From IMG/VR virus record IMGVR_UViG_3300034062_007872, positions 1 through 51,207 of that record: a stretch of 51,207 nt of DNA; one strand, written 5' to 3'. Under the pieces are notes generated by a model that was not told where the DNA came from, made no database searches, and saw only the letters and a list, made by a program, of their open reading frames with translations. Positions 1 through 51,207 of this stretch are shown here, piece by piece. The translations under genes were made by a program, and so were the position numbers. Source of the stretch: a virus. Positions within the stretch are counted from its first letter, which is position 1; each line of letters opens with the position of its first letter.

Positions 1-96
1 GCTTATGTGCTGAATGCCGAGCAAGTTCCCGGTGAAACCGTGGTTCGCCCCGGTGAAGTGTATCGCGGAGTGATCACCTCCGAGAGCAAGGGCTGA
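1..96 (+). CDS. 3' end of a small protein, possibly ubiquitin-like (partial)
   Basis: Only the last 31 codons are in the window; the frame is open from base 1 to a TGA. The visible end reads like the last strand of a beta-grasp protein: a segment VLNAEQVPGETVV, then RPGEVYRGV, then a short tail ending Ser-Lys-Gly. A C-terminal Gly after a flexible tail is what ubiquitin-like and ThiS/MoaD-like proteins need for activation. The next three genes are JAB protease, E2-like and E1-like, so a ubiquitin-like partner is expected here. This is inference from a fragment; it could be an unrelated protein. A perfect hairpin separates it from the next gene. Confidence 0.4.
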   Translation, partial: AYVLNAEQVPGETVVRPGEVYRGVITSESKG

Positions 97-109
97 TTAC
101 CCGATCTCA

Positions 110-130
110 GGCCCTAGAAATTCTAGGGCC
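110..130 (+). terminator. Hairpin between the partial gene and the JAB gene
   Basis: GGCCCTAG (110-117) and CTAGGGCC (123-130) form a perfect 8 bp stem around a 5-base loop. A pyrimidine-rich stretch rather than a clean T-run follows, so termination may be partial. Confidence 0.5.
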
Positions 131-153
131 ACAACACACTCTTTCTCTTCTTT

Positions 154-1116
154 ATGGAACATCAAATTCTACGAACAGCAAACAACGGGTGTTTTGAGCT
201 TTATACTGGTGGCTGGGGTACTTATCTCCGGCAGATTGATGATCCAGATGCCAATGTTATCATTGATAAAAATGATCTAGAAACCTTTACTCTTAAGGAA
301 GACATTCATCGAATTCCGGCAAGTCTTTGGCAGCGTTGGGTTCAACTTTGTTTTCACTTTGTCGAAAAGGTTCCTTCTGATGTAGAAGTTTCCATCAGGA
401 TTCTTCGCAGTGAAGAAGATCCTTCTGTTTATCGGATTGTTGTACCGAAACAGAAAGTTTCTGCGGCATCTGTAAGGGTTAATAGTTTTCATGATGCTAT
501 CGACATTGAATCTGGTGAAGAGATTACCCAATTCCCTCCTATTGGATGGATTCCTGTTGGTAGTTCTCACAGCCACAACACCATGCAAGCGTTCTTTAGT
601 GGAACCGATGATAAGTATGAACTTGGCGATCCGGGTATTCATATTGTTGTTGGATCCATTGATGTAGATAAAAGGACGTATCGACTCAAGGCATCTGTTG
701 TTGCTAATGGTCGAAGGTTTGATGTTGAACATAGTAAAATCATTGATTGTGATCCAATTGAAGGCGCGACTTTCCATAAAGATGTTCTCAATTATGTTGA
801 TTACACTCGTCCAGTAGTTCATCATAAAAATGCAACTACTTTTCAATCTTTTCAACCTAAAAGTAATCAAAACTTTTATTCTCATGATTACAAATCGCCT
901 TTTGGATTTTCAGATGAAATCGATTTTACGGAAGAATATTACCGAGAATTCTTTGGTGAGACCGAAGTAACAAAAACCGAACCACTTAAATTATGGCAAA
1001 TCGAGGACGTTATTGAGGACTACATCAAACAAAACAGGGGAAATGTTGAAGAAATTCAAGAACTGATTTCTCTGCTTTCGGTTTATGTTGAAGAGCACAG
1101 TGAACTTTCCATTTAA
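154..1116 (+). CDS. JAB/JAMM-domain metalloprotease (PRTRC protein A-like)
   Basis: 320 residues. The zinc site of JAMM isopeptidases is complete: His139-Ser-His141, seven residues, Ser149, two residues, Asp152 (HxH-x7-S-xx-D). A Glu for catalysis would be expected upstream; Glu71 or Glu78 are candidates. JAB enzymes of this kind cleave ubiquitin-like proteins from conjugates or trim their C-terminus. The C-terminal third, after about residue 220, has no motif I recognise. The gene is followed after 2 bases by the E2-like gene and then the E1-like gene, the order known from bacterial PRTRC and related ubiquitin-like cassettes. The domain is clear; the substrate is inferred from neighbours. 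Confidence 0.75.
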   Translation: MEHQILRTANNGCFELYTGGWGTYLRQIDDPDANVIIDKNDLETFTLKEDIHRIPASLWQRWVQLCFHFVEKVPSDVEVSIRILRSEEDPSVYRIVVPKQKVSAASVRVNSFHDAIDIESGEEITQFPPIGWIPVGSSHSHNTMQAFFSGTDDKYELGDPGIHIVVGSIDVDKRTYRLKASVVANGRRFDVEHSKIIDCDPIEGATFHKDVLNYVDYTRPVVHHKNATTFQSFQPKSNQNFYSHDYKSPFGFSDEIDFTEEYYREFFGETEVTKTEPLKLWQIEDVIEDYIKQNRGNVEEIQELISLLSVYVEEHSELSI

Positions 1117-1118
1117 TC

Positions 1119-2135
1119 ATGAACAACCCTATTTTTCCAACTCAACCTGCAACAGTTAGTTTACATCCGGTCCCAACCCAGGCCGAATTCATTTCTTATC
1201 TTGTTGGCCCGGATACTATGACGATCCGGGCATGGATGCCAGATAATTATTCTTCCTTTGAAGATCATAATTCCCTGGGTAGGGCATATGACGATTTTTA
1301 TTGTAGGAATTGTAGTGAATGTCCAAGAACTTATCGAAGGTTTTATGAAAAAAATCACCCAGAGCTTTTTGACGAGAATAGTCATTGGGTAAGTGGGGCT
1401 TTTGACGCATTTACCAGAGACAATCCGGACGAATGTTTTGTTTACATGAATGGTTATAATGGTCAAAATTGTCCTCTAGGGATCAAGTTTGAAGGACCAA
1501 AATCAATAACTTGCTCTATCTCAAACATGGTTTTTGACATTCAGTTGTCACACAAGGGCCAATTCAAAAAGTATACAGACAACGCACATCTTCAGGCCGG
1601 TTATGTAAATGAATCTGGTGAGGTCTATGAGACTAATCCACGTTCTGCCGCAAATGTTTATTCCGGGGTTGCTGATTCAGATGGGTATATCTATGGCAAA
1701 ATTTGTTGGAACTCTATTGAGGATCCAACAACCTTGCGCGAGATTGTAACGTCCTACTTTGGATCTGAATTTAATAATGATCTCTTGAGACTCAGCAGTT
1801 TTAAGACCAACATTGGTGCAATAAGGGGTTACAAAGAAGAAAACAAATATAAAAAATCTAACCATAAATTTCTGTGCTCTGGTTATGACTGTCTGCTTAT
1901 GATTGATGGGAGCAAGGACGTTCAGGCCTTCTTTACAATGTTGATGGCCGGATTTAAGTCTTTGCCAGAACTCCCCCACATTATGATTGTTCCGGCAAAA
2001 ACCTCAACAATCAAACAAGGAGATATGATTTATTTGGGTTATACTACACAGGAAGATGCTGTTGGTAGGTCTTGGTACATCTCAACCGAAGGTGCCATTA
2101 TCGGCCAGCTCGACGAATCCTTTGTGACAGTCTGA
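1119..2135 (+). CDS. Prokaryotic E2-like protein (PRTRC protein B-like), tentative
   Basis: 338 residues, starting 2 bases after the JAB stop. The C-terminal half contains a segment GKICWNSIEDPTTLREIV followed by a Phe-Gly-Ser-Glu-Phe stretch. This recalls the Cys-Trp motif and following helix of PRTRC protein B, which the family literature groups with E2-like folds (Prok-E2_D). The N-terminal half has a CxxC-type cluster (CRNCSEC) that could bind metal. Position between a JAB protease and a ThiF enzyme supports an E2-like role in carrying a ubiquitin-like protein. The match is from memory and weak at sequence level; the gene itself is certain. Confidence 0.5.
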   Translation: MNNPIFPTQPATVSLHPVPTQAEFISYLVGPDTMTIRAWMPDNYSSFEDHNSLGRAYDDFYCRNCSECPRTYRRFYEKNHPELFDENSHWVSGAFDAFTRDNPDECFVYMNGYNGQNCPLGIKFEGPKSITCSISNMVFDIQLSHKGQFKKYTDNAHLQAGYVNESGEVYETNPRSAANVYSGVADSDGYIYGKICWNSIEDPTTLREIVTSYFGSEFNNDLLRLSSFKTNIGAIRGYKEENKYKKSNHKFLCSGYDCLLMIDGSKDVQAFFTMLMAGFKSLPELPHIMIVPAKTSTIKQGDMIYLGYTTQEDAVGRSWYISTEGAIIGQLDESFVTV

Positions 2136-2204
2136 GTACTGTCCATTACTCTACTCCATTAGACCAATTCTCGTTTAACATAACAAAGTAGTTCACCTAG
2201 ACTC

Positions 2205-2918
2205 ATGAATTTCAATCCTGATACAGTTTTCATTATTGGTGTTGGTGGAACTGGCGGTTATCTCGCTGCCCCCATTGCCAGGCTTGTTGCTTATCATCAG
2301 GCAACCCAAGATGCCAAGGTTGTTTTTATTGATGGTGATGAATTTGAGGAGCATAATGCTACTCGTCAAATTGTCGGACCATCGCAAATTGGTCTGAACA
2401 AGGCCAAGGCAATGGTTGATTTTTGTTCTTTCCAGGGCCTTAACAACGTTGAATGTAAAGAAGACTTTATTTCAATGACTTCTTTTATTCCTCTTTTGAA
2501 TCAATCAAGGACTCCTCTTATTATCTGTTCGGTCGATAATGATGCAACCCGACATGATGTAATCGCGGCAATTGAAATGGCCTGTAAGGAAAAAGATTTC
2601 TTCTTTATTACTCCGGGTAATTCTGATGGAATCGAGGATGTGAAGGGCCAGACACTCTGGTTTGGTCGGTGTAATGGCGAAAGTGTAGGAATGGATCCGA
2701 CTCTTGTTTATCCCAACATTAAAGAGCCGATTGATAGCGTCCCACATAAAGGATCTTGCGCTCTTAATGCCCCCTCTCGCCCTCAATTGATTTCGGCCAA
2801 CTTTATGGCCGCCGCGATTACTCTCACTGTGATTCAGAACTTCCTTGATGGTATGCTGGATCATAAAAAAAGCGGCATGTTCTTCAATGGCCGCACCCTG
2901 ATCACCTCTATTTCCTGA
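2205..2918 (+). CDS. ThiF/E1-like adenylating enzyme
   Basis: 237 residues. Residues 8-20 form the ThiF nucleotide-binding loop (FIIGVGGTGGYL). It is followed by Asp43-Gly-Asp45, then Asn51-Ala-Thr-Arg54-Gln55, the arginine finger and Asn of E1 enzymes, and by the lysines of IGLNKAKAM. These enzymes adenylate the C-terminal Gly of a ubiquitin-like or ThiS-like protein. The end (GSCALNAP...QLISANFMAAA) resembles PRTRC ThiF proteins. It is shorter than eukaryotic E1 and has no ubiquitin-fold domain, as usual in bacteria. A promoter-like stretch with TTTAACAT lies in the 69-base gap before it, so it may be transcribed separately as well. Confidence 0.85.
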   Translation: MNFNPDTVFIIGVGGTGGYLAAPIARLVAYHQATQDAKVVFIDGDEFEEHNATRQIVGPSQIGLNKAKAMVDFCSFQGLNNVECKEDFISMTSFIPLLNQSRTPLIICSVDNDATRHDVIAAIEMACKEKDFFFITPGNSDGIEDVKGQTLWFGRCNGESVGMDPTLVYPNIKEPIDSVPHKGSCALNAPSRPQLISANFMAAAITLTVIQNFLDGMLDHKKSGMFFNGRTLITSIS

Positions 2919-2925
2919 ATTTATT

Positions 2926-3261
2926 ATGACTACCACTACTGAAACTGCCCTGGTCAACGTTAACGATCAATTGGTTGAGTTTGCTAACCTTTTGAATGCC
3001 CTTCGCTATCTTTATGAAGAAATTCAGACTGCAAAACCAGATACGACTTCGATGGATAAGGCAGTCGAGGAATACTTTAAGTCCGAACCATTCTCAAAGA
3101 GAATGACTACTTATCTGAAACGCTATCAGATCCCAGCAATGACTGAAATGGTTTCGACCGATATCAAAAATAGTCTGGATTCTCAACTTGAGAATTACAT
3201 CTTGGCCAAGCTGGATGATCGAATTGAGCATGTCCTGAGGACACGACTGGGCCGGTCTTGA
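2926..3261 (+). CDS. Small helical protein of unknown function
   Basis: 111 residues, 7 bases after the ThiF stop and therefore probably co-transcribed with it. Predominantly helical, with alternating Leu and charged residues (NLLNALRYLYEEIQ; SLDSQLENYILAKLDDRIEHVLRTRL) and no Cys. No family recognised. Its position at the end of the ubiquitin-like cassette makes it a candidate accessory subunit or target, but nothing in the sequence shows this. Confidence 0.7.
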   Translation: MTTTTETALVNVNDQLVEFANLLNALRYLYEEIQTAKPDTTSMDKAVEEYFKSEPFSKRMTTYLKRYQIPAMTEMVSTDIKNSLDSQLENYILAKLDDRIEHVLRTRLGRS

Positions 3262-3277
3262 GACTGTCCACTGACCC

Positions 3278-3306
3278 TGGCAACTGGACCGCCACCCTGC
3301 CATAAT
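3278..3306 (+). promoter_or_regulatory. Possible sigma70-type promoter for the SH3-like gene
   Basis: TGGCAA (3278-3283), a 17-base spacer and CATAAT (3301-3306) give a reasonable sigma70 arrangement 55 bases before the start codon at 3362. Confidence 0.35.
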
Positions 3307-3313
3307 GATCACA

Positions 3314-3335
3314 TCGGGGGCAAGGGAGCCCCCGA
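3314..3335 (+). other. Perfect 8 bp hairpin in the leader
   Basis: TCGGGGGC (3314-3321) and GCCCCCGA (3328-3335) form a perfect GC-rich stem with a 6-base loop. It lies between the candidate promoter and the start codon and lacks a T-run, so it may be an attenuator, an mRNA-stabilising hairpin or a weak terminator of the upstream operon. Confidence 0.5.
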
Positions 3336-3361
3336 AATTCACTCTCAATCATTTTCTTATT

Positions 3362-3640
3362 ATGGATCGCGCCACAAACATCCGAGAATTTCTCCAGGCA
3401 TCCGGGTCTACGATTGTTAATGTCCGTTTTAGGAAAAAGAACGGCGAAATGCGTAGCCTGTGTTTCAATCCCAAGGATCGTCAGGAAATTGTGGGGGGAT
3501 CCCCTTCTACCACCAATCCTGATATTATCCGGGTAAGAGATTTCAAGATTGCAAAAGAGCAAGGCGAAAAGGCCTGGCGGTCTTTTGATGTCAATCGGGT
3601 CATCAGCATCACTTCCAACGGTCAACGTTTTGAGTTCTGA
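3362..3640 (+). CDS. Small SH3-like phage protein (DUF2693-like)
   Basis: 92 residues with the start at 3362; an in-frame ATG at 3305 is rejected because it would place the GC-rich hairpin inside the gene. The pattern is an N-terminal helix (ATNIREFLQAS), a strand pair around FRKKNGEMRSLCFNP, and near the end AWRSFDVNRVISI. It resembles the small SH3-like barrel proteins common in phages and annotated DUF2693, whose hallmark is a Trp-Arg-Ser-Phe followed by Val/Ile-Ser-Ile. Function unknown in the family. The next gene starts 3 bases after its stop. Confidence 0.65.
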   Translation: MDRATNIREFLQASGSTIVNVRFRKKNGEMRSLCFNPKDRQEIVGGSPSTTNPDIIRVRDFKIAKEQGEKAWRSFDVNRVISITSNGQRFEF

Positions 3641-3643
3641 ATC

Positions 3644-4015
3644 ATGAACCAACAAATCAAACAACAATGGATTGAGGCTCTCCGCAGCGGAGAGTATTCA
3701 CAAGCACAGGAAGAACTTAGAGTTGGTGATTCTTTCTGTTGTCTTGGGGTTTTGTGTGATCTTTATGGTAAGAGCAAAGGAGCCAATTTCTGGAAAGAAA
3801 CAACGCAAAAATCTGGTTATTATTATTTTGAATCGCTTCCAGAACAATATGAGTATGGAACTCTCCCCATAAATGTCTCTGAATGGGCCGGTTTGGGTGG
3901 AATAGATATTCCTGTTGTGGAATACGGTGAACAAAAAACGGCCATTTCCGATCTAAACGACAAAGAACAACTCTCATTTAACCAAATCGCGGCTATTATT
4001 GAGGAACAACTTTAA
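3644..4015 (+). CDS. Conserved phage protein with FCCLGVLCDLY motif
   Basis: 123 residues. It has the features of a widespread phage family of unknown function: N-terminal WIEALRSGEYSQAQEELR, then SFCCLGVLCDLYG, a middle LP.NVSEWAGL, and a C-terminal LNDKEQLSFNQIAAIIEEQ. The SFxxIAxxIE ending and the Cys-Cys motif are both present, so it looks intact. It ends immediately before a strong terminator. Confidence 0.75.
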   Translation: MNQQIKQQWIEALRSGEYSQAQEELRVGDSFCCLGVLCDLYGKSKGANFWKETTQKSGYYYFESLPEQYEYGTLPINVSEWAGLGGIDIPVVEYGEQKTAISDLNDKEQLSFNQIAAIIEEQL

Positions 4016-4023
4016 CTTAATTA

Positions 4024-4047
4024 CCCCTCTTTATGAGGGGCTTTTTT
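4024..4047 (+). terminator. Strong intrinsic terminator
   Basis: CCCCTC (4024-4029) and GAGGGG (4035-4040) form a stem with a 5-base loop, followed by C and six T. It closes the operon that starts upstream. Confidence 0.85.
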
Positions 4048-4050
4048 GTA

Positions 4051-4057
4051 CTAAATA
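4051..4057 (+). promoter_or_regulatory. T4-type late promoter motif CTAAATA
   Basis: CTAAATA directly follows the terminator and lies 22 bases before the start codon at 4079. It matches the late-promoter variant seen elsewhere in the window in front of virion genes (24528, 38827) and suggests that the two genes behind it are expressed late. Confidence 0.55.
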
Positions 4058-4078
4058 ATCAATAAACAATCAAAAAAC

Positions 4079-4387
4079 ATGGAAGAAATTGTTTCTTTTC
4101 TAATCAATGAAGGTTACGCCGATGATTATAGGGCCGCATCTAAAATTTATGAGGTCATGAGCGACGAATGGTTGGATTTTATTCTTTGTGAGGAACCTAG
4201 ATCCAAGGCCGACAGAGAATTTTTGGCCCAAAGAAGGAGAAATTTTCAAACGGGCAAAGGGCCTAATTGGCCTTATGGTGATAAAAAGGCCAATTATGAT
4301 TCGCCATCAACTGGTATAGTTGCAACCGGAGATTCTCAGTCTGCCCCCACTAGAAAAAAGAAAAAACTAACTTTTGAAGTAAGATGA
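4079..4387 (+). CDS. EGYA...MSDEWL-domain protein, probable late gene
   Basis: 102 residues. The N-terminal 40 residues (FLINEGYADDYRAASKIYEVMSDEWLDFIL) are clearly related to a segment of the minus-strand gene 23950-24489 (LVSEGYVNNYDSAACILEAMSDEWLAGIL). That gene sits in an operon of probable packaged proteins. The rest is basic and low complexity, ending TRKKKKLTFEVR. A CTAAATA late promoter precedes it, and its stop overlaps the next start (ATGA). Likely a virion-associated or internal protein; function unknown. Confidence 0.65.
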   Translation: MEEIVSFLINEGYADDYRAASKIYEVMSDEWLDFILCEEPRSKADREFLAQRRRNFQTGKGPNWPYGDKKANYDSPSTGIVATGDSQSAPTRKKKKLTFEVR

Positions 4388-4743
4388 GCCAAAGATCACA
4401 AGAAATAATTAAAAGAATCCAAAAAGCCTCAAAAAAAGCCGGAGATCCTGAACTAGACCTAAACCGCAATCAAGTCGAGGCCGAAAGACAAAAAGTAATG
4501 AAGACTTTTAAAGAATTTGTTGAGTCGGTATTTGCTCCAGGGGAAACCAGTTATGGTGATCCAAAATATCAAGAAAGACTAGCAAAGAAAAGAGAAGAAG
4601 AGAAGAAGAAAAAAGAGGCCGAACAAAAATCTAAACATGATGAATTATATAAAGAGAGAAAGCATGGAAGGGGAATTAGAGCGACTAAAGATGGTGTAAA
4701 AGGCTGGATCAAAAACAAAATTTTTACTCCTGGCGATTGGTGA
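4384..4743 (+). CDS. Basic, coiled-coil protein with internal capsid-targeting-like motif
   Basis: 119 residues, very rich in Lys, Arg and Glu; residues 70-95 form a highly charged helix (EEEKKKKEAEQKSK). Residues 39-48 read MKTFKEFVES, nearly the same as the MKTYKEF leader of the packaged proteins at 22274-23953 and of T4 internal proteins. The upstream ATG at 4384 overlaps the previous stop (ATGA), which supports it. The ATG at 4498 would place the leader exactly at the N-terminus but has no obvious ribosome binding site. Either way a packaged internal protein is the best guess. Confidence 0.6.
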   Translation: MSQRSQEIIKRIQKASKKAGDPELDLNRNQVEAERQKVMKTFKEFVESVFAPGETSYGDPKYQERLAKKREEEKKKKEAEQKSKHDELYKERKHGRGIRATKDGVKGWIKNKIFTPGDW

Positions 4744-4759
4744 TAGACACCTAAACAAC

Positions 4760-4802
4760 TGGCACAAACACCAGACCAAACACGTCAAACTCACCTTAAA
4801 AT
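4760..4802 (+). promoter_or_regulatory. TGGCACAA box plus -10 (TAAAAT)
   Basis: TGGCACAA at 4760-4767 and TAAAAT at 4797-4802; the two starts are 37 bases apart, the same spacing as at 7937, 15643 and 16832. It precedes the gene at 4826. Confidence 0.45.
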
Positions 4803-4825
4803 AAGAACGAATTACAAATTCCATT

Positions 4826-4987
4826 ATGTTACCCCAAGAGCTTAGGTCCGTTCTTAAAGAAATTGAACACGAGAATCGCCGCATAGAACTCAGGAAAACC
4901 TTTTTGGAAAAAGGTGTAAAGTTTTATGACAAAGATGGCTGGGGGTATATCAAGAATGGTATAAAAAATTATGTTGAACGAACATGA
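4826..4987 (+). CDS. Small unknown protein
   Basis: 53 residues: MLPQELRSVLKEIEHENRR, then a short segment FYDKDGWGYIKNGIKNYVE. Helical N-terminus and an aromatic, glycine-containing C-terminal part. No family recognised. Its TGA overlaps the ATG of the first LRV gene (ATGA), which argues that it is translated and coupled to it. Confidence 0.55.
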   Translation: MLPQELRSVLKEIEHENRRIELRKTFLEKGVKFYDKDGWGYIKNGIKNYVERT

Positions 4988-5247
4988 AACACGAACAAAA
5001 ACTAAAAGCCGCAAGAGATCCAAACACTTCTCCTGAAATTCTAGAAACTCTGGCGTCTGATGGAAACTGGAATGTTCGCTACTGGGTTGCACGAAACCCG
5101 AATACATCCATAAAAATTCTAGAACTCTTGGCGACTGATGAAGATTATATTGTTCGATCATGGGTTCCACACCATCCAAATAGAACAAAAATTATAGAAA
5201 GGCTAGTTCTCATGACAGACTACAAACTGTCCACTGCCGCCAACTAA
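4984..5247 (+). CDS. LRV-repeat protein, paralogue 1
   Basis: 87 residues: an 11-residue N-cap (MKHEQKLKAAR), about two and a half 26-residue repeats of the form NPNTSxxxLExLAtDxxxxVRxxVAR, and a C-cap (NRTKIIERLVLMT). This is the leucine-rich-variant (LRV) repeat, an all-helical solenoid related to HEAT/armadillo repeats. The FeS-binding Cys cluster of the Azotobacter founder protein is absent. The solenoid suggests protein binding; the target is unknown. One of six paralogues in 9.2 kb. Confidence 0.8.
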   Translation: MKHEQKLKAARDPNTSPEILETLASDGNWNVRYWVARNPNTSIKILELLATDEDYIVRSWVPHHPNRTKIIERLVLMTDYKLSTAAN

Positions 5248-5295
5248 ACCAACCAATCACCAACTAAACTACGTCTAGTTGATCGTTCTTTTGTC

Positions 5296-6054
5296 ATGCA
5301 AATCACTTCTGATATTCTCAACAAGCCGTCCATCAAAAAGCATTATGGTCAAAAGATTGTTTCGGGTTATCCTGAGGCCCTGATTGATTTTGAAAAGACG
5401 GTTTTTACCAAAAATATCGAGACTCTTAAAAAAATTTGGCCGTATCTCTCTTTTGATCTGATCCTTAATAATATTGATTGGCTTGAGATCCTGCCACTGA
5501 ACCTTACTGATACTCATAATGATTGGCTGATCCAAAATATCAAGCCCCAATCATTCCTTAATATGATCAACCAGCACTACACCAAAGTTGGTTGTATTTC
5601 TATTTCTACTTTTATCAAAGACACATTTGAGCAGCTTGAAAAACTAATCAAACAGAAGGTAACAGTAGATCCCCCTAAAAGGTGGAGGTTGATTGATTTT
5701 CATGATCACGTTTCTTATCTTTATCTAAAGAACAATACCAAAAACAATAAACTTCAGACAATTATTGATCCTTATAAAAAGGAAGGTTATCTACTGTCCC
5801 AGCCAAAAGAGTCCATTGAGATCATTATCTGGGGTAAAAAGGTAAAGAATTGTGTGGCATCTTATGAGGAGCGAATTGGCGAATCTATCTGGATTTTCTT
5901 TATTGAAAAGGACGGGGTTCCTCTTTATACTGTAGAAACTGATATGGAACATTATCACATCAAACAGATTGTTTCTCAATGTAATGGTTCTGTTGATCAG
6001 GCCGGTAGAGATTTTGCCCAGGCCCTTATTATGAAGGCGGTTGGTAAGAAGTGA
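5296..6054 (+). CDS. PcfJ-like protein
   Basis: 252 residues. The C-terminal 90 residues show the PcfJ-like signature: EGYLLSQPKESIEIIIWGKKVKNCVASYEERI, followed by IWIFFIEKDGVPLYTVET and KQIVSQCNGSV. That is a conserved Cys in NCV-x-SY, a TvE strand and a Q-x-x-N/CNG turn. PcfJ was named from an enterococcal conjugative plasmid; similar proteins are common in phages and mobile elements, with no firmly established activity. The N-terminal 110 residues are helical and unrelated to anything I recognise. The LRV gene starts 8 bases after its stop. Confidence 0.65.
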   Translation: MQITSDILNKPSIKKHYGQKIVSGYPEALIDFEKTVFTKNIETLKKIWPYLSFDLILNNIDWLEILPLNLTDTHNDWLIQNIKPQSFLNMINQHYTKVGCISISTFIKDTFEQLEKLIKQKVTVDPPKRWRLIDFHDHVSYLYLKNNTKNNKLQTIIDPYKKEGYLLSQPKESIEIIIWGKKVKNCVASYEERIGESIWIFFIEKDGVPLYTVETDMEHYHIKQIVSQCNGSVDQAGRDFAQALIMKAVGKK

Positions 6055-6062
6055 ATATTATT

Positions 6063-6647
6063 ATGGGGTATAATCGAAAAGCAATTGACGCACAAGATCC
6101 AAACACATCATCAAAAACCCTAGAAATTCTGGCAACTGATAAAAATGATTATGTTCGCGCCCACGTTGCAGAAAACCCGAATACTCCACAAAACACCCTA
6201 GAACTTCTGGCGACTGATAAAGATTCTGATATTCGCTACAAGGTTGCACGAAACCCAAACACCCCACCAGAATCCCTAAAACTCCTTGCAACTGATAAAG
6301 ATTCTGATATTCGCTACTGTGTTGCACGAAACCCAAACATGCCACAAGAATCCCTAGAACTCCTTGCAACTGATAAAGATTATCGTGTTCGCTATTGGGT
6401 TGCAAAAAACCCAAACACGCCACAAGAATCCCTAGAACTCCTTGCAACTGATAAAGATTCTAGTGTTCGCGCCTGTGCTGCAAACAACTCAAACATCACA
6501 CCAGAAACTCTCCAACAACTAGCGACTGATATGAGTTGTTTTGTTCGTGATATTGTTGCACAAAACCCAAACCGAACCGAACTTATCGAAAGACTGGTTC
6601 TTATGACAAATTATCAACTGGCACAGGCCGCCGACCCAACCACATAA
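6063..6647 (+). CDS. LRV-repeat protein, paralogue 2 (six repeats)
   Basis: 194 residues from the ATG at 6063. An earlier in-frame GTG at 6051 is rejected because the ATG gives exactly the 11-residue N-cap seen in paralogues 1 and 4. Six 26-residue repeats (NPNTPQESLELLATDKDSxxRYxVAR) are followed by the shared C-cap NPNRTELIERLVLMT. At the DNA level neighbouring 78 bp units are almost identical, which shows recent repeat duplication. A scaffold or decoy that binds a protein is plausible; nothing shows an enzyme. Confidence 0.8.
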   Translation: MGYNRKAIDAQDPNTSSKTLEILATDKNDYVRAHVAENPNTPQNTLELLATDKDSDIRYKVARNPNTPPESLKLLATDKDSDIRYCVARNPNMPQESLELLATDKDYRVRYWVAKNPNTPQESLELLATDKDSSVRACAANNSNITPETLQQLATDMSCFVRDIVAQNPNRTELIERLVLMTNYQLAQAADPTT

Positions 6648-6685
6648 TCCTCGCCTATTATTATCAAGTAATCGAAATCAACACC

Positions 6686-6991
6686 ATGCTCACCGAAATC
6701 GAACAAAAAAAAATCTGGGTTGTTGGCAGCATCGAAAAATTGGCCGCACTTGGGTATTTTAAGAATGTTTCTCTTAAGGTAGAAGAGGATTTTATTGAGG
6801 AATATTGGCGAATCGACGACAATCGCCATGAAATTATGGATAGTGGCGAGGAAACCTTCAAGATTATCCTAGAACTTTATCCAGAATTGTGTTTGGATGA
6901 AGTCACTGAAGTTTTTGATCTCCTGGCCGCTTTTAAGAATAGTCGAACCAAGGTGTTTGTCCGGGGGATGCAGAAGATCTGTTTGGTGTAA
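6686..6991 (+). CDS. Unknown small acidic protein
   Basis: 101 residues, starting MLTEIEQKKIWVVGSIEKLAALGYF, with two predicted helical halves around a His/Asp-rich centre (YWRIDDNRHEIMDSGEE). It has a basic end (RTKVFVRGMQKICLV). No family recognised. It stands alone between a 38-base and a 22-base gap. Confidence 0.6.
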   Translation: MLTEIEQKKIWVVGSIEKLAALGYFKNVSLKVEEDFIEEYWRIDDNRHEIMDSGEETFKIILELYPELCLDEVTEVFDLLAAFKNSRTKVFVRGMQKICLV

Positions 6992-7013
6992 ATAGTTCTA
7001 AAACATTAAAACA

Positions 7014-7133
7014 ATGAACACTCCCAATTGGCAACACAACTCTCAAAAAAAGAAGAAAACCAGAGGAATTTCTAAGGGTAAGATTAAGGCCCGGAAACAG
7101 GTTCTTAAGTCTCTTAAGTCGAAGTTTATGTGA
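7014..7133 (+). CDS. Very small basic protein (39 residues)
   Basis: The reading frame from 7014 to the TGA at 7131 encodes 39 residues of which about a third are Lys or Arg (SQKKKKTRGISKGKIKARK, then QVLKSLKSKFM). It fills a gap between two genes and ends 4 bases before the next start. Such short basic proteins could bind nucleic acid or the host ribosome/polymerase; function unknown. Confidence 0.5.
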   Translation: MNTPNWQHNSQKKKKTRGISKGKIKARKQVLKSLKSKFM

Positions 7134-7137
7134 CACT

Positions 7138-7488
7138 ATGAATCATCCCAAAACAGAGGCCGGTCTAAGAGCCAGAATTAAGGCTCTAACAACTCTTATG
7201 AGAACTGAAAGAGAAGAGAGGAAAAGAGAAAGAAAAGAGAGCGAGAACTATTACTATCCAAACTATCCGAACTTTACAATGATTAAATTTCTGCGTTCAT
7301 TATTCTCAAGAACTCGCCCAGAAACTGATGAGAAAGCCTTGATTTTAATTGAGTTGACATGTAGTACTGAGTGGTGGAGTAAAGTAGAGAAAATGGCCGA
7401 AGAATGTGAATCCTCTCCGGCTAGAATTATCGACGCTGCTGTTAATTTATTGGATCAAGAGCTACGCGAAATAGACTCTAGCGCCTGA
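7138..7488 (+). CDS. Unknown protein with coiled-coil N-terminus
   Basis: 116 residues. Residues 8-36 form a charged helix (ARIKALTTLMRTEREERKRER), followed by a Tyr/Asn-Pro linker (YYYPNYPNF). The C-terminal domain, from about residue 60, contains two helices (STEWWSKVEKMAEEC; PARIIDAAVNLLDQELREI) that look like a small ribbon-helix-helix or CopG-like unit. This last reading is tentative. Confidence 0.6.
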   Translation: MNHPKTEAGLRARIKALTTLMRTEREERKRERKESENYYYPNYPNFTMIKFLRSLFSRTRPETDEKALILIELTCSTEWWSKVEKMAEECESSPARIIDAAVNLLDQELREIDSSA

Positions 7489-7509
7489 CTAGACCTACCA
7501 ATTCTCTTT

Positions 7510-7530
7510 TATAATTATCCCAGTTCAACC
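7510..7530 (+). promoter_or_regulatory. -10 TATAAT with downstream AGTTCAACC leader motif
   Basis: TATAAT (7510-7515) is followed after 6 bases by AGTTCAACC (7522-7530). The same arrangement, TATAAT-like hexamer then (A)GTCAACC near the expected transcript start, is seen before at least five other genes. An upstream AGACCTACC (7491-7499) is shared with the promoter region of the LRV gene at 13853. Confidence 0.6.
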
Positions 7531-7538
7531 AACTCATT

Positions 7539-7748
7539 ATGGAATTGACTAAAAGGTATCTTTGGAAAAATCTTTCTGAAGACGGTTTAATTAAAGATCC
7601 TATGCACCCTTGGGGAGAATGTTTTTTTAACCAGTGGGGCTATAAGACAAAAGAGGAAGCAATCGCAGAATTTCAGCGTCTTATGGATATTGGTCTAAAC
7701 CCACCGACCTGTATTCTTATTGAAGAATACTCCCGTTTTTCAAACTAA
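7539..7748 (+). CDS. Small unknown protein
   Basis: 69 residues, rich in aromatic residues (RYLWKNLSEDGLI, HPWGECFFNQWGYKTKEEAIAEF). The YKTKEEAIAEFQRLMDIGL stretch, a glycine-aromatic turn followed by a helix, is typical of small phage proteins of unknown function. It has its own promoter and is followed after 8 bases by the next small gene. Confidence 0.65.
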   Translation: MELTKRYLWKNLSEDGLIKDPMHPWGECFFNQWGYKTKEEAIAEFQRLMDIGLNPPTCILIEEYSRFSN

Positions 7749-7756
7749 TTAAAATT

Positions 7757-7924
7757 ATGAATTTTGAACTCCATTTGATCAGTTTTCCTAATTACGCTGA
7801 ACTGATTGTAACCGGATCTAATTTTTCCATTGAGTCTGGCCCTCTTAATGAACAAGAACAAATTGAACTGGCCAAACAATTGAGAGAAATCGCTGATCAA
7901 TTGTATGTGGAAAAAACTGTGTGA
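7757..7924 (+). CDS. Small unknown protein (55 residues)
   Basis: Reading frame from ATG 7757 to TGA 7922, encoding a strand-rich N-terminus (NFELHLISFPNYAELIVTG) and a C-terminal helix (EQEQIELAKQLREIADQL). The frame lies 8 bases behind the preceding gene and just before a terminator, as expected for the last gene of an operon. Confidence 0.55.
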   Translation: MNFELHLISFPNYAELIVTGSNFSIESGPLNEQEQIELAKQLREIADQLYVEKTV

Positions 7925-7936
7925 CACCTGATTAAC

Positions 7937-7992
7937 TGGCACAAGGGACCTACCACGGGTCCCTTTTTCTCTTTATAATACAAGAGTCAACC
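7937..7992 (+). promoter_or_regulatory. TGGCACAA box, terminator hairpin and promoter in one module
   Basis: TGGCACAA at 7937-7944, terminator stem AAGGGACC (7943-7950) / GGTCCCTT (7958-7965) with T-run to 7968, TATAAT at 7974-7979, and AGTCAACC at 7985-7992. Box to -10 distance is 37 bases. It ends the upstream operon and starts the gene at 8004. Confidence 0.65.
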
Positions 7993-8003
7993 GCAATCAG
8001 CCA

Positions 8004-8156
8004 ATGGCCCGATCTTTCTGTCTTGCATCTGATCTTGAGACCAAAGAAATTGTTTGGTCCTGTTTCAATAATTGTTGCCAAATGATCCAGAACAATCAGC
8101 CGGTTGTTCTTTCGGCTGCCGCAATTGCCAACCATTTTGCTACTCGCTATTCTTGA
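8004..8156 (+). CDS. Small Cys-containing unknown protein (50 residues)
   Basis: MARSFCLASDLETKEIVWSC, then FNNCCQMIQNNQPVVLSAAAIANHFATRYS. Four Cys in the first half (residues 6, 20, 24, 25) could bind metal. The upstream module provides a promoter with the AGTCAACC leader. Its last bases are part of a 23 bp repeat found again at 8573. Confidence 0.6.
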   Translation: MARSFCLASDLETKEIVWSCFNNCCQMIQNNQPVVLSAAAIANHFATRYS

Positions 8157-8158
8157 GG
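8136..8158 (+). repeat. 23 bp direct repeat, copy 1
   Basis: 22 of 23 bases match 8573-8595. The two copies bracket the LRV gene at 8163-8564. Confidence 0.75.
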
Positions 8159-8162
8159 TTTT

Positions 8163-8564
8163 ATGTTTTACTTTTTTCCTGATAAAGAGACTTTGCAAAA
8201 AGGATCTGCAGCAGAAAACCCTAGCACGAAACCGGAAACGCTAGAACAACTAGCGAGCGATGAACATCCTTATGTTCGCCGTTGCGTTGCAAGAAACCCT
8301 AACACATCACAAAAAGTGTTACAACTCTTGGCGTGTGATGGAGATTGGGTAGTTCGCAATTATGTTGCCGAAAACCCGAACAAAAACTATGTTATCGAAA
8401 GACTTCTCGATATGACGGAAAAGGTTTGTGGAAACAAAGAAACTCCTATTGAATCTTTTGATACCTTTGAGTTTTATACATTCTTGAACGTGGCTAGTGT
8501 GGAAGAACTAGAAGGCAATTATCTTAAACCAGAAACCCTGACCCAAATTCTTACAACAAAATGA
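8163..8564 (+). CDS. LRV-repeat protein, paralogue 3, with C-terminal extension
   Basis: 133 residues. An atypical N-cap (MFYFFPDKETLQKGSAAEN) leads into two LRV repeats (KPETLEQLASDEHPYVRRCVAR; SQKVLQLLACDGDWVVRNYVAE) and a C-cap (NPNKNYVIERLLDMT). About 45 residues absent from the other paralogues follow (TFEFYTFLNVASVEELEG...). The gene lies between two copies of a 23 bp repeat, suggesting arrival by recombination. Confidence 0.75.
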   Translation: MFYFFPDKETLQKGSAAENPSTKPETLEQLASDEHPYVRRCVARNPNTSQKVLQLLACDGDWVVRNYVAENPNKNYVIERLLDMTEKVCGNKETPIESFDTFEFYTFLNVASVEELEGNYLKPETLTQILTTK

Positions 8565-8593
8565 CAAACATCTTTGCTATTCGCTATTCTTGA
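8561..8593 (+). other. Ten-codon reading frame at a recombination scar
   Basis: ATG at 8561 overlaps the LRV stop and the frame reads MTNIFAIRYS before TGA. Its start matches the start of the gene at 8917 (MTNIIPIR) and its end matches the end of the gene at 8004 (FATRYS). It looks like a joined remnant of two genes rather than a functional peptide. Confidence 0.5.
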
Positions 8594-8595
8594 GG
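8573..8595 (+). repeat. 23 bp direct repeat, copy 2
   Basis: Partner of 8136-8158, one mismatch, 437 bases downstream. Confidence 0.75.
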
Positions 8596-8600
8596 CTCTC

Positions 8601-8906
8601 ATGAAAAAAACAACCATTAACATTACAGACGAACTTCTTAATTTGGATGAAAATGATCCAAATTATCCTGAAAAAAGAATGAGGCTGATGGTTCAATATC
8701 TGCAAAGATATATGAAAACCTATGATCAACAAGTTGGTTATGAGAATTACCAGGATTCTACTTTTATTGATGACGTTTTGTATGGTCTAGGAGTTGCACT
8801 GAATCCCAAAGAACATCAATTTGCTAATGGTTTCGATGTGTGGAAGAAGAAACTTATTGATCACATTAACTCGACATTGCGGCAGGATCTCAAACCACTA
8901 TTCTAA
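8601..8906 (+). CDS. Unknown protein
   Basis: 101 residues from ATG 8601; a longer frame starting at a TTG (8574) is rejected because it lies in the repeated scar sequence. Sequence features: MKKTTINITDELL, acidic DENDPNYPEKRMRLMVQYLQRYMKTY, and a C-terminal helix (FDVWKKKLIDHINSTLRQDL). No family recognised. Confidence 0.65.
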   Translation: MKKTTINITDELLNLDENDPNYPEKRMRLMVQYLQRYMKTYDQQVGYENYQDSTFIDDVLYGLGVALNPKEHQFANGFDVWKKKLIDHINSTLRQDLKPLF

Positions 8907-8916
8907 TTACTCATAA

Positions 8917-9099
8917 ATGACAAACATCATTCCTATCCGCATGATTAACACCAACGAACTGGATCACGAAATTCTGATGAACTCGGCCCAATCATGGATG
9001 AATCATTATAATTTTCTCCTTTCCCTTTCTATCTGGGATGACCAACAGCGTAGGGCATTTCAGGGTGAGTTTAATTTCAATAAGGTTTATGATGTTTGA
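8917..9099 (+). CDS. Small unknown protein
   Basis: 60 residues, 10 bases after the previous stop. MTNIIPIRMINTNELDHEIL followed by an aromatic stretch with three Trp (SWMNHYNFLLSLSIWDD). The last segment is FQGEFNFNKVYDV. No family recognised. The LRV gene starts 2 bases after its stop. Confidence 0.6.
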   Translation: MTNIIPIRMINTNELDHEILMNSAQSWMNHYNFLLSLSIWDDQQRRAFQGEFNFNKVYDV

Positions 9100-9101
9100 T
9101 T

Positions 9102-9590
9102 ATGAATTACCAACAAAAAGAGACCGCTGCAAACAACTCAAACACCACACCAGAAACTCTCCAACAACTAGCGACTGATAAAGATTCTTATGTTCGCTAC
9201 AAGGTTGCACGAAACCCAAACACCCCACCAGAAACTCTCCAACAACTAGCGACTGATAAAGATTCTTATGTTCGCTACGCCGTTGCACGAAACCCAAACA
9301 CACCACAAGAAACCCTACAACTCCTTGCAACAGATAAATATTCTAGTGTTCGCTACTGGGTTGCACAAGATCCAAACACGCCACCAGAAACCCTAGAAAT
9401 TCTGGCGACTGATAAAGATTTTGGTGTTCGCTACGCCGTTGCACAAAACCCAAACACACCACAAGAAACCCTACAACTCCTTGCAACAGATAAATATTCT
9501 AGTGTTCGCTACTGGGTTGCACAAAACCCAAACCGAACCGAACTTATAGAGAGGCTGGTTCTTATGACCAACCACAAACAGGACCAATGA
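9102..9590 (+). CDS. LRV-repeat protein, paralogue 4 (five repeats)
   Basis: 162 residues from ATG 9102, chosen over ATG 9096 because it restores the common 11-residue N-cap (MNYQQKETAAN). Repeats NPNTPPETLQQLATDKDSYVRYxVAR follow, then the C-cap NPNRTELIERLVLMT. Two adjacent 78 bp units near 9140-9290 are nearly identical, and a block of about 70 bases near 9300 recurs 156 bases later (two units). This gene therefore grew by duplication of one- and two-repeat blocks. It overlaps the next LRV gene by ATGA. Confidence 0.8.
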   Translation: MNYQQKETAANNSNTTPETLQQLATDKDSYVRYKVARNPNTPPETLQQLATDKDSYVRYAVARNPNTPQETLQLLATDKYSSVRYWVAQDPNTPPETLEILATDKDFGVRYAVAQNPNTPQETLQLLATDKYSSVRYWVAQNPNRTELIERLVLMTNHKQDQ

Positions 9591-9844
9591 ATAATAAACA
9601 GAAGGGCAAGGCATCAAAAAATCTAAAAACGCCACCAGAAATTCTACATCAATTAGCAATTGATGCGGCCCCTTGGATTCGTTACCAAGCAGCCCAAAAT
9701 CCAAACACTTCAATAAAAACCCTAGAAATCTTGGCGGTTGATAAATGTCAACATGTCCGCCATAATGTTTTATTAAATCCAAATAAAACACAACTCATTG
9801 AAAGACTACCAATAAGCAACACTTATCAGTCAGACCCACCATAG
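9587..9844 (+). CDS. LRV-repeat protein, paralogue 5
   Basis: 85 residues, start overlapping the previous stop (ATGA). N-cap MNNKQKGKASK, about two and a half repeats (TPPEILHQLAIDAAPWIRYQAAQ; TSIKTLEILAVDKCQHVRHNVLL) and C-cap NPNKTQLIERL. More diverged than paralogues 2 and 4. Translational coupling with paralogue 4 suggests the two are made in fixed ratio and may work together. Confidence 0.8.
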   Translation: MNNKQKGKASKNLKTPPEILHQLAIDAAPWIRYQAAQNPNTSIKTLEILAVDKCQHVRHNVLLNPNKTQLIERLPISNTYQSDPP

Positions 9845-9859
9845 GCCCCACCAACCTGC

Positions 9860-9876
9860 TACAATAATCTCAGTTA
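9860..9876 (+). promoter_or_regulatory. Extended -10 promoter of the helicase gene
   Basis: TGCTACAAT (9857-9865) is an extended -10 (TGn-TACAAT) and is followed by CAGTTAAGG in the place of the AGTCAACC leader motif. The helicase starts at 9890. Confidence 0.5.
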
Positions 9877-9889
9877 AGGGAAACCCCTA

Positions 9890-11374
9890 ATGCAACTCTC
9901 ACCCCAACAGACCACCGCTGTTACCGCTGTTGCCACCACTAACCAGTCTATTGTCCTAGAAGCGGTTGCGGGTAGTGGAAAAACAACCACTCTTATTGAA
10001 ATGCTTAAGGCCGCCGAAGGGACCGTTGCTTTTTGTGCATTCAATAAGGCGATTGCCCAGGAGATTGATTATAAGGTTTCCAAGAAAAATCTAGGGGATA
10101 AAGTAAAGGTAGGTACGGTTCATTCTTACGGATTTGGCGCAATCCGCCGCTCTATTTCTCGCGTAAAAGTAGACGGAAATAAACTGCGCAATCTGGCCCA
10201 AGACGAGTTTAATGGAGAATGGTTTAATCTCCGTCAATTTGTTACATCTGCCGTGGCAATGGCCAAAGAAGTCGGCATTGCCGCATGTGTGGATGATGAT
10301 AAAGAACAGTGGGAGCAAATGATCAATCATTATGATCTGTGGGATAATCTCCCTACGAATTATAGCGAAGAAACCGCGATTGATGCGGCCCAGTATCTCC
10401 TGAAGGCCAGCAATAACCTCAGGCAGATTATTGATTTTTCTGACATGATCTATATGCCGATTCTCAACAAAATGAAGATTTGGCAGTATGATAACATTTT
10501 TCTCGATGAGGCCCAGGATACTAATGGCCCTAGAAGGGAATTGGTCAAGATGATGCTAAAGCCTAATGGCAGACTTATTGCTGTTGGAGATCCCCACCAG
10601 GCAATTTATGGCTTTACCGGTGCTGATCACCAGGCCCTGGATAATATCAAACAAGAATTTAAGGCAGTTACAATGCCTCTTTCTGTTACATTCCGCTGCC
10701 CTAAAAAGGTTGTAGAAGTGGCCAATCGTTGGGTTTCACATATCGAGGCCGCAGAAACCGCCCCACAGGGTATTGTTGATTCTTGTGAACTGCAAGATGT
10801 TTATAAACTTGCATCCAAGGATGATGCAGTTATTTGTAGAAATACCAAACCACTTGTGGAGCTTGCCTATTCCCTTATCCGCAGATCTATTCCTTGTAAG
10901 GTAGAAGGAAGAGCAATTGGTGAGGGTCTGGTTAAACTTGCCCAACGTTGGAAAGTTAAAACCTGCGCCCAACTTCAAGATAAACTTGAACAGTGGAAAG
11001 AAAAGGAAATCATAAAGTATCAAGAAAAGGGTAATGATACCAAATGCCAAATTATCGAAGATCAGGTAGAAACCCTAATGGTGTTTATATCTGAATGCAG
11101 ATTTGATGATTCTATTTCTACTTTGGTGGAAAAAATCCGGTCTCTCTTCAATGATACCGAGGGCCAACAAAAAGCCCTTACTCTTTCTACTATTCATAAG
11201 TCCAAGGGAAGAGAATGGAATCGGGTATTTGCCCTGGGTATGGATACTTATTCTCCTAGCAAGTGGGCAAAAAAAGTATGGGAATTGACCCAGGAAGATA
11301 ACCTGTGCTATGTGCAAGTAACCAGGGCCAAGAATCATCTAACGATGGTAAATGTTCCAGAGAAGGTGAAGTGA
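9890..11374 (+). CDS. UvrD/Rep-like superfamily 1A DNA helicase
   Basis: 494 residues. Q-motif SPQQTTAV near the N-terminus, Walker A AVAGSGKTTT (residues 25-34), motif Ia around FNKAIAQEI, and motif Ic GTVHSYGFG. Walker B is LDEAQD (205-210), motif III GDPHQAIYGFTGAD (233-246), motif IV TFRCPKKVVEVANRW, motif V STIHKSKGREWNRVF and motif VI YVQVTRAKNHL. All motifs are intact, so an active ATP-dependent 3'-5' helicase is expected. It is shorter than UvrD (about 720), as usual for phage versions. A role in replication or recombination is likely. It is not the T4 Dda type. Confidence 0.9.
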   Translation: MQLSPQQTTAVTAVATTNQSIVLEAVAGSGKTTTLIEMLKAAEGTVAFCAFNKAIAQEIDYKVSKKNLGDKVKVGTVHSYGFGAIRRSISRVKVDGNKLRNLAQDEFNGEWFNLRQFVTSAVAMAKEVGIAACVDDDKEQWEQMINHYDLWDNLPTNYSEETAIDAAQYLLKASNNLRQIIDFSDMIYMPILNKMKIWQYDNIFLDEAQDTNGPRRELVKMMLKPNGRLIAVGDPHQAIYGFTGADHQALDNIKQEFKAVTMPLSVTFRCPKKVVEVANRWVSHIEAAETAPQGIVDSCELQDVYKLASKDDAVICRNTKPLVELAYSLIRRSIPCKVEGRAIGEGLVKLAQRWKVKTCAQLQDKLEQWKEKEIIKYQEKGNDTKCQIIEDQVETLMVFISECRFDDSISTLVEKIRSLFNDTEGQQKALTLSTIHKSKGREWNRVFALGMDTYSPSKWAKKVWELTQEDNLCYVQVTRAKNHLTMVNVPEKVK

Positions 11375-11390
11375 CCATGATCTCAAATCT

Positions 11391-11516
11391 TTATGACAAA
11401 TTACCTTCAATCATCTGATGAATAATTCTCCGCAGGCCTTTACGAGTACAATATTCGTCCAACAATTCCTCAATGATTTCTTCTAAGAATCCATAAGAGT
11501 CTGATACTGGCAGACC
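11391..11516 (-). pseudogene. Decayed C-terminus of an HNH endonuclease
   Basis: On the minus strand this stretch encodes 41 residues (starting GLPVSDSYGFLEEII, then ELLDEYCTRKGLRRIIHQM) before TAA. They align with the last 38 residues of the HNH protein at 12083-12685 (GLSISNEFDFINGIL, DQLIDDYSNQKGLKRIIHQ). A TAA stands directly upstream in frame and no start codon precedes the match, so it is a remnant. It was found by translating the gap between the helicase and the next gene. Confidence 0.75.
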
Positions 11517-11538
11517 TTATGGTGTTCACTTTTTAAAC

Positions 11539-11580
11539 TGACACATTCCATACCCACTGACCCATCAAGTCCATTATCAT
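11539..11580 (+). promoter_or_regulatory. Variant TGACACA box with TATCAT -10
   Basis: TGACACAT (11539-11546) and TATCAT (11575-11580) repeat, with one base less spacing, the TGGCACAA/-10 arrangement; the gene at 11604 follows. Confidence 0.35.
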
Positions 11581-11603
11581 AACAAGGTAATCAAGCAAAT
11601 CAA

Positions 11604-11798
11604 ATGACTTCTCACGAACTCGCTCAAAGACTTCTGAAACTTCCCAATCTCGATGTTATGGTTGAAGAAACCTGTGGATGTCTTCTAGAAGTATCAAGTA
11701 CGTTTTCTCGTGAAATCAATGAATTTGATGAGGAAATGTGCGGTGATGCCGAAGGCCGAGTTGGAGAGGAAGTCATTGTAATCGCTATCGGATCGTGA
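11604..11798 (+). CDS. Small acidic unknown phage protein
   Basis: 64 residues: MTSHELAQRLLKLPNLDVMVE, then an acidic centre, then GEEVIVIAIGS. This resembles the many small phage proteins that begin with a helix T-x-x-E-L-x-x-x-L-x-x-L-P, continue with D-x-x-V and end with an isoleucine/valine strand. Their function is unknown. The next gene begins 4 bases later. Confidence 0.65.
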   Translation: MTSHELAQRLLKLPNLDVMVEETCGCLLEVSSTFSREINEFDEEMCGDAEGRVGEEVIVIAIGS

Positions 11799-11802
11799 CA
11801 AA

Positions 11803-12114
11803 ATGAGCAATCCTATTAAAATGACTTTGGCCGAATTGCTTGAATGTAATCCACTCGATGTTGCAAAATGGGCAATTAGAGAAGGCGACAAACTGTGCGC
11901 CTGGCAAGAGTCCACTGAAAAAGATCAAATTTCTGTTTTTTATAAAAGAGAAAGGGCACAAAGAGAGGCTCAATTCAGGGCCAACAAATATAAAACTAAA
12001 ATATTGTTGTATGAACTTTCCTTTTATGTAAATGGGGGACATATATTTGGGAGACGAAGAGATATTCCTCTTTGGCTTCCGGTTATGAGTTATTGTTCAG
12101 AATCTGATGAATAA
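11803..12114 (+). CDS. Unknown protein overlapping the HNH gene end
   Basis: 103 residues, start MSNPIKMTLAELLECNPLDVAKWAIREG, then a Lys/Arg-rich middle (FYKRERAQREAQFRANKYK) and an aromatic C-terminal part. No family recognised. Its last 32 bases overlap the 3' end of the convergent HNH gene, and the shared bases TCTGATGAATAATTCT recur in the remnant at 11413-11430. The endonuclease fragment may therefore have supplied this gene with its C-terminus. Confidence 0.6.
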   Translation: MSNPIKMTLAELLECNPLDVAKWAIREGDKLCAWQESTEKDQISVFYKRERAQREAQFRANKYKTKILLYELSFYVNGGHIFGRRRDIPLWLPVMSYCSESDE

Positions 12115-12685
12115 TTCTTTTTAATCCTTTCTGGTTACTATAATCATCAATTAGTTGGTCTAGGATACCATTAATAAAATCAAATTCATTACTTATGGAT
12201 AATCCTTTTATTTGGGCAGCAGTATAAAGAATCTTCAACTTTTCGATAATATTATCTGAAACAAGAAGTTCTCTTTCGGCCTGTTGTATGACTTTTTTTC
12301 TTCGACCCGGTTTGCTTCTTTTTTCACCACCATCTTTTCTGACTCCCCCGGCCTTATGTCCGTCTCTAAAGACTTTTTTTTCTATGGTGGTTATGTTATG
12401 AATAGAATTGTCTGCCCTATTTTCTGTTTTATGAACAATATATCTTTTCCGTAGATGTTTTGGAATAAAGGCCTTGGCAACGATTATGTGGACGTTTAGG
12501 CATCTTTTGATTCCAGATTTACCACATAACATTACTTTTTTGTATTGGGTTCTTGTGCCAGACCAATAGGTTCCCATTTTCCTTAGGCCACGATTCTTTT
12601 GTTTATTAGAGTAAATGTTACCATCAATATCTACAAAATATCCACTAAAGTCTTCTAGGCCCTCAATTGTAGAAATTTCTTTCAT
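12083..12685 (-). CDS. HNH homing endonuclease with NUMOD4-like N-terminus
   Basis: 200 residues. The N-terminus (IEGLEDFSGYFVDIDGNIYS) is NUMOD4-like. The middle, VHIIVAKAFIPKHLRKRYIVHKT then ENRADNSIHNITTIE, is an HNH_3 nuclease core with His and Asn in place. A basic linker (KRSKPGRRKK) and a helical C-terminus follow. Such enzymes cut DNA at one site and drive their own copying. It lies on the opposite strand to the genes around it and has a CTAAATA late-type promoter 30 bases upstream. It is not inside an intron that I can recognise, so it is free-standing. Confidence 0.85.
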   Translation of the reverse strand: MKEISTIEGLEDFSGYFVDIDGNIYSNKQKNRGLRKMGTYWSGTRTQYKKVMLCGKSGIKRCLNVHIIVAKAFIPKHLRKRYIVHKTENRADNSIHNITTIEKKVFRDGHKAGGVRKDGGEKRSKPGRRKKVIQQAERELLVSDNIIEKLKILYTAAQIKGLSISNEFDFINGILDQLIDDYSNQKGLKRIIHQILNNNS

Positions 12686-12714
12686 TTTAGGTGTCTAATA
12701 AACCTCTAGAAGGT

Positions 12715-12721
12715 ATTTAGA
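12715..12721 (-). promoter_or_regulatory. Late-type promoter motif CTAAATA for the HNH gene
   Basis: CTAAATA on the minus strand, 30 bases before the HNH start codon; same motif as at 24513-24519. Confidence 0.45.
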
Positions 12722-12898
12722 TTATATGACGGTTTATTTTTTATAGGAATAAATGCCTATTTTGGGATTTTGGATAGTATCCAAAAGTATCCTTATGTTT
12801 TTGTGATTATGTTTATAAGAATTTTATTGGGAATTTTTTATTGTTTATTCTGGATTTTATGAATTTTTTTAGGTTTTATGTAAAATTTTTTAGATCTT

Positions 12899-13070
12899 AT
12901 AAGAATTTTTGTTGTTTTTTATAAGAATTTTTGTTGTTTTTTATAAGAATTTTTGTTGTTTTTATAAGAATTTTTGTTGTTTTTATAAGAATTTTTGTTG
13001 TTTTTATAAGAATTTTTGTTGTTTTTATAAGAATTTTTGTTGTTTTTATAAGAATTTTTGTTGTTTTTTA
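12899..13070. repeat. Tandem array of eight 21-22 bp A+T-rich repeats
   Basis: Unit ATAAGAATTTTTGTTGTTTTT, present eight times with units of 21-22 bases differing only in the length of the last T-run. Looser versions (ATAAGAATTTTATTGGG) occur at about 12815. An open frame across it encodes a YKNFCCF repeat and is not a real gene. The 21 bp phase equals two helical turns, so it could be a bent-DNA or protein-binding array such as an origin or partition site. Confidence 0.9.
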
Positions 13071-13852
13071 TGTAGCATTATTGGCCCGCAAAATATAAAC
13101 AAAACATAAAGACTTTATAAAAAACAGAAAACCCCATAAAACCCCACAACAACCCATAAACGTATAATTCCACCAGAGGCTCCTAGGAGGCCCAGGAAGG
13201 CCCCTCTAAAACCCTAAACGGTTTCTGATACGTCAGAGCAAATTAAAGGCCTTCTAGGTGCCTTATCCAATTCCATAACTGTCCACCATTTCAACAATTT
13301 TTCCATAAGGGTGCTATCTTATAAAGGTGGTCGAGAGATCACATTCTATCGTTATTGCTAGATAAGGAAATTCTTTATGAGTTTCCTTTTTATTCGTAGG
13401 ATAGCAAAGTTGGACCAATGCGCCCACCTTACGGCATCAACGGTTTGTTTAAAAGAGTTCAACTCTCTTTATACCGAGTAAGTGGGAGATCGCGGGATCG
13501 TAGCCCGCTCCTACGATTTTAAGAACATAAAATACTAAATAATACAGTGAACAAATTGTTATTGTAATAAAGATCCCATAAAACCTCGGTTTCGGGCAAG
13601 TCTCCAAAGCAATTAACAATTATCTTTCGTTTATTTTGAACCTCTTAGTTGCTCCTACGGGATAAAGCATTAAAGTTCATAAGAAACAAAGAGCGTATTA
13701 TTTCAATTGAATAACAGGTTAGCCCCAGTTCTCAAAAATGAGAAACCTTTAGGGGTATTTTCAGTATGGGTGGACAGTTTATAAAGTGTCATAAGTACCT
13801 AACCAGACCTACCTAATTCTGTTTAAGATTAGATCAGTTCAGTATTTTTCTT
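13071..13852. other. Hairpin-rich region without a gene (about 780 bases)
   Basis: No convincing reading frame. Strong local structures: AGAGG/CCTCT enclosing smaller stems (13171-13207), TCTGA-TACG-TCAGA (near 13228), AAGGTGG/CCACCTT closing about 100 bases (13325-13432), AAGGAAA/TTTCCTT inside it (13365-13390), CGGT/ACCG around 13440-13475, and GCGGG/CCCGC overlapping ATCGTAG/CTACGAT (13494-13519). The density suggests a structured RNA. CTAAATA at 13535-13541 may be a late promoter. I cannot match it to tRNA, tmRNA, RNase P or a group I intron core. Confidence 0.4.
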
Positions 13853-14191
13853 ATGCTTGGCATTAATTATTATGAGATCCTTCGGTCCGATGCAATAGAT
13901 CCAAAAACACCAGTAGAAGAACTAGAGAAACTGGCGAACAGTGAATTTTATAATATCCGGTATTATGTTGCACAAAACCCTAATGTTACAGTAGAGATTC
14001 TGGAAAAATTGAGTAAAGATTATTGGCAAGTTGTTTATGCTGTTGCGTCAAATCCCACTGTAACTGACGAAATCCTAAGGAAATTAGTTCAACATAATAA
14101 TTCTATTGTTCGTAAGAAAGCGGCCGAACATCCTAATGCCTCAGAGATAACAAAAAGACTTTATCTTATGACAATTGCTAGAGTGTCATAA
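13853..14191 (+). CDS. LRV-repeat protein, paralogue 6 (most diverged)
   Basis: 112 residues: N-cap MLGINYYEILRSDAI, three repeats (TPVEELEKLANSEFYNIRYYVAQ; TVEILEKLSKDYWQVVYAVAS; TDEILRKLVQHNNSIVRKKAAE) and C-cap HPNASEITKRLYLMT. The repeats are not near-identical at DNA level, so this copy is older or under different selection. Its promoter region (AGACCTACCTAATTCTGTTTAAGAT, 13807-13831) resembles the one at 7491-7515. Confidence 0.75.
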   Translation: MLGINYYEILRSDAIDPKTPVEELEKLANSEFYNIRYYVAQNPNVTVEILEKLSKDYWQVVYAVASNPTVTDEILRKLVQHNNSIVRKKAAEHPNASEITKRLYLMTIARVS

Positions 14192-14292
14192 GGTAGGTTG
14201 ACTTTTTGAGATAAAGGGTCTAGGATCGGTTTGTCGGTTTGATGAATATGTTCTAGTTTAATTAGATACTAATAAGGAAATAAAAGTAGATT

Positions 14293-14328
14293 ATAACCCT
14301 ACGGGTTATGTTTTCCCTACGGGAAAAC
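14293..14328. terminator. Two adjacent hairpins sharing a CCCTACGGG core
   Basis: ATAACCC-TAC-GGGTTAT (14293-14309) and GTTTTCCC-TAC-GGGAAAAC (14310-14328) are perfect stems with the same three-base loop. They are placed after the LRV gene and before the operator array; a terminator role is likely but T-runs are short. Confidence 0.5.
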
Positions 14329-14361
14329 TAATTAGGTTTTTATAATAATTGGTATAATTTT

Positions 14362-14495
14362 ATTGCGTTACCAATTAGTTAATTGCGTTACTAATTGGTT
14401 AATTGAGTTACCAGTTAATTTTATAAAAACCTAATATAATTGCGTTACTAATTAAATTAACTGGTAACTCAATTAAATTAACTGGTAACTCAATT
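14362..14495. promoter_or_regulatory. Operator-like array in front of the RHH gene
   Basis: Direct copies of ATTGCGTTACCAATTAG-type sequence start at 14362, 14382, 14402 and 14439. Two inverted copies (TTAACTGGTAACTCAATT) lie at 14457-14474 and 14478-14495, spaced about 20-21 bases. AATTAGGTTTTTATAA (14331-14346) and its exact complement at 14419-14434 enclose the first three. The last copy touches the ATG of the RHH gene. Confidence 0.75.
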
Positions 14496-14717
14496 ATGGA
14501 TTATAATAAATCACAAAAAGGTCAAAAAGGATTCATAAAAAAGTATAAAAGTCTAGGAGAATTAAAACAGATAAGAGTACCAGTATCATTAGAATCTGAT
14601 ATTAAGACAATTTTAGAACTACTTGAAACTATAGCCAGGAGAGAAAATAGTATGGTAAGAGTAAATAAAATTGTAAGTAAAATAATAACCGGATTAAATG
14701 ATATTGCTAACGAGTAA
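14496..14717 (+). CDS. Ribbon-helix-helix DNA-binding protein
   Basis: 73 residues: a basic N-terminal arm (KSQKGQKGFIKKYK), a strand KQIRVPVS, helix A (LESDIKTILELLETIARRE) and helix B (VNKIVSKIITGLNDIANE). This is the layout of CopG/Arc/ParG-type repressors, which bind tandem repeats as dimers. The gene directly follows six copies of a repeat, so autoregulation is very likely. It is A+T-rich compared with its neighbours, pointing to separate origin. It could be the DNA-binding half of a partition or plasmid-like control module, but no ParA is in the window. Confidence 0.65.
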   Translation: MDYNKSQKGQKGFIKKYKSLGELKQIRVPVSLESDIKTILELLETIARRENSMVRVNKIVSKIITGLNDIANE

Positions 14718-14732
14718 TTATATTATTATAAG

Positions 14733-14895
14733 TACGCAGGGTCAGTGACCTATTTTTTGTAATGAAGGATCTCGCCTCTAATTAGATTTTAGTTCAGACT
14801 TTCAAGGTGGTTTCTTTCAACTGAGTTTATTCTAGCATGTTTTTATGGGATTTGGTATTAGTGTTGCTTATCTGTCACATAAAAGTTCTTTATCG
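14733..14895 (+). ncRNA. Conserved intergenic element, copy 1
   Basis: Its 3' half is nearly the same as copy 2 (GTTGCTTATCTGTCACATAAAA, then TTATCGTTTAATGG); its 5' half is diverged, with GGTCAGTGACC in place of GGATAAGTG. The segment TTAGATTTTAGTTC...ACTTTCAAGG is shared only with copy 2. It ends 8 bases before the -35 of the promoter for the next gene. Confidence 0.5.
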
Positions 14896-14903
14896 TTTAA
14901 TGG

Positions 14904-14932
14904 TTGACCAGTCGGACTAAATCGGTTATTGT
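14904..14932 (+). promoter_or_regulatory. sigma70-type promoter
   Basis: TTGACC (14904-14909), 17 bases, TATTGT (14927-14932). The gene starts 27 bases after the -10. Confidence 0.65.
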
Positions 14933-14958
14933 TTGGAAGTCGTTAAGGGATTGCTCCC

Positions 14959-15630
14959 ATGACCCAGGTTTCGCTTACTCTGGTTTCGGGAAACGGTAAG
15001 ACTGGACCTATTCCAGTTTCCACAAGTGAGCGGGCTACGTGTCCTGTAACCTGCCCATTTTATGATAAAGGTTGTTATGCTAAGTATGGGCCGCAAAATA
15101 TTCACTGGAATAAAGTCTCCAGGGCTGAACGTGGTTTTGATTGGCAGGAGTTTGTTAAGCAAATTGCGCGGCTCCCTAAAAATCAATTGTGGCGTCACAA
15201 TGCGTCGGGTGATTTACCCCATAATGAAGGAAACATTGATTATATCAAATTGCGTAAACTAATCGACGGAAATAAAGGTCGTCGTGGTTTCACTTACACT
15301 CATCACGTATTGAATGAGCACAATCGTATCTGTATTGAGAATGCAAATTATCGTGGATTTACGATCAATGCTTCTACTGAATCGGTGGAAGTTGCTGATA
15401 AAGTAATGACCGAGCACGGTATTCCTGCCGTTGCCGTTGTTCCTTCTGACAAGACGGATAGATTTTATAAGACAGAATCAGGTAGGAAAGTTATCACCTG
15501 CCCTGCAACAATTCATGATAACGTAAATTGTGCTACTTGTGGTCTTTGTGCTAACGCTGACCGTGAGTTTATTATTGCTTTTCCTGCTCATGGTGTAGCA
15601 AAGAAAACAGTAAATGGGATTGTGGGGTGA
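14959..15630 (+). CDS. Cysteine-rich phage protein (DUF7227/GP88-like)
   Basis: 223 residues. N-terminus SLTLVSGNGKTGPIPVSTSE, then the Cys motif TCPVTCPFYDKGCYAKYGPQN. The middle has RHNASGDLPH and INASTES, and a C-terminal Cys cluster reads CPATIHDNVNCATCGLC. Proteins with the opening SxGNxKxG...C...CxxxCYA are frequent in phages (DUF7227, GP88) and look like metal or iron-sulfur proteins, some related to radical-SAM folds. The seven visible Cys support metal binding. Activity unknown. It is a single-gene unit. Confidence 0.65.
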   Translation: MTQVSLTLVSGNGKTGPIPVSTSERATCPVTCPFYDKGCYAKYGPQNIHWNKVSRAERGFDWQEFVKQIARLPKNQLWRHNASGDLPHNEGNIDYIKLRKLIDGNKGRRGFTYTHHVLNEHNRICIENANYRGFTINASTESVEVADKVMTEHGIPAVAVVPSDKTDRFYKTESGRKVITCPATIHDNVNCATCGLCANADREFIIAFPAHGVAKKTVNGIVG

Positions 15631-15642
15631 CAGTATAAAAAC

Positions 15643-15698
15643 CGGCACAAGGGGATCATAATTGGTCCCCATCTTACCCTATAATGTAAAGGTCAACC
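15643..15698 (+). promoter_or_regulatory. GGCACAA box, hairpin and promoter module
   Basis: CGGCACAA (15643-15650), hairpin GGGGATC (15651-15657) / GGTCCCC (15664-15670), TATAAT (15680-15685), GGTCAACC (15691-15698). Box to -10 distance is again 37 bases. Confidence 0.6.
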
Positions 15699-15710
15699 GG
15701 ATTCTCTCCC

Positions 15711-15860
15711 ATGGCACAATTTAAGATCGCCAAACTGAATAATGAAAACCAGTGGGACATTTTGGAAGTTTTCAATACTTATGATGAGGCGGATGATAAG
15801 TTAGATTTTTATACCGATAAGTTTCCTTTTGCGTATGTAGATATTATTGAACCAGTCTGA
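15711..15860 (+). CDS. Small unknown protein (49 residues)
   Basis: MAQFKIAKLNNENQWDILEV then FNTYDEADDKLDFYTDKFPFAYVDIIEPV. The layout, a strand, a helix starting T-Y-D-E-A, and a last strand YVDIIE, is common in tiny phage proteins. It stands between a recognisable promoter module and a perfect terminator, which makes it a complete single-gene unit. Confidence 0.65.
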   Translation: MAQFKIAKLNNENQWDILEVFNTYDEADDKLDFYTDKFPFAYVDIIEPV

Positions 15861-15867
15861 TAATTGT

Positions 15868-15896
15868 CCCTGGGTTTCTTATACCCAGGGTTTTTT
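15868..15896 (+). terminator. Intrinsic terminator
   Basis: CCCTGGGT (15868-15875), 7-base loop TTCTTAT, ACCCAGGG (15883-15890), then six T. Two degenerate relatives (18619, 19222) share the loop. Confidence 0.9.
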
Positions 15897-15919
15897 AGTT
15901 TTTTATAGTATTATTAACT

Positions 15920-16080
15920 TGCAGGATAAGTTTCCCGTTTTATGTCATCACGCCCTTGCGTTAGTTAGATTTTGGTTCAAACTTTCAAGGTTTTTCTCCC
16001 TTGGTATGAACATAGTCTAGCAGGTTTTTATGGGATTTGGTATTAGGGTTGCTTATCTGTCACATAAAATCCTCTTATCG
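15920..16080 (+). ncRNA. Conserved intergenic element, copy 2
   Basis: GATAAG (15925-15930) can pair with CTTATC at 16052-16057 or 16074-16079. TTTTATGT (15938-15945) is the exact complement of ACATAAAA (16062-16069). With the first CTTATC the two helices interlock as a pseudoknot; with the second they nest. A hairpin ACGC-CCTT-GCGT (15950-15961) occupies the position where copies 3-5 have GCGG/CCGC. Confidence 0.55.
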
Positions 16081-16088
16081 TTTAATGG

Positions 16089-16117
16089 TTGCAGTGGGGT
16101 GATGGATCTGTTATTGT
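16089..16117 (+). promoter_or_regulatory. sigma70-type promoter
   Basis: TTGCAG (16089-16094), 17 bases, TATTGT (16112-16117), then GGGAGTCAACC. Gene start 26 bases after the -10. Confidence 0.6.
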
Positions 16118-16142
16118 ATGGGAGTCAACCGGCCACCAGATC

Positions 16143-16811
16143 ATGAAAAAGTATTCTCTGGTTATTAAAGAGCACGAAGAATACGGCGGACTAGGTATAG
16201 TTGTAGATACTGGTCGTGATTATTTTGAGCCAGGAATAGATGGGCTAGTTGTTGCCCATGACATTTTAGAGCATACAGTAAAGCCACATAAGTGTGGTTA
16301 TACTGATGAGCTTATGGCGATTGGTGGTTATATTGCCGGAAGGGTTCAGGTTGGATATAATTCTCGTGATTATAGATCAGCCTCGATTGATAATGTAAGT
16401 AGTGATATTCAGTCTTTACTTATTGCCTCATTATATGGTGATGATTATGATTTTATAAAAATTGATAAGTGTAAATCATACTTGCAAGATCAGTGGATTA
16501 TGGATAAACTCAGAAAAAATGTAAAGGAAGGCATAATCGAGGCCTTGGATGAATGGTCTGATGGTGAATATGGTGAGAAAGAATTGGCCGATTATGATAT
16601 TGATTCCATCGTTGGATGGATCTGCAAAGGTTATCAGATGTTTAAGAAAAGATTTTCTAATATGTATTCTTATGATCATTTGTTTACATCTATTCGTAAG
16701 GCGGCAGATAATTTCCTTAGTAATGGAATTGAGGGACAAACTGCTACGTTACATGTTGATTTTTCTTCATGTAACGTATACATAAGAGGCGAAGATGACT
16801 GGGATTATTAA
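16143..16811 (+). CDS. Unknown protein
   Basis: 222 residues from ATG 16143. An in-frame TTG at 16089 is rejected because it is the -35 of the promoter. N-terminus MKKYSLVIKEHEEYGGLGI, followed by GVVAHDILEH-like text (LVVAHDILEHTVKP) that is strongly conserved-looking around His-Asp and His. It then has GGYIAGRVQVGY, and a helical, acidic second half ending in a strand-rich VDFSSCNVYIRGEDDW. No family recognised with confidence. Confidence 0.65.
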   Translation: MKKYSLVIKEHEEYGGLGIVVDTGRDYFEPGIDGLVVAHDILEHTVKPHKCGYTDELMAIGGYIAGRVQVGYNSRDYRSASIDNVSSDIQSLLIASLYGDDYDFIKIDKCKSYLQDQWIMDKLRKNVKEGIIEALDEWSDGEYGEKELADYDIDSIVGWICKGYQMFKKRFSNMYSYDHLFTSIRKAADNFLSNGIEGQTATLHVDFSSCNVYIRGEDDWDY

Positions 16812-16831
16812 ACAATAGACAGTTCAACAAC

Positions 16832-16887
16832 TGGCACAAGGGGATCCTAACCGGTCCCCATTTCACCCTATACTAAGCAAGTCAACC
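16832..16887 (+). promoter_or_regulatory. TGGCACAA box, hairpin and promoter module
   Basis: TGGCACAA (16832-16839), hairpin GGGGATC (16840-16846) / GGTCCCC (16853-16859), TATACT (16869-16874), AGTCAACC (16880-16887). Box to -10 distance 37 bases. Confidence 0.65.
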
Positions 16888-16898
16888 AGACACCAATC

Positions 16899-17150
16899 AT
16901 GCAAACCACCATCCACCACACTGATAACGAAGGATCCACCCCGGTTTGGATCACTCGGTTTTCACAATCCGATTGTGATGAGTATAATGAGGCCGAAGGA
17001 TTGCGTGAAACATCTGGTGATACTTTGTATGAGCCAGGTTACTATTGGGCCGTTTGTTTTCCTGGTTGTATGCCAGACTCTGACTTTCATGGTCCATTTG
17101 TGTCAGAATCTGAGGCCGAATCTGATGCTAATGAGACACTGAATTACTGA
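16899..17150 (+). CDS. Small acidic unknown phage protein
   Basis: 83 residues: VWITRFSQSDCDEYNEA, then PGYYWAVCFPGCMPDSDFHGPF and a final helix VSESEAESDANETL. The YYWxxCFPGCxPDxDxxGPFxxxxEAxxDA pattern is a recurrent phage and plasmid family of unknown function. The C-terminal EAxxDA helix marks where tandem fields of small phage proteins usually end, so the gene looks complete. Confidence 0.7.
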   Translation: MQTTIHHTDNEGSTPVWITRFSQSDCDEYNEAEGLRETSGDTLYEPGYYWAVCFPGCMPDSDFHGPFVSESEAESDANETLNY

Positions 17151-17160
17151 CAATTCGTAT

Positions 17161-17190
17161 AAAAGAGTTAGTTAATTCTAACTCTTTTTT
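17161..17190 (+). terminator. Intrinsic terminator
   Basis: AAAAGAGTTAG (17161-17171) and CTAACTCTTTT (17178-17188) form an 11 bp perfect stem ending in a T-run. Confidence 0.9.
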
Positions 17191-17214
17191 GTTGTTTATT
17201 ATAGTATTATTAAA

Positions 17215-17345
17215 GTGCAGGATAAGTGTCTCGTTTTATGTTATTGCGGCCCTCCGCTTCTTTTCTTTTGTTGAATACAGTCTACCATAGCCCACGGAGA
17301 TTTGAGATTAGTGTTGCTTATCTGTTACATAAAATTGTCTTATCG
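17215..17345 (+). ncRNA. Conserved intergenic element, copy 3
   Basis: Most typical copy. GATAAG (17221-17226), TTTTATGT (17234-17241), hairpin GCGG-CCCT-CCGC (17246-17257), pyrimidine tract TTCTTTTCTTTTGTTG, CTTATC (17317-17322), ACATAAAA (17327-17334), second CTTATCG (17339-17345). Preceded by a possible promoter TATAGTATTATTAA (17202-17215). Confidence 0.6.
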
Positions 17346-17353
17346 TTAAATGC

Positions 17354-17382
17354 TTGACCTGTCCGGGTGATCCATGTATTCT
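17354..17382 (+). promoter_or_regulatory. sigma70-type promoter
   Basis: TTGACC (17354-17359), 17 bases, TATTCT (17377-17382). It lies directly behind element copy 3. Confidence 0.65.
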
Positions 17383-17406
17383 ATGGAAGTCGTCATGGAT
17401 CACCCC

Positions 17407-17928
17407 ATGTCCCCTGATTTCTCTAATCTTTCCCCCGATCAACTGGCCGCTCTTATTGAGCTTCTCCAGAATCAGAAAAATGTAACTGAGGAAAAAGTTA
17501 ATTTTTCTACTGAAGTAGAAAAAGTTAGGGTAGAACGGATCAATGAACAGCTGAACAAAATTGAGTATAAACTCTCATTTTATGAGAGTGTTAATGCAGC
17601 GTTTGAAGTTGCATTAACCCAAGTAACAAATAACGCGGAAGAATCCCGTTGGATTGTATCCAAGCTGGATCTTTGCCGCCAGATCCAAGACTTTAGGCAT
17701 TTCACTAAGGTTTATCGTAAGTATGCGAAAACCGATATTAAGTTTGAGGAAATGCTCAAATGTTTGGCTGCCGTGTATAGGTTGAAGCTGAATAATTATA
17801 ATAGTGTCGTTGGTAAGTATCGGGACCGGGCTATTGTTCGGCGGGAGATTCGCTGTCCTTATTGTGGAGAAATGGCCAAAAAGTTGGTCGAGTTTCTTGC
17901 AATCCGTGGCATTAAGTGGGAGGATTGA
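17407..17928 (+). CDS. Unknown helical protein with C-terminal CPYC motif
   Basis: 173 residues. The start at 17407 is chosen because upstream in-frame ATGs (17374, 17395) lie in or right behind the promoter, and 17407 keeps the 24-27 base distance from -10 to start of the sister units. N-terminus MSPDFSNLSPDQLAALIELLQ, a long coiled coil (FSTEVEKVRVERINEQLNKI), and a C-terminal CPYCGEMAKKLVEFLA that could hold one half of a zinc site. No family recognised. Confidence 0.65.
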   Translation: MSPDFSNLSPDQLAALIELLQNQKNVTEEKVNFSTEVEKVRVERINEQLNKIEYKLSFYESVNAAFEVALTQVTNNAEESRWIVSKLDLCRQIQDFRHFTKVYRKYAKTDIKFEEMLKCLAAVYRLKLNNYNSVVGKYRDRAIVRREIRCPYCGEMAKKLVEFLAIRGIKWED

Positions 17929-17944
17929 TTATAGAAATTATACA

Positions 17945-17970
17945 GGGGAGGTTATACCTCTCCCTTTTTT
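17945..17970 (+). terminator. Intrinsic terminator
   Basis: GGGGAGGT (17945-17952) pairs with ACCTCTCCC (17956-17964) with one bulge; a six-T run follows. Confidence 0.75.
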
Positions 17971-17993
17971 ATTGTTTATAGTTTATTACAAAA

Positions 17994-18136
17994 GTGCAGG
18001 ATAAGTGTCCAGTTTTATATTATTGCGGCCCTCCGCTTCTTTTCTTTTGTTGTTTATAGCATAGCACCAGTGAACCATAGTGTCAAGGGAATTTAGATAA
18101 GTGTATTTTATCAGACCCATAAGCACGGCTGATCGT
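17994..18136 (+). ncRNA. Conserved intergenic element, copy 4
   Basis: The 5' half is near-identical to copy 3 (GTGCAGGATAAGTGTCC, GTTTTATATTATTGC, hairpin GCGG-CCCT-CCGC at 18025-18036, pyrimidine tract). The 3' half is diverged: GATAAGTGTATTTTATC and GATCGTTAAAGC take the place of the CTTATC segments. Confidence 0.5.
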
Positions 18137-18158
18137 TAAAGCTCGCCAGTGGCATCCA

Positions 18159-18184
18159 AACCTGCTACAATTAACGAGTCAACC
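18159..18184 (+). promoter_or_regulatory. Extended -10 promoter of the AbrB-like gene
   Basis: TGC-TACAAT (18163-18171) followed by AGTCAACC (18177-18184); TCGCCA 17 bases upstream of the hexamer is a weak -35. Confidence 0.6.
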
Positions 18185-18199
18185 AAGGGAACGCCTCCC

Positions 18200-18601
18200 A
18201 TGACCAAGATCACCGGCCAGGCTCTGCTTCAGCACCGCACCAATTGTCTCGCGCAAGGTATGACAGCGGGTGAGATTGTGCGCTCCGCTGGTTACATTGG
18301 CCAGCGTAAGGATGGCAGCGAGCGGCTACAATTCACCGAGTATTATGAGAATGTTCTCATTGCCAAAGGTGAAATGTTCCGCATTAAAATAGACGTTGCG
18401 GAGTTTACTCCCCAGGGTCTGCAGCCAGTGTGGGGATATTCGTTCACTACATGTAACAAAAACCACCAGAGTATTGCCCGTAAAGTGCGGGAACTGACGC
18501 AACTTACCAATGTTAAATGTAATCGAACTGTCAAAGATGGGGTGATTCGTTTACAGCCCAAGGGAACGAATGAGATAATCGCTTATACTTTACCTGCATG
18601 A
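18200..18601 (+). CDS. Cyanobacterial AbrB-like (cyAbrB) regulator
   Basis: 133 residues from ATG 18200; an earlier in-frame ATG at 18149 lies upstream of the promoter -10. The first 60 residues follow the cyAbrB pattern: ITGQALLQHRTNCL, EIVRSAGYIGQRKDGSERLQF, TEYYENVLIAKG. That is TGxALL, then EIVRxxGY, then a KDGxERLxFTxYYExxLxAKG run. cyAbrB proteins are cyanobacterial transcription regulators of carbon/nitrogen balance, and related short versions occur in cyanophages. The second half is strand-rich and unknown. The best single clue in the window to a cyanobacterial host. Confidence 0.7.
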   Translation: MTKITGQALLQHRTNCLAQGMTAGEIVRSAGYIGQRKDGSERLQFTEYYENVLIAKGEMFRIKIDVAEFTPQGLQPVWGYSFTTCNKNHQSIARKVRELTQLTNVKCNRTVKDGVIRLQPKGTNEIIAYTLPA

Positions 18602-18703
18602 GTTAGTAACAATCAGTGGCCCTGGAGTTCTTATACCTGGGGTCACAACGATTTAGTATAAAATTAAACCGTATTTTTTCGTTATTTTTTATATCGTATA
18701 AAA

Positions 18704-18850
18704 GTGCAGGATAAGTTTCCCGTTTTATGTTATTGCGGCCTTCCGCTCGTTTTCTTTTGTTGTTTATAGTATAGGACACGTTGGCTCATCAGACTGTATC
18801 CTGTGATACCAGATCAGCAACGCTTATCAGTCGGCTTTAGGCTCGCAGGA
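18704..18850 (+). ncRNA. Conserved intergenic element, copy 5
   Basis: The 5' half matches copies 3 and 4, with hairpin GCGG-CCTT-CCGC (18735-18746). The 3' half is different: GTATC-CTGT-GATAC hairpin near 18796 and CTTATC at 18823-18828, which still complements GATAAG at 18710-18715. A degenerate terminator (CCTGGAGTTCTTATACCTGG, from 18620) lies upstream. Confidence 0.5.
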
Positions 18851-18902
18851 TGGGTCCTGATGCTGTAGGATATGGGAGCAGTCAACCAAAGGGAGCAATC
18901 CT

Positions 18903-19208
18903 ATGGCCAGCCTCACAATCAAGACCAATAACCGCTCACGCCACCTATTCTATGCTTGCGAGGTTTCCTACACTGAAAGGGAGCAATTCCGCAAAGAGTT
19001 TGACTGGATGAGTGAGGAAGAGTACCATCGGGCGATGTTCTTTAAGTACCGGGGAGAGTATTATGCTCTGGCCCAATTCATCAGATGTGAGGGTGATCTA
19101 CTTGCCAAAGGTTGGCAGGGTCAACTAGGCGAAACTGCCTGGAGTTCGCTGTTAGTTAAGATCGTTGATTCTCACCAGTCCGTTATAGTTGGGCGGGCCT
19201 ACTGCTGA
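18903..19208 (+). CDS. Unknown protein with FKYRGEYYAL motif
   Basis: 101 residues. EVSYTEREQFRKEFDWMSEEEY, then FFKYRGEYYALAQFIRCEGDLLAKGWQGQLGETAWSSLLVKIV. The F-x-Y-R-G-x-Y-Y-x-L-x-x-F strand followed by a GW-x-G loop recurs in small proteins of cyanobacteria and their phages; function unknown. Preceded by GGGAGCAGTCAACC and GGGAGCAATCCT, which contain good ribosome-binding sequence. Confidence 0.65.
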   Translation: MASLTIKTNNRSRHLFYACEVSYTEREQFRKEFDWMSEEEYHRAMFFKYRGEYYALAQFIRCEGDLLAKGWQGQLGETAWSSLLVKIVDSHQSVIVGRAYC

Positions 19209-19221
19209 TGTAACTAACCAG

Positions 19222-19246
19222 CCCTGGGTTTCTTATACCTGGGGTC
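19222..19246 (+). terminator. Probable terminator
   Basis: CCCTGGGT-TTCTTAT-ACCTGGGG, related to the perfect terminator at 15868 with one mismatch, followed by a T-rich stretch. Confidence 0.6.
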
Positions 19247-19277
19247 TTTCTTTATTCTTTATATTTTATTATTTTAT

Positions 19278-19425
19278 GGCAGATTAAGTGTCTTGTTTTA
19301 TATCATTGCGCCGCCCGCGCTCCCCTTGATTGCTGAAGCAATCCTAGAACGGATCAGGCCAGCCGACTGTATCGGGCGATACCAAACGGCCAATCCGAAC
19401 GATCAGCAGGGCTTATGAGACGGAT
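19278..19425 (+). ncRNA. Conserved intergenic element, copy 6
   Basis: Starts GGCAGATTAAGTGTCTTGTTTTATATCATTGC. The hairpin is GCGC-CGCCC-GCGC (19308-19320), a compensated change from GCGG/CCGC. It has the same GTATC-N4-GATAC hairpin (near 19368) as copy 5 and is more G+C-rich than the others. Confidence 0.45.
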
Positions 19426-19506
19426 CCTGGAAACGGTATCGGTTGCTACAGAATGGTGAGCCGAAACGTGGGATTATATAAGGGTCAAAGCAACGGAGCC
19501 AATCCG

Positions 19507-19872
19507 ATGACAACTGCCACCCCCCGATCCATGGCCGACCTTACCGCCGAACAAGTCGCGCCGAACTGGCAGAGCCACTCTCACCGTGACGCTGACCGTA
19601 ACAGCGACTACCGATCAACTTTAGTAGATTTTGCCTGCGTTATTGGCAATAAAGAATTATTGCAAGTTGCCAATAATGCTCTAGCAAACATCAAGTCTAT
19701 TGATGCCCAGATAGACTCGGAGCGTATTGCTTGCTCTGATTATAGGCGACAGTTCGTGAAAACATATAATTATTGCCGGGAATTATTGATTACTCGTAAG
19801 TGTCAGAAACGTTACCGGGGTGAGCTATTGGAACTGCTGGACTTTATCTCTGGCGTTAGAAACAACGACTGA
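19507..19872 (+). CDS. Unknown helical protein
   Basis: 121 residues from ATG 19507. An in-frame ATG at 19453 is rejected because it lies before a probable -10 (TATATA, 19475-19480) with GGGTCAAA behind it. N-terminus MTTATPRSMADLTAEQVAPNW, then His/Asp/Arg-rich HSHRDADRNSDYR, then helices ending in RYRGELLELLDFISGV. No family recognised. Confidence 0.6.
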   Translation: MTTATPRSMADLTAEQVAPNWQSHSHRDADRNSDYRSTLVDFACVIGNKELLQVANNALANIKSIDAQIDSERIACSDYRRQFVKTYNYCRELLITRKCQKRYRGELLELLDFISGVRNND

Positions 19873-19932
19873 TCAATCGTCCTGGCCCACGACATTAAAC
19901 TGGGCCAAACTTCCCACCTTTTCTTTAGAACA

Positions 19933-20202
19933 ATGCGCACCGAATCCATCCAGTATCAGATCCCTACTCGCTGGCTGCCGGGGTTGATCAACCACGATTA
20001 TTCTGGCCTTGAATCTAAAGAATCGGCCCAACTTAGTGCATTTGCGCAAGGTGAGATTGGAGGGATGCGTAAGCAAGGTCGCAATCTTATCGGCATTGAT
20101 TGTAGCGATGAATCGTATTTTATGTCGTTTCATGATGGCGTACCTTATGGATGTCTCCCTTGTGACGTTACAGATTGCGTCATGACATTCCGCATTGATT
20201 GA
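19933..20202 (+). CDS. Small unknown phage protein
   Basis: 89 residues: SIQYQIPTRWLPGLINHDYSG, a helix AFAQGEIGGMRKQGRN, then two strands ending in DCVMTFRID. The IPTRWLPxLINxDxSGL opening followed by an E-SAQL helix is a recurrent small phage family with unknown role. The gene follows the previous one after 60 bases without a conserved element, and a hairpin terminator comes 5 bases after its stop. Confidence 0.65.
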   Translation: MRTESIQYQIPTRWLPGLINHDYSGLESKESAQLSAFAQGEIGGMRKQGRNLIGIDCSDESYFMSFHDGVPYGCLPCDVTDCVMTFRID

Positions 20203-20207
20203 CATCA

Positions 20208-20273
20208 GGGGAGGCGCAATCCTCCCCACTACAGTATCACGAACTCACCCCAACATTTAGTGAGTTCGTGATA
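20208..20273 (+). terminator. Two consecutive terminator-like hairpins
   Basis: GGGGAGG (20208-20214) / CCTCCCC (20221-20227), then a perfect 14 bp stem TATCACGAACTCAC (20235-20248) / GTGAGTTCGTGATA (20260-20273). They close the early/middle gene region. Confidence 0.75.
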
Positions 20274-20420
20274 TTATTACAGTTTGTAACAGACAGTTGA
20301 CAGTAGGCCCGCCCCATGTTATGATCCCGGCCTGGGCCTAATCCATAAAATTCAAAGCCTTTTAAAATAAAAACCCAATTCCCCACCCATTATCCCATAA
20401 TTACATAAAACCCCCATTTT

Positions 20421-20476
20421 CCACCAAAAACCCGAATCAATTTACCTTTTATAAAAAAAATTCCGCCGGGTAAAAA
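20421..20476. repeat. 56 bp direct repeat, copy 1
   Basis: Identical over 56 bases to 20509-20564; each copy contains TTTACC and GGTAAA in inverted orientation and is preceded by CATAATTACATAAA. Together with the surrounding A/C-rich sequence it fills the 440-base gap 20203-20642. Confidence 0.85.
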
Positions 20477-20508
20477 ATCCCCAAAACCCCCTCTCATAAT
20501 TACATAAA

Positions 20509-20564
20509 CCACCAAAAACCCGAATCAATTTACCTTTTATAAAAAAAATTCCGCCGGGTAAAAA
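20509..20564. repeat. 56 bp direct repeat, copy 2
   Basis: Perfect copy of 20421-20476, 88 bases downstream and 18 bases before the late promoter. Confidence 0.85.
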
Positions 20565-20581
20565 TCGCCCAAACCCCCCTT

Positions 20582-20589
20582 TATAAATA
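20582..20589 (+). promoter_or_regulatory. T4-type late promoter TATAAATA
   Basis: Exact T4 late consensus, 53 bases before the glycosyltransferase-like gene, which has a clear AATGGAGATTATT ribosome-binding region. Confidence 0.75.
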
Positions 20590-20642
20590 CACGGCTCATA
20601 AAAATGATGCGACACCAACCTACTTAATGGAGATTATTAAAA

Positions 20643-21596
20643 ATGCCAAAAGGTTTCACCGTAAAAGCAAAATCAAATAAAGAAGAAGATTTCAGAACCC
20701 TGGAGACGATTATTCAGAGTTCCCAGAATAGAGAAGAAGTAGAAGAGGCCAAACAAAAACTTGGTGCATATTATCAGAAAGTAAAAGATAAAATGCGTGG
20801 TAAAAAAATCGTTTTCTGTTTACCCGGTAGAAGTTGTTCTTATACGTTCTTAAAGAATTTTGTACAATTATGTTTTGATATGGTACAAAATGGAATGAGT
20901 ATCCAGATTTCCCAGGATTATTCTTCCATGGTAAACTTTGCTCGTTGTAAGGTTCTTGGGGCAAATGTTACTCAAGGACCATGGCAGGATCCCTGGCAAG
21001 GGAAACTAGATTATGATTGGCAATTATGGATCGATAATGATATTGTTTTTAATACCGAGAAATTCTGGCAATTATGTGATCTGGCCGTAAAGGATGTTGC
21101 CGAAGAAAAGGAATTTGATAAGGAAGAATATCCTTTATGGGATGTAAGTACCGAAGAATTATCGGACATGCATAAATCAGACTTTAATGTGCGTAAGGAG
21201 AGGATTCGTCGTCTAAACATTAATGTTAACCCAATTGTTAGTGGTTTTTATATAACCGAAGATCGTAAAACAACTTCTTGTGCTCATTGGTTAGAGGCCG
21301 ATGATTTTCTAAAGAATGGCGGTGTTATGAATCACGAAACCATTGAAAGCATCAGTAAGCGTAATAAGCCGTTTTCTGTTGACTATATCGGTGGTGGTTG
21401 GATGATGATAGCAAAGGGGGTTTTTGAAAATATGGAGTACCCTTGGTGGGGGCCACAATTACAGAAGTTTGAAAATGGAATTCAAGACTTTTGTGGGGAA
21501 GACGTTTCATTCTGTTTAGATGCAAAACGTCTTGGGATGGATATTATTGTCGATCCGAGAATTCGGGTCGGCCATGAAAAAATGTCTGTTATTTAA
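20643..21596 (+). CDS. GT-A-type glycosyltransferase-like protein
   Basis: 317 residues. After a helical N-terminus, KKIVFCLPGRSCSYTFLKNFVQL begins a nucleotide-binding-type fold. MVNFARCKVLGAN and LWIDNDIVF follow; the Asp-Asn-Asp is the DxD-type metal/sugar-nucleotide site. Later come IGGGWMMIAKGVFE and FCGEDVSFCLDAKRLG, the usual Gly-rich acceptor loop and Glu-Asp catalytic motif of family-2-like transferases. Similar genes stand near the structural genes of cyanophages. Probable substrate: a virion protein or cell-surface glycan; not determinable here. Confidence 0.7.
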   Translation: MPKGFTVKAKSNKEEDFRTLETIIQSSQNREEVEEAKQKLGAYYQKVKDKMRGKKIVFCLPGRSCSYTFLKNFVQLCFDMVQNGMSIQISQDYSSMVNFARCKVLGANVTQGPWQDPWQGKLDYDWQLWIDNDIVFNTEKFWQLCDLAVKDVAEEKEFDKEEYPLWDVSTEELSDMHKSDFNVRKERIRRLNINVNPIVSGFYITEDRKTTSCAHWLEADDFLKNGGVMNHETIESISKRNKPFSVDYIGGGWMMIAKGVFENMEYPWWGPQLQKFENGIQDFCGEDVSFCLDAKRLGMDIIVDPRIRVGHEKMSVI

Positions 21597-21601
21597 AAGG
21601 T

Positions 21602-21733
21602 ATGATAAATATCCTATATAAAAACCGAATAATTTACAATCATATTCAAGAAGAGGATATTAATAAAATTCTTCTTGAATTAGCCCTAGATGAAGACATT
21701 GACGAAAACGAAATTGAAATTGAGGAAATTTAA
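21602..21733 (+). CDS. Small acidic protein (43 residues)
   Basis: Frame from ATG 21602 to TAA 21731: MINILYKNRIIYNHIQEED followed by INKILLELALDEDIDENEIE and an acidic tail. It has AAAAGG just before the start and lies 5 bases behind the previous stop, and its stop is followed directly by the next ATG. Function unknown. Confidence 0.5.
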   Translation: MINILYKNRIIYNHIQEEDINKILLELALDEDIDENEIEIEEI

Positions 21734-21868
21734 ATGAAAGCCAAAAAAACACAAGAAATTAATCCGGTCCAGAAAAAGAGCCGTCAAGGAAATGGAAGAA
21801 ACACTAAATACGCCGCAACAGCAAGAAACGGGGCCAGGAAAAAATCTCGCGGCCAGGGTAAGGGCTGA
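21734..21868 (+). CDS. Small basic protein (44 residues)
   Basis: Frame from ATG 21734 to TGA 21866: MKAKKTQEINPVQKKSRQGN then GRNTKYAATARNGARKKSRG and QGKG. Strongly basic and Gly/Asn-rich, without hydrophobic core. Tiny proteins of the type KSRQG...NTKYAAT.RNG.RKK..GQG recur near the structural genes of cyanophages. It is likely DNA- or virion-associated. Its last 77 bases overlap the next gene in another frame. Confidence 0.65.
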   Translation: MKAKKTQEINPVQKKSRQGNGRNTKYAATARNGARKKSRGQGKG

Positions 21869-22277
21869 TATCGAAAACTGGATCAAAGAGGTCTCCGTGG
21901 TTCGCCCTGAACTCGGGGGCTTTTCTATATGTCCCTTTGCCAAAAAGGCCAATTATGAGATCCTAGAAATAGATATTGATAAAATTTATCCAATAGACGG
22001 TCTTGACGTTGTGATCTATGTTGTTAATGAAGATGATCTAGAAGCAATCAATTGGTGGGTTGACTTCTATAATAACAAATATAAGGACTGGTTATTCTTT
22101 GAGGACTGTGCGACTTATGATACCTTTATTGGTGTGGTCCAGACCAATAATGGAAAGTATAATCTGATTTTGGGTCAGCCAAAAGAAAAATTGATGAAGT
22201 TTAGAGAAATTTTGAAAAAGACCGAATATTATTCCTATTGGTCAGACGATTATTATAAAGAGATTGTTGGAGACTAA
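21792..22277 (+). CDS. DUF1415-like protein overlapping the small basic gene
   Basis: 161 residues. IENWIKEVSVVRPELGGFSICPFAKKANYEI recalls the opening of DUF1415 (helix, then CPFA). Strands DVVIYVVNEDD and IGVVQTNNGKYNLILGQP and a helix MKFREILKKTEYYSYW follow. No start codon is available after 21792 before the conserved part, so the 77-base overlap with 21734-21868 must be real. AAGGAA lies just upstream. It converges with the minus-strand operon, overlapping by 4 bases. Confidence 0.6.
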   Translation: MEETLNTPQQQETGPGKNLAARVRADIENWIKEVSVVRPELGGFSICPFAKKANYEILEIDIDKIYPIDGLDVVIYVVNEDDLEAINWWVDFYNNKYKDWLFFEDCATYDTFIGVVQTNNGKYNLILGQPKEKLMKFREILKKTEYYSYWSDDYYKEIVGD

Positions 22278-22996
22278 TCTTCCCAATCATCATATTCTCT
22301 ATCTCTTACACCGTCCCAATTAGTATCCCACTTCGCATTAGTCGGATCTTTTGGTTTTAATCTAGTCCTGCCTTTGGCTCTCTGTTTCGGTGAAGGTTCC
22401 CTCCCTACAGTTGCAAATTGATTGTTGTCAGAATCGGTATCTCCAAAACCGGCTCGTTTATAAATGCTTTTTCTTCTCTCTCCAACTGGCGTATTATGTA
22501 CTGTAGTTCCGGTTGGCAGTCTATGGGAAACATGCTTATCCCAGACTCTTTTTGCGTCTCTGGCCGTTCTGAATTTTTCTTTGGGTGTCAACCCAGATCT
22601 ATTTTTATTATGACCCCATTCAACAGTATGCACGTCATCCTGGTCACTTTCTTCTGGCTTATAAACGTGATAAGTAACACCGGATTTTTTATGATGTACA
22701 CTCATTCCAGAATCATCTTTGTCTATTTTAATTTTATCCTTGTCCTTATGAGATATATTTGTGTTTAGATTTGGATTATCGGCCCCGTGTTTAACCTTTG
22801 TTTGGGTAACATCATATTGTTTGGCCCAGCGTTCTTGGTTTTTAGGAGACTGAGTTGCTACTGTTCTGGCCCGTTGCCTACTTTTATCAGTGGCTTTTTG
22901 CACTGGGGTTTTACCAGAAGGAAGTTTTTCTTCAGGCTCATAATACCTTTCTAGGATAACAACTGATTCTTGGATAAACTCCTTATAAGTCTTCAT
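22274..22996 (-). CDS. Probable packaged internal protein with MKTYKEFIQES leader
   Basis: 240 residues. The first eleven residues MKTYKEFIQES match the capsid-targeting sequence of T4 internal proteins (MKTYQEFIAE), which sends them into the prohead core and is cut off at maturation. The body is basic and polar. It has a HHKKSGVTYHVYKPEESDQDD segment, a helix KEKFRTARDAKRVWDKHV, and LPTGTTVHNTPVGERRKSIYKRAGFG, whose Y-x-R-A-G-F-G end resembles GNAT or virion enzyme folds. Likely injected with the DNA. A TAATAAATA late motif lies just upstream. Confidence 0.6.
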   Translation of the reverse strand: MKTYKEFIQESVVILERYYEPEEKLPSGKTPVQKATDKSRQRARTVATQSPKNQERWAKQYDVTQTKVKHGADNPNLNTNISHKDKDKIKIDKDDSGMSVHHKKSGVTYHVYKPEESDQDDVHTVEWGHNKNRSGLTPKEKFRTARDAKRVWDKHVSHRLPTGTTVHNTPVGERRKSIYKRAGFGDTDSDNNQFATVGREPSPKQRAKGRTRLKPKDPTNAKWDTNWDGVRDREYDDWED

Positions 22997-23018
22997 TAAG
23001 ATATTTTTTGTTCTTTAG

Positions 23019-23025
23019 TATTTAT
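23019..23025 (-). promoter_or_regulatory. Late-type promoter ATAAATA (minus strand)
   Basis: ATAAATA on the minus strand, 23 bases before the start of the gene ending at 22274; overlaps the stop of the upstream gene. Confidence 0.45.
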
Positions 23026-23393
23026 TATTTTTTAGGCGACCTTATAAAAGTGTCTCTTGTGCTAAAATCTTTATTTTTTCCTTTATTTGGCTCATAACCA
23101 TGAGACTTATAAAATTTGGCTAATTTGGCCTTTTTTCCTTTTTCTGGGGCCTGATTAAGGGTAGAGGTCATATCATTTTTGTCAGCATAATTACCCAGGC
23201 CCTTCATAATTCTTCCACCAATTCCTTGGCTTCTTAGATGTGGTGGGATCCAAATATTATTTACTCTGATTCGATTGGACTTTTGATCATAAGATGCATC
23301 GACGTTTACCCCTCTATGTTTTTTACCATAGGCCTTGGAAATTTTGTCTAATACTTGTTGTGATTCGGTTATAAACTGCTTATAGGTTTTCAT
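23025..23393 (-). CDS. Packaged GNAT-type acetyltransferase, probable
   Basis: 122 residues. Leader MKTYKQFITES as in the neighbouring genes. The body shows the GNAT core: RIRVNNIWIPPHLRSQGIGGRIM, with the acetyl-CoA loop Arg54-x-x-Gly57-Ile-Gly59-x-Arg. A helix follows, then LAKFYKSHGYEP, the FYxxxGF-type C-terminal motif. Enzymes of this fold acetylate proteins or small molecules. With the capsid-targeting leader it would enter the host with the genome and could act on host proteins at once. Its start overlaps the previous gene's stop. Confidence 0.65.
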   Translation of the reverse strand: MKTYKQFITESQQVLDKISKAYGKKHRGVNVDASYDQKSNRIRVNNIWIPPHLRSQGIGGRIMKGLGNYADKNDMTSTLNQAPEKGKKAKLAKFYKSHGYEPNKGKNKDFSTRDTFIRSPKK

Positions 23394-23953
23394 TTTCTTT
23401 TTGGTGAAGTCCTGGTTCTTTTTGATTTATTAGCTGCTCTTATTGTTGGTTGAGGATTACGATCAATTGATTTATTTGCAACATCTTTATCAACCATAAT
23501 ATAAGATCCTTTGGGGGCGCCTGGTTTAGGTGTAAATCCTCCATGAGCATTTGGAACTTTTACTATTTTTTCTCCTTTTTTGAATGCAGACTTTGCTTGA
23601 TCTACTGCACTTGTTGGTTTATTTTTATTTGTGGCTAAATCTTCTTTGGACGAACTTGCGACCCATTTTTTAATATTTTTACCAAAATCTCTTGGGGAAT
23701 CTGTTTTAGTTATTTTTGGATTAACAATTTTTAAATTTACTCTAGAATAACCATAATCATTACCAACTCTAGAAGATGGTGTTGTATATACTATTCCTTT
23801 TCTATTATCTGGATGATAAGTTCCAGTGGATGGGGAATCTTTAAATCCAGATGATAAAATTGAATCTCGGCTTTGGTTATTTGTATAATGAGCCGTTCTG
23901 AGTACTCGTAGTTTTCTTGTTGCCTCGTCCAAAAACTCTTTATAAGTCTTCAT
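23390..23953 (-). CDS. Packaged ADP-ribosyltransferase-like protein, tentative
   Basis: 187 residues. Leader MKTYKEFLDEA, then RVLRTAHYTNNQSRDSILSSGF. Further on come GIVYTTPSSRVGNDYGYSRVNLKI and, near the end, APKGSYIMVDKDV. This order follows PARP/toxin-type ADP-ribosyltransferases: a His-containing strand with a following Ser-Ile-Leu helix and Gly-Phe, a G-I-V/Y-x-T strand with helix, and a last strand before the active-site loop. T4 Alt, also packaged and injected, has this activity. The catalytic residues are not certain. The C-terminus is basic (KSKRTRTSPKRK). Confidence 0.5.
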   Translation of the reverse strand: MKTYKEFLDEATRKLRVLRTAHYTNNQSRDSILSSGFKDSPSTGTYHPDNRKGIVYTTPSSRVGNDYGYSRVNLKIVNPKITKTDSPRDFGKNIKKWVASSSKEDLATNKNKPTSAVDQAKSAFKKGEKIVKVPNAHGGFTPKPGAPKGSYIMVDKDVANKSIDRNPQPTIRAANKSKRTRTSPKRK

Positions 23954-24489
23954 TTCAATCCTTTTTTCTTTTTAACCCCACGAGCCTGGTTATGTTTATC
24001 TCTATGATCCTCCTTAGAATCTAGATAATCTTTATATTCCGCATCCCATCTAGAGGATGGATTATCCTCTCTATGATTTTTTTTGTGATATTCTTTATAA
24101 TCTTCTGGGTTAAATTTTTCCAAAATCCCGGCCAGCCATTCATCACTCATGGCCTCTAAAATGCAAGCAGCCGAATCATAATTGTTCACATAACCTTCAG
24201 AAACCAGAATATCAATAATATATTCAAGTTCTTCCTTTCTCAGTTTAACTTCTTGATCTTCTCTTCTTTGGGTGTCAGTGACTGCCTTGGCCCTACGACG
24301 TAGTTTTAAGGCCGCTGGTGGGCGTTCACCCCATTCTTCTGATGGTTTATCTTTCCAATCATCATGCTCACCAATATCTCTTTCTCTTGACTTTGGCTTT
24401 ATGCTAGGTTTAGGTCCACTTCTTTCTGGCCTAAATTTAAATTCTTCTGCCTCATAAACCGCCAAATAGGCCTCAAATAACTCGTCCAT
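23950..24489 (-). CDS. Probable virion-associated protein with MSDEWL segment
   Basis: 179 residues, first gene of the minus-strand operon. N-terminus MDELFEAYLAVYEAEE is a short amphipathic leader of another kind than MKTYKEF. The centre (LEYIIDILVSEGYVNNYDSA, then EAMSDEWLAGILEKF) is related to the gene at 4079. The rest is highly charged, with Asp/His/Lys-rich text up to the basic end GVKKKKGLK. Expression from a late promoter and operon partners point to packaging; function unknown. Confidence 0.6.
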   Translation of the reverse strand: MDELFEAYLAVYEAEEFKFRPERSGPKPSIKPKSRERDIGEHDDWKDKPSEEWGERPPAALKLRRRAKAVTDTQRREDQEVKLRKEELEYIIDILVSEGYVNNYDSAACILEAMSDEWLAGILEKFNPEDYKEYHKKNHREDNPSSRWDAEYKDYLDSKEDHRDKHNQARGVKKKKGLK

Positions 24490-24512
24490 GTCTTTTTCTT
24501 TTTACATAAAAC

Positions 24513-24534
24513 TATTTAGTTTTTTTCCTAAATA
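24513..24534. promoter_or_regulatory. Divergent late promoters
   Basis: CTAAATA on the minus strand at 24513-24519 (24 bases before the internal-protein operon) and CTAAATA on the plus strand at 24528-24534 (58 bases before 24593). They are back to back in the 103-base gap. Confidence 0.6.
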
Positions 24535-24592
24535 GCACTGGTGATAGAACCACCACAAAAAAGTTCTCCCAATCCAAATAAGGAGAATAAAA

Positions 24593-24787
24593 ATGACTGA
24601 TCGAAATGTTGAATACATGAAAGAAATGTGGGGGACCACTCAACTGGTAACCGACTATAAACCAGAAAAAAAGAAACTTCTAAGAGAAGTTACTGATGAA
24701 AAATTTAAAAAGGAACAAGAACCAGTAGAAAATGAATTATTTGACTCTTGGGACTACGGCCTAGATTCACTCACTCTAAATAGCTAA
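24593..24787 (+). CDS. Small unknown protein before gp25
   Basis: 64 residues: MTDRNVEYMKEMWGTTQLVT, then a Lys/Glu-rich stretch and NELFDSWDYGLDSLTLNS. Good ribosome binding site AAGGAG 8 bases upstream. It is first in the baseplate operon, and its last codons contain CTAAATAGCTAA, the same twelve bases found before gp8. Possibly a small baseplate or assembly protein; no family recognised. Confidence 0.6.
   Translation: MTDRNVEYMKEMWGTTQLVTDYKPEKKKLLREVTDEKFKKEQEPVENELFDSWDYGLDSLTLNS
24776..24782 (+). promoter_or_regulatory. CTAAATA motif before gp25
   Basis: CTAAATAGCTAA stands 11 bases before the gp25 start; the same dodecamer is at 38827 before gp8. Possible internal late promoter. Confidence 0.4.
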
Positions 24788-24793
24788 CAAAAT

Positions 24794-25186
24794 ATGGCAA
24801 TAAGGGTCAGCAAACAGTTCAAAGACATAAGTGGCACTTTTAAAATCAACCCGCTAAACAGCGATGCGATTGCCATAAAAAATGAGACTGCCATTGCTAG
24901 ATCCATTCGCAATTTAATTTTTACTTTGGCCGGTGAGGTTCCATATTCTACAATTGGTAGTTCTGTAAACAGGCTACTCTTTGAGAATATGGATACCTTT
25001 ACGGCAACCGCTCTTGAGACTGAAATACGGGGTGTTTTAACAAACGAACCCCGTATAAATGTAACAAGCGTTGACGTAGTTCCGAATTTTGAAAATAACG
25101 AATTTAATGTAACCCTCGTTTATGATATTATAGGTATCGACGTACCACCCCAACAACTAAATGTAGCCCTTGTATCGACCCGATAA
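24794..25186 (+). CDS. gp25: Baseplate wedge protein gp25
   Basis: 130 residues, close to T4 gp25 (132). The gp25-like core is present: KNETAIARSIRNLIFTLAGEVPYSTIGSSVNRLLFENMD and the following EIRGVLTNEPRINVTSVDVVP, with a lysozyme-like/sheath-initiator fold known for the family. In T4 and in type VI secretion gp25 starts sheath assembly on the baseplate wedge. Its stop overlaps the gp6 start (TAATG), a common sign of coupled translation. Confidence 0.9.
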   Translation: MAIRVSKQFKDISGTFKINPLNSDAIAIKNETAIARSIRNLIFTLAGEVPYSTIGSSVNRLLFENMDTFTATALETEIRGVLTNEPRINVTSVDVVPNFENNEFNVTLVYDIIGIDVPPQQLNVALVSTR

Positions 25187-27084
25187 TGTCTCTTACACAG
25201 TTTACTAACCTAAATTTTGATCAAATCAAGACCTCCATAAGAGATTATCTCAGGGCGAATTCGGATTTTACTGATTATGATTTTGAAGGATCAAATTTTA
25301 CGATTCTTATTAACACTCTTGCTTATAATACCTACATAAACTCCTATAATGCAAGTGCAATTGCAAATGAGGTATTTCTTGACAGTGCGACCCTAAGAGA
25401 AAATGTTGTTTCTAGGGCCAAAGAGATTGGTTATTTACCAAGATCAAGAACCTCTGCCAGGGCAAACATTACTTTTTTCGTAGATACTAATAATATAGAC
25501 GATAATCCTTTAACTCTGACCCTTAAAAAAGGAACAGTTGCTGTAACTTCCGGTCGTTTTAACTCAAGTAACTACGTTTTTTCAATTTTAGACGATATTA
25601 CAGTTCCGGTTGTTGATGGAATTGGTCTTTTTGAAAATATCACTGTTTATGAAGGTAATTTTATTGTAGAAAATTTCACTTACTCTCAAAATAGACGGAT
25701 TATTTTGAGTAATAGTGGAATTGATACCTCTTTAATTTCGGTTGTCGTAAAAAATAGCCAAAATTCTAACTTTTCAGAAAAATATGTGCTAAGTCGGGAC
25801 ATATTTGAGGTAAAAAGTGACTCAAAAGTGTTCTTTTTACAAGAAATTGAGGATGAATATTACGAGATTTTCTTTGGTGATGGTATTTTTGGTAAAAAAC
25901 TAGACGATGGTAACTATATTGAGGTTACTTACGTCACAAATTCTGGTGAAGAAGCAAATGGGGCCGATAATTTCTCATTTTCCGGTCGAATTTTTAACAA
26001 TAATGGTGGACTAGTCACTAGTGATCTGTCATTAGTCACCGTAAACACCCCGGCATTTGGCGGAAAGTCCATTGAGGCCATTGAATCCATCAAAAGATAC
26101 GCCCCAAGGCTCTATTCGGCCCAGAATAGAGCGGTTACATCAACCGATTATGAGACTATTGTTGCCCAAATTTACCCTGAAGTTGAATCAATTTCGGCCT
26201 TCGGCGGTGAAAATCTGACTCCACCACAATACGGTAAGGTTTTCATTAGCATAAAACCTGTAAATGGCGAGTTTTTATCAAATAATGTAAAAAATAATAT
26301 AAAAAGTGCCCTAAGAAAGTATGCTGTTGCTGGTATTGTCCCTGAAATTATTGATCTTAAGTACTTATACGTAGAATTTGATACAACTGTTTATTATAAT
26401 CCTAATTTTACTGTTTCTCCAGAAGCCCTGAGGTCAAATCTTATTGATATTATCAATACCTATGCAAAATCAAATGATATAAATCGCTATGGGGCCAGAT
26501 TTAAGTACAGTAAATTTTTAAACCTGATTGATAATTCATCAGATGCTATTACATCAAATATTACCAAAATTTCAATCAGACGAAACCTAAGAACCGAAAT
26601 CAATACCTTTGCGACCTATGAAATTTGCTTTGGTAATGCCTTTCATATAAAAAATAATCTAGGGAATAATATAAAATCCACCGGGTTTTATATTTCTGGT
26701 AGTAATTCTATTGTTTATCTTTCGGATACTCCTACTTCTGCTTCTAAAGGAACCCTAAACCTCTTTACAACTGATGATGGAACTAATATTACAATAGTAA
26801 GGAGAAATGTTGGTGAAATTGATTATGATAAAGGAGAAATTATTTTATACCCCATAAATATTAGAGATACTGTTAAAAAATTCGGATTTGATAATATTAT
26901 AGAAATTTCTGCAATTCCAAGATCAAATGATGTTATTGGACTTCAGGACCTATATTTACAGTTAAACGTACCAAATAGCACGGTTAATATGGTCATAGAT
27001 AATATATCTTCTGGGGCCGATATTACTGGCTCAAATTATATTTCTACTTCAAGTTACCAAGAGAATACAGTTATTAGAAAATGA
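25186..27084 (+). CDS. gp6: Baseplate wedge protein gp6
   Basis: 632 residues against 660 in T4. The N-terminal third has the conserved FDQIKTSIRDYLRANSDFTDYDFEGSNFTILINTLAYNTYINSYNASAIANEVFLDSATLRENVVSRAKEIGYLPRS pattern of T4 gp6 (shown here by position: residues 10-86). The middle has KRYAPRLYSAQNRAVTSTDYETIV, typical of gp6/J-like wedge proteins. Two gp6 chains form the ring that holds wedges together around the hub. Overlaps the next gene by ATGA. Confidence 0.9.
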   Translation: MSLTQFTNLNFDQIKTSIRDYLRANSDFTDYDFEGSNFTILINTLAYNTYINSYNASAIANEVFLDSATLRENVVSRAKEIGYLPRSRTSARANITFFVDTNNIDDNPLTLTLKKGTVAVTSGRFNSSNYVFSILDDITVPVVDGIGLFENITVYEGNFIVENFTYSQNRRIILSNSGIDTSLISVVVKNSQNSNFSEKYVLSRDIFEVKSDSKVFFLQEIEDEYYEIFFGDGIFGKKLDDGNYIEVTYVTNSGEEANGADNFSFSGRIFNNNGGLVTSDLSLVTVNTPAFGGKSIEAIESIKRYAPRLYSAQNRAVTSTDYETIVAQIYPEVESISAFGGENLTPPQYGKVFISIKPVNGEFLSNNVKNNIKSALRKYAVAGIVPEIIDLKYLYVEFDTTVYYNPNFTVSPEALRSNLIDIINTYAKSNDINRYGARFKYSKFLNLIDNSSDAITSNITKISIRRNLRTEINTFATYEICFGNAFHIKNNLGNNIKSTGFYISGSNSIVYLSDTPTSASKGTLNLFTTDDGTNITIVRRNVGEIDYDKGEIILYPINIRDTVKKFGFDNIIEISAIPRSNDVIGLQDLYLQLNVPNSTVNMVIDNISSGADITGSNYISTSSYQENTVIRK

Positions 27085-30000
27085 GGATTCCCGTTTCTTC
27101 CATTGTAAAAAACCAATTACCTTCATTTGTTCGGGATGAATATCCTCTATTTTCACAATTTTTAGAGCAATATTATCTGTCTGATGAAACCGAAGATATT
27201 ACTCAGAATTTAGACAAAAATTTAGACGTAGATTTTGTTTTTAATCTTCGCAATGATGCAGTTTTAACCTCAAATGTTGGATTTATTGATTCTACTATTA
27301 ATGTAGATTCAACTGTTGGTTTTCCTGATAATTATGGTCTATTACAAATTAATGATGAAATAATTCTTTATGAGTCTAAAAGTGATACTGAATTTTTAAA
27401 TTGTGTCAGGGGATTTAGTGGCGTAACAAAAATTGATAAAGAATACCTAGAGTTTTCAGAGTCCGAACTTGATCAACACGTCGCAAACTCTAAGGTATTA
27501 AATCTCAGTATTTTATACTTAAAACAATTTGCATATAAAATAAAGAAAAGAATTTCTCCTGGGTTTGAAGAAAGAGAATTTTTTAAGGACCTTAATGCCA
27601 CAAACTTTATAAAAAATATAAAGACGTTTTATTCTTCTAAGGGTTCTGATGAGTCCTTTAGAATTCTTTTTGGGGCTCTTTATGGGAAAGAAGTCGAGGT
27701 AATAAAACCAAGAGATTTTATTTTTAGACCTTCTGCGGCCCAGTACAGGGTAACAAAAGATATTATAGTCGAGGCAATTGAGGGAGATCCATATCAACTA
27801 ATAAATCTTACTGTTTATCAAGACGAAACGTCTTTTATTCAACCGGCCCAAGGGACGGTCATAGAGGTTAATCGAGTAATAAGGGGCAATAAAGATTATT
27901 ATATTTTAAGTCTTGATTATAATTACAATAGAGACGTTGATGTTAGCGGAACGACCCGAAGTGAATTTAGCGTTCATCCCAAGACTCTTTGTACCTCAAG
28001 AATTAATGCTGGGTCAAACTACATCGATGTAGATTCTACTGTTGGGTTCCCTTCAAAAGGGACCCTTGTTGTTATTACCACAGATGGAGAGACGTTTAAT
28101 GTTAACTATAATAGCAAGGTCCTCAACCAATTTTTAGAGTGTTCTGGAATTGAATCTAATATCCCGGCTGGATCTGAAATACGGCTTGAAAGTGAAATTT
28201 ATGGCTTCACTTCCTCTGGCGAGCGGGTCTCAATGTTTGTCACAGGCGGCCTAGGCGAAGTTGATTATGTTGATGAGACCGTTTATTATAAAAAAGGAGA
28301 GAAAATAAAAATAAAAACCCTAGGAGAAAATACAAAATTCCTAAAGGCAAATAATTGGTTTTTTAATATTTCGGTCAATTATGATGTTCTGTCCATAGAG
28401 ATAAAGGACAGGTCTAACTTCTCATATAAGGTCTCTGTATTTGATGATCATAATTTTGTAATAGGTGATACATTTACACTTTATTCTTCTGATGGTCTAG
28501 AATTTGTCGGAACGGTTAATTTTGTAGAAGATCAAAAAAGCATAATTATACGGGGTCAAGGCGAGTTAAATGTTAATTTAAAATATAAAATAAGAAAAAA
28601 TATTTTAAAAGTAAACTCAAAAAATACTGAATACCAAGGACTAAGTGTTTTTAATTCAAACGTCCAAAACATTTATACTGATTATGATAATAATGTATAC
28701 GTATCGTCACCATCACTTCCAACATACTTAAATTATCCATTAGACATAAAAGATTTTACCTTAAAAATCCCCGCAAAAAATTATACTGGGCTACAAGAAA
28801 TAGAATTTAGTAGGCAGCATGGCCTATTTACTGGGGAATCAGTTGTTTATAAGGCCGCGAACAAAGAAAATTCTATAACAACTAATGGCATTTATTTTGT
28901 TTATGTTGTCTCTGATCTAAAGATTAAACTGGCCAGAAGTCGATTTGATATTGATCGAAACATATTTGTTACTTTTAATGGGAACATAACCTTAGGTGCA
29001 GAAAGTCTATTAGAGCCTACTCATTTTAATGATAATAATCTCAATAGACTAAAAATACTCCCTCAAAATTTAATTAAAAAATTATCGACTCCTGAACTAA
29101 CCGAAAAAGAAGAAGAGACCGAACCTGGAACAGTAGGTATCTTTATAAATGGTGTTGAAATTTCCAATTTTAAATCAGAAGATTCTGTTTTTTATGGTAA
29201 AATTGAGGCCATTAATATCTTAAATCAAGGTGATGGATACAATGTAATAACCCCTCCCGAAATAAAAATAGAAGATCCTGTCGGTTCCGGGGCATCCGTT
29301 ACTGCGGCAGTTGAGGGTCATTTAGACAAAATAAACATTATTGACCCTGGGTTTAATTACATTCAACCACCAACAGTAAGTATAACCGGAGGCGGGGGAT
29401 CCGGAGCCGAGGCCGTAGTTGAATTAGTATCCTTTACCCACTCTGCCGAGTTTAATTCTGAAACCGCAGTCAATACAACAGAAAATTCTATTAGATTTAT
29501 TACAGAACATAAATTTAATGATAATGAAGAAGTAATTTATAGGACCGATAACCAAAAAGGTGTTACTGGGATCACGACCAATTCTTTATATTTCGTAAGA
29601 CCAGTCGATGCAAATAAAGTAAAACTATATTACACACTAGGCGATTCCTCTTCTGGTATCAATACTGTTGCTCTTTCTGGTATTGGAACCGGTATTCATT
29701 CTTTTACTGCAGTAAAACCTAAAAAGAAAATATCTGATATAAGAGTTATTAACCCTGGAAGTGGATATAAAAACAAAAAAGTAAAGGCTTCTGGAATAAG
29801 CACCGCATCAAATACCATTACTATTTTTGATCATGGTTATTCATCAGGTGAGATAATAACTTATTACCCAACTAGCACTCAAATAGGTGGTTTGACTTCT
29901 CTAGATTCTTATTATGTTACGGTTGTTGATGAAAACAATATAAGGCTATCTGGTATATCATCCATTGGTTCCGCTGATACGTTCTTTATAAGAAAAGAAT

Positions 30001-33000
30001 ATATCAACATAACGTCCAATGTATCTGGAGAACATTATTTTAATTACCCTGAAATAAAAGTAGAGCTGATCGGAAACGTTGGTGTGACTACATTTCCTGG
30101 TCAGGACCTTTCTGCAAAAATTCAACCAGTATTTTCTGGTAAGATTTATTCTGTTTTTGTTGAAGATGGTGGTGAAAAGTATGGTTCTGAAAACATAATT
30201 AATTTTGAAAAGCCCCCGACTATTGGTATAGAACTAGGTAGAAATGCCCAAGTAACTCCGATAATTTCAAATGGTTCTATAGTACGAGTAATTGTAAATT
30301 ATGATGGAGAGGATTATTATCAAGTCCCAGATATTGAAATTTTACCGGCCTCTAATAAGGCAAAATTAACTCCTATTTTAAACAACGGGAAATTAAGCGA
30401 AGTTCTTGTTATCAATGGTGGAGAAAATTTTGACCCACAAAACACAACCATATCAATAATCCCGAAAGGATCCGGCGCAAAATTCTCTCCAAAAATTCAA
30501 TCAAGGAGAATTAATCTAGTACAAAAATTGATTTCCTCTAATGGAATTTCCGAGGATGATGGATTTTTAATTAGATCAAATGATTCATTAGAATATACTC
30601 ATTTATACGCATCCAGGCGGCTGAGAGAATCAGTATTAAGAAGAAATGGAAATACTTCGGTCAGAGATTTAGAATTTAGTTCTCAAAAAGAGCAAATTTC
30701 TAAGGTTCATTCACCACTAATTGGTTGGGCCTATGATGGAAACCCAATCTATGGGCCTTATGGATATGCCAATGGTAATTCTGGTAGTGTAAAGGCCCTA
30801 AAATCGGGGTATGAACTCAGACAAAATCAAGAAGGCAGGCCATCCACTGCTATTTACCCATTAGGATTTTTTGTTGAAGACTTTGTATTTACAGGAAATG
30901 GTGATCTAGACAAGAATAATGGCAGGTTCTGTGTAACCCCAGAATTTCCTAATGGAGTTTATGCATATTTTTGTACAATTTCTGACTTTATTTCTGAATC
31001 AACATTATCCCCCTTTAGTGGTTATTTTGCTCCAGTCTTTCCATATGTAATAGGTCCCACGTACAAAAATAAAAAAATCTTAAGTACTAATATATTTGAA
31101 GAATTGGGGACAAAATTATTAAGAAATACCACACCATATAATCTATTAAGTGATAAGAGTTCTTATGATTTTATCCTAAATCCAGAAAAAATCAAAGAAG
31201 AAGTTCTTGAAATACAACAAACTAAATCTGATATTATTAATAAAATCGATGTAATTAATCCTGGAACCAATTATAAGGTAAATGATCTATTTTATTTTAA
31301 TAATATTATTGCAAAAGTAGATAGTATTTCTGGAGTTGCGGTTTCTTCCGTTGGAGTTTCGCATACGAGTTTTAATAACCTAGAGGTAGTTCCCTACGAA
31401 AAATCATATATTGGAATATTTTCATCACTCCAAAATATTCAAACTGCCGAAAAATTTGCCTTTAATTCCCAGTTTGAAATTAATAAGACCGTAACAGTAA
31501 TTCCTTTTAAAAAATCACTGCTTCTCTCGTCTAGCGTTCCACCAGCAAGTTTGACGGGAATAATAACTTATTTTAATGTTAGTGGTAATTTAGATTTTCC
31601 ACTAAAAGAAAATGATGTCTATACAATTGAAGAAGAAAAGGTAAAGGTATTAAACGTTGATAAAGTATCTTCTAGAATAAAAGTAGAAAGAGAATATCAA
31701 GGAACTTCTTCTGGCGTAACAACATATCCAATAAATTCAATCTTGAATGAAGATGTCAGGAAAATTACCTTTAATGTTGGTCTCTCGACTACTTATGACT
31801 TTGCCTTAAATTCTGAACTTTATTTTAATCCTTCAGAAACCCTAGGGATAGGAACAACCGCAAATTATACTTTAAATATTAGTAATCCTGGTCTGGGTGA
31901 AACAACAATAACTGTTCCAGTAAAAAGTGCATATTTTAAGGATCATCACCTAAATTCTGGCGATTCGCTATTTTATTCTACAAATGGTGGTGGGTCAATT
32001 CTTGTTTCTCAAAATGGAATAGCCTCAACAACTCTTACTGAAAATCAAGAACTATTTGTTACAAAAATAGACAATAATCTAATAGGTATTTCTACTCAAA
32101 AATCTGGTGTTGGTAGTACTGATGGAACTCTTTATTTTATAGGAATAGGAACCGGGGTAAATCATAGTTTTAAAACAAACTATCAAAATAATCTGGTAGC
32201 AAATATCTCTAAAAACACCGTGACCGTATCGACTGCATCCAGTCATGGGCTGCAGATTTCGGATCCAGTCACAATAAACATTGTTTCCAAAGAATCTACG
32301 ACTTACAACGTCTTTTATAATGATTTTAACCAGAGATTTTGTATAAACAAAAGAACTATAGGATCGGTAAATGTAATAACCAATACAATACATTGTGAAA
32401 ATCATTCTTTTGTAAAAGGTGAAAAGGTAATTTATGTTGCAGATTCCTTGGTTGGAGGACTAGTAGATCAAAAAATTTACTACGTCATTCCTTTAACAAA
32501 AGATGAATTTAAGGTTTCTGAAACTTATTATGGTACAACAACAAATATTGTTTCAGAAGTTAATTTAACTGCTTCTGGTTCTGGGTATTTTTACTCAATT
32601 AACCCAAAATTAAAATTTGTCAAAGATGAGGCCATTGTATTCGATGTTTCTGATTCATCACTTTCTTTTGAAACCCCGGCTGGGGTTTATCCGGCTTTTG
32701 AGCTTAAATTGTTCGCGGACAACCAATTCATAAATGAGTATTTTACTTATGATTTAGTAAAAACAGGTGTAGTTGGAATAGACAGCACTGCAAAATATAC
32801 CCTATCAACCAAAAATTTACCGGAAAAAGTATATTATAAATTAGTACCAATTGACATTAACCGGAGCTCATCTATTAAGACCGGGATATTTTTCGATGAT
32901 GATCAACTAAATGCCGGTGAAATTCTGCAAGTAAGTAGTGTTTATTCTGGAAATAAGGTATTAATTTCGGCTTCTAATAATCAATTTACTTATCAGGTTG

Positions 33001-35603
33001 ATAATTACCCTGAAAAGGCGAATTATACTCCTTCTAGTGCCACAATTAACTATTCAACGACTTCTTTAACAGCCTCTGGTCCTATAAATTCATTAAAAAT
33101 TACTAATAATAGTGTGGTTGAAGAGCTTCCTCAACTAACCAGAATTTCTTCAACCAATGGTAAAAATGCTGTTGTTAAGCCTTCTTCCTCTACAGTAGGC
33201 AAAATTGAAAAAATTAAAAAATTAGATATTGGATTTGATTATTCTATTGATTATACCATTCGCCCACAAACTAGCATACCAAAAATTGTAGAAGTAGAAC
33301 CTCTTTATCAACTTGATTCAATTGAAGTTGAATCTAAAGGTATCAACTATTCATATGCACCAGATTTAATTCTAATTGATGAAGTATCCAGAGAGCAATT
33401 TAATAATATCAAATTAAATTATAATTTAAATGACGATAAAATCCTAATTTTAGAAAATTCAGACAAATTTAAAAATACAAGTGTTACGGTTATCCCTATT
33501 AATAACGATAATGGCTTCGATATTTCTAGTATAAGTTTTAACAATTCAACTAAAATAGTAACTGTAACCTTAAAAAATATATTCAAGAGCCTAGAGGAAT
33601 TTCCATTTACTCAAGGTAAAAAAGTTTATATAGAAAATGTTCCGGTTTTACCTGGAACTTTAGTCAGGGGTTATAATTCTAATAATTATGGCTATAGATC
33701 TTTTGAAATATTAACTGCCACTCCAAACTTAGACTCCCCAGGTGCTAGTTTTACATATAGTCTAGAAAATCTTATTGGGAATTTAGAAACTACTGGCGTG
33801 GTCGATGATTTTTATACAGGTGGTTTTGCTATTCCAGAAGAATATTTCCCAGTATTCAATGTTACTTTAAAAAATAATGAGTTCTTTATTGGTGAAACCA
33901 TAAAAACTAATCTGGGTAATACTGGGGAAGTCGTTGGGTGGGATGGTACAAATAATATAATTAAAGTAATTTCAAAGTCTGATCTTATTGTTAACGAAAC
34001 CATTTATAGCGAGGTTAGTAAAAACTATTCTAATATTATCAATATCTTTTCACCAAAAGGTTTTATTGATGTAAATTCATCTTCGGTTATACGTAAAGGG
34101 TGGAATGATAATATCGGGTTTTTAAATGATTCACTTCAAAGAATACATGATAGCAATTATTACCAATATTTCTCTTATGATTTAAGATCTGAGGTCAGTT
34201 ATACTGATTGGATAAACACTGTCGATTCGTTAAATCATACTGCTGGATTTAAAAAATTTGGTAACCTCTTGGTCAACAGCACCCATGATAATGTTGGTCT
34301 GAGTACTTCTCAGGATCAAGGGCAAGTAGAGGTCATCAATGAGATTCAGACTACTTTAGATGTCAATTGCTATAATGATTTTGATCTAGTTACTGAAAAC
34401 TATTTCACGATTGATGGGGGCTTAAAATCTAATGAGATCTATTTTAATTCAAGGCGGCTACAAAACTACATTGAATCGATTGGGAATAAAGTATTTTTAA
34501 TTGATGACATTTCCGATAAATTTAAACCAGTAGTTTCTCCAGAAAAAACTATTGTTGATACTTTTAATAAATTCTCGGCCAGGTTTAAAAAATACTTGAT
34601 CCATATTGGAGACCGAATTGCACCGGCTAATTCACAGAGCCTTTTACTTAATCTTCTTCATAATGATAACAATGTTGTAATAAATCAATATGCAGTAAAT
34701 GATTCTTTATCTGAACTGGGGTATTTTGATGCCGAAGTACTTGGCCCGAATATAGAATTAACATTTTATCCTTTTATAGTTTCAAATAAATTTTATACAG
34801 TAAATAGTTTTACTTTTAATATTAATGACGAGGAATCAGAAGAAGGCGGCCAGACTACAAGTAGCGTTACTTTTGGCGACTCAATTGAACTAAATTCTTA
34901 CACATTATCTGGCATAGGAACAACAACAATTCTTCAAATTCCTAATACTAAAAATGTAGTTAAGGTTATGTTGGTTTATTCTGATGCTGATAATAATTCT
35001 TATTATTCAGATGAAATCAACTATGTACAAGACACCGTAAAAATAATTTCAAACTCTTACGGTGAACTTAATATGGAGAATTCTTCAGGAATAGGAACCT
35101 ATAATCTTTATTTTGAAGATTCCAATGTAAATATTGATTTTTATCCAAGTGAAGAAAACGATTATAGGGTAAACATTCTTGCGGTCGAATTTTCAGATTT
35201 TTCCTCAATATCAACCGGAGATCTATTTTTAAGTGGCAATAAATTAGAGTCCTCTTTTGTTGGTGTTGGTACTTCTGGGACTCCATATAAAACAAAGATC
35301 TATTCATATGATGATAATTATACTTCTGGTTTACATCAGGTGGTTATTAAAAATACGGATAATGATGAAATAAATTATGTAGAGCTTGTAACCATGTTAA
35401 ATAGTACAAATGAGGAAGTTTATATTGTTAACTTTGGTGAGTTGAATACAAAAACTAATATGGGGGAATTAGAGGCTGAGTTTTCTAATTCAACCGGGGA
35501 TTTAGAACTCTATTTTACCCCAAGCCTAGACATAAATTATCAAGTAAAAATCTTTAGTGCATTAACTTCTAAATTCAGGAGATCAGAAATTTTAGAACTA
35601 TGA
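27081..35603 (+). CDS. gp7: Giant baseplate wedge protein, gp7-like, with YHYH domain
   Basis: 2840 residues, nearly three times T4 gp7 (1032). Near residues 182-208 NIKTFYSSKGSDESFRILF then GALYGKEVEV matches the C-terminal FYSTKG..AS..FLF..LY.EEVE segment of T4 gp7, followed by the similar KDIIV region. Around residues 1214-1230 lies a YHYH-type motif (GWAYDGNPIYGPYGY). Many strand repeats of the type NPGSGYxxxPxVxIxGGGGSGAxA occur, as in other virion proteins here. Position after gp6 fits gp7. The added domains probably build baseplate spikes or fibres. Confidence 0.75.
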   Translation: MRIPVSSIVKNQLPSFVRDEYPLFSQFLEQYYLSDETEDITQNLDKNLDVDFVFNLRNDAVLTSNVGFIDSTINVDSTVGFPDNYGLLQINDEIILYESKSDTEFLNCVRGFSGVTKIDKEYLEFSESELDQHVANSKVLNLSILYLKQFAYKIKKRISPGFEEREFFKDLNATNFIKNIKTFYSSKGSDESFRILFGALYGKEVEVIKPRDFIFRPSAAQYRVTKDIIVEAIEGDPYQLINLTVYQDETSFIQPAQGTVIEVNRVIRGNKDYYILSLDYNYNRDVDVSGTTRSEFSVHPKTLCTSRINAGSNYIDVDSTVGFPSKGTLVVITTDGETFNVNYNSKVLNQFLECSGIESNIPAGSEIRLESEIYGFTSSGERVSMFVTGGLGEVDYVDETVYYKKGEKIKIKTLGENTKFLKANNWFFNISVNYDVLSIEIKDRSNFSYKVSVFDDHNFVIGDTFTLYSSDGLEFVGTVNFVEDQKSIIIRGQGELNVNLKYKIRKNILKVNSKNTEYQGLSVFNSNVQNIYTDYDNNVYVSSPSLPTYLNYPLDIKDFTLKIPAKNYTGLQEIEFSRQHGLFTGESVVYKAANKENSITTNGIYFVYVVSDLKIKLARSRFDIDRNIFVTFNGNITLGAESLLEPTHFNDNNLNRLKILPQNLIKKLSTPELTEKEEETEPGTVGIFINGVEISNFKSEDSVFYGKIEAINILNQGDGYNVITPPEIKIEDPVGSGASVTAAVEGHLDKINIIDPGFNYIQPPTVSITGGGGSGAEAVVELVSFTHSAEFNSETAVNTTENSIRFITEHKFNDNEEVIYRTDNQKGVTGITTNSLYFVRPVDANKVKLYYTLGDSSSGINTVALSGIGTGIHSFTAVKPKKKISDIRVINPGSGYKNKKVKASGISTASNTITIFDHGYSSGEIITYYPTSTQIGGLTSLDSYYVTVVDENNIRLSGISSIGSADTFFIRKEYINITSNVSGEHYFNYPEIKVELIGNVGVTTFPGQDLSAKIQPVFSGKIYSVFVEDGGEKYGSENIINFEKPPTIGIELGRNAQVTPIISNGSIVRVIVNYDGEDYYQVPDIEILPASNKAKLTPILNNGKLSEVLVINGGENFDPQNTTISIIPKGSGAKFSPKIQSRRINLVQKLISSNGISEDDGFLIRSNDSLEYTHLYASRRLRESVLRRNGNTSVRDLEFSSQKEQISKVHSPLIGWAYDGNPIYGPYGYANGNSGSVKALKSGYELRQNQEGRPSTAIYPLGFFVEDFVFTGNGDLDKNNGRFCVTPEFPNGVYAYFCTISDFISESTLSPFSGYFAPVFPYVIGPTYKNKKILSTNIFEELGTKLLRNTTPYNLLSDKSSYDFILNPEKIKEEVLEIQQTKSDIINKIDVINPGTNYKVNDLFYFNNIIAKVDSISGVAVSSVGVSHTSFNNLEVVPYEKSYIGIFSSLQNIQTAEKFAFNSQFEINKTVTVIPFKKSLLLSSSVPPASLTGIITYFNVSGNLDFPLKENDVYTIEEEKVKVLNVDKVSSRIKVEREYQGTSSGVTTYPINSILNEDVRKITFNVGLSTTYDFALNSELYFNPSETLGIGTTANYTLNISNPGLGETTITVPVKSAYFKDHHLNSGDSLFYSTNGGGSILVSQNGIASTTLTENQELFVTKIDNNLIGISTQKSGVGSTDGTLYFIGIGTGVNHSFKTNYQNNLVANISKNTVTVSTASSHGLQISDPVTINIVSKESTTYNVFYNDFNQRFCINKRTIGSVNVITNTIHCENHSFVKGEKVIYVADSLVGGLVDQKIYYVIPLTKDEFKVSETYYGTTTNIVSEVNLTASGSGYFYSINPKLKFVKDEAIVFDVSDSSLSFETPAGVYPAFELKLFADNQFINEYFTYDLVKTGVVGIDSTAKYTLSTKNLPEKVYYKLVPIDINRSSSIKTGIFFDDDQLNAGEILQVSSVYSGNKVLISASNNQFTYQVDNYPEKANYTPSSATINYSTTSLTASGPINSLKITNNSVVEELPQLTRISSTNGKNAVVKPSSSTVGKIEKIKKLDIGFDYSIDYTIRPQTSIPKIVEVEPLYQLDSIEVESKGINYSYAPDLILIDEVSREQFNNIKLNYNLNDDKILILENSDKFKNTSVTVIPINNDNGFDISSISFNNSTKIVTVTLKNIFKSLEEFPFTQGKKVYIENVPVLPGTLVRGYNSNNYGYRSFEILTATPNLDSPGASFTYSLENLIGNLETTGVVDDFYTGGFAIPEEYFPVFNVTLKNNEFFIGETIKTNLGNTGEVVGWDGTNNIIKVISKSDLIVNETIYSEVSKNYSNIINIFSPKGFIDVNSSSVIRKGWNDNIGFLNDSLQRIHDSNYYQYFSYDLRSEVSYTDWINTVDSLNHTAGFKKFGNLLVNSTHDNVGLSTSQDQGQVEVINEIQTTLDVNCYNDFDLVTENYFTIDGGLKSNEIYFNSRRLQNYIESIGNKVFLIDDISDKFKPVVSPEKTIVDTFNKFSARFKKYLIHIGDRIAPANSQSLLLNLLHNDNNVVINQYAVNDSLSELGYFDAEVLGPNIELTFYPFIVSNKFYTVNSFTFNINDEESEEGGQTTSSVTFGDSIELNSYTLSGIGTTTILQIPNTKNVVKVMLVYSDADNNSYYSDEINYVQDTVKIISNSYGELNMENSSGIGTYNLYFEDSNVNIDFYPSEENDYRVNILAVEFSDFSSISTGDLFLSGNKLESSFVGVGTSGTPYKTKIYSYDDNYTSGLHQVVIKNTDNDEINYVELVTMLNSTNEEVYIVNFGELNTKTNMGELEAEFSNSTGDLELYFTPSLDINYQVKIFSALTSKFRRSEILEL

Positions 35604-38600
35604 GCAATATATCCTTTTCTTCTGGTTATGGTGAATACGTCAGCGGCGAATTTTTTGGTGGACTTGCATTTGAATTAACCTCAAATGGAGTTCCTTTATT
35701 TTCTAGGCAGTTTATTTCCTCGTCTACTTCTCCTTCAGTAGATCTTGTTAATAATTCCTTAAACTTCCCCCAACACAATTTTGTTACAGGAGAGGAACTG
35801 GTTTATGATTTTAATTTAGACGTACAAAATACTCCAATAAAAATTCAATCAAAGGTTATATCAGGTGTTTCTACGGATATTCTACCTAGTATGGTTTATG
35901 CGGTTAAAACTGATTTTTCAACCATACAACTTGCCGCAACAAAAGAAGACGCCTTATCGGATCCACCAGTAGTATTGGATTTCACTGATTATGGAAAAGG
36001 TCTTCATAAATTATCATCAAAAAATCCAAATAAAACTGCACTGATATCCATTAATAATATTATACAGGATCCAATAATTTCAACTGCGACAACCACTTTT
36101 ATCCAAGAAGAAATAGAAGAATTTGATTTAACAGTAAATGTTAATAATCCAGAATTATTAAAAGGAGGCGATTTTTTAAAAATTGATGAAGAAATTGTCA
36201 GGGTCCTTTCTGTTGGGATTGGTTCAACCAATGCAATTTCATTTAATAGAGCTGATTTGGGGACAGTCGCGGCTGCCCATACCCAGGGAACCCTGGTTAC
36301 TAGGGTAAAAGGTAATTATAATATAGTAGAAAATTTTATATATTTTACTGCCCCTCCTTTTGGTAATGTATTTGATATACAAACGGGCCTGAAAAATGGT
36401 TCAACCTTTAGTGGAAGAGTATTCACAAGATCTGGAATCAAAGACACCAGTATTGGTCCTTATGATAATAATTACATATTTGATGATATTTCACCTGAAT
36501 TTACTGGAGTTACTGATTATTTTACATTAAAAGAAAATAATAGTGAAGTAACCGGGATATCGACTGATAATGTCATTTTTACACTTAATGATGTTTTTCA
36601 ACCACCGTCTAGGTTAAACGGAAATGTCATCAATGGCGCATATACTTTAGTCGAAAATGCCGGAATAACTTCTATAACTTTTACTGGAAATAAAGTGTTT
36701 CCTGAATATGATGTCAATTTATCAGAATTTCCAAGAGGTGGTATTATTTTCTCAATTGGATCAACTAGTGGTTTGGGTTATCAGCCATTAATTTCTGCTG
36801 GTGGAACTGCAATAGTATCAGTTGCTGGAACGATTCAATCTATTGCGATTGGTTATAGTGGTTCTGGTTATAGAGAGGGATTGCAAACTGTAAACGTTGG
36901 AGTTGGTTATAGTGATATTGTTGATTTTGATTTAGAAATTATCGGGACTGCGACCATCTCAAATGGAAACATTATTGGGGTTGCGATAACAAACCCTGGA
37001 ACAGGATATACAGGTACTAATCCTCCAATTGTTTATTTTGATTCGCCTTTATCTTATAGTGATATTCCTTTAATCTATTCATCAGAATCATCTGGTATTG
37101 GAACAGAAGCAACCGTTGATATTGTTGTTGGTCAAGGATCTAGTGTTATTAATTTTAAACTGAATAATTTAGGATATTCTTATAGTAAAGGTGATATTCT
37201 AACGGTAAGTATTGGAGGCTCGGTCGGAATACCAACTATTACCGGCGCCGAATTTAAAGAATTTCAAATTACTGTTGATCAAATTTATAATGATGAATCG
37301 AGTCTAAGATCAATAGGTCAATTAGTTATTTTCGATCCAATTGATAGACTTTTTGATGGTCGTAGAAGATCTTTTCCCCTTAGACTAAATGGCTCTCAAA
37401 CAGCAGTCTTGTCAAAAATAGGATCTGATTTGGATGTTGGTAATTCAATGTTGATTTTCATTGATGATGTACTCCAAGTTCCAGGCGAGGCCTATTCATT
37501 TGATGGTGGTAGTATTTTGACCTTTAACCAGGCCCCAAGATCTGGTTCAACCTCTGTTATTTTATTCTATGCCGGAACAGACGGGGTTGATACTAAATCT
37601 GTAGAAGTTCTTGAAACAATAAAAATCGGGGATACGGTTCAAATTTTTGATAATACTGATAGAAATGATGATCAGAACATAAGGACGGTCAACCAGATAA
37701 CCTCTACTGATGTTGTAAAAACTAATCTTTATGGTAAAGAAGGAATCTCAACCGAAGACGAAATTCGTCCATTAAAATGGTGCCCCCAAAATGTTGATAA
37801 ATTTATCGCAGGGGCCGGTTTAACCAATACAAATGTTGTTTCTAAAGATCGATTAATTTATGAACCGCTAATTTATCCAACTGCCTTTGCCATTACTGGA
37901 ATTGGAAGTACTTCTAGTGAAATATTTGTGGATAATGTAAAAACATTTTTTGATAATGCAAACGAATCTCCTGCAACCAATGACATAAAAATTATATCTC
38001 AAAAACCACAAATCCCGGCCTCTCTATCTGTAACAATTTCCCAGGCCGGAACTGTTCAGTTAATCACAACAGTAAATCCTGGTCTGGGGTATGATTTTGT
38101 TCCATCCGTTTCTATTACTCCTCCAGTGGGACTGGGAACAACAGCAACAGCAACCGCATCGATAACCTTGAATTCTAATGGAAGTATCCAATCAGTCCAA
38201 ATAACAAATTCTGGTCTAGGATATACAAATACTTCCCCTGTATATGCCCTGGTTGAACCACCCAGACAAAAAGAAGAAATCGCCAGAGAAGTTTCTTATG
38301 AGGGTGATTTTGGTGTAATAACCGGCATTGCAACAACCTCGGTAGACTCTTCAAATGGCCTGATTTTTGATTTGTTTATACCTTTAGACTCTACCCTAAG
38401 AAACAGTGAAATTAATCCAATTGGTTCAGGAACAACTGGTGTAAGTGGAATTACTACTGATTATTATTTTTATGTTAGCAATTCAAACATTGGAAGTTCC
38501 ATCACGTCCTTGAACACCTCTGGGCAAGTAATAGGAATAGGAACCACCTTTATTGATAATGTTTATCAAGTATTTTCAACTGAAATTAAACAAAAAAATA

Positions 38601-38830
38601 TTCTAGGAATAGGCACTACTTCCATCAATGAGGTAACAGTAAAGGTCCAAGATAATTCTTCGTTGGTTGGAATTTCAAGTAGTAAATTTTATGGAGGATA
38701 CAGTTGGGGTAGAATTTATAATGTCACTAAATCTGGAATAACTTCTTTTACGGCTTATGCTCCAGGAATTTCAACATCCACTGTAATTCAGCGCCTAAAT
38801 CCCTTAAAATATTCAAATTACATAACCTAA
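35600..38830 (+). CDS. Large virion structural protein, probably baseplate
   Basis: 1076 residues, overlapping the gp7-like gene by ATGA. Begins MSNISFSSGYGEYVSGEFFGG. It is built of beta-rich repeats: EEIVRVLSVGIGST...AHTQGTLVTR looks like a repeated short barrel also present in gp7-like and the DUF4815 protein, and GYSGSGYREG, NPGTGYTG and NPGLGYDF are GSGY-type turns. A segment DDVLQVPGEAYSFDGGSILTF resembles tail-fibre/baseplate appendage domains. No T4 counterpart identified; a peripheral baseplate or fibre-attachment part is likely. Confidence 0.6.
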   Translation: MSNISFSSGYGEYVSGEFFGGLAFELTSNGVPLFSRQFISSSTSPSVDLVNNSLNFPQHNFVTGEELVYDFNLDVQNTPIKIQSKVISGVSTDILPSMVYAVKTDFSTIQLAATKEDALSDPPVVLDFTDYGKGLHKLSSKNPNKTALISINNIIQDPIISTATTTFIQEEIEEFDLTVNVNNPELLKGGDFLKIDEEIVRVLSVGIGSTNAISFNRADLGTVAAAHTQGTLVTRVKGNYNIVENFIYFTAPPFGNVFDIQTGLKNGSTFSGRVFTRSGIKDTSIGPYDNNYIFDDISPEFTGVTDYFTLKENNSEVTGISTDNVIFTLNDVFQPPSRLNGNVINGAYTLVENAGITSITFTGNKVFPEYDVNLSEFPRGGIIFSIGSTSGLGYQPLISAGGTAIVSVAGTIQSIAIGYSGSGYREGLQTVNVGVGYSDIVDFDLEIIGTATISNGNIIGVAITNPGTGYTGTNPPIVYFDSPLSYSDIPLIYSSESSGIGTEATVDIVVGQGSSVINFKLNNLGYSYSKGDILTVSIGGSVGIPTITGAEFKEFQITVDQIYNDESSLRSIGQLVIFDPIDRLFDGRRRSFPLRLNGSQTAVLSKIGSDLDVGNSMLIFIDDVLQVPGEAYSFDGGSILTFNQAPRSGSTSVILFYAGTDGVDTKSVEVLETIKIGDTVQIFDNTDRNDDQNIRTVNQITSTDVVKTNLYGKEGISTEDEIRPLKWCPQNVDKFIAGAGLTNTNVVSKDRLIYEPLIYPTAFAITGIGSTSSEIFVDNVKTFFDNANESPATNDIKIISQKPQIPASLSVTISQAGTVQLITTVNPGLGYDFVPSVSITPPVGLGTTATATASITLNSNGSIQSVQITNSGLGYTNTSPVYALVEPPRQKEEIAREVSYEGDFGVITGIATTSVDSSNGLIFDLFIPLDSTLRNSEINPIGSGTTGVSGITTDYYFYVSNSNIGSSITSLNTSGQVIGIGTTFIDNVYQVFSTEIKQKNILGIGTTSINEVTVKVQDNSSLVGISSSKFYGGYSWGRIYNVTKSGITSFTAYAPGISTSTVIQRLNPLKYSNYIT

Positions 38831-38833
38831 ATA
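38827..38833 (+). promoter_or_regulatory. CTAAATA late-type motif before gp8
   Basis: CTAAATAGCTAA, identical to 24776, begins 25 bases before the gp8 start codon and overlaps the previous stop. Confidence 0.45.
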
Positions 38834-38851
38834 GCTAATAAAAAATAAAAA

Positions 38852-40432
38852 ATGCCAGCAATTATAACCGACAATTTAAGAATACTTAGGGCAAAGCAAT
38901 TTGTCGCTACGGCTTCTTCTACTAATTATTATAGTTTTATTGGCCTGCCAAATCCAACTGATTATGCTAGTGATTGGAATGTTTCCCCTCCGGCTCCTAG
39001 GGATAGTTTTGAGCAAGAATCGGATTATTGGGACACTATGATTGCCCTTAAGAAAATTTATGCGACTGATGTAAGACAATCGATAAGAAAAATAAAATGG
39101 GAAGGTGGCGTAACTTATGATATGTATCGCCATGATATTGATAGGAACAATACTGCAATACCTTCAGGCGCGACTAGTTTATATTCTTCTAATTATTATG
39201 TTGTAAATAGCAATTATCAGGTTTATATTTGTCTCCATAATGGAACCGATCCTGATAATCCTAGAGGCAAACCATCTCAGTTTGAGCCAACATTTTTTGA
39301 CCTAGAGCCAAGATCTGCCGGAAATGGTGCTGATGGTTATATTTGGAAGTATCTTTTTACATTAAGTGCTACTGATATTATACGTTTTGATAGTACAAAT
39401 TTCGTTCCTACCCCCAGAAATTGGGGTGAAGACGAGCAGTCCTCGATCATAAAAAATAATGCGACCAATAGTGGTCAAATAAAAATTTGTGTTATAAAAA
39501 ACAGGGGAGATTATAGTAACGTTAGTGGAATCAGAAATAGAACCTTTAGGGATATCCCAATTAAAGGGGATGGATCCGGTGGTCTTGTTACTATAACATT
39601 CAATAATAATGCCCAGGTTAGCAATATCTTTGTTACTTCTGGTGGTAGTAATTATACCTATGGAACAGTAGATATTGATTCTAGTACGTTACCTTTCACC
39701 CCAAATAAACCTCAATTTGATGTAATTATTCCTCCTAGTGGTGGTCATGGATATGATATTTACAATGAATTAGGAGCATTTTATGTTTCAGTTTACTCAA
39801 GAATAGAAAATGATTTAGAAAATCCTGACTTTATAACCGGAAATGAAATTGCTAGGATCGGTATTGTTGCTGATCCAGAAAAATTTAATTCTTCAGAATT
39901 GTTAACAGAAGATAAAGTAAGTGCTCTTTCGGCCCTTAAACTTGTAGGAATAACAAATCAAAGTGATTATCAAAATGCCTCGTTTAATGCTGATTCAATT
40001 ATAACCCAAACAGTGGGAGCCGGGGTTACTGCCGTAGGTCGGGTTGTTTCTTATGATAAAAATACTGGTGTCCTAAAGTATTGGCAAGATAAGACTCTCG
40101 TTGGATTTGCAACTACTGGCGGACAGGCACCGGCTACTTATGGACTTAATCTTAATAAGTTCACTGCTTCGCCTTCAACTGGTGGTAATTTGGTTATTTC
40201 CGGGGGTAGTATCAATTTAAATATAGATACTGGGTTTGGTTCTACAGCAGCACCGGGTATAACTACAGTAATAAATAATAGGACATACAAACTAGGTCAA
40301 TCTTTTGTTAATGGTCTATCAAATCCCGAGGTCAAAAAATACTCTGGAAATGTAATTTACGTTGATAATAGACCGGCCATTACTAGATCATCAAACCAAA
40401 AAGAAGACATTAAGGTAATTCTACAGTTCTAA
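38852..40432 (+). CDS. gp8: Baseplate wedge protein gp8
   Basis: 526 residues against 334 in T4. The opening RAKQFVATASSTNYYSFIGLPNPTDY with WDTMIALKKIYATDVRQSIRKIKW, and MYRHDIDRNN, YVVNSNYQVYICLHNG and GYIWKYLFTL, is the gp8 pattern of cyanophage and T4 wedges. The extra length comes from inserted GSNYTYGTVDID- and GGNLVISGGSIN-type strand repeats after residue 200. gp8 dimers bind gp7 in the wedge. Confidence 0.85.
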   Translation: MPAIITDNLRILRAKQFVATASSTNYYSFIGLPNPTDYASDWNVSPPAPRDSFEQESDYWDTMIALKKIYATDVRQSIRKIKWEGGVTYDMYRHDIDRNNTAIPSGATSLYSSNYYVVNSNYQVYICLHNGTDPDNPRGKPSQFEPTFFDLEPRSAGNGADGYIWKYLFTLSATDIIRFDSTNFVPTPRNWGEDEQSSIIKNNATNSGQIKICVIKNRGDYSNVSGIRNRTFRDIPIKGDGSGGLVTITFNNNAQVSNIFVTSGGSNYTYGTVDIDSSTLPFTPNKPQFDVIIPPSGGHGYDIYNELGAFYVSVYSRIENDLENPDFITGNEIARIGIVADPEKFNSSELLTEDKVSALSALKLVGITNQSDYQNASFNADSIITQTVGAGVTAVGRVVSYDKNTGVLKYWQDKTLVGFATTGGQAPATYGLNLNKFTASPSTGGNLVISGGSINLNIDTGFGSTAAPGITTVINNRTYKLGQSFVNGLSNPEVKKYSGNVIYVDNRPAITRSSNQKEDIKVILQF

Positions 40433-40437
40433 TTATT

Positions 40438-43400
40438 ATGCCACAAGAAACTAATCTAAATGTATCACCATATTTTGATGATTTTAATGTAGACAAGAAT
40501 TACTACAAGGTTTTATTTAAGCCAGAATCTCCTGTTCAGGCAAGAGAATTAACTGGTCTTCAATCAATTTTACAAAATCAAATTGAGCAGTTTGGTAATC
40601 ATATTTTTAAAGAAGGTTCTGTAGTTACTGCTAGTCAACCATCTATTGATATTCCATTTCATGCGGTTGAAATTGAACCAGAATTCAATAATATCCCAAT
40701 TTCCGCATATTTTAGTCAAATTCTAGGGAAAAGAATTAGGGGCTCTTTAAGTGGTGTTAGTGCAAAAGTAGTTTATACATTAGATCAAAGTTTATCCGAA
40801 AGGGGAACATATACTCTCTATGTTCAGTACCTTGAAAGTGGTGGTGAAAATCTAGAAAATAAGGTATTTTTTGATGGGGAAACTTTAATTACTGAAAATC
40901 CCATTACTTATGCCAACTTTACCATACAAAGTGGTCAGTCTATTGTCAATACTATAGCCGAAAGTGCAACTTCCGATGGGTCTTCTTTTAAAATTTCAGA
41001 AGGCATTTATTTTATAAGAGGGTTTTTTGTACGGGCATCAGAGCAAAGAATTCTTTTAGACCAATACGGAGTTCTGCCAAGTTATAAAATTGGATTTAAC
41101 GTAATTGAAAGGATTATCGATTCTTTCCAAGATGAAACCCTTTTTGATAATTCTCAAGGATTTTCTAATTATGCGGCTCCTGGTGCAGATAGATTCCAAA
41201 TAGAGCTTGAGTTAACAAAATATAATTTAGACGAGACACCAGATAATTTCGTAGAAATTGCCCAAATTATTAACGGTTCACTTACTGTTTTCAATAAAAA
41301 CCCACAGTATAGCCTAATTAGAGACGAGCTGGCCAGAAGAACCGCCGAAACTAATGGTGATTATTATGTAAAGCCATTCACTCTTTATGTAAGAGATTGT
41401 CTAAATGATAGGACCCTAAATGACGGGATTTATTTTGAAAACCAGACTACTGTAAATGGTAATACTCCTTCTGAGGAGACTATGATTTATGAAGTAGGTC
41501 CAGGTAAGGCCTATGTCAGTGGTTATGATGTTGAAAAAATATCTCCTACTCTTTTAGAAGTACCCAAAACCCGAGAGACTAAAACTAAAGAAAGGCAGGT
41601 TATTTCATATAATGCTGGTCAACTTGTTGGTCTGAATAATGTATCTGGTGCGCCCTATATTGGTCTTGGTACTGATGGTTATGTTAGTCTAATTGACACC
41701 AGAATTGGAATCAATTCAACTGTTTCTGTCGGTACAACTATAGGTCTGGCAAGGGTTTATGATTACATCCCCGAATCTAATTATACTGATAAAACTAGTG
41801 TTTTAAATCTACGGGCATTTGACGTACAGACCTTCACTAAAATAAATCTGACCACCGAGATAACCCAGGCACTCCCGGCTCATGTAAAAGGAAGAAGAAG
41901 TAATTCTACTGGATTTTTATATCAGGCAGTTTCTAATAGCAAAGAACTGGTTCTTTATCAAGTATCTGGTAAGTTTTTAGAAAACGAGCAGGTTATTATT
42001 AATGGTATTGATAATGGTAGACTGATTGAAAGTATAGAAGATTATTCGGTCTCTGACGTCAAGTCAGTATATTCAACTGTTGGAGTATCAACATTTAATG
42101 CTGACCTAATTCTGGATACTAAAAACCTAATTGCCCCAAATGGCACTCAGTTCAGTATATCCGCCCAATCGGCTGGTGTCAGCACCGTTTCGGCTGGTTC
42201 TAGCATTAACTTCTTAAACATTGTCAAATCTGGTGATATTATTGGCTATTCTTTACCAAGTGTAGGGGATATTATTTACAATAAAGTTGAGACCGTTTCA
42301 GTAGGTGGGACATCATTCTCTATTTCCGGGATAACCACCGTTTCTGGTGTTTGTGATGGTGCTCTTCCGACATCTGATGTGACTGTAACAAATGTACTAA
42401 AATTAAGTGGCTCAATATATTCAAGAGATTCTTCGTTACTGACAAAATTAAACAATTCAAATATTTCGTCTATTAGTCTAGATAGCAGCGAAATCAGTCA
42501 AAGACGAGTTTTTAATAATCAAACAATATCATCTAATTCTATATCATTAACCATAACCGAAGAAGACGTATTTTTTGATTCTTTTGATGAAGATCGGTAC
42601 TTAATTAGTTACTCTAATGGTACTATTGAGCCATTAAGGTCCGATAAGTTCTCATTTGCAGATTCATCAGGTAAACAAATTGTTTTTAATGGTCTTAGCC
42701 AACCTGATGGGACTACTGCAACCGTAATAACCACAGTAAAAAATATAAGGCCAAATTCAAAAAATAAAATCCTAAACAAGGCCAATACCCTTGTTATTTC
42801 TGGTTCAAAATATGCGGCTTCTGGTGTTGGGACAACCACCCTAAATGATGGTCTAACATTTAATTCATTTTATGGAACACGAGTTCAAGATGATGAGATC
42901 AGCCTGAACGTTCCAGATGTTATTCAGGTCCTGGCCGTTTATGAATCAGATAGCATCTTAGATCCGAAACTACCCACATTACAGTTAACCTCATTCAGTG
43001 GCCCATCAAACAGCACCCTAGATCTATTTGTTGGTGAGGGAATTGTAGGGAAATCCTCAGGTGCGGTTGCACTGATAGTAGAAAAAGTAAGTGCCAGCGA
43101 AATTTCTTATGTTTATTTAAATTCATTTACATTTTCAGAAGATGAGGTCGTTGAAACCAGGGATTCTAAAATTCAGGCCAGTATTTTAGTTAAGACCCTG
43201 GGAGATAAAAATATCACCCAAAACTTCCTATTTGATGATGGTCAAAGAGAAAGTATTCTAGATTACTCTAGGATTATACGGAAGCAAAGTGTCAGGGAAC
43301 CTAAAAATAAGTTAAAAATTGTATTCCAAAATTATACAATTGATTCAAATGACACTGGAGAATTTGTAACTGTTAATAGTTATAAAACAGAAAATTTCAA

Positions 43401-46400
43401 ACACAACGTCCCATATTTCAATCGAGAAAGAGTCTCTGATTTTATTGACATTAGACCAAGAGTTGCTCCTTACACCACAGGCTCAAGATCTCCATTTGAA
43501 TTTATAACACGAAATTTCTCTGGAGACGGCCAATATTCAAATTATGTTCTGGCCCCAGATGAAAATTTAGTTCTGACCTATTCATATTATGTTCCACGTA
43601 TTGACGTTGTTTTCTTGAATCCAGATGGAACATTTGAGGTTGTTCAAGGAACTCCTGATGACAGGCCAAAGTTACCAGAATTTAAATCAAATGCTTTTGA
43701 TATTGCAGTAGTAAACATTCCTCCATATGTTTATGATGTAAAAAATATCATCGTTAGTATGTCTGAGCACAAGAGATATACTATGGACGATATCTCTTTA
43801 CTTGAAGATAGAATTAGCCGGGTTGAAGAATTTACTGTTCTATCTGCTCTTGAAAGTAAAACAGAGAATTTTACCATTAAAGATGCTGAAACTGGGTTAG
43901 ATCGATTTAAGTGTGGATTCTTTGTTGATGATTTCAAGAGTCATGCGTACCATGATTTACAAAATCCTGGTTTCAAGGCCGCTATTGATAAACAAAGAAA
44001 GATGCTACGGCCTCTTCATTATACAACTTCTGTAGACTTGCAATTGGGCTCAAATGCCATTGCAAATTTCACTGATAATTTTGATCCTAATGCCGATCAA
44101 AATTACGTTGAAGATCTTGGATCTCCTGGTATTAGAAAAACTGGCGATCTTATTACTCTTGATTATAATGAAGTTGAGTATACCAAGCAAACACTAGCAA
44201 CAAAATCAATTAGCGTTACTGAATTTCTAGTAAGGTATTGGACTGGTTTTTTGACGTTAAATCCTTCTATTGATACTTGGGTTGCGGAAAGTAAAGATAG
44301 AACCACGACCAGTTTTAATGAAGTTAGAACGGTTAAAAAAAGTCTTCCCGATAAAAATATAACTGTAGTTAATGATGAAGTAGAAAATGTTGTAGTCAAT
44401 AGAAGACAACCAAATTCTCAAACAGGTCTTGATCCATTTGATTGGTTAGATAATGCAAGAAGAAGAATCTCTAGAGGTGGTGAACTAGGCACGGTCGGTA
44501 GAAAGGATAGAAAGGCCCTAATTATTGGAAAGAATAGTCGAAATCAAGCGAGAACTTTAGAAATTGTTAATGGCAATACCATTAGAATAGATGGTTTACA
44601 TTGGAAAGAAACTGATCTTCAACTTCTTTCAAAATACGTTCCGGTTGACGTGGCCGAACGATTTATTACTAGAATGAATGAGGATGGGGTAAGTCGTGGT
44701 GGATTTTTAGAATTTACTCCTACTGATTCAGAAAATACTAAAAATGTAACCACTACTACCAGATCAGAAACAAGCGTAAAAACATTTGTAACTCCAGAAA
44801 AAATAGTAGAAAAAGAAACTGTTTCAAGTTCAGTTTCTAATTTTACAAAACCGGTTATGTATTTACGTAGCCGAAATATTGAATTTGATGCAAGAGGTTT
44901 AAAACCAAGAACAGTATTTTATCCATTTTTCCAAGGAGTTAAAGTAGATTCTTATGTGACTCCTAAATTACTTGAAATCGAAATGATTTCGGGTGTTTTC
45001 CAAGTGGGTGAAACTGTTAGCACTGATCCTACTTTTACAGAAAATAAAATAAACTTCAGACTTTGTACTCCAGATCACAAGACAGGTCCAGCTAGAAATC
45101 CAAAAGAAGTTTTTAGCCTTAATCCTTACAATCAAAAGCCATTTGATAATAGATATACCCGTAATTCAAGTGTTTTAAATGTAGATACGGCTAGTTTACA
45201 ACTTCAATCTGAAAGCCGTTTTTATGGGCAAGTTTCTCGTAATATGATTCTAGTTGGTAAAACATCTGGGGCGAAGGCAAGAGTAACAAGAGTGAGATTA
45301 ATTTCTGATAATAGTGGTACTTTAATTGGCTCTTTCTTTATCCCCAAGCCTAATGTTAGGGGTAATCCTAAATGGATTAATGGAGAAAATACATTTACTC
45401 TTATTGATACTGAATCACTAGATCAATTAAAACTAGTCGAGTTTATTCCAAATTCTAGGATTAATGAAAGTAGCGCAGAAGCAGTATTTACTGGATCAGG
45501 TTCTAGGGACATCACTGAGACCAATATTTTAACAACTAGAAATATAGTTGTTAAACCCTCAAGGAATATAACTAGAACTACAATCAATAATATAACCACA
45601 AATACTACTACAATTTCTCAGGACGTTACCCCAGGAACAGTTAAGATTTCCCAGCCTTATGATCCTCTGGCCCAGTCTTTTTATGTACAGGAAGATACTG
45701 GTATATACATAACTTCTGTTGATGTATTCTTTGAGACAAAAGATAGTGATAATATTCCCATTACTATGCAGATCCGTCCAGTTGTTGGTGGGGTTCCTAG
45801 TAATGTGGTTATACCATTTTCTGAAGTTACCCTTACCCCAGATCAAGTAAATGTCTCAACTAATGGTCGAATAGCAACTAGGTTCACATTCCCATCACCT
45901 GTCTACCTACAAGGCCCAACTCAACAAACTGTAAGACACGCCCCAATTGCAAGTGAAACTCTTGCTGAATATGCAATAGTTATACTTTCAAATAGTCCTA
46001 ATTATAGAGTATTTGTTACTGAACTTGGCCAAGAAGATTTACAGAACGGGGTTAAAGTTTCCAATCAAAATCAGACCACCCTGGGTAGCCTATTTAAATC
46101 CCAAAATGGAACTGTTTGGACACCTTCACAATTAGAAGATCTTAAGTACACTATTAACAGAGCCGAATTTGTTAACGAAGGAATAGTAAGATTCTTCAAT
46201 CCAGATTTAAACTTTGGTAATGATAAAATTACAGTAACAGGCCCAAATCAATTTGAGTTCTTATCAAAGAGAGTTTCTGTTGGTCTTGGTTCAACCGGGT
46301 TCTCTTCTGATATTGTTCCTGGTGTTACGATAAAACAGGGATCTGCTTCTGGTACTCTAATTGGCATAGGTGGAAGCATTACGACAGGTGCTGGAGCCGG

Positions 46401-48180
46401 TACAACTATATCAAAAGCCGGTATTGCTTATACTAATGGAACTTATTCTGGAGTAGAACTGATCACAGAAACTGGTTTTGGTCTAGGGGCAATTGCCACA
46501 ATTGAAGTTACAAATAACATCATAAACTCTGTTAATATCACAAACGGTGGTAATAATTATACTGTTGGCGATTCTTTGATTGTTCCCCCATTAGGAGAAG
46601 GTGTTGGATTTGGTGGCAAGTTAACAGTAACTAGCATAGGTTCATCAAATACGTTTATTCTAGACGAGGTTCAAGGTGAATTTACTGTGGGTATAACCAC
46701 TTTGACCTATCTAAACTCATCAAATGTCGAAACTTCCGCTGGAAGTGGAGTTGTTGTTACATCAATAACCGAGGATCAATACAACGATGGTCTTCACTTT
46801 AAGGTCTATCAACAAAATCATGGTATGCATTCGTTTGAAAATCTAGTTGAAATAAGTGAATTCCGCCCATCAAATAGCGAGGCAAATACAAAGTTATCGG
46901 CTGCGCTAGATGCCACTGAAAATTCCAGCATATCTCTAGTATCCACAAGTGGTTTTGATACTTTTGAAGGATTGACCGTAACTCCTCTAAATCCAGGTTA
47001 TGTAATAATCGGTGATGAAATTATTGAATACACTGCAATTTCTGGTAATACCTTGACTGGAATAACCCGTGGAATCGATTCCACAGACAGTATTTCCTAT
47101 GCCAATAATACTTATGTTTATAAGTACGAATATAATGGAATTTCCTTAAGAAGAATAAACAAGGTCCATAACTTTGCCGAAGTGGATCCAAATAATACTG
47201 GAAAATTTAAAATAGATCTAAACAGCTATTTTATTAAAATTGATACTTCTGATACTGACTTCTTAAACAATTCAATTGGAGTGGATAGAGAAGACAATCT
47301 TTATTTTAGAAGAAATATTCAAGGTGGACCTTCTGGTACTGTTATTACAAATAATATCCAGTATGAGTCAATTTCTCCAGACATTGCCCATCTAATTCCG
47401 GCAAAAACTGATATTACAACCAGGATAAGAACATTTACTGGAACTAGTGTTGGGGGTAATGAAAAATCATTCGTTGATCGCGGGTTCCAAAACATCTCAC
47501 TAGATGATCAAACTTATTTTGACGAGCCCAAATTAATTTGCTCTACTGTCAATGCCGAGAGATTTATCACCGAGGCTCCGGGTAATAGGTCACTTACATT
47601 TGAAATGCTCTTTAAAACAAGGGATTCTAGGGTTTCACCGGTTGTTGACATGATTAACGCCGCAGTTACGGTATCATCAAACTTAATCAACAATCCAAAT
47701 GGTATTGGAGAAAATGCAGATTATGCGTCAGACTTTAATGTAAGAAGTGTAATTAATGATGATCATTCTACCATTTATATTTCAAAACCAGTAGGCCTAA
47801 AAATCCCGGCAAACTCTATTAAAGTTATTCTTAGTGCAAGTAGAAATGATCTAAACGACGTTCGTGTTCTTTATCAGATCTTTAGAGAAGACGAGCAAAA
47901 TGTTATTCCATCATTTAATCTATTCCCTGGTTATTCTAATTATCAGACTGATGGATTTGGAATTAAGAGGGTAGTTGATGTTTCTCTAAGTGATGGATCC
48001 GCAGATTCTAGGGTTCAAGAAACATCTGATAGGTCCTTTAAGGATTATGAATACTCGGTGGACGATCTACCTGATTTTACGGCCTTTGCAATCAAAATTG
48101 TGATGGCAAGTAGCAATCAGGCAACTCCTCCGCTGATCAGAGACCTAAGGGCAATTGCAACCGCGAAACCAAAATTATGA
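40438..48180 (+). CDS. Giant virion protein with DUF4815 domain
   Basis: 2580 residues. The N-terminus (NLNVSPYFDDFNVDKNYYKVLFKPESPVQARELTGLQSILQNQIEQFGNHIFKEGSVV by position 5-62) is the DUF4815 domain of cyanophage structural proteins. Middle: a long region of strands with repeated VGVSTFNADLIL- and GTTTLNDGL-like modules and a charged coiled-coil segment (SLLEDRISRVEEFTVLSALE). The end has DDLPDFTAFAIKIVMASSNQATPPLIRDLRAIA, a beta-sandwich-like finish. It occupies the place of T4 genes 9-12 and wac, so it may serve as short fibre and connector. Adjacent to gp13 genes. Confidence 0.7.
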   Translation: MPQETNLNVSPYFDDFNVDKNYYKVLFKPESPVQARELTGLQSILQNQIEQFGNHIFKEGSVVTASQPSIDIPFHAVEIEPEFNNIPISAYFSQILGKRIRGSLSGVSAKVVYTLDQSLSERGTYTLYVQYLESGGENLENKVFFDGETLITENPITYANFTIQSGQSIVNTIAESATSDGSSFKISEGIYFIRGFFVRASEQRILLDQYGVLPSYKIGFNVIERIIDSFQDETLFDNSQGFSNYAAPGADRFQIELELTKYNLDETPDNFVEIAQIINGSLTVFNKNPQYSLIRDELARRTAETNGDYYVKPFTLYVRDCLNDRTLNDGIYFENQTTVNGNTPSEETMIYEVGPGKAYVSGYDVEKISPTLLEVPKTRETKTKERQVISYNAGQLVGLNNVSGAPYIGLGTDGYVSLIDTRIGINSTVSVGTTIGLARVYDYIPESNYTDKTSVLNLRAFDVQTFTKINLTTEITQALPAHVKGRRSNSTGFLYQAVSNSKELVLYQVSGKFLENEQVIINGIDNGRLIESIEDYSVSDVKSVYSTVGVSTFNADLILDTKNLIAPNGTQFSISAQSAGVSTVSAGSSINFLNIVKSGDIIGYSLPSVGDIIYNKVETVSVGGTSFSISGITTVSGVCDGALPTSDVTVTNVLKLSGSIYSRDSSLLTKLNNSNISSISLDSSEISQRRVFNNQTISSNSISLTITEEDVFFDSFDEDRYLISYSNGTIEPLRSDKFSFADSSGKQIVFNGLSQPDGTTATVITTVKNIRPNSKNKILNKANTLVISGSKYAASGVGTTTLNDGLTFNSFYGTRVQDDEISLNVPDVIQVLAVYESDSILDPKLPTLQLTSFSGPSNSTLDLFVGEGIVGKSSGAVALIVEKVSASEISYVYLNSFTFSEDEVVETRDSKIQASILVKTLGDKNITQNFLFDDGQRESILDYSRIIRKQSVREPKNKLKIVFQNYTIDSNDTGEFVTVNSYKTENFKHNVPYFNRERVSDFIDIRPRVAPYTTGSRSPFEFITRNFSGDGQYSNYVLAPDENLVLTYSYYVPRIDVVFLNPDGTFEVVQGTPDDRPKLPEFKSNAFDIAVVNIPPYVYDVKNIIVSMSEHKRYTMDDISLLEDRISRVEEFTVLSALESKTENFTIKDAETGLDRFKCGFFVDDFKSHAYHDLQNPGFKAAIDKQRKMLRPLHYTTSVDLQLGSNAIANFTDNFDPNADQNYVEDLGSPGIRKTGDLITLDYNEVEYTKQTLATKSISVTEFLVRYWTGFLTLNPSIDTWVAESKDRTTTSFNEVRTVKKSLPDKNITVVNDEVENVVVNRRQPNSQTGLDPFDWLDNARRRISRGGELGTVGRKDRKALIIGKNSRNQARTLEIVNGNTIRIDGLHWKETDLQLLSKYVPVDVAERFITRMNEDGVSRGGFLEFTPTDSENTKNVTTTTRSETSVKTFVTPEKIVEKETVSSSVSNFTKPVMYLRSRNIEFDARGLKPRTVFYPFFQGVKVDSYVTPKLLEIEMISGVFQVGETVSTDPTFTENKINFRLCTPDHKTGPARNPKEVFSLNPYNQKPFDNRYTRNSSVLNVDTASLQLQSESRFYGQVSRNMILVGKTSGAKARVTRVRLISDNSGTLIGSFFIPKPNVRGNPKWINGENTFTLIDTESLDQLKLVEFIPNSRINESSAEAVFTGSGSRDITETNILTTRNIVVKPSRNITRTTINNITTNTTTISQDVTPGTVKISQPYDPLAQSFYVQEDTGIYITSVDVFFETKDSDNIPITMQIRPVVGGVPSNVVIPFSEVTLTPDQVNVSTNGRIATRFTFPSPVYLQGPTQQTVRHAPIASETLAEYAIVILSNSPNYRVFVTELGQEDLQNGVKVSNQNQTTLGSLFKSQNGTVWTPSQLEDLKYTINRAEFVNEGIVRFFNPDLNFGNDKITVTGPNQFEFLSKRVSVGLGSTGFSSDIVPGVTIKQGSASGTLIGIGGSITTGAGAGTTISKAGIAYTNGTYSGVELITETGFGLGAIATIEVTNNIINSVNITNGGNNYTVGDSLIVPPLGEGVGFGGKLTVTSIGSSNTFILDEVQGEFTVGITTLTYLNSSNVETSAGSGVVVTSITEDQYNDGLHFKVYQQNHGMHSFENLVEISEFRPSNSEANTKLSAALDATENSSISLVSTSGFDTFEGLTVTPLNPGYVIIGDEIIEYTAISGNTLTGITRGIDSTDSISYANNTYVYKYEYNGISLRRINKVHNFAEVDPNNTGKFKIDLNSYFIKIDTSDTDFLNNSIGVDREDNLYFRRNIQGGPSGTVITNNIQYESISPDIAHLIPAKTDITTRIRTFTGTSVGGNEKSFVDRGFQNISLDDQTYFDEPKLICSTVNAERFITEAPGNRSLTFEMLFKTRDSRVSPVVDMINAAVTVSSNLINNPNGIGENADYASDFNVRSVINDDHSTIYISKPVGLKIPANSIKVILSASRNDLNDVRVLYQIFREDEQNVIPSFNLFPGYSNYQTDGFGIKRVVDVSLSDGSADSRVQETSDRSFKDYEYSVDDLPDFTAFAIKIVMASSNQATPPLIRDLRAIATAKPKL

Positions 48181-48398
48181 GCTACCTAAAAGTAAAAGAC
48201 AAGGATCATCTCTTAAGAGATGTTAATTCAAATGGTATTGTTAATACTGATGAAAATGAATATAAAAATTATGTAAATAATTACATCAGACAAATTAGTT
48301 CAAAAGCAAAATTAGAAGAGCTTCAAAAAGAAGTTGATGAAGTGAAATCTGATGTTAAAGAAATAAAGGACCTTATTTTAAAATTGTTAAATAGTTAA
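48177..48398 (+). CDS. Small coiled-coil virion-region protein
   Basis: 73 residues: MSYLKVKDKDHLLRDVNSNGIVNTDENEY and a heptad-rich helix (SKAKLEELQKEVDEVKSDVK). It overlaps the giant gene by ATGA and precedes gp13. Small proteins beginning with YLKVKDxxxLxRDxxSxAIVNxD occur at this place in many T4-like phages; the coiled coil may connect fibre or neck parts. Role not established. Confidence 0.75.
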   Translation: MSYLKVKDKDHLLRDVNSNGIVNTDENEYKNYVNNYIRQISSKAKLEELQKEVDEVKSDVKEIKDLILKLLNS

Positions 48399-48404
48399 AA
48401 AACA

Positions 48405-49223
48405 ATGGCAAAACCATCTTCAAGGCAAGAACTAGTCGATTACTGCAAAAGAAAACTGGGCGCACCAGTATTAGAAATCAACGTGGCCGATGAACAAATA
48501 GATGATCTTGTTGACGATGCTATTCAATTTTTCCAAGAAAGGCATTTTGATGGTGTTGCCCAGACCTTTCTAAAATATGAAATAACTCAAGAAGATATTG
48601 ATAGGGCTAGAGGTAGAACTGGGGAGGGAATTTCTTCAAAAGTCGGTATTGCAAAAACATACACTTACAGAGAAAATTCTAATTATATCGAGATTCCAGA
48701 TCATGTAATTGGGATTAATAAAATTTTCAAACTATTTGGTGGTAATAGTCTTGGTTATGGTATGTTCAATTTTAAGTATCAACTGCTATTGAATGATCTT
48801 TATTATTGGGGATCCACTGATATTTTAACCTATTTTATGGTAAAAAGATACCTTGAGGATCTTGACTGGATTCTGAGCCCAGATATTATGGTCAGATTCA
48901 ATAAAAGAGACACTAAACTCTATATTGATATTGACTGGGCAACTGTCTCTCCTGGAAATATTCTTCTTATTGATTGTTATAGGGTTCTTGATCCTACTGA
49001 TTCCACAAAAGTCTGGAACGATAGTTTTCTTAAACAGTATCTGACGGCCCTTATCAAAAGGCAATGGGGCCAGAATCTTATTAAGTTTAGAGGAGTAAAA
49101 CTTCCAGGTGGTGTTGAGTTAAATGGTCGAGAAATGTATGATGATGCCCAAAAAGAAATTGATATGCTTATGGAGCGTATGAGTTCCACGTATGAGGAAC
49201 CACCATTCGATTTGGTTGGATAA
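48405..49223 (+). CDS. gp13: Neck protein gp13
   Basis: 272 residues against 309 in T4. Opening SSRQELVDYCKRKLGAPVLEINVADEQIDDLVDDAIQFFQERHFDG is the gp13 hallmark; later LNDLYYWGSTDILTYFMVKRYLEDLDWIL and the end QYLTALIKRQWGQNLIKFRGVKLPGGVELNG are also typical. gp13 and gp14 close the filled head and join it to the tail. Followed by gp14 after 3 bases. Confidence 0.9.
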   Translation: MAKPSSRQELVDYCKRKLGAPVLEINVADEQIDDLVDDAIQFFQERHFDGVAQTFLKYEITQEDIDRARGRTGEGISSKVGIAKTYTYRENSNYIEIPDHVIGINKIFKLFGGNSLGYGMFNFKYQLLLNDLYYWGSTDILTYFMVKRYLEDLDWILSPDIMVRFNKRDTKLYIDIDWATVSPGNILLIDCYRVLDPTDSTKVWNDSFLKQYLTALIKRQWGQNLIKFRGVKLPGGVELNGREMYDDAQKEIDMLMERMSSTYEEPPFDLVG

Positions 49224-49226
49224 TTT

Positions 49227-50633
49227 ATGTTAAATCCGTTTTTTCTCCAGGGTTCAAAAACTGAGCAGGGTTTAGTACAAGACCTGATTAATGAGGCCAT
49301 TCAAATCCATGGTGTCGATGTTTATTATCTTCCTAGAGAGTACGTAACAAAAAGAACGGTCATAAGAGAAGTAATAGAATCTAAATTTAATAATGCTTTT
49401 CCTTTAGAGGCTTATATTGACACTTATGAGGGATATGAAGGAGCCGGAGTTCTTTTAAGTAAATTTGGTATTCAACCAAGCACTGATATTACTCTCATTA
49501 TATCAAAAGAACGATACGAAACTTATATTACACCATTAATCAAAAATATTCCAAACATAAAATTACCAGACAGACCAAAAGAAGGCGATCTAATTTGGTT
49601 TCCTTTAGGTGATAGGTTATTTGAAATAAAATTCATTGAACATGAAATTCCTTTTTATCAACTACAAAAAACCTACGTTTATAATCTAAAGTGTGAACTC
49701 TTTAGGTATCAAGACGAAACTATTGCAACTGGTATTGATTTCATTGATGACAATACGATAACCGAAGGATATACAGAAATTTACAATATGTTGGGAATTG
49801 GGGCAACTGCCTCGGCAACGGCAACTATTGTTAATGGTGGGGTTAGATTTGTTATTGTCACCAATAGGGGCGATGGCTATAGAACGGCCCCTCAGGTGTC
49901 ATTCTCTGCGGCTCCACCGCCTGGAGAAACCGCTGCTGGTATCGCATCAATGATTTCTGGTATTGTTGATCTTTGCGAACCAGATGCAACTCTTCTTAGG
50001 GTACAATCAGTCCAATTAACAAACACTGGTTTTGGATATACTGTTGCTCCGTCTGTTTCATTCAGTGGAGGTGGTGGAGGTGGCGCCCAGGCGTTTGCAA
50101 CCATTGGTGATGGTATTGTTGGAATTGTTAGTGTCACAAATGGCGGTTCTGGTTTCCTAGTACCACCAAACGTTTCTTTTGTTGGGGCCGCAACAAGTTC
50201 GGCTATTGCAGTCGCTGTTCTTAATAATGGAACCATTTCACAGATTAATATTATCGATGCTGGTCTAGGTTATACAACCGCTCCATCAATTGTTATTGAT
50301 GCTCCTTATAGCTCCGGATTCGGTACTTATATTTTCAATGAAGAAGTCGTTGGCAGTGCCTCAAGTATGACGGCCAGGGTCAAAGATTGGAATGTTCAGA
50401 CATTAAAACTTCAATTATCCAATACCTCCGGGCCATTTACTCCTGGTGAATTAATTGTTGGTCAAGAATCCGGGGCCAGTTATCAAATTGTTTCTGGTAA
50501 TCAATTAACAACAATTGACGAAAAAATTGAAGACGATATTATTGTAGACGGGTTTACCCAAAATGACGATATTCAAATAGCCGCCAATGAAATACTTGAC
50601 TTTAGCGAAAGAAATCCATTCGGGGTGCCATAA
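49227..50633 (+). CDS. gp14: Neck protein gp14 with inserted GSGY repeats
   Basis: 468 residues; T4 gp14 has 256. The N-terminal 170 residues (QDLINEAIQIHGVDVYYLPREYVTKR, ESKFNNAFPLEAYIDTYEGYEG, DLIWFPLGDRLFEIKFIEHEIPFYQL) and the last 80 are ordinary gp14. Between about residues 190 and 365 sit four or five repeats VxxVxxTNxGxGYxxxPxVSFSGGGGGGAxAxAxI, the strand repeat of the giant baseplate proteins. They add a decoration-like loop to the neck. The gp15 start overlaps the stop. Confidence 0.85.
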   Translation: MLNPFFLQGSKTEQGLVQDLINEAIQIHGVDVYYLPREYVTKRTVIREVIESKFNNAFPLEAYIDTYEGYEGAGVLLSKFGIQPSTDITLIISKERYETYITPLIKNIPNIKLPDRPKEGDLIWFPLGDRLFEIKFIEHEIPFYQLQKTYVYNLKCELFRYQDETIATGIDFIDDNTITEGYTEIYNMLGIGATASATATIVNGGVRFVIVTNRGDGYRTAPQVSFSAAPPPGETAAGIASMISGIVDLCEPDATLLRVQSVQLTNTGFGYTVAPSVSFSGGGGGGAQAFATIGDGIVGIVSVTNGGSGFLVPPNVSFVGAATSSAIAVAVLNNGTISQINIIDAGLGYTTAPSIVIDAPYSSGFGTYIFNEEVVGSASSMTARVKDWNVQTLKLQLSNTSGPFTPGELIVGQESGASYQIVSGNQLTTIDEKIEDDIIVDGFTQNDDIQIAANEILDFSERNPFGVP

Positions 50634-51207
50634 TGTTTGAACACTTTTATTACGAGGCCATAAGAAAAACTGTTATTGCCTTCGGCACTCTATTTAATAA
50701 TATTTACATTAAACATAAAAATGATGAAGGCAATGTCGTATCAACTCAAAAGGTTTCTTTTGCGTATGGTCCTACCCAAAAATTTCTTGCAAGGCTAGAA
50801 CAATCGCCTGATCTGAATAAGCCAATTCAGATCACGACTCCTAGAATGTCTATGGAGATAATAGGACTTTCTTATGATTCTGCAAGAAAAGGTGGAACAA
50901 TGAGGTCTTTTACCACCACTGATGATAATAATAAACCAAGAAGATCTTATCTACCTGTTCCATACAACATTAATTTTGAACTGAGTATTTTTACTAAGTT
51001 GGAAGATGATATGTTCCAGATCGTGGAGCAGATTCTTCCTTATTTTCAGCCACATTATACAATAACCATAACACTTATTGATGAAATTAACGAAAAGAGA
51101 GACATAAAATTTACTCTTGATAATATTTCTTTAAGCGATAATTATGAAGGAAATTTTGAGCAAAGAAGAGCCCTTATCTGGACATTAAAGTTTACGGCAA
51201 AAACTTA
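50633..51207 (+). CDS. gp15: Tail sheath stabiliser gp15 (partial, cut by window end)
   Basis: About 191 codons are visible; no stop before the window ends (T4 gp15 has 272 residues). MFEHFYYEAIRKTVIAFGTLFNNIYI matches the gp15 opening, and NFELSIFTKLEDDMFQIVEQILPYFQPHY is almost word for word the T4 gp15 core (YELSIFTRYEDDMFQIVEQILPYFQPHF). gp15 ends the tail tube and sheath and binds the neck. Confidence 0.92.
   Translation, partial: MFEHFYYEAIRKTVIAFGTLFNNIYIKHKNDEGNVVSTQKVSFAYGPTQKFLARLEQSPDLNKPIQITTPRMSMEIIGLSYDSARKGGTMRSFTTTDDNNKPRRSYLPVPYNINFELSIFTKLEDDMFQIVEQILPYFQPHYTITITLIDEINEKRDIKFTLDNISLSDNYEGNFEQRRALIWTLKFTAKT

Follow-up and report, generated by a model that had tools for sequence, protein, structure and literature searches.

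The window analysed here, a 51,207-nucleotide fragment of a T4-like cyanophage genome, raises the question of whether a phage can carry a ubiquitin-like tag together with the enzymes that attach and remove it. Bases 1-3261 (+ strand, as for all features below) hold, in order, the 3' end of a ubiquitin-like modifier (Ubl) gene, a JAB peptidase gene, an E2-like gene, a ThiF-type E1 gene and a gene for a small helical protein. The open frame 1-96 and ORFs 154-1116, 1119-2135 and 2205-2918 are all present in the sequence, and the conserved block extends to base 3261, past the end of the E1 at 2918. The initial annotation had proposed a phage-borne cassette of a Gly-ending Ubl, a JAB protease, an E2-like and an E1-like protein, and this is borne out by the ORFs, the JAMM residue set, the ThiF match and a chain of profile matches for the E2. 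The cyanophage thus looks to encode a seemingly complete miniature ubiquitin pathway, comprising a tag and activating, conjugating and removing enzymes; beta-grasp modifier, E1, E2 and peptidase are encoded together, the E2 being recognised by sequence only. The probable explanation is a reversible, phage-encoded ubiquitin-like conjugation pathway that is a variant of the bacterial PRTRC / type 6d system.

E1, peptidase and modifier

The E1-like adenylyltransferase (ThiF family, PRTRC_ThiF-like, 237 aa; 2205..2918) matches Pfam ThiF above cut-off (E=4.5e-8) and PRTRC_ThiF (TIGR03736) over residues 7-205 (E=1.1e-12); at 47.8 bits, with a cut-off of 144.75, it is judged homologous to PRTRC_ThiF and not an equivalog. 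Its profile also matches UBA5 and other E1s. Cys185 (codon 2757..2759), invariant and lying in a GSCAL segment that aligns with the 'GVCA' segment of UBA5, is the candidate E1 thioester cysteine.

The JAB/JAMM metallopeptidase (PRTRC_A-like, 320 aa; 154..1116) matches Prok-JAB at E=2.4e-5 (24.6 bits, slightly below the curated cut-off of 25) and PRTRC_A at E=5e-6, under its strict cut-off. The JAMM motif HSHNTMQAFFSGTD (568..609) follows the pattern HxH-x7-S-x2-D at residues 139-152, with H139, H141, S149 and D152, and the JAMM glutamate upstream of it is Glu78. None of the five residues varies among nine divergent phage proteins, nor in an alignment that includes six plasmid PRTRC_A proteins. 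The conserved Trp and Arg of the PRTRC_A N-terminal domain line up in the majority of window-clade and bacterial sequences. Separately, group I introns in relatives sit at the site of the JAMM motif.

The modifier gene is represented by its 3' end (1..96; stop at 94-96, start off the contig). Its 31 visible residues (...RGVITSESKG) end in Ser-Lys-Gly, as initially described, and match the C-terminus of complete proteins of 86-88 aa in relatives L005, L009, L011 and L007. The initial annotation had made its reading depend on a beta-grasp fold in this protein, and the AlphaFold model of the complete L005 copy has the ubiquitin beta-grasp. Within the same loci, 55 of 1092 ORFs upstream of JAB end in KG followed by zero to two residues, versus 33 of 5066 elsewhere (Fisher p=6e-21, which is indicative, since related loci are not independent). 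Window-clade modifiers end in KG followed by at most two further residues (SESKGS in L011), the pattern expected of a precursor matured by the JAB; the exception is the modifier of clade member L111, which ends in SKQA. By sequence, no match was found to the PRTRC_C profile or to solved structures.

ThiS matches are weak (best 0.0062, in two of 15 modifiers, both of these from the window clade), and the ThiS/MoaD family cut-off is exceeded by none of the 15. Together with the ThiF-like character of the E1 and the existence of JAB-ThiS/MoaD pairs (PMC1779556), they would fit a sulfur-carrier pathway, in which a ThiS/MoaD-like protein is adenylated and thiocarboxylated for sulfur delivery, e.g. 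to tRNA or a metabolite, and the JAB does no more than trim the carrier. We regard this as unlikely, given that an E2-like protein with an invariant cysteine is present in nearly every phage cassette, that poly-modifier precursors occur, and that no rhodanese or sulfurtransferase was seen beside the inspected cassettes. Moreover, the modifiers end in KG, whereas the C-terminus of ThiS and MoaD is usually GG.

Between the modifier and JAB genes lies a strong hairpin, GGCCCTAGA-AAT-TCTAGGGCC (110..130; z=-4.4), a possible partial terminator. Most relatives have a hairpin at this place, with an unrelated stem sequence. The terminator scan did not call the hairpin, and a promoter and terminator consensus scan of the window stayed at chance level.

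Distribution and tandem modifiers

The cassette had been thought unusual for a T4-like phage; instead it recurs in dozens of phage contigs. The census gave 94 distinct JAB+E1 cassettes, and an E2 was detected in 61 of the 63 distinct ones that are from viral contigs or named phages. The order Ubl-JAB-E2-E1 is found in 18 window-clade loci. Modifier, E2-like, JAB and E1 genes are shared by Bacillus phage vB_BauM_KLEB27-3 (gp194-gp199), Vibrio phages D69/D148/D181 and Salmonella phage Arash, whose modifiers end in KG like that of the window; these cassettes differ in having E2 before JAB, a short E2 without the cysteine insertion described below, and other hosts. Their genes carry no more specific annotation than hypothetical protein, structural protein or ThiF/PRTRC_A-domain protein. 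The 'structural protein' label of the Arash E1 comes with no stated basis and is not counted here as a sign of a virion role. The sliding clamp DnaN was considered as a shared neighbour and rejected, being in none of the fetched viral-contig loci; it follows the E1 in an Oscillospiraceae-type group and lies near the E1 on some plasmids.

Tandem modifiers are present in KLEB27-3, D69, L031, L033, L044, L048 and L141, with 2-5 units per phage (four in KLEB27-3), every unit ending in KG; the window's own clade shows none, and in this respect KLEB27-3 and D69 differ from the window. The KLEB27-3 units match Prok_Ub (3.9e-27) and PRTRC_C over cut-off. Between units, protein identity reaches up to 100% at about 80% DNA identity, i.e. 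identical protein with near-saturated synonymous change, and such a combination is a strong sign of polyubiquitin-like processing.

The cassette is accessory: no copy was detected in B23, which by its neck protein is the closest of the named phages. This distribution, and the use of the same enzyme classes by host defences (PMC10097602, PMC11153139), would suit a counter-defence function in which the modifier or the JAB serves as decoy or de-conjugase against Bil, type II CBASS or Bub. As the main explanation this has a low probability: a decoy or eraser needs no E1 and E2 of its own and no conservation of five genes, and beyond the E1 domain the proteins show no close similarity to those of CBASS or Bil. 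In PADLOC only the window E1 domain is similar (E1-E2 2.9e-11, BilD 0.0024); JAB, E2 and modifier gave no match with that library, which is without a Bub model. Counter-defence is in any case compatible with a conjugation pathway and the two are not exclusive.

The E2-like protein and the fifth protein

The product of 1119..2135 (338 aa) is assigned as E2-like (Prok-E2_D / PRTRC_B-like) through an hhalign chain, which links it to the short phage E2s with 97.4% probability and those in turn to PRTRC_B with 94% probability; the direct profile match of the window protein to PRTRC_B covers 21 columns only. The short phage proteins match Prok-E2_D (3e-4) and PRTRC_B, and two relatives have sub-threshold Prok-E2_D matches. 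Classical E2s carry an HPN...C motif, and its spacing equals that of N170-C178 in the short phage E2s. Cys196 (codon 1704..1706; KICW), invariant in the alignments, is the candidate active-site cysteine. Four cysteines (C65, C68, C106 and C118; 1311..1472), in nearly invariant columns, form an insertion that may bind zinc; it is common to most of the window clade and missing in the short phage E2s.

The structural side of the initial E2-like claim was not corroborated. The AlphaFold model is confident (pLDDT 88), and Foldseek searches of PDB and BFVD with it returned no E2 and no other significant match; Pfam and NCBIfam searches gave no credible family match for the protein by itself. These results would be expected if the protein were an unrelated cysteine protein, with the modifier activated and processed without E2-type transfer. 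Such a reading is improbable in view of the 97% profile link to short phage proteins that themselves match E2 families and share the classical motif spacing, and the E2-like assignment stands as supported at the level of profile-profile homology, Prok-E2_D matches and the N...C motif. A terminase reading of the ORF (PHROG, E 0.0012) was rejected, the match being short, partial and against the E2 profile links.

The predicted-helical small protein (111 aa; 2926..3261), a candidate fifth component, follows the E1 in 13 of 13 distinct members found and was detected only next to the cassette. It has no match among named phages. Its dN/dS is 0.06-0.10, and values of 0.02-0.22 across the five cassette genes indicate purifying selection. 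Although the accessory distribution and partial PRTRC gene set might suggest a decaying plasmid remnant without function in the phage, this is very improbable given strong purifying selection on five genes, intact active sites and an E1 tree that places the window among phage E1s, separate from eight proteobacterial PRTRC plasmids.

Proposed pathway and comparison with known systems

In the conjugation pathway that we favour, the modifier would be made either with a short C-terminal extension or without one, or, in other phages, as a polymer of head-to-tail units, and JAB cleavage after Lys-Gly would yield the mature form ending in KG. The E1 would adenylate the terminal glycine, probably hold the modifier on Cys185 and hand it over. 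The E2-like protein would accept the modifier on Cys196 and join it to lysines of its targets, from which the JAB could also strip it by its metal chemistry. The choice of targets would most likely lie with the E2's four-cysteine insertion and the small fifth protein, and the hairpin 3' of the modifier gene may allow an excess of modifier over its enzymes. Most likely, the phage would use the pathway during infection to tag host proteins or its own.

More broadly, it is reasonably likely that large tailed phages infecting very different hosts possess a full reversible Ubl pathway for tagging host or phage proteins, with a polyubiquitin-style precursor in several lineages. If true, this would be a prokaryotic viral ubiquitin system that encodes E1, E2, peptidase and modifier itself. 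Discussion of bacterial Ubl conjugation has so far centred on plasmids and host defence; here writer, eraser and tag are all carried by a virus. No paper on a phage-borne system of this kind was found in the literature searched, preprints and many subscription journals lying outside its coverage. The pathway is testable with a few purified proteins, the cassette group provides examples for studying the early diversity of both polyubiquitin-like precursors and E2-like enzymes, and the cassette proteins form a new class of candidate cyanophage infection factors.

Among known systems, Bil, type II CBASS (Cap2/Cap3) and Bub are bacterial ubiquitin-like conjugation systems with E1, E2 and JAB-type enzymes (PMC10097602, PMC13373217). 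They are, however, host defence or stress operons, and unlike CBASS the window cassette has no CD-NTase. Lambda and T1 tail assembly involves a phage-encoded Ub-like protein, TAPI, with a JAB peptidase, TAPK (PMC1779556), but these are tail-assembly genes without E1 or E2, whereas the window has the full enzyme set. The tandem precursors of the relatives resemble eukaryotic polyubiquitin in having head-to-tail units of the same protein with diverged DNA, joined at the C-terminal glycine; they differ in that the precursors are unrelated, the units are of 57-70 aa and end in KG rather than GG, and processing would fall to the phage JAB.

The closest known kind is the bacterial PRTRC system (NCBIfam TIGR03734-03742), which is the type 6d operon of Iyer et al. 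2006 (PMC1779556). Both have an A-like JAB, a B-like E2, a ThiF-type E1 and a small beta-grasp protein ending in KG, and both are on mobile elements of the same class. The gene order, initially given as that of bacterial PRTRC, is different: the plasmid operons examined have the order C-(F)-B(E2)-A(JAB)-ThiF, with E2 preceding JAB, while JAB precedes E2 in the window (Ubl-JAB-E2-ThiF). The window cassette further differs in the four-cysteine insertion of its E2, in its own fifth protein and in a modifier that is weakly ThiS-like and unmatched to PRTRC_C by profile. The histidine absolutely conserved in 6d downstream of the E2 cysteine is not conserved in the phages, where the bacterial TH (188-189) aligns with N-x-D-L, the middle position being variable. 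PRTRC ParB, E and F were found in none of 13 phage records including the window, several of which, the window too, are fragments; the E model works on three plasmids as positive control and the F model is without one.

Modifier genes and tandem precursors

The modifier gene, truncated by base 1 in the window (1-96), is whole in relatives, with 86-88 residues in the closest of them, and its product there ends in SESKG or similar, with one or two further residues in several members and SKQA in one exception (locus L111). The modelled modifier of the related locus L005 adopts a ubiquitin-type beta-grasp (pLDDT 81.8), its best PDB matches being UBL, SUMO, NEDD8 and ISG15 at TM-scores of about 0.5-0.65; the modifier is weakly ThiS-like and has no match to PRTRC_C by profile. 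ORFs ending in KG (plus 0-2 residues) are strongly enriched upstream of JAB genes (55/1092 vs 33/5066 elsewhere, p=6e-21, related loci not being independent).

Several relatives encode modifiers in tandem, in the manner of polyubiquitin, with two units in L031, L044 and L048, three in Vibrio phage D69, four in L141 and five in L033. Bacillus phage vB_BauM_KLEB27-3 encodes four Prok_Ub units in a single protein with the direct junction GVKG|M; its units 2 and 3 are the same protein, yet about 86% of synonymous sites differ. Likewise, the two units of L031 are identical across the 62 residues compared while about 63% of synonymous sites differ. Every unit is under selection, the pattern that a precursor giving rise to identical modifiers after processing should show. 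In a 370-kb phage contig (L029) two similar modifier genes, 3328-3612 and 4787-5086, both ending SHEQKG, lie about 1.2 kb apart and are separate rather than fused.

A hairpin lies between the modifier and JAB genes in the window and most relatives, its stem sequences being unrelated. Some relatives' hairpins carry T runs and are terminator-like; that of the window has a weak T tract and is not called by a terminator scan. A terminator-like hairpin here would yield more modifier than enzyme. ACTGTCCA occurs in the window at 2138, 3263, 5226 and 13278 (+) and at 13771 (-), several copies just after cassette genes (5 occurrences vs 1.07 expected; 5 reached in 0/100 shuffles), and a related element precedes the modifier in some relatives; it is possibly a phage promoter element.

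JAB, E1 and E2-like proteins

The JAB ORF (154-1116) carries the full JAMM set (E78, H139, H141, S149, D152), invariant in alignments between the window phage and plasmid PRTRC_A proteins. Group I introns (Rfam RF00028) interrupt this motif in four relatives, after HSH at L005:6414-6654, L009:6414-6654 and L109:4957-5193 and after HSHNTM at L116:4422-4695, the last with a LAGLIDADG-like ORF (3676-4581) inside; the joined exons of L005 and L009 give an in-frame JAB, and the window JAB gene, unlike these four, has no intron. ORFs resembling homing endonucleases, whose starts are GIY-YIG-like and which contain repeated GG(K/R) motifs, lie inside or beside the cassette at L010:4931-5818, L010:8919-9917 and L005:4460-5515.

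By family profile the E1 (2205-2918) is a ThiF-family adenylyltransferase, and its best solved relatives by profile are UBA5, TcdA, MccB and the SUMO and NEDD8 E1 subunits. Its invariant Cys185 falls within the segment aligned with UBA5 'GVCA', whose cysteine is the catalytic one of UBA5. ThiF enzymes likewise carry a cysteine in this region, so the position of Cys185 alone is compatible with a sulfur role. A sulfur-carrier pathway is disfavoured by the E2-like protein in the cassette and by the tandem precursors of relatives.

The middle protein (1119-2135) has no credible match of its own in family profile searches. In profile-profile comparison its clade matches shorter phage proteins (97.4% probability, E 9e-12) across the strands, the N...C motif and FNxDL, and these in turn match plasmid PRTRC_B (94% over 182 columns), two of them also matching Prok-E2_D under its cut-off; direct alignment of the clade with PRTRC_B is limited to 21 columns. 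A confident AlphaFold model runs from strands to a cysteine and two helices. Because Foldseek recognised nothing with this model, the protein is designated E2-like by sequence only. C196 is invariant in alignments, and the protein carries a four-cysteine insertion.

The 111-residue fifth protein (2926-3261) has relatives directly 3' of E1 in 13/13 distinct members found and no match in named phages. Purifying selection is evident on all five genes among close relatives (dN/dS 0.02-0.22).

Phage context and distribution

T4-like tail and neck genes are present on this 51,207-base virus fragment, and Synechococcus phage B23 has a neck protein 89.7% identical to the one encoded here. The remaining best matches of the neck protein are cyanophages, and a like protein (65-89% identity) is found on 6/18 related contigs searched, most of the others being fragments. 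Photosystem reaction-centre genes above cut-off occur in two relatives, and a related contig carries a cyanobacterial-type tmRNA gene (L105:1624-1882; Rfam RF01851, 104.8 bits). From these the host is very probably a cyanobacterium. Searches with the window JAB and E1 gave no match in B23; the cassette is therefore probably accessory. Five nearby genes (4984-5247, 6051-6647, 8163-8564, 9096-9590 and 13853-14191) encode repeats of NPNTPxETLxxLATDKDxxVRxxVAxNPNT, HEAT-like in appearance.

Among fetched loci, 94 distinct cassettes have adjacent JAB and E1 (59 viral contigs, 4 named phages and 31 bacterial or archaeal genome records), a count that varies with search patterns and is not a census; of the 63 from viral contigs or named phages, 61 include a detected E2. 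The initial annotation placed the cassette in bacterial PRTRC gene order. This is wrong, since plasmids have E2-JAB-E1 whereas the window clade has JAB-E2-E1 (18 loci). The plasmid order occurs in viruses too, on 40 contigs and in three named phages, and such phages often encode, close to E2 or immediately ahead of it, a small protein that ends in hydrophobic residues, for instance DFI, DFV or FFI (L031:5749-6003, L042:3949-4215, L044:5576-5839, L054:5504-5863, L058:4706-5023, L082:5570-5884). In the E1 tree the window falls inside phage E1s, beside the other JAB-before-E2 loci. The E1s of the eight proteobacterial PRTRC plasmids cluster apart, joined by one viral contig; that of the Bacillus velezensis plasmid falls with phage L141.

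In an Oscillospiraceae-type group a DnaN-like sliding clamp gene lies directly 3' of E1 (L155:5530-6618, L156:8052-9185, L158:8283-9380, L164:8076-9185, L178:8046-9140, L012:1679-2761), and dnaN is 4-6 kb or less from the cassette on plasmids L184, L187 and L189. One thought is that the clamp might be a target, like eukaryotic PCNA.

Proposed pathway and relation to PRTRC systems

Judged by its anatomy, the cassette would work like a ubiquitin-like conjugation pathway, each chemical step of which we infer from its parts. JAB would expose the terminal glycine of the modifier, E1 would adenylate and then probably thioesterify it, and the E2-like protein would hand the modifier to lysines, an attachment that JAB could undo. 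Candidates for choosing the targets are the four-cysteine insertion and the fifth protein. A counter-defence role is possible. No report of phage-borne versions was found in the literature searched, many journals and preprints lying outside its coverage.

Among known kinds the PRTRC / 6d cassette (PMC1779556) comes closest: the window likewise has proteins homologous to A, B and ThiF and a beta-grasp protein ending in KG. The window differs from it in ParB, E and F, which were not found in the phage records searched, in gene order and in the E2 histidine, which Iyer et al. describe as absolutely conserved in 6d E2s (PMC1779556) and which is not conserved in window-type phage E2-like proteins. 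We class the window cassette as PRTRC-like, a variant rather than a true PRTRC system.

Follow-up and report, generated by a model that had tools for sequence, protein, structure and literature searches.

The 51 kb viral fragment analysed here over its whole length (the window) belongs to a freshwater relative of T4-like cyanophages and carries six genes for leucine rich repeat variant (LRV) proteins, which raises the question of how such a family changes in a phage genome and what its products might do. The first-pass annotation had described six genes of two to six 26-residue repeats sharing an N-cap and the C-cap ERLVLMT. All six ORFs were indeed present where it had placed them, each protein scored above the 21.6-bit cut-off of the Pfam LRV profile (PF01816), and the unit numbers ran from two to six plus a C-cap as proposed (Table 1). 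The units are 26 residues (78 bp) long and in register, the exception being the 25-residue second unit of g6, the most divergent of the six proteins. The shared caps held up less well: each gene closes with a C-cap, but exact ERLVLMT was found in only three of the six, and the N-cap shows weak conservation and is short, at 9 residues in all but g3 and g6, where it is longer.

Table 1. The six LRV genes of the window with their repeat units and caps (positions are those of the window).
Gene	Product	Position	Strand	Units and caps	Profile score or model
g1	LRV protein, 87 aa	4984..5247	+	short N-cap; 2 units (5011-5088, 5089-5166); C-cap ERLVLMT	Pfam LRV 42.3 bits
g2	LRV protein, 194 aa	6063..6647	+	6 units (6090-6557); C-cap ERLVLMT	Pfam LRV 120 bits; AlphaFold2 model
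g3	LRV protein, 133 aa	8163..8564	+	2 units (8211-8288, 8289-8366); C-cap ERLLDMT; own C-terminal tail	Pfam LRV 35.9 bits
g4	LRV protein, 162 aa	9102..9590	+	5 units (9129-9518); C-cap ERLVLMT	Pfam LRV 117.9 bits
g5	LRV protein, 85 aa	9587..9844	+	2 units (9614-9691, 9692-9769); divergent C-cap ERLPISN	Pfam LRV 25.0 bits
g6	LRV protein, 112 aa	13853..14191	+	3 units (13892-13969; 13970-14044, 25 aa; 14045-14122); C-cap KRLYLMT	Pfam LRV 27.6 bits, LRV_2 35.3 bits

The six genes do not form a single block, since genes of other kinds, among them a PcfJ-like and a UvrD-like helicase gene, stand between them; the end of g4 and the start of g5 overlap by 4 bases, and the identical overlap is found in the related contig L028. 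The PcfJ-like gene, located between g1 and g2, has a counterpart of 91% identity in L028. A scan of the viral contigs with this gene matched L028 only, and a profile comparison with the LRV-fused proteins L061, L062 and L015 gave an E value of 0.51 on shallow alignments; the PcfJ-like neighbour was therefore rejected as a general LRV link.

An AlphaFold2 model of g2 (mean pLDDT 96) showed a solenoid of two-helix units in which helix B spans unit positions 20-28. In structural comparisons (Foldseek was also used) the top matches of this model were alphaRep binders in complexes (Z 16.1 and 16.0), and it aligned with 1LRV at a Z of 13.9 and an rmsd of 3.4 over 172 residues, with a 1LRV sequence match at E 5.5e-18. 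The best BFVD fold matches bear the name 'Leucine rich repeat variant' and belong to uncultured Caudovirales phages in UniProt. On this modelling the LRV proteins of the window are predicted to fold as alpha-solenoids of paired helices A and B, of which the two-unit members may offer too little surface for an extensive interface. No fused effector domain was detected by Pfam in nine phage LRV proteins.

How the arrays change was judged from DNA identity between units. The first-pass annotation had held that neighbouring units of g2 and g4 are almost identical in DNA, that the family expands by duplication of 78 bp units, and that repeat number is changing now. Near-identical units do occur, as the third and fifth units of g4 agree at 77 of 78 bases (99%) and g4 contains a 100-base tract that recurs at lag 156 with one mismatch, but these two units are one unit apart, and true neighbours reach 90% at best (g4.1/g4.2), followed by g2.3/g2.4 and g2.4/g2.5 at about 86-87%; most remaining unit pairs in the window lie at 45-80%. 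The identity of g4.3 and g4.5 is above that expected from their shared protein sequence (mean 77%, maximum 91% in 5000 draws), as is that of g2.3 and g2.4 (87% observed versus an expected maximum of 79.5%), and a 41-base exact tract common to g2 and g4 indicates that gene conversion is present. In 34 related viral loci, which are metagenome-assembled contigs in which repeats may be wrongly joined (L037, for instance, links regions that lie far apart in one genome) and whose unit calls in some cases include a cap (the automatic caller takes the g2 C-cap as a seventh unit), identity of at least 95% was seen in just 2 of 362 pairs of adjacent units and 3 of 254 lag-2 pairs. Pure unit duplication was rejected as the main engine on these counts, which weakens the proposed expansion by 78 bp steps, and because near-identical adjacent pairs are so rare, most array change is ascribed to the gain, loss and fusion of whole genes and to cassette shuffling.

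At one syntenic site, between the helicase loader gene gp59 and the ssDNA-binding protein gene gp32, six loci carry arrays of two to five LRV genes with one to nine units each, so that relatives are not alike in how many genes and repeats they have there. The cassettes B-C-D, I-P and F-G-H reappear as blocks in different arrays, and in L028 a single 7-unit gene replaces the g2 to g4 region, the 2.45 kb between g2 and g4 of the window being absent there apart from LRV sequence and one short match. LRV presence and number vary widely among records: a single record of 179.5 kb had 75 unit matches, L030 has a frameshifted LRV gene of one unit, and cyanophage B23 had no LRV match. Change is nevertheless not fast on every scale, since several near-identical contigs have identical arrays (L033/L034/L035, with 0.2% divergence and a 21-base gap between L033 and L035, and L046/L048) and the unit numbers of g5 and g6 are equal in the window and L028; the claim that repeat number is changing now is weaker for it.

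We next consider where the units vary. The variation set comprised 489 units from 108 genes of 34 non-redundant viral loci, nine duplicate or 100% identical loci (L031, L034, L035, L064, L066, L067, L048, L043 and L054) having been dropped beforehand. Entropy exceeded 3.5 bits at unit positions 2, 20, 21, 24 and 25, and positions 20, 21, 24 and 25 together with position 2 of the next unit (equivalent to 28) form one face of helix B, where Tyr, Arg, Ser and Trp are frequent. From the helix periodicity and the fold matches we infer that this face is surface-exposed. Selection was analysed in 159 nearest-neighbour unit pairs of at least 85% DNA identity, after units identical in DNA had been collapsed, which left 434 of the 489. 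The helix-B face had a pN/pS of 1.94 (locus bootstrap 1.58-2.35), a value from a counting method on related pairs, unlike a likelihood site model, and from data in which gene conversion is present; elsewhere in the unit pN/pS was 0.50 on the other side of helix B, 0.56 and 0.30 in helix A, and 0.49 and 0.85 in the loops. When the top six positions from one phage group were tested in the other, pN/pS was 1.51 and 2.21 versus 0.43 and 0.58, and the entropy profiles of the two groups correlate at 0.91. For flanking genes seven contig pairs were compared, of which six gave 0.14-0.17 and one gave 0.39. By this counting test the framework is under purifying selection and the helix-B face under diversifying selection. 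The first-pass annotation had suggested a comparison of repeat numbers in related phages and a search for positive selection on surface positions, and had seen in these genes a fast-evolving family of binding solenoids; both the selection found on one helix face and the repeat and gene numbers that differ between relatives support that view.

Variation restricted to a few codons might also be made by a diversity-generating retroelement (DGR) or other targeted mutagenesis. This is extremely unlikely, and was rejected on substitution classes and silent change: face substitutions span all six classes (AG 42, AC 35, CT 35, CG 24, GT 20, AT 14) with no adenine bias, and pS is 0.116 on the face, close to the 0.095 of the rest. 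Because silent change is not raised, the face variation is better ascribed to selection than to targeted mutation. It also seems improbable that the units are a selfish or neutral family, expanded and homogenised by recombination without an adaptive binding role. Such a family would account for the recombination, the fusion, the frameshifted one-unit gene, the shared tracts and the widely varying presence and number, but neutral drift cannot yield purifying selection on the framework together with a face pN/pS of about 2 at unraised pS, and cannot explain why two phage groups share one profile.

The best reading, in our judgement, is a DGR-free repertoire of diversified protein binders, and on the sequence comparisons and the fold model it is probable that the capped LRV alpha-solenoids of freshwater T4-like phages related to cyanophage B23 are binders of this kind, shuffled and diversified on one face. 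Purifying selection holds the two-helix framework while selection diversifies the five helix-B residues (20, 21, 24, 25 and 2 of the next unit); homologous 78-bp units would permit recombination, gene fusion, unit gain or loss and the swapping of multi-unit cassettes, each yielding new binders, and subsequent point changes on the binding face would shift specificity. The exposed face would bind protein and thereby block its partners, which would be variable proteins inside the cell; host proteins hindering infection are the likeliest candidates, and an arms race against host proteins, as the first-pass annotation had suggested, is plausible. More tentatively, a lytic phage could possess a retroelement-free, combinatorial repertoire of antibody-like binders, with dozens of LRV units per genome, cassette-shuffled, selected on a single helix face and deployed inside the cell against changing proteins of the host or of rival phages.

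We think it unlikely that the LRV proteins are phage-internal adaptors that bind replication or recombination proteins of the phage and diverge along with them. The six arrays between gp59 and gp32 could serve phage replication, Moorella phage MTATph1 has an SSB gene flanked by two LRV genes, and a DNA helicase gene of L038 is likewise flanked by LRV genes. However, the LRV genes of the window are not near replication genes of the gp59/gp32 type, cyanophage B23 does without an LRV match, and the flanking non-LRV genes are so strongly conserved that diversifying selection would not be driven by a partner among their products. Adhesins, either virion-borne or exported, that target variable cell surfaces would make good use of a hypervariable binding face, and the baseplate module also lies within the window, but a hydrophobic N-terminal stretch is absent from the six proteins (by eye), LRV proteins had no tail-family match, and the relatives' LRV genes are located in the replication region, which makes this reading very unlikely. 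The lack of a NATAAATA motif immediately ahead of any of the six genes adds weakly to this, the motif being rare across the whole window; with 7 occurrences versus a mean of 17.9 in shuffles the motif test is uninformative. Sigma-70-like sites in the window were near chance (36 versus a mean of 31.2 in shuffles) and are equally uninformative on promoter class.

Cellular LRV units were analysed in the same way, after L083 had been dropped as a duplicate of the L021 contig. Pooled pN/pS was 1.36 on the face versus 0.54 off it, with face values of 2.91 in L068, 2.44 in L069 (few changes, rest 1.58) and 2.08 in L071. The pattern is not universal in hosts, since in L072, which adjoins MoxR-DUF2201 genes, the face reached only 0.44. 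The phage proteins might be decoys or hijackers mimicking the LRV modules of cyanobacterial hosts, which stand beside genes for MoxR AAA+ and DUF2201 (metallopeptidase-VWA) proteins, and passages of PMC7159879 place MoxR-vWA pairs at the core of predicted conflict systems. In a class sample of 291 genomes, a MoxR homologue occurred in 11, LRV in 35 and both in 10 (Fisher p 1.8e-9), and 7 of the 11 MoxR loci were at most 10 kb from an LRV match on the same contig. Against this, the genomes of the sample bearing CsoS2, which we take as a marker of alpha-carboxysome, picocyanobacteria-type genomes, had a MoxR homologue in 0 of 35 cases and LRV in 3 of 35, so the likely host group would lack the host LRV-MoxR system. 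After this result the decoy reading was demoted to a weak rival, and we regard it as highly improbable. MoxR, VWA and L071-type AAA queries found no homologue at E 1e-5 among the ORFs of the 34 viral loci, the phage C-cap motif was not found in the cellular LRV ORFs scanned, and PADLOC profiles, which model defence and not counter-defence, returned no family for g2 and g4 at E 0.01. The data do not support a link between the phage LRV proteins and LRV-MoxR-DUF2201 loci of hosts; separately, the MoxR-DUF2201 gene pair with which LRV arrays associate in cyanobacteria is a host locus of interest.

If the binder repertoire is real, phages have a general route to new protein binders that needs no mutating enzyme. 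Selection would already have marked the binding face, so that the paralogues could be used as bait for variable cyanobacterial proteins and could reveal picocyanobacterial proteins not yet known as defence or takeover targets. For the design of repeat-protein binders, the arrays would also offer a natural counterpart and a stock of usable sequences.

Among known systems, 1LRV and the Pfam LRV family share with the phage proteins the repeat family by profile and the fold (Z 13.9). 1LRV is a single chain of 244 residues, whereas the phage proteins are short, come in several copies and have been shuffled as well as diversified on a single face. Azotobacter-type LRV proteins, the 1LRV orthologues, have an N-terminal iron-sulphur cysteine domain; g2 lacks it, its N-terminus being MGYNRKAID with no cysteine ahead of the first unit. 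The UniProt 'Leucine rich repeat variant' entries of uncultured Caudovirales phages show that LRV proteins of phages were already annotated, but as single proteins, with arrays, selection and mechanism not described there; a search of titles and abstract openings in open-licence PMC found no literature on LRV proteins of phages or cyanobacteria. The DGR-diversified sensors of multicellular bacteria, as passages of PMC10907252 describe them, have a diversified ligand face and partly adjoin MoxR-vWA genes, but there a reverse transcriptase writes the variation, whereas the phage LRV changes have no adenine bias. The high-internal-conservation WD40 repeats of the fungal NLRs het-d/het-e, in the account given in parts of PMC12222747, resemble the phage LRV proteins in that their units are conserved except at hypervariable sites, where selection is diversifying, and in that recombination alters unit number and order; they form the beta-propeller sensor domain of a host receptor, whereas the phage proteins are stand-alone and helical. 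The artificial, HEAT-like alphaRep proteins (PDB 7z0g, 4xl5, 3ltm, 4jw2) and the phage LRV proteins are both capped two-helix solenoids of variable unit number, and both vary at residues i, i+1, i+4, i+5 and i+8 of one helix (20, 21, 24, 25 and 28 in the phage). The alphaRep proteins are engineered and built from 31-residue units, the phage proteins occur in nature and use LRV units of 26 residues, and we do not claim common ancestry. The alphaRep variable positions listed in the relevant part of PMC3754942 are 18, 19, 22, 23 and 26, with position 30 also variable. If the LRV arrays are such a combinatorial repertoire of binders, evolution would have reached the same design as the engineers' alphaRep libraries.

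The six LRV genes of the first-pass annotation (g1-g6) are present in the window, with 2, 6, 2, 5, 2 and 3 units of 26 residues, respectively. An AlphaFold2 model of g2, made with 11 relatives (mean pLDDT 96, pTM 0.87), places helix A at unit positions 8-14 and helix B at positions 20-28, the latter extending to position 2 of the following unit; the C-cap forms a long last helix. Foldseek returned the solved LRV structure 1LRV as top match, followed by the PP2A scaffold and many alphaRep proteins (engineered repeat-protein binders), and a second structural comparison gave Z scores of 15-16 for alphaRep complexes and 13.9 for 1LRV; given that values below about 13 may be unspecific for helical repeats, the top rows alone were used. 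Across 489 units from 108 genes in 34 non-redundant viral loci, entropy reached 3.5-3.8 bits at unit positions 2, 20, 21, 24 and 25, which lie on one face of helix B as i, i+1, i+4, i+5 and i+8, and the commonest residues at these sites were Y, R, S, P and W. The selection test, comprising 159 nearest-neighbor unit pairs of at least 85% identity, showed a pN/pS of 1.94 on this face (locus bootstrap 1.58-2.35), compared with 0.50 for the opposite side of helix B, values of 0.56 and 0.30 for helix A, and 0.49 and 0.85 for the loops; for within-gene pairs the face value was 3.22 (36 pairs, 8.7 silent changes). Since the positions had first been picked from the same data, the top six were chosen in one phage group and tested in the other, yielding 1.51 and 2.21 at these positions and 0.43 and 0.58 elsewhere. 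Flanking genes on the same contigs gave 0.14-0.17 for six contig pairs, the seventh, L053/L051 (two ORFs), being higher at 0.39.

Silent change was about equal at variable codons and elsewhere (0.116 vs. 0.095), and every substitution class was seen at the variable codons; the variation is thus likely caused by selection and not by directed mutation. The arms-race reading proposed in the first-pass annotation is strengthened in its diversified-binding part. The combination of a conserved scaffold with a single diversified face, together with caps, varying unit number and numerous paralogs, fits putative protein binders, and the phage LRV proteins scanned contained no catalytic or effector domain. 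We infer that the partners would be host proteins, blocked by binding; phage-internal proteins or other targets may be the partners instead, and an explanation outside all those considered seems most improbable.

The first-pass annotation proposed that unit number is changing now through duplication of neighboring 78-bp units. Some unit pairs do exceed the DNA similarity expected from codon choice, and a 99% identical pair exists, but its members are not neighbors. At 95% identity or more there were only 2 of 362 adjacent and 3 of 254 lag-2 pairs, which weakens the case for ongoing unit duplication. Six viral loci carry an LRV array between gp59 (helicase loader) and gp32 (ssDNA-binding protein), with flanks 80-98% identical. 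The B-C-D cassette recurs in gene 3 of L029 and L032, in gene 2 of L033 and in the four-unit first gene of L045 (contig end); an I-to-P block is common to L032 and L033, and F-G-H to L029 and L046. At 96% identity, L029 and L030 share a seven-unit first gene and differ by two genes missing in L030, while at 92% identity the first gene has seven units in L029 and four in L033; the near-identical contigs L033, L034 and L035 have identical array makeup. Array makeup is thus variable, with whole genes and cassettes accounting for most of the change in number. L028, the nearest syntenic relative of the window, has the order g1', PcfJ-like gene, single 7-unit gene, g5', minus-strand gene and g6', the single LRV gene standing at the place of g2, five other ORFs, g3 and g4; of the 2.45 kb that separates g2 from g4 in the window, L028 showed nothing beyond LRV sequence and a single 88-base match. 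Unit numbers of g5 and g6 are the same in both.

The window is a virus record of 51,207 bases. Given that its gp6 is 76.6% identical to gp6 of Synechococcus phage B23 and its baseplate module is T4-like, the window comes from a relative of the T4-like cyanophages, probably of freshwater origin. B23 had no LRV match. Of 50,697 deposited phage records, Moorella phage MTATph1 was the only one with LRV relatives in tblastn, the query being g2 (E 1e-5) or an L038 protein (E 1e-3). One scan with the alignment of the six window proteins recovered 36 viral loci, where LRV genes stand mostly in runs with frequent few-base overlaps. PF01816 matched 18 of the 20 records searched, with 61 unit matches on a 100 kb record and 75 on a 179.5 kb record, the latter at no fewer than 11 places over 2 kb apart among the matches listed. 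Existing annotation already covers the LRV family and its occurrence in uncultured phages; searches of the open-licence literature on LRV in phages, solenoids or cyanobacteria yielded no description of the arrays, the selected face or the shuffling.

Features of the window and of other loci with LRV matches
Locus	Position	Feature	Makeup or relatives
Window	154-2918	JAB-domain, unknown and ThiF (E1-like) genes in a row; possible ubiquitin-like modification set in phage	weak likeness to PRTRC proteins A and ThiF; row conserved in L058, partly in L065
Window	4984, 6063, 8163, 9102, 9587, 13853 (starts)	g1-g6	
Window	9890-11374	UvrD-like helicase between g5 and g6	lacking in L028; B23 carries a close relative elsewhere
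Window	12083-12685, minus	protein that looks, by eye, like a homing endonuclease	related proteins in L028 and B23; no family matched in Pfam or NCBIfam
Window	12861-13068	21-base T-rich unit repeated in tandem about ten times, between genes	L028 has a version of the surrounding sequence at 73-75% identity
Window	18149-18601	small protein	no PHROG match
Window	20421-20591	88-base unit, two copies, upstream of gene at 20643	copies 92% alike
L011 (MTATph1)	3334-4248, 5662-6645	LRV genes on either side of single-strand DNA binding protein gene	similar to cyanophage arrays adjoining gp32
L029		gp59-gp32 site	7-1-4-5-4 units per gene
L030		gp59-gp32 site	7-1-4, one-unit gene frameshifted
L032		gp59-gp32 site	4-1-4-9-4
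L033		gp59-gp32 site	4-4-3-6-9
L039		gp59-gp32 site	4-3, second gene without usual cap
L046		gp59-gp32 site	3-4
L037	6023-6640	junction inside LRV gene; either recombination through repeats or chimeric assembly	contig matches L051 and L038 (99.5-99.8%), two places separated by about 100 kb on a single record of 179.5 kb
L038	15742-16344	phage-contig gene resembling, by eye, translation elongation factor Ts	
L074	1632-7072	host LRV-related proteins; starting domain perhaps a cyanobacterial AbrB-like domain	domain resembles, by eye, window 18149-18601 and L028 9491
L069, L072, L078, L082, L089, L092, L093		host LRV array beside MoxR AAA+ and DUF2201 metallopeptidase-VWA genes	

LRV repeats (E 1e-6) were also found in 35 of 291 genomes of one cyanobacterial class, several arrays having genes for a MoxR AAA+ protein and a DUF2201 metallopeptidase-VWA protein as neighbors. 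A MoxR homolog (E 1e-80) occurred in 11 genomes of this sample, 10 of them also with LRV (p 1.8e-9). For seven of these 11 MoxR loci (G077, G080, G138, G168, G221, G237, G278), the contig also held an LRV match no more than 10 kb away. Among the others, G230 had no LRV match, G047 and G109 had LRV on another contig, and in G282 the contigs end; outside the sample, G020 (two MoxR genes) and G021 (one) likewise had LRV within 10 kb of MoxR. Host and phage units have correlated entropy profiles (r 0.91), and the face pN/pS of host units was 1.36 when pooled and 0.44 in array L072. None of the 35 genomes bearing the alpha-carboxysome marker CsoS2 had a MoxR homolog and three had LRV (G052, G200, G234), which counts against a direct phage link.

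MoxR-vWA pairs are described as central to predicted conflict systems (PMC7159879), and the LRV-adjacent MoxR-DUF2201 pair may be of this type. For the repeats themselves, the optimized alphaRep library has variable positions 18, 19, 22, 23, 26 and 30 (PMC3754942), the first five of which are spaced as are the variable positions of the phage LRV units.
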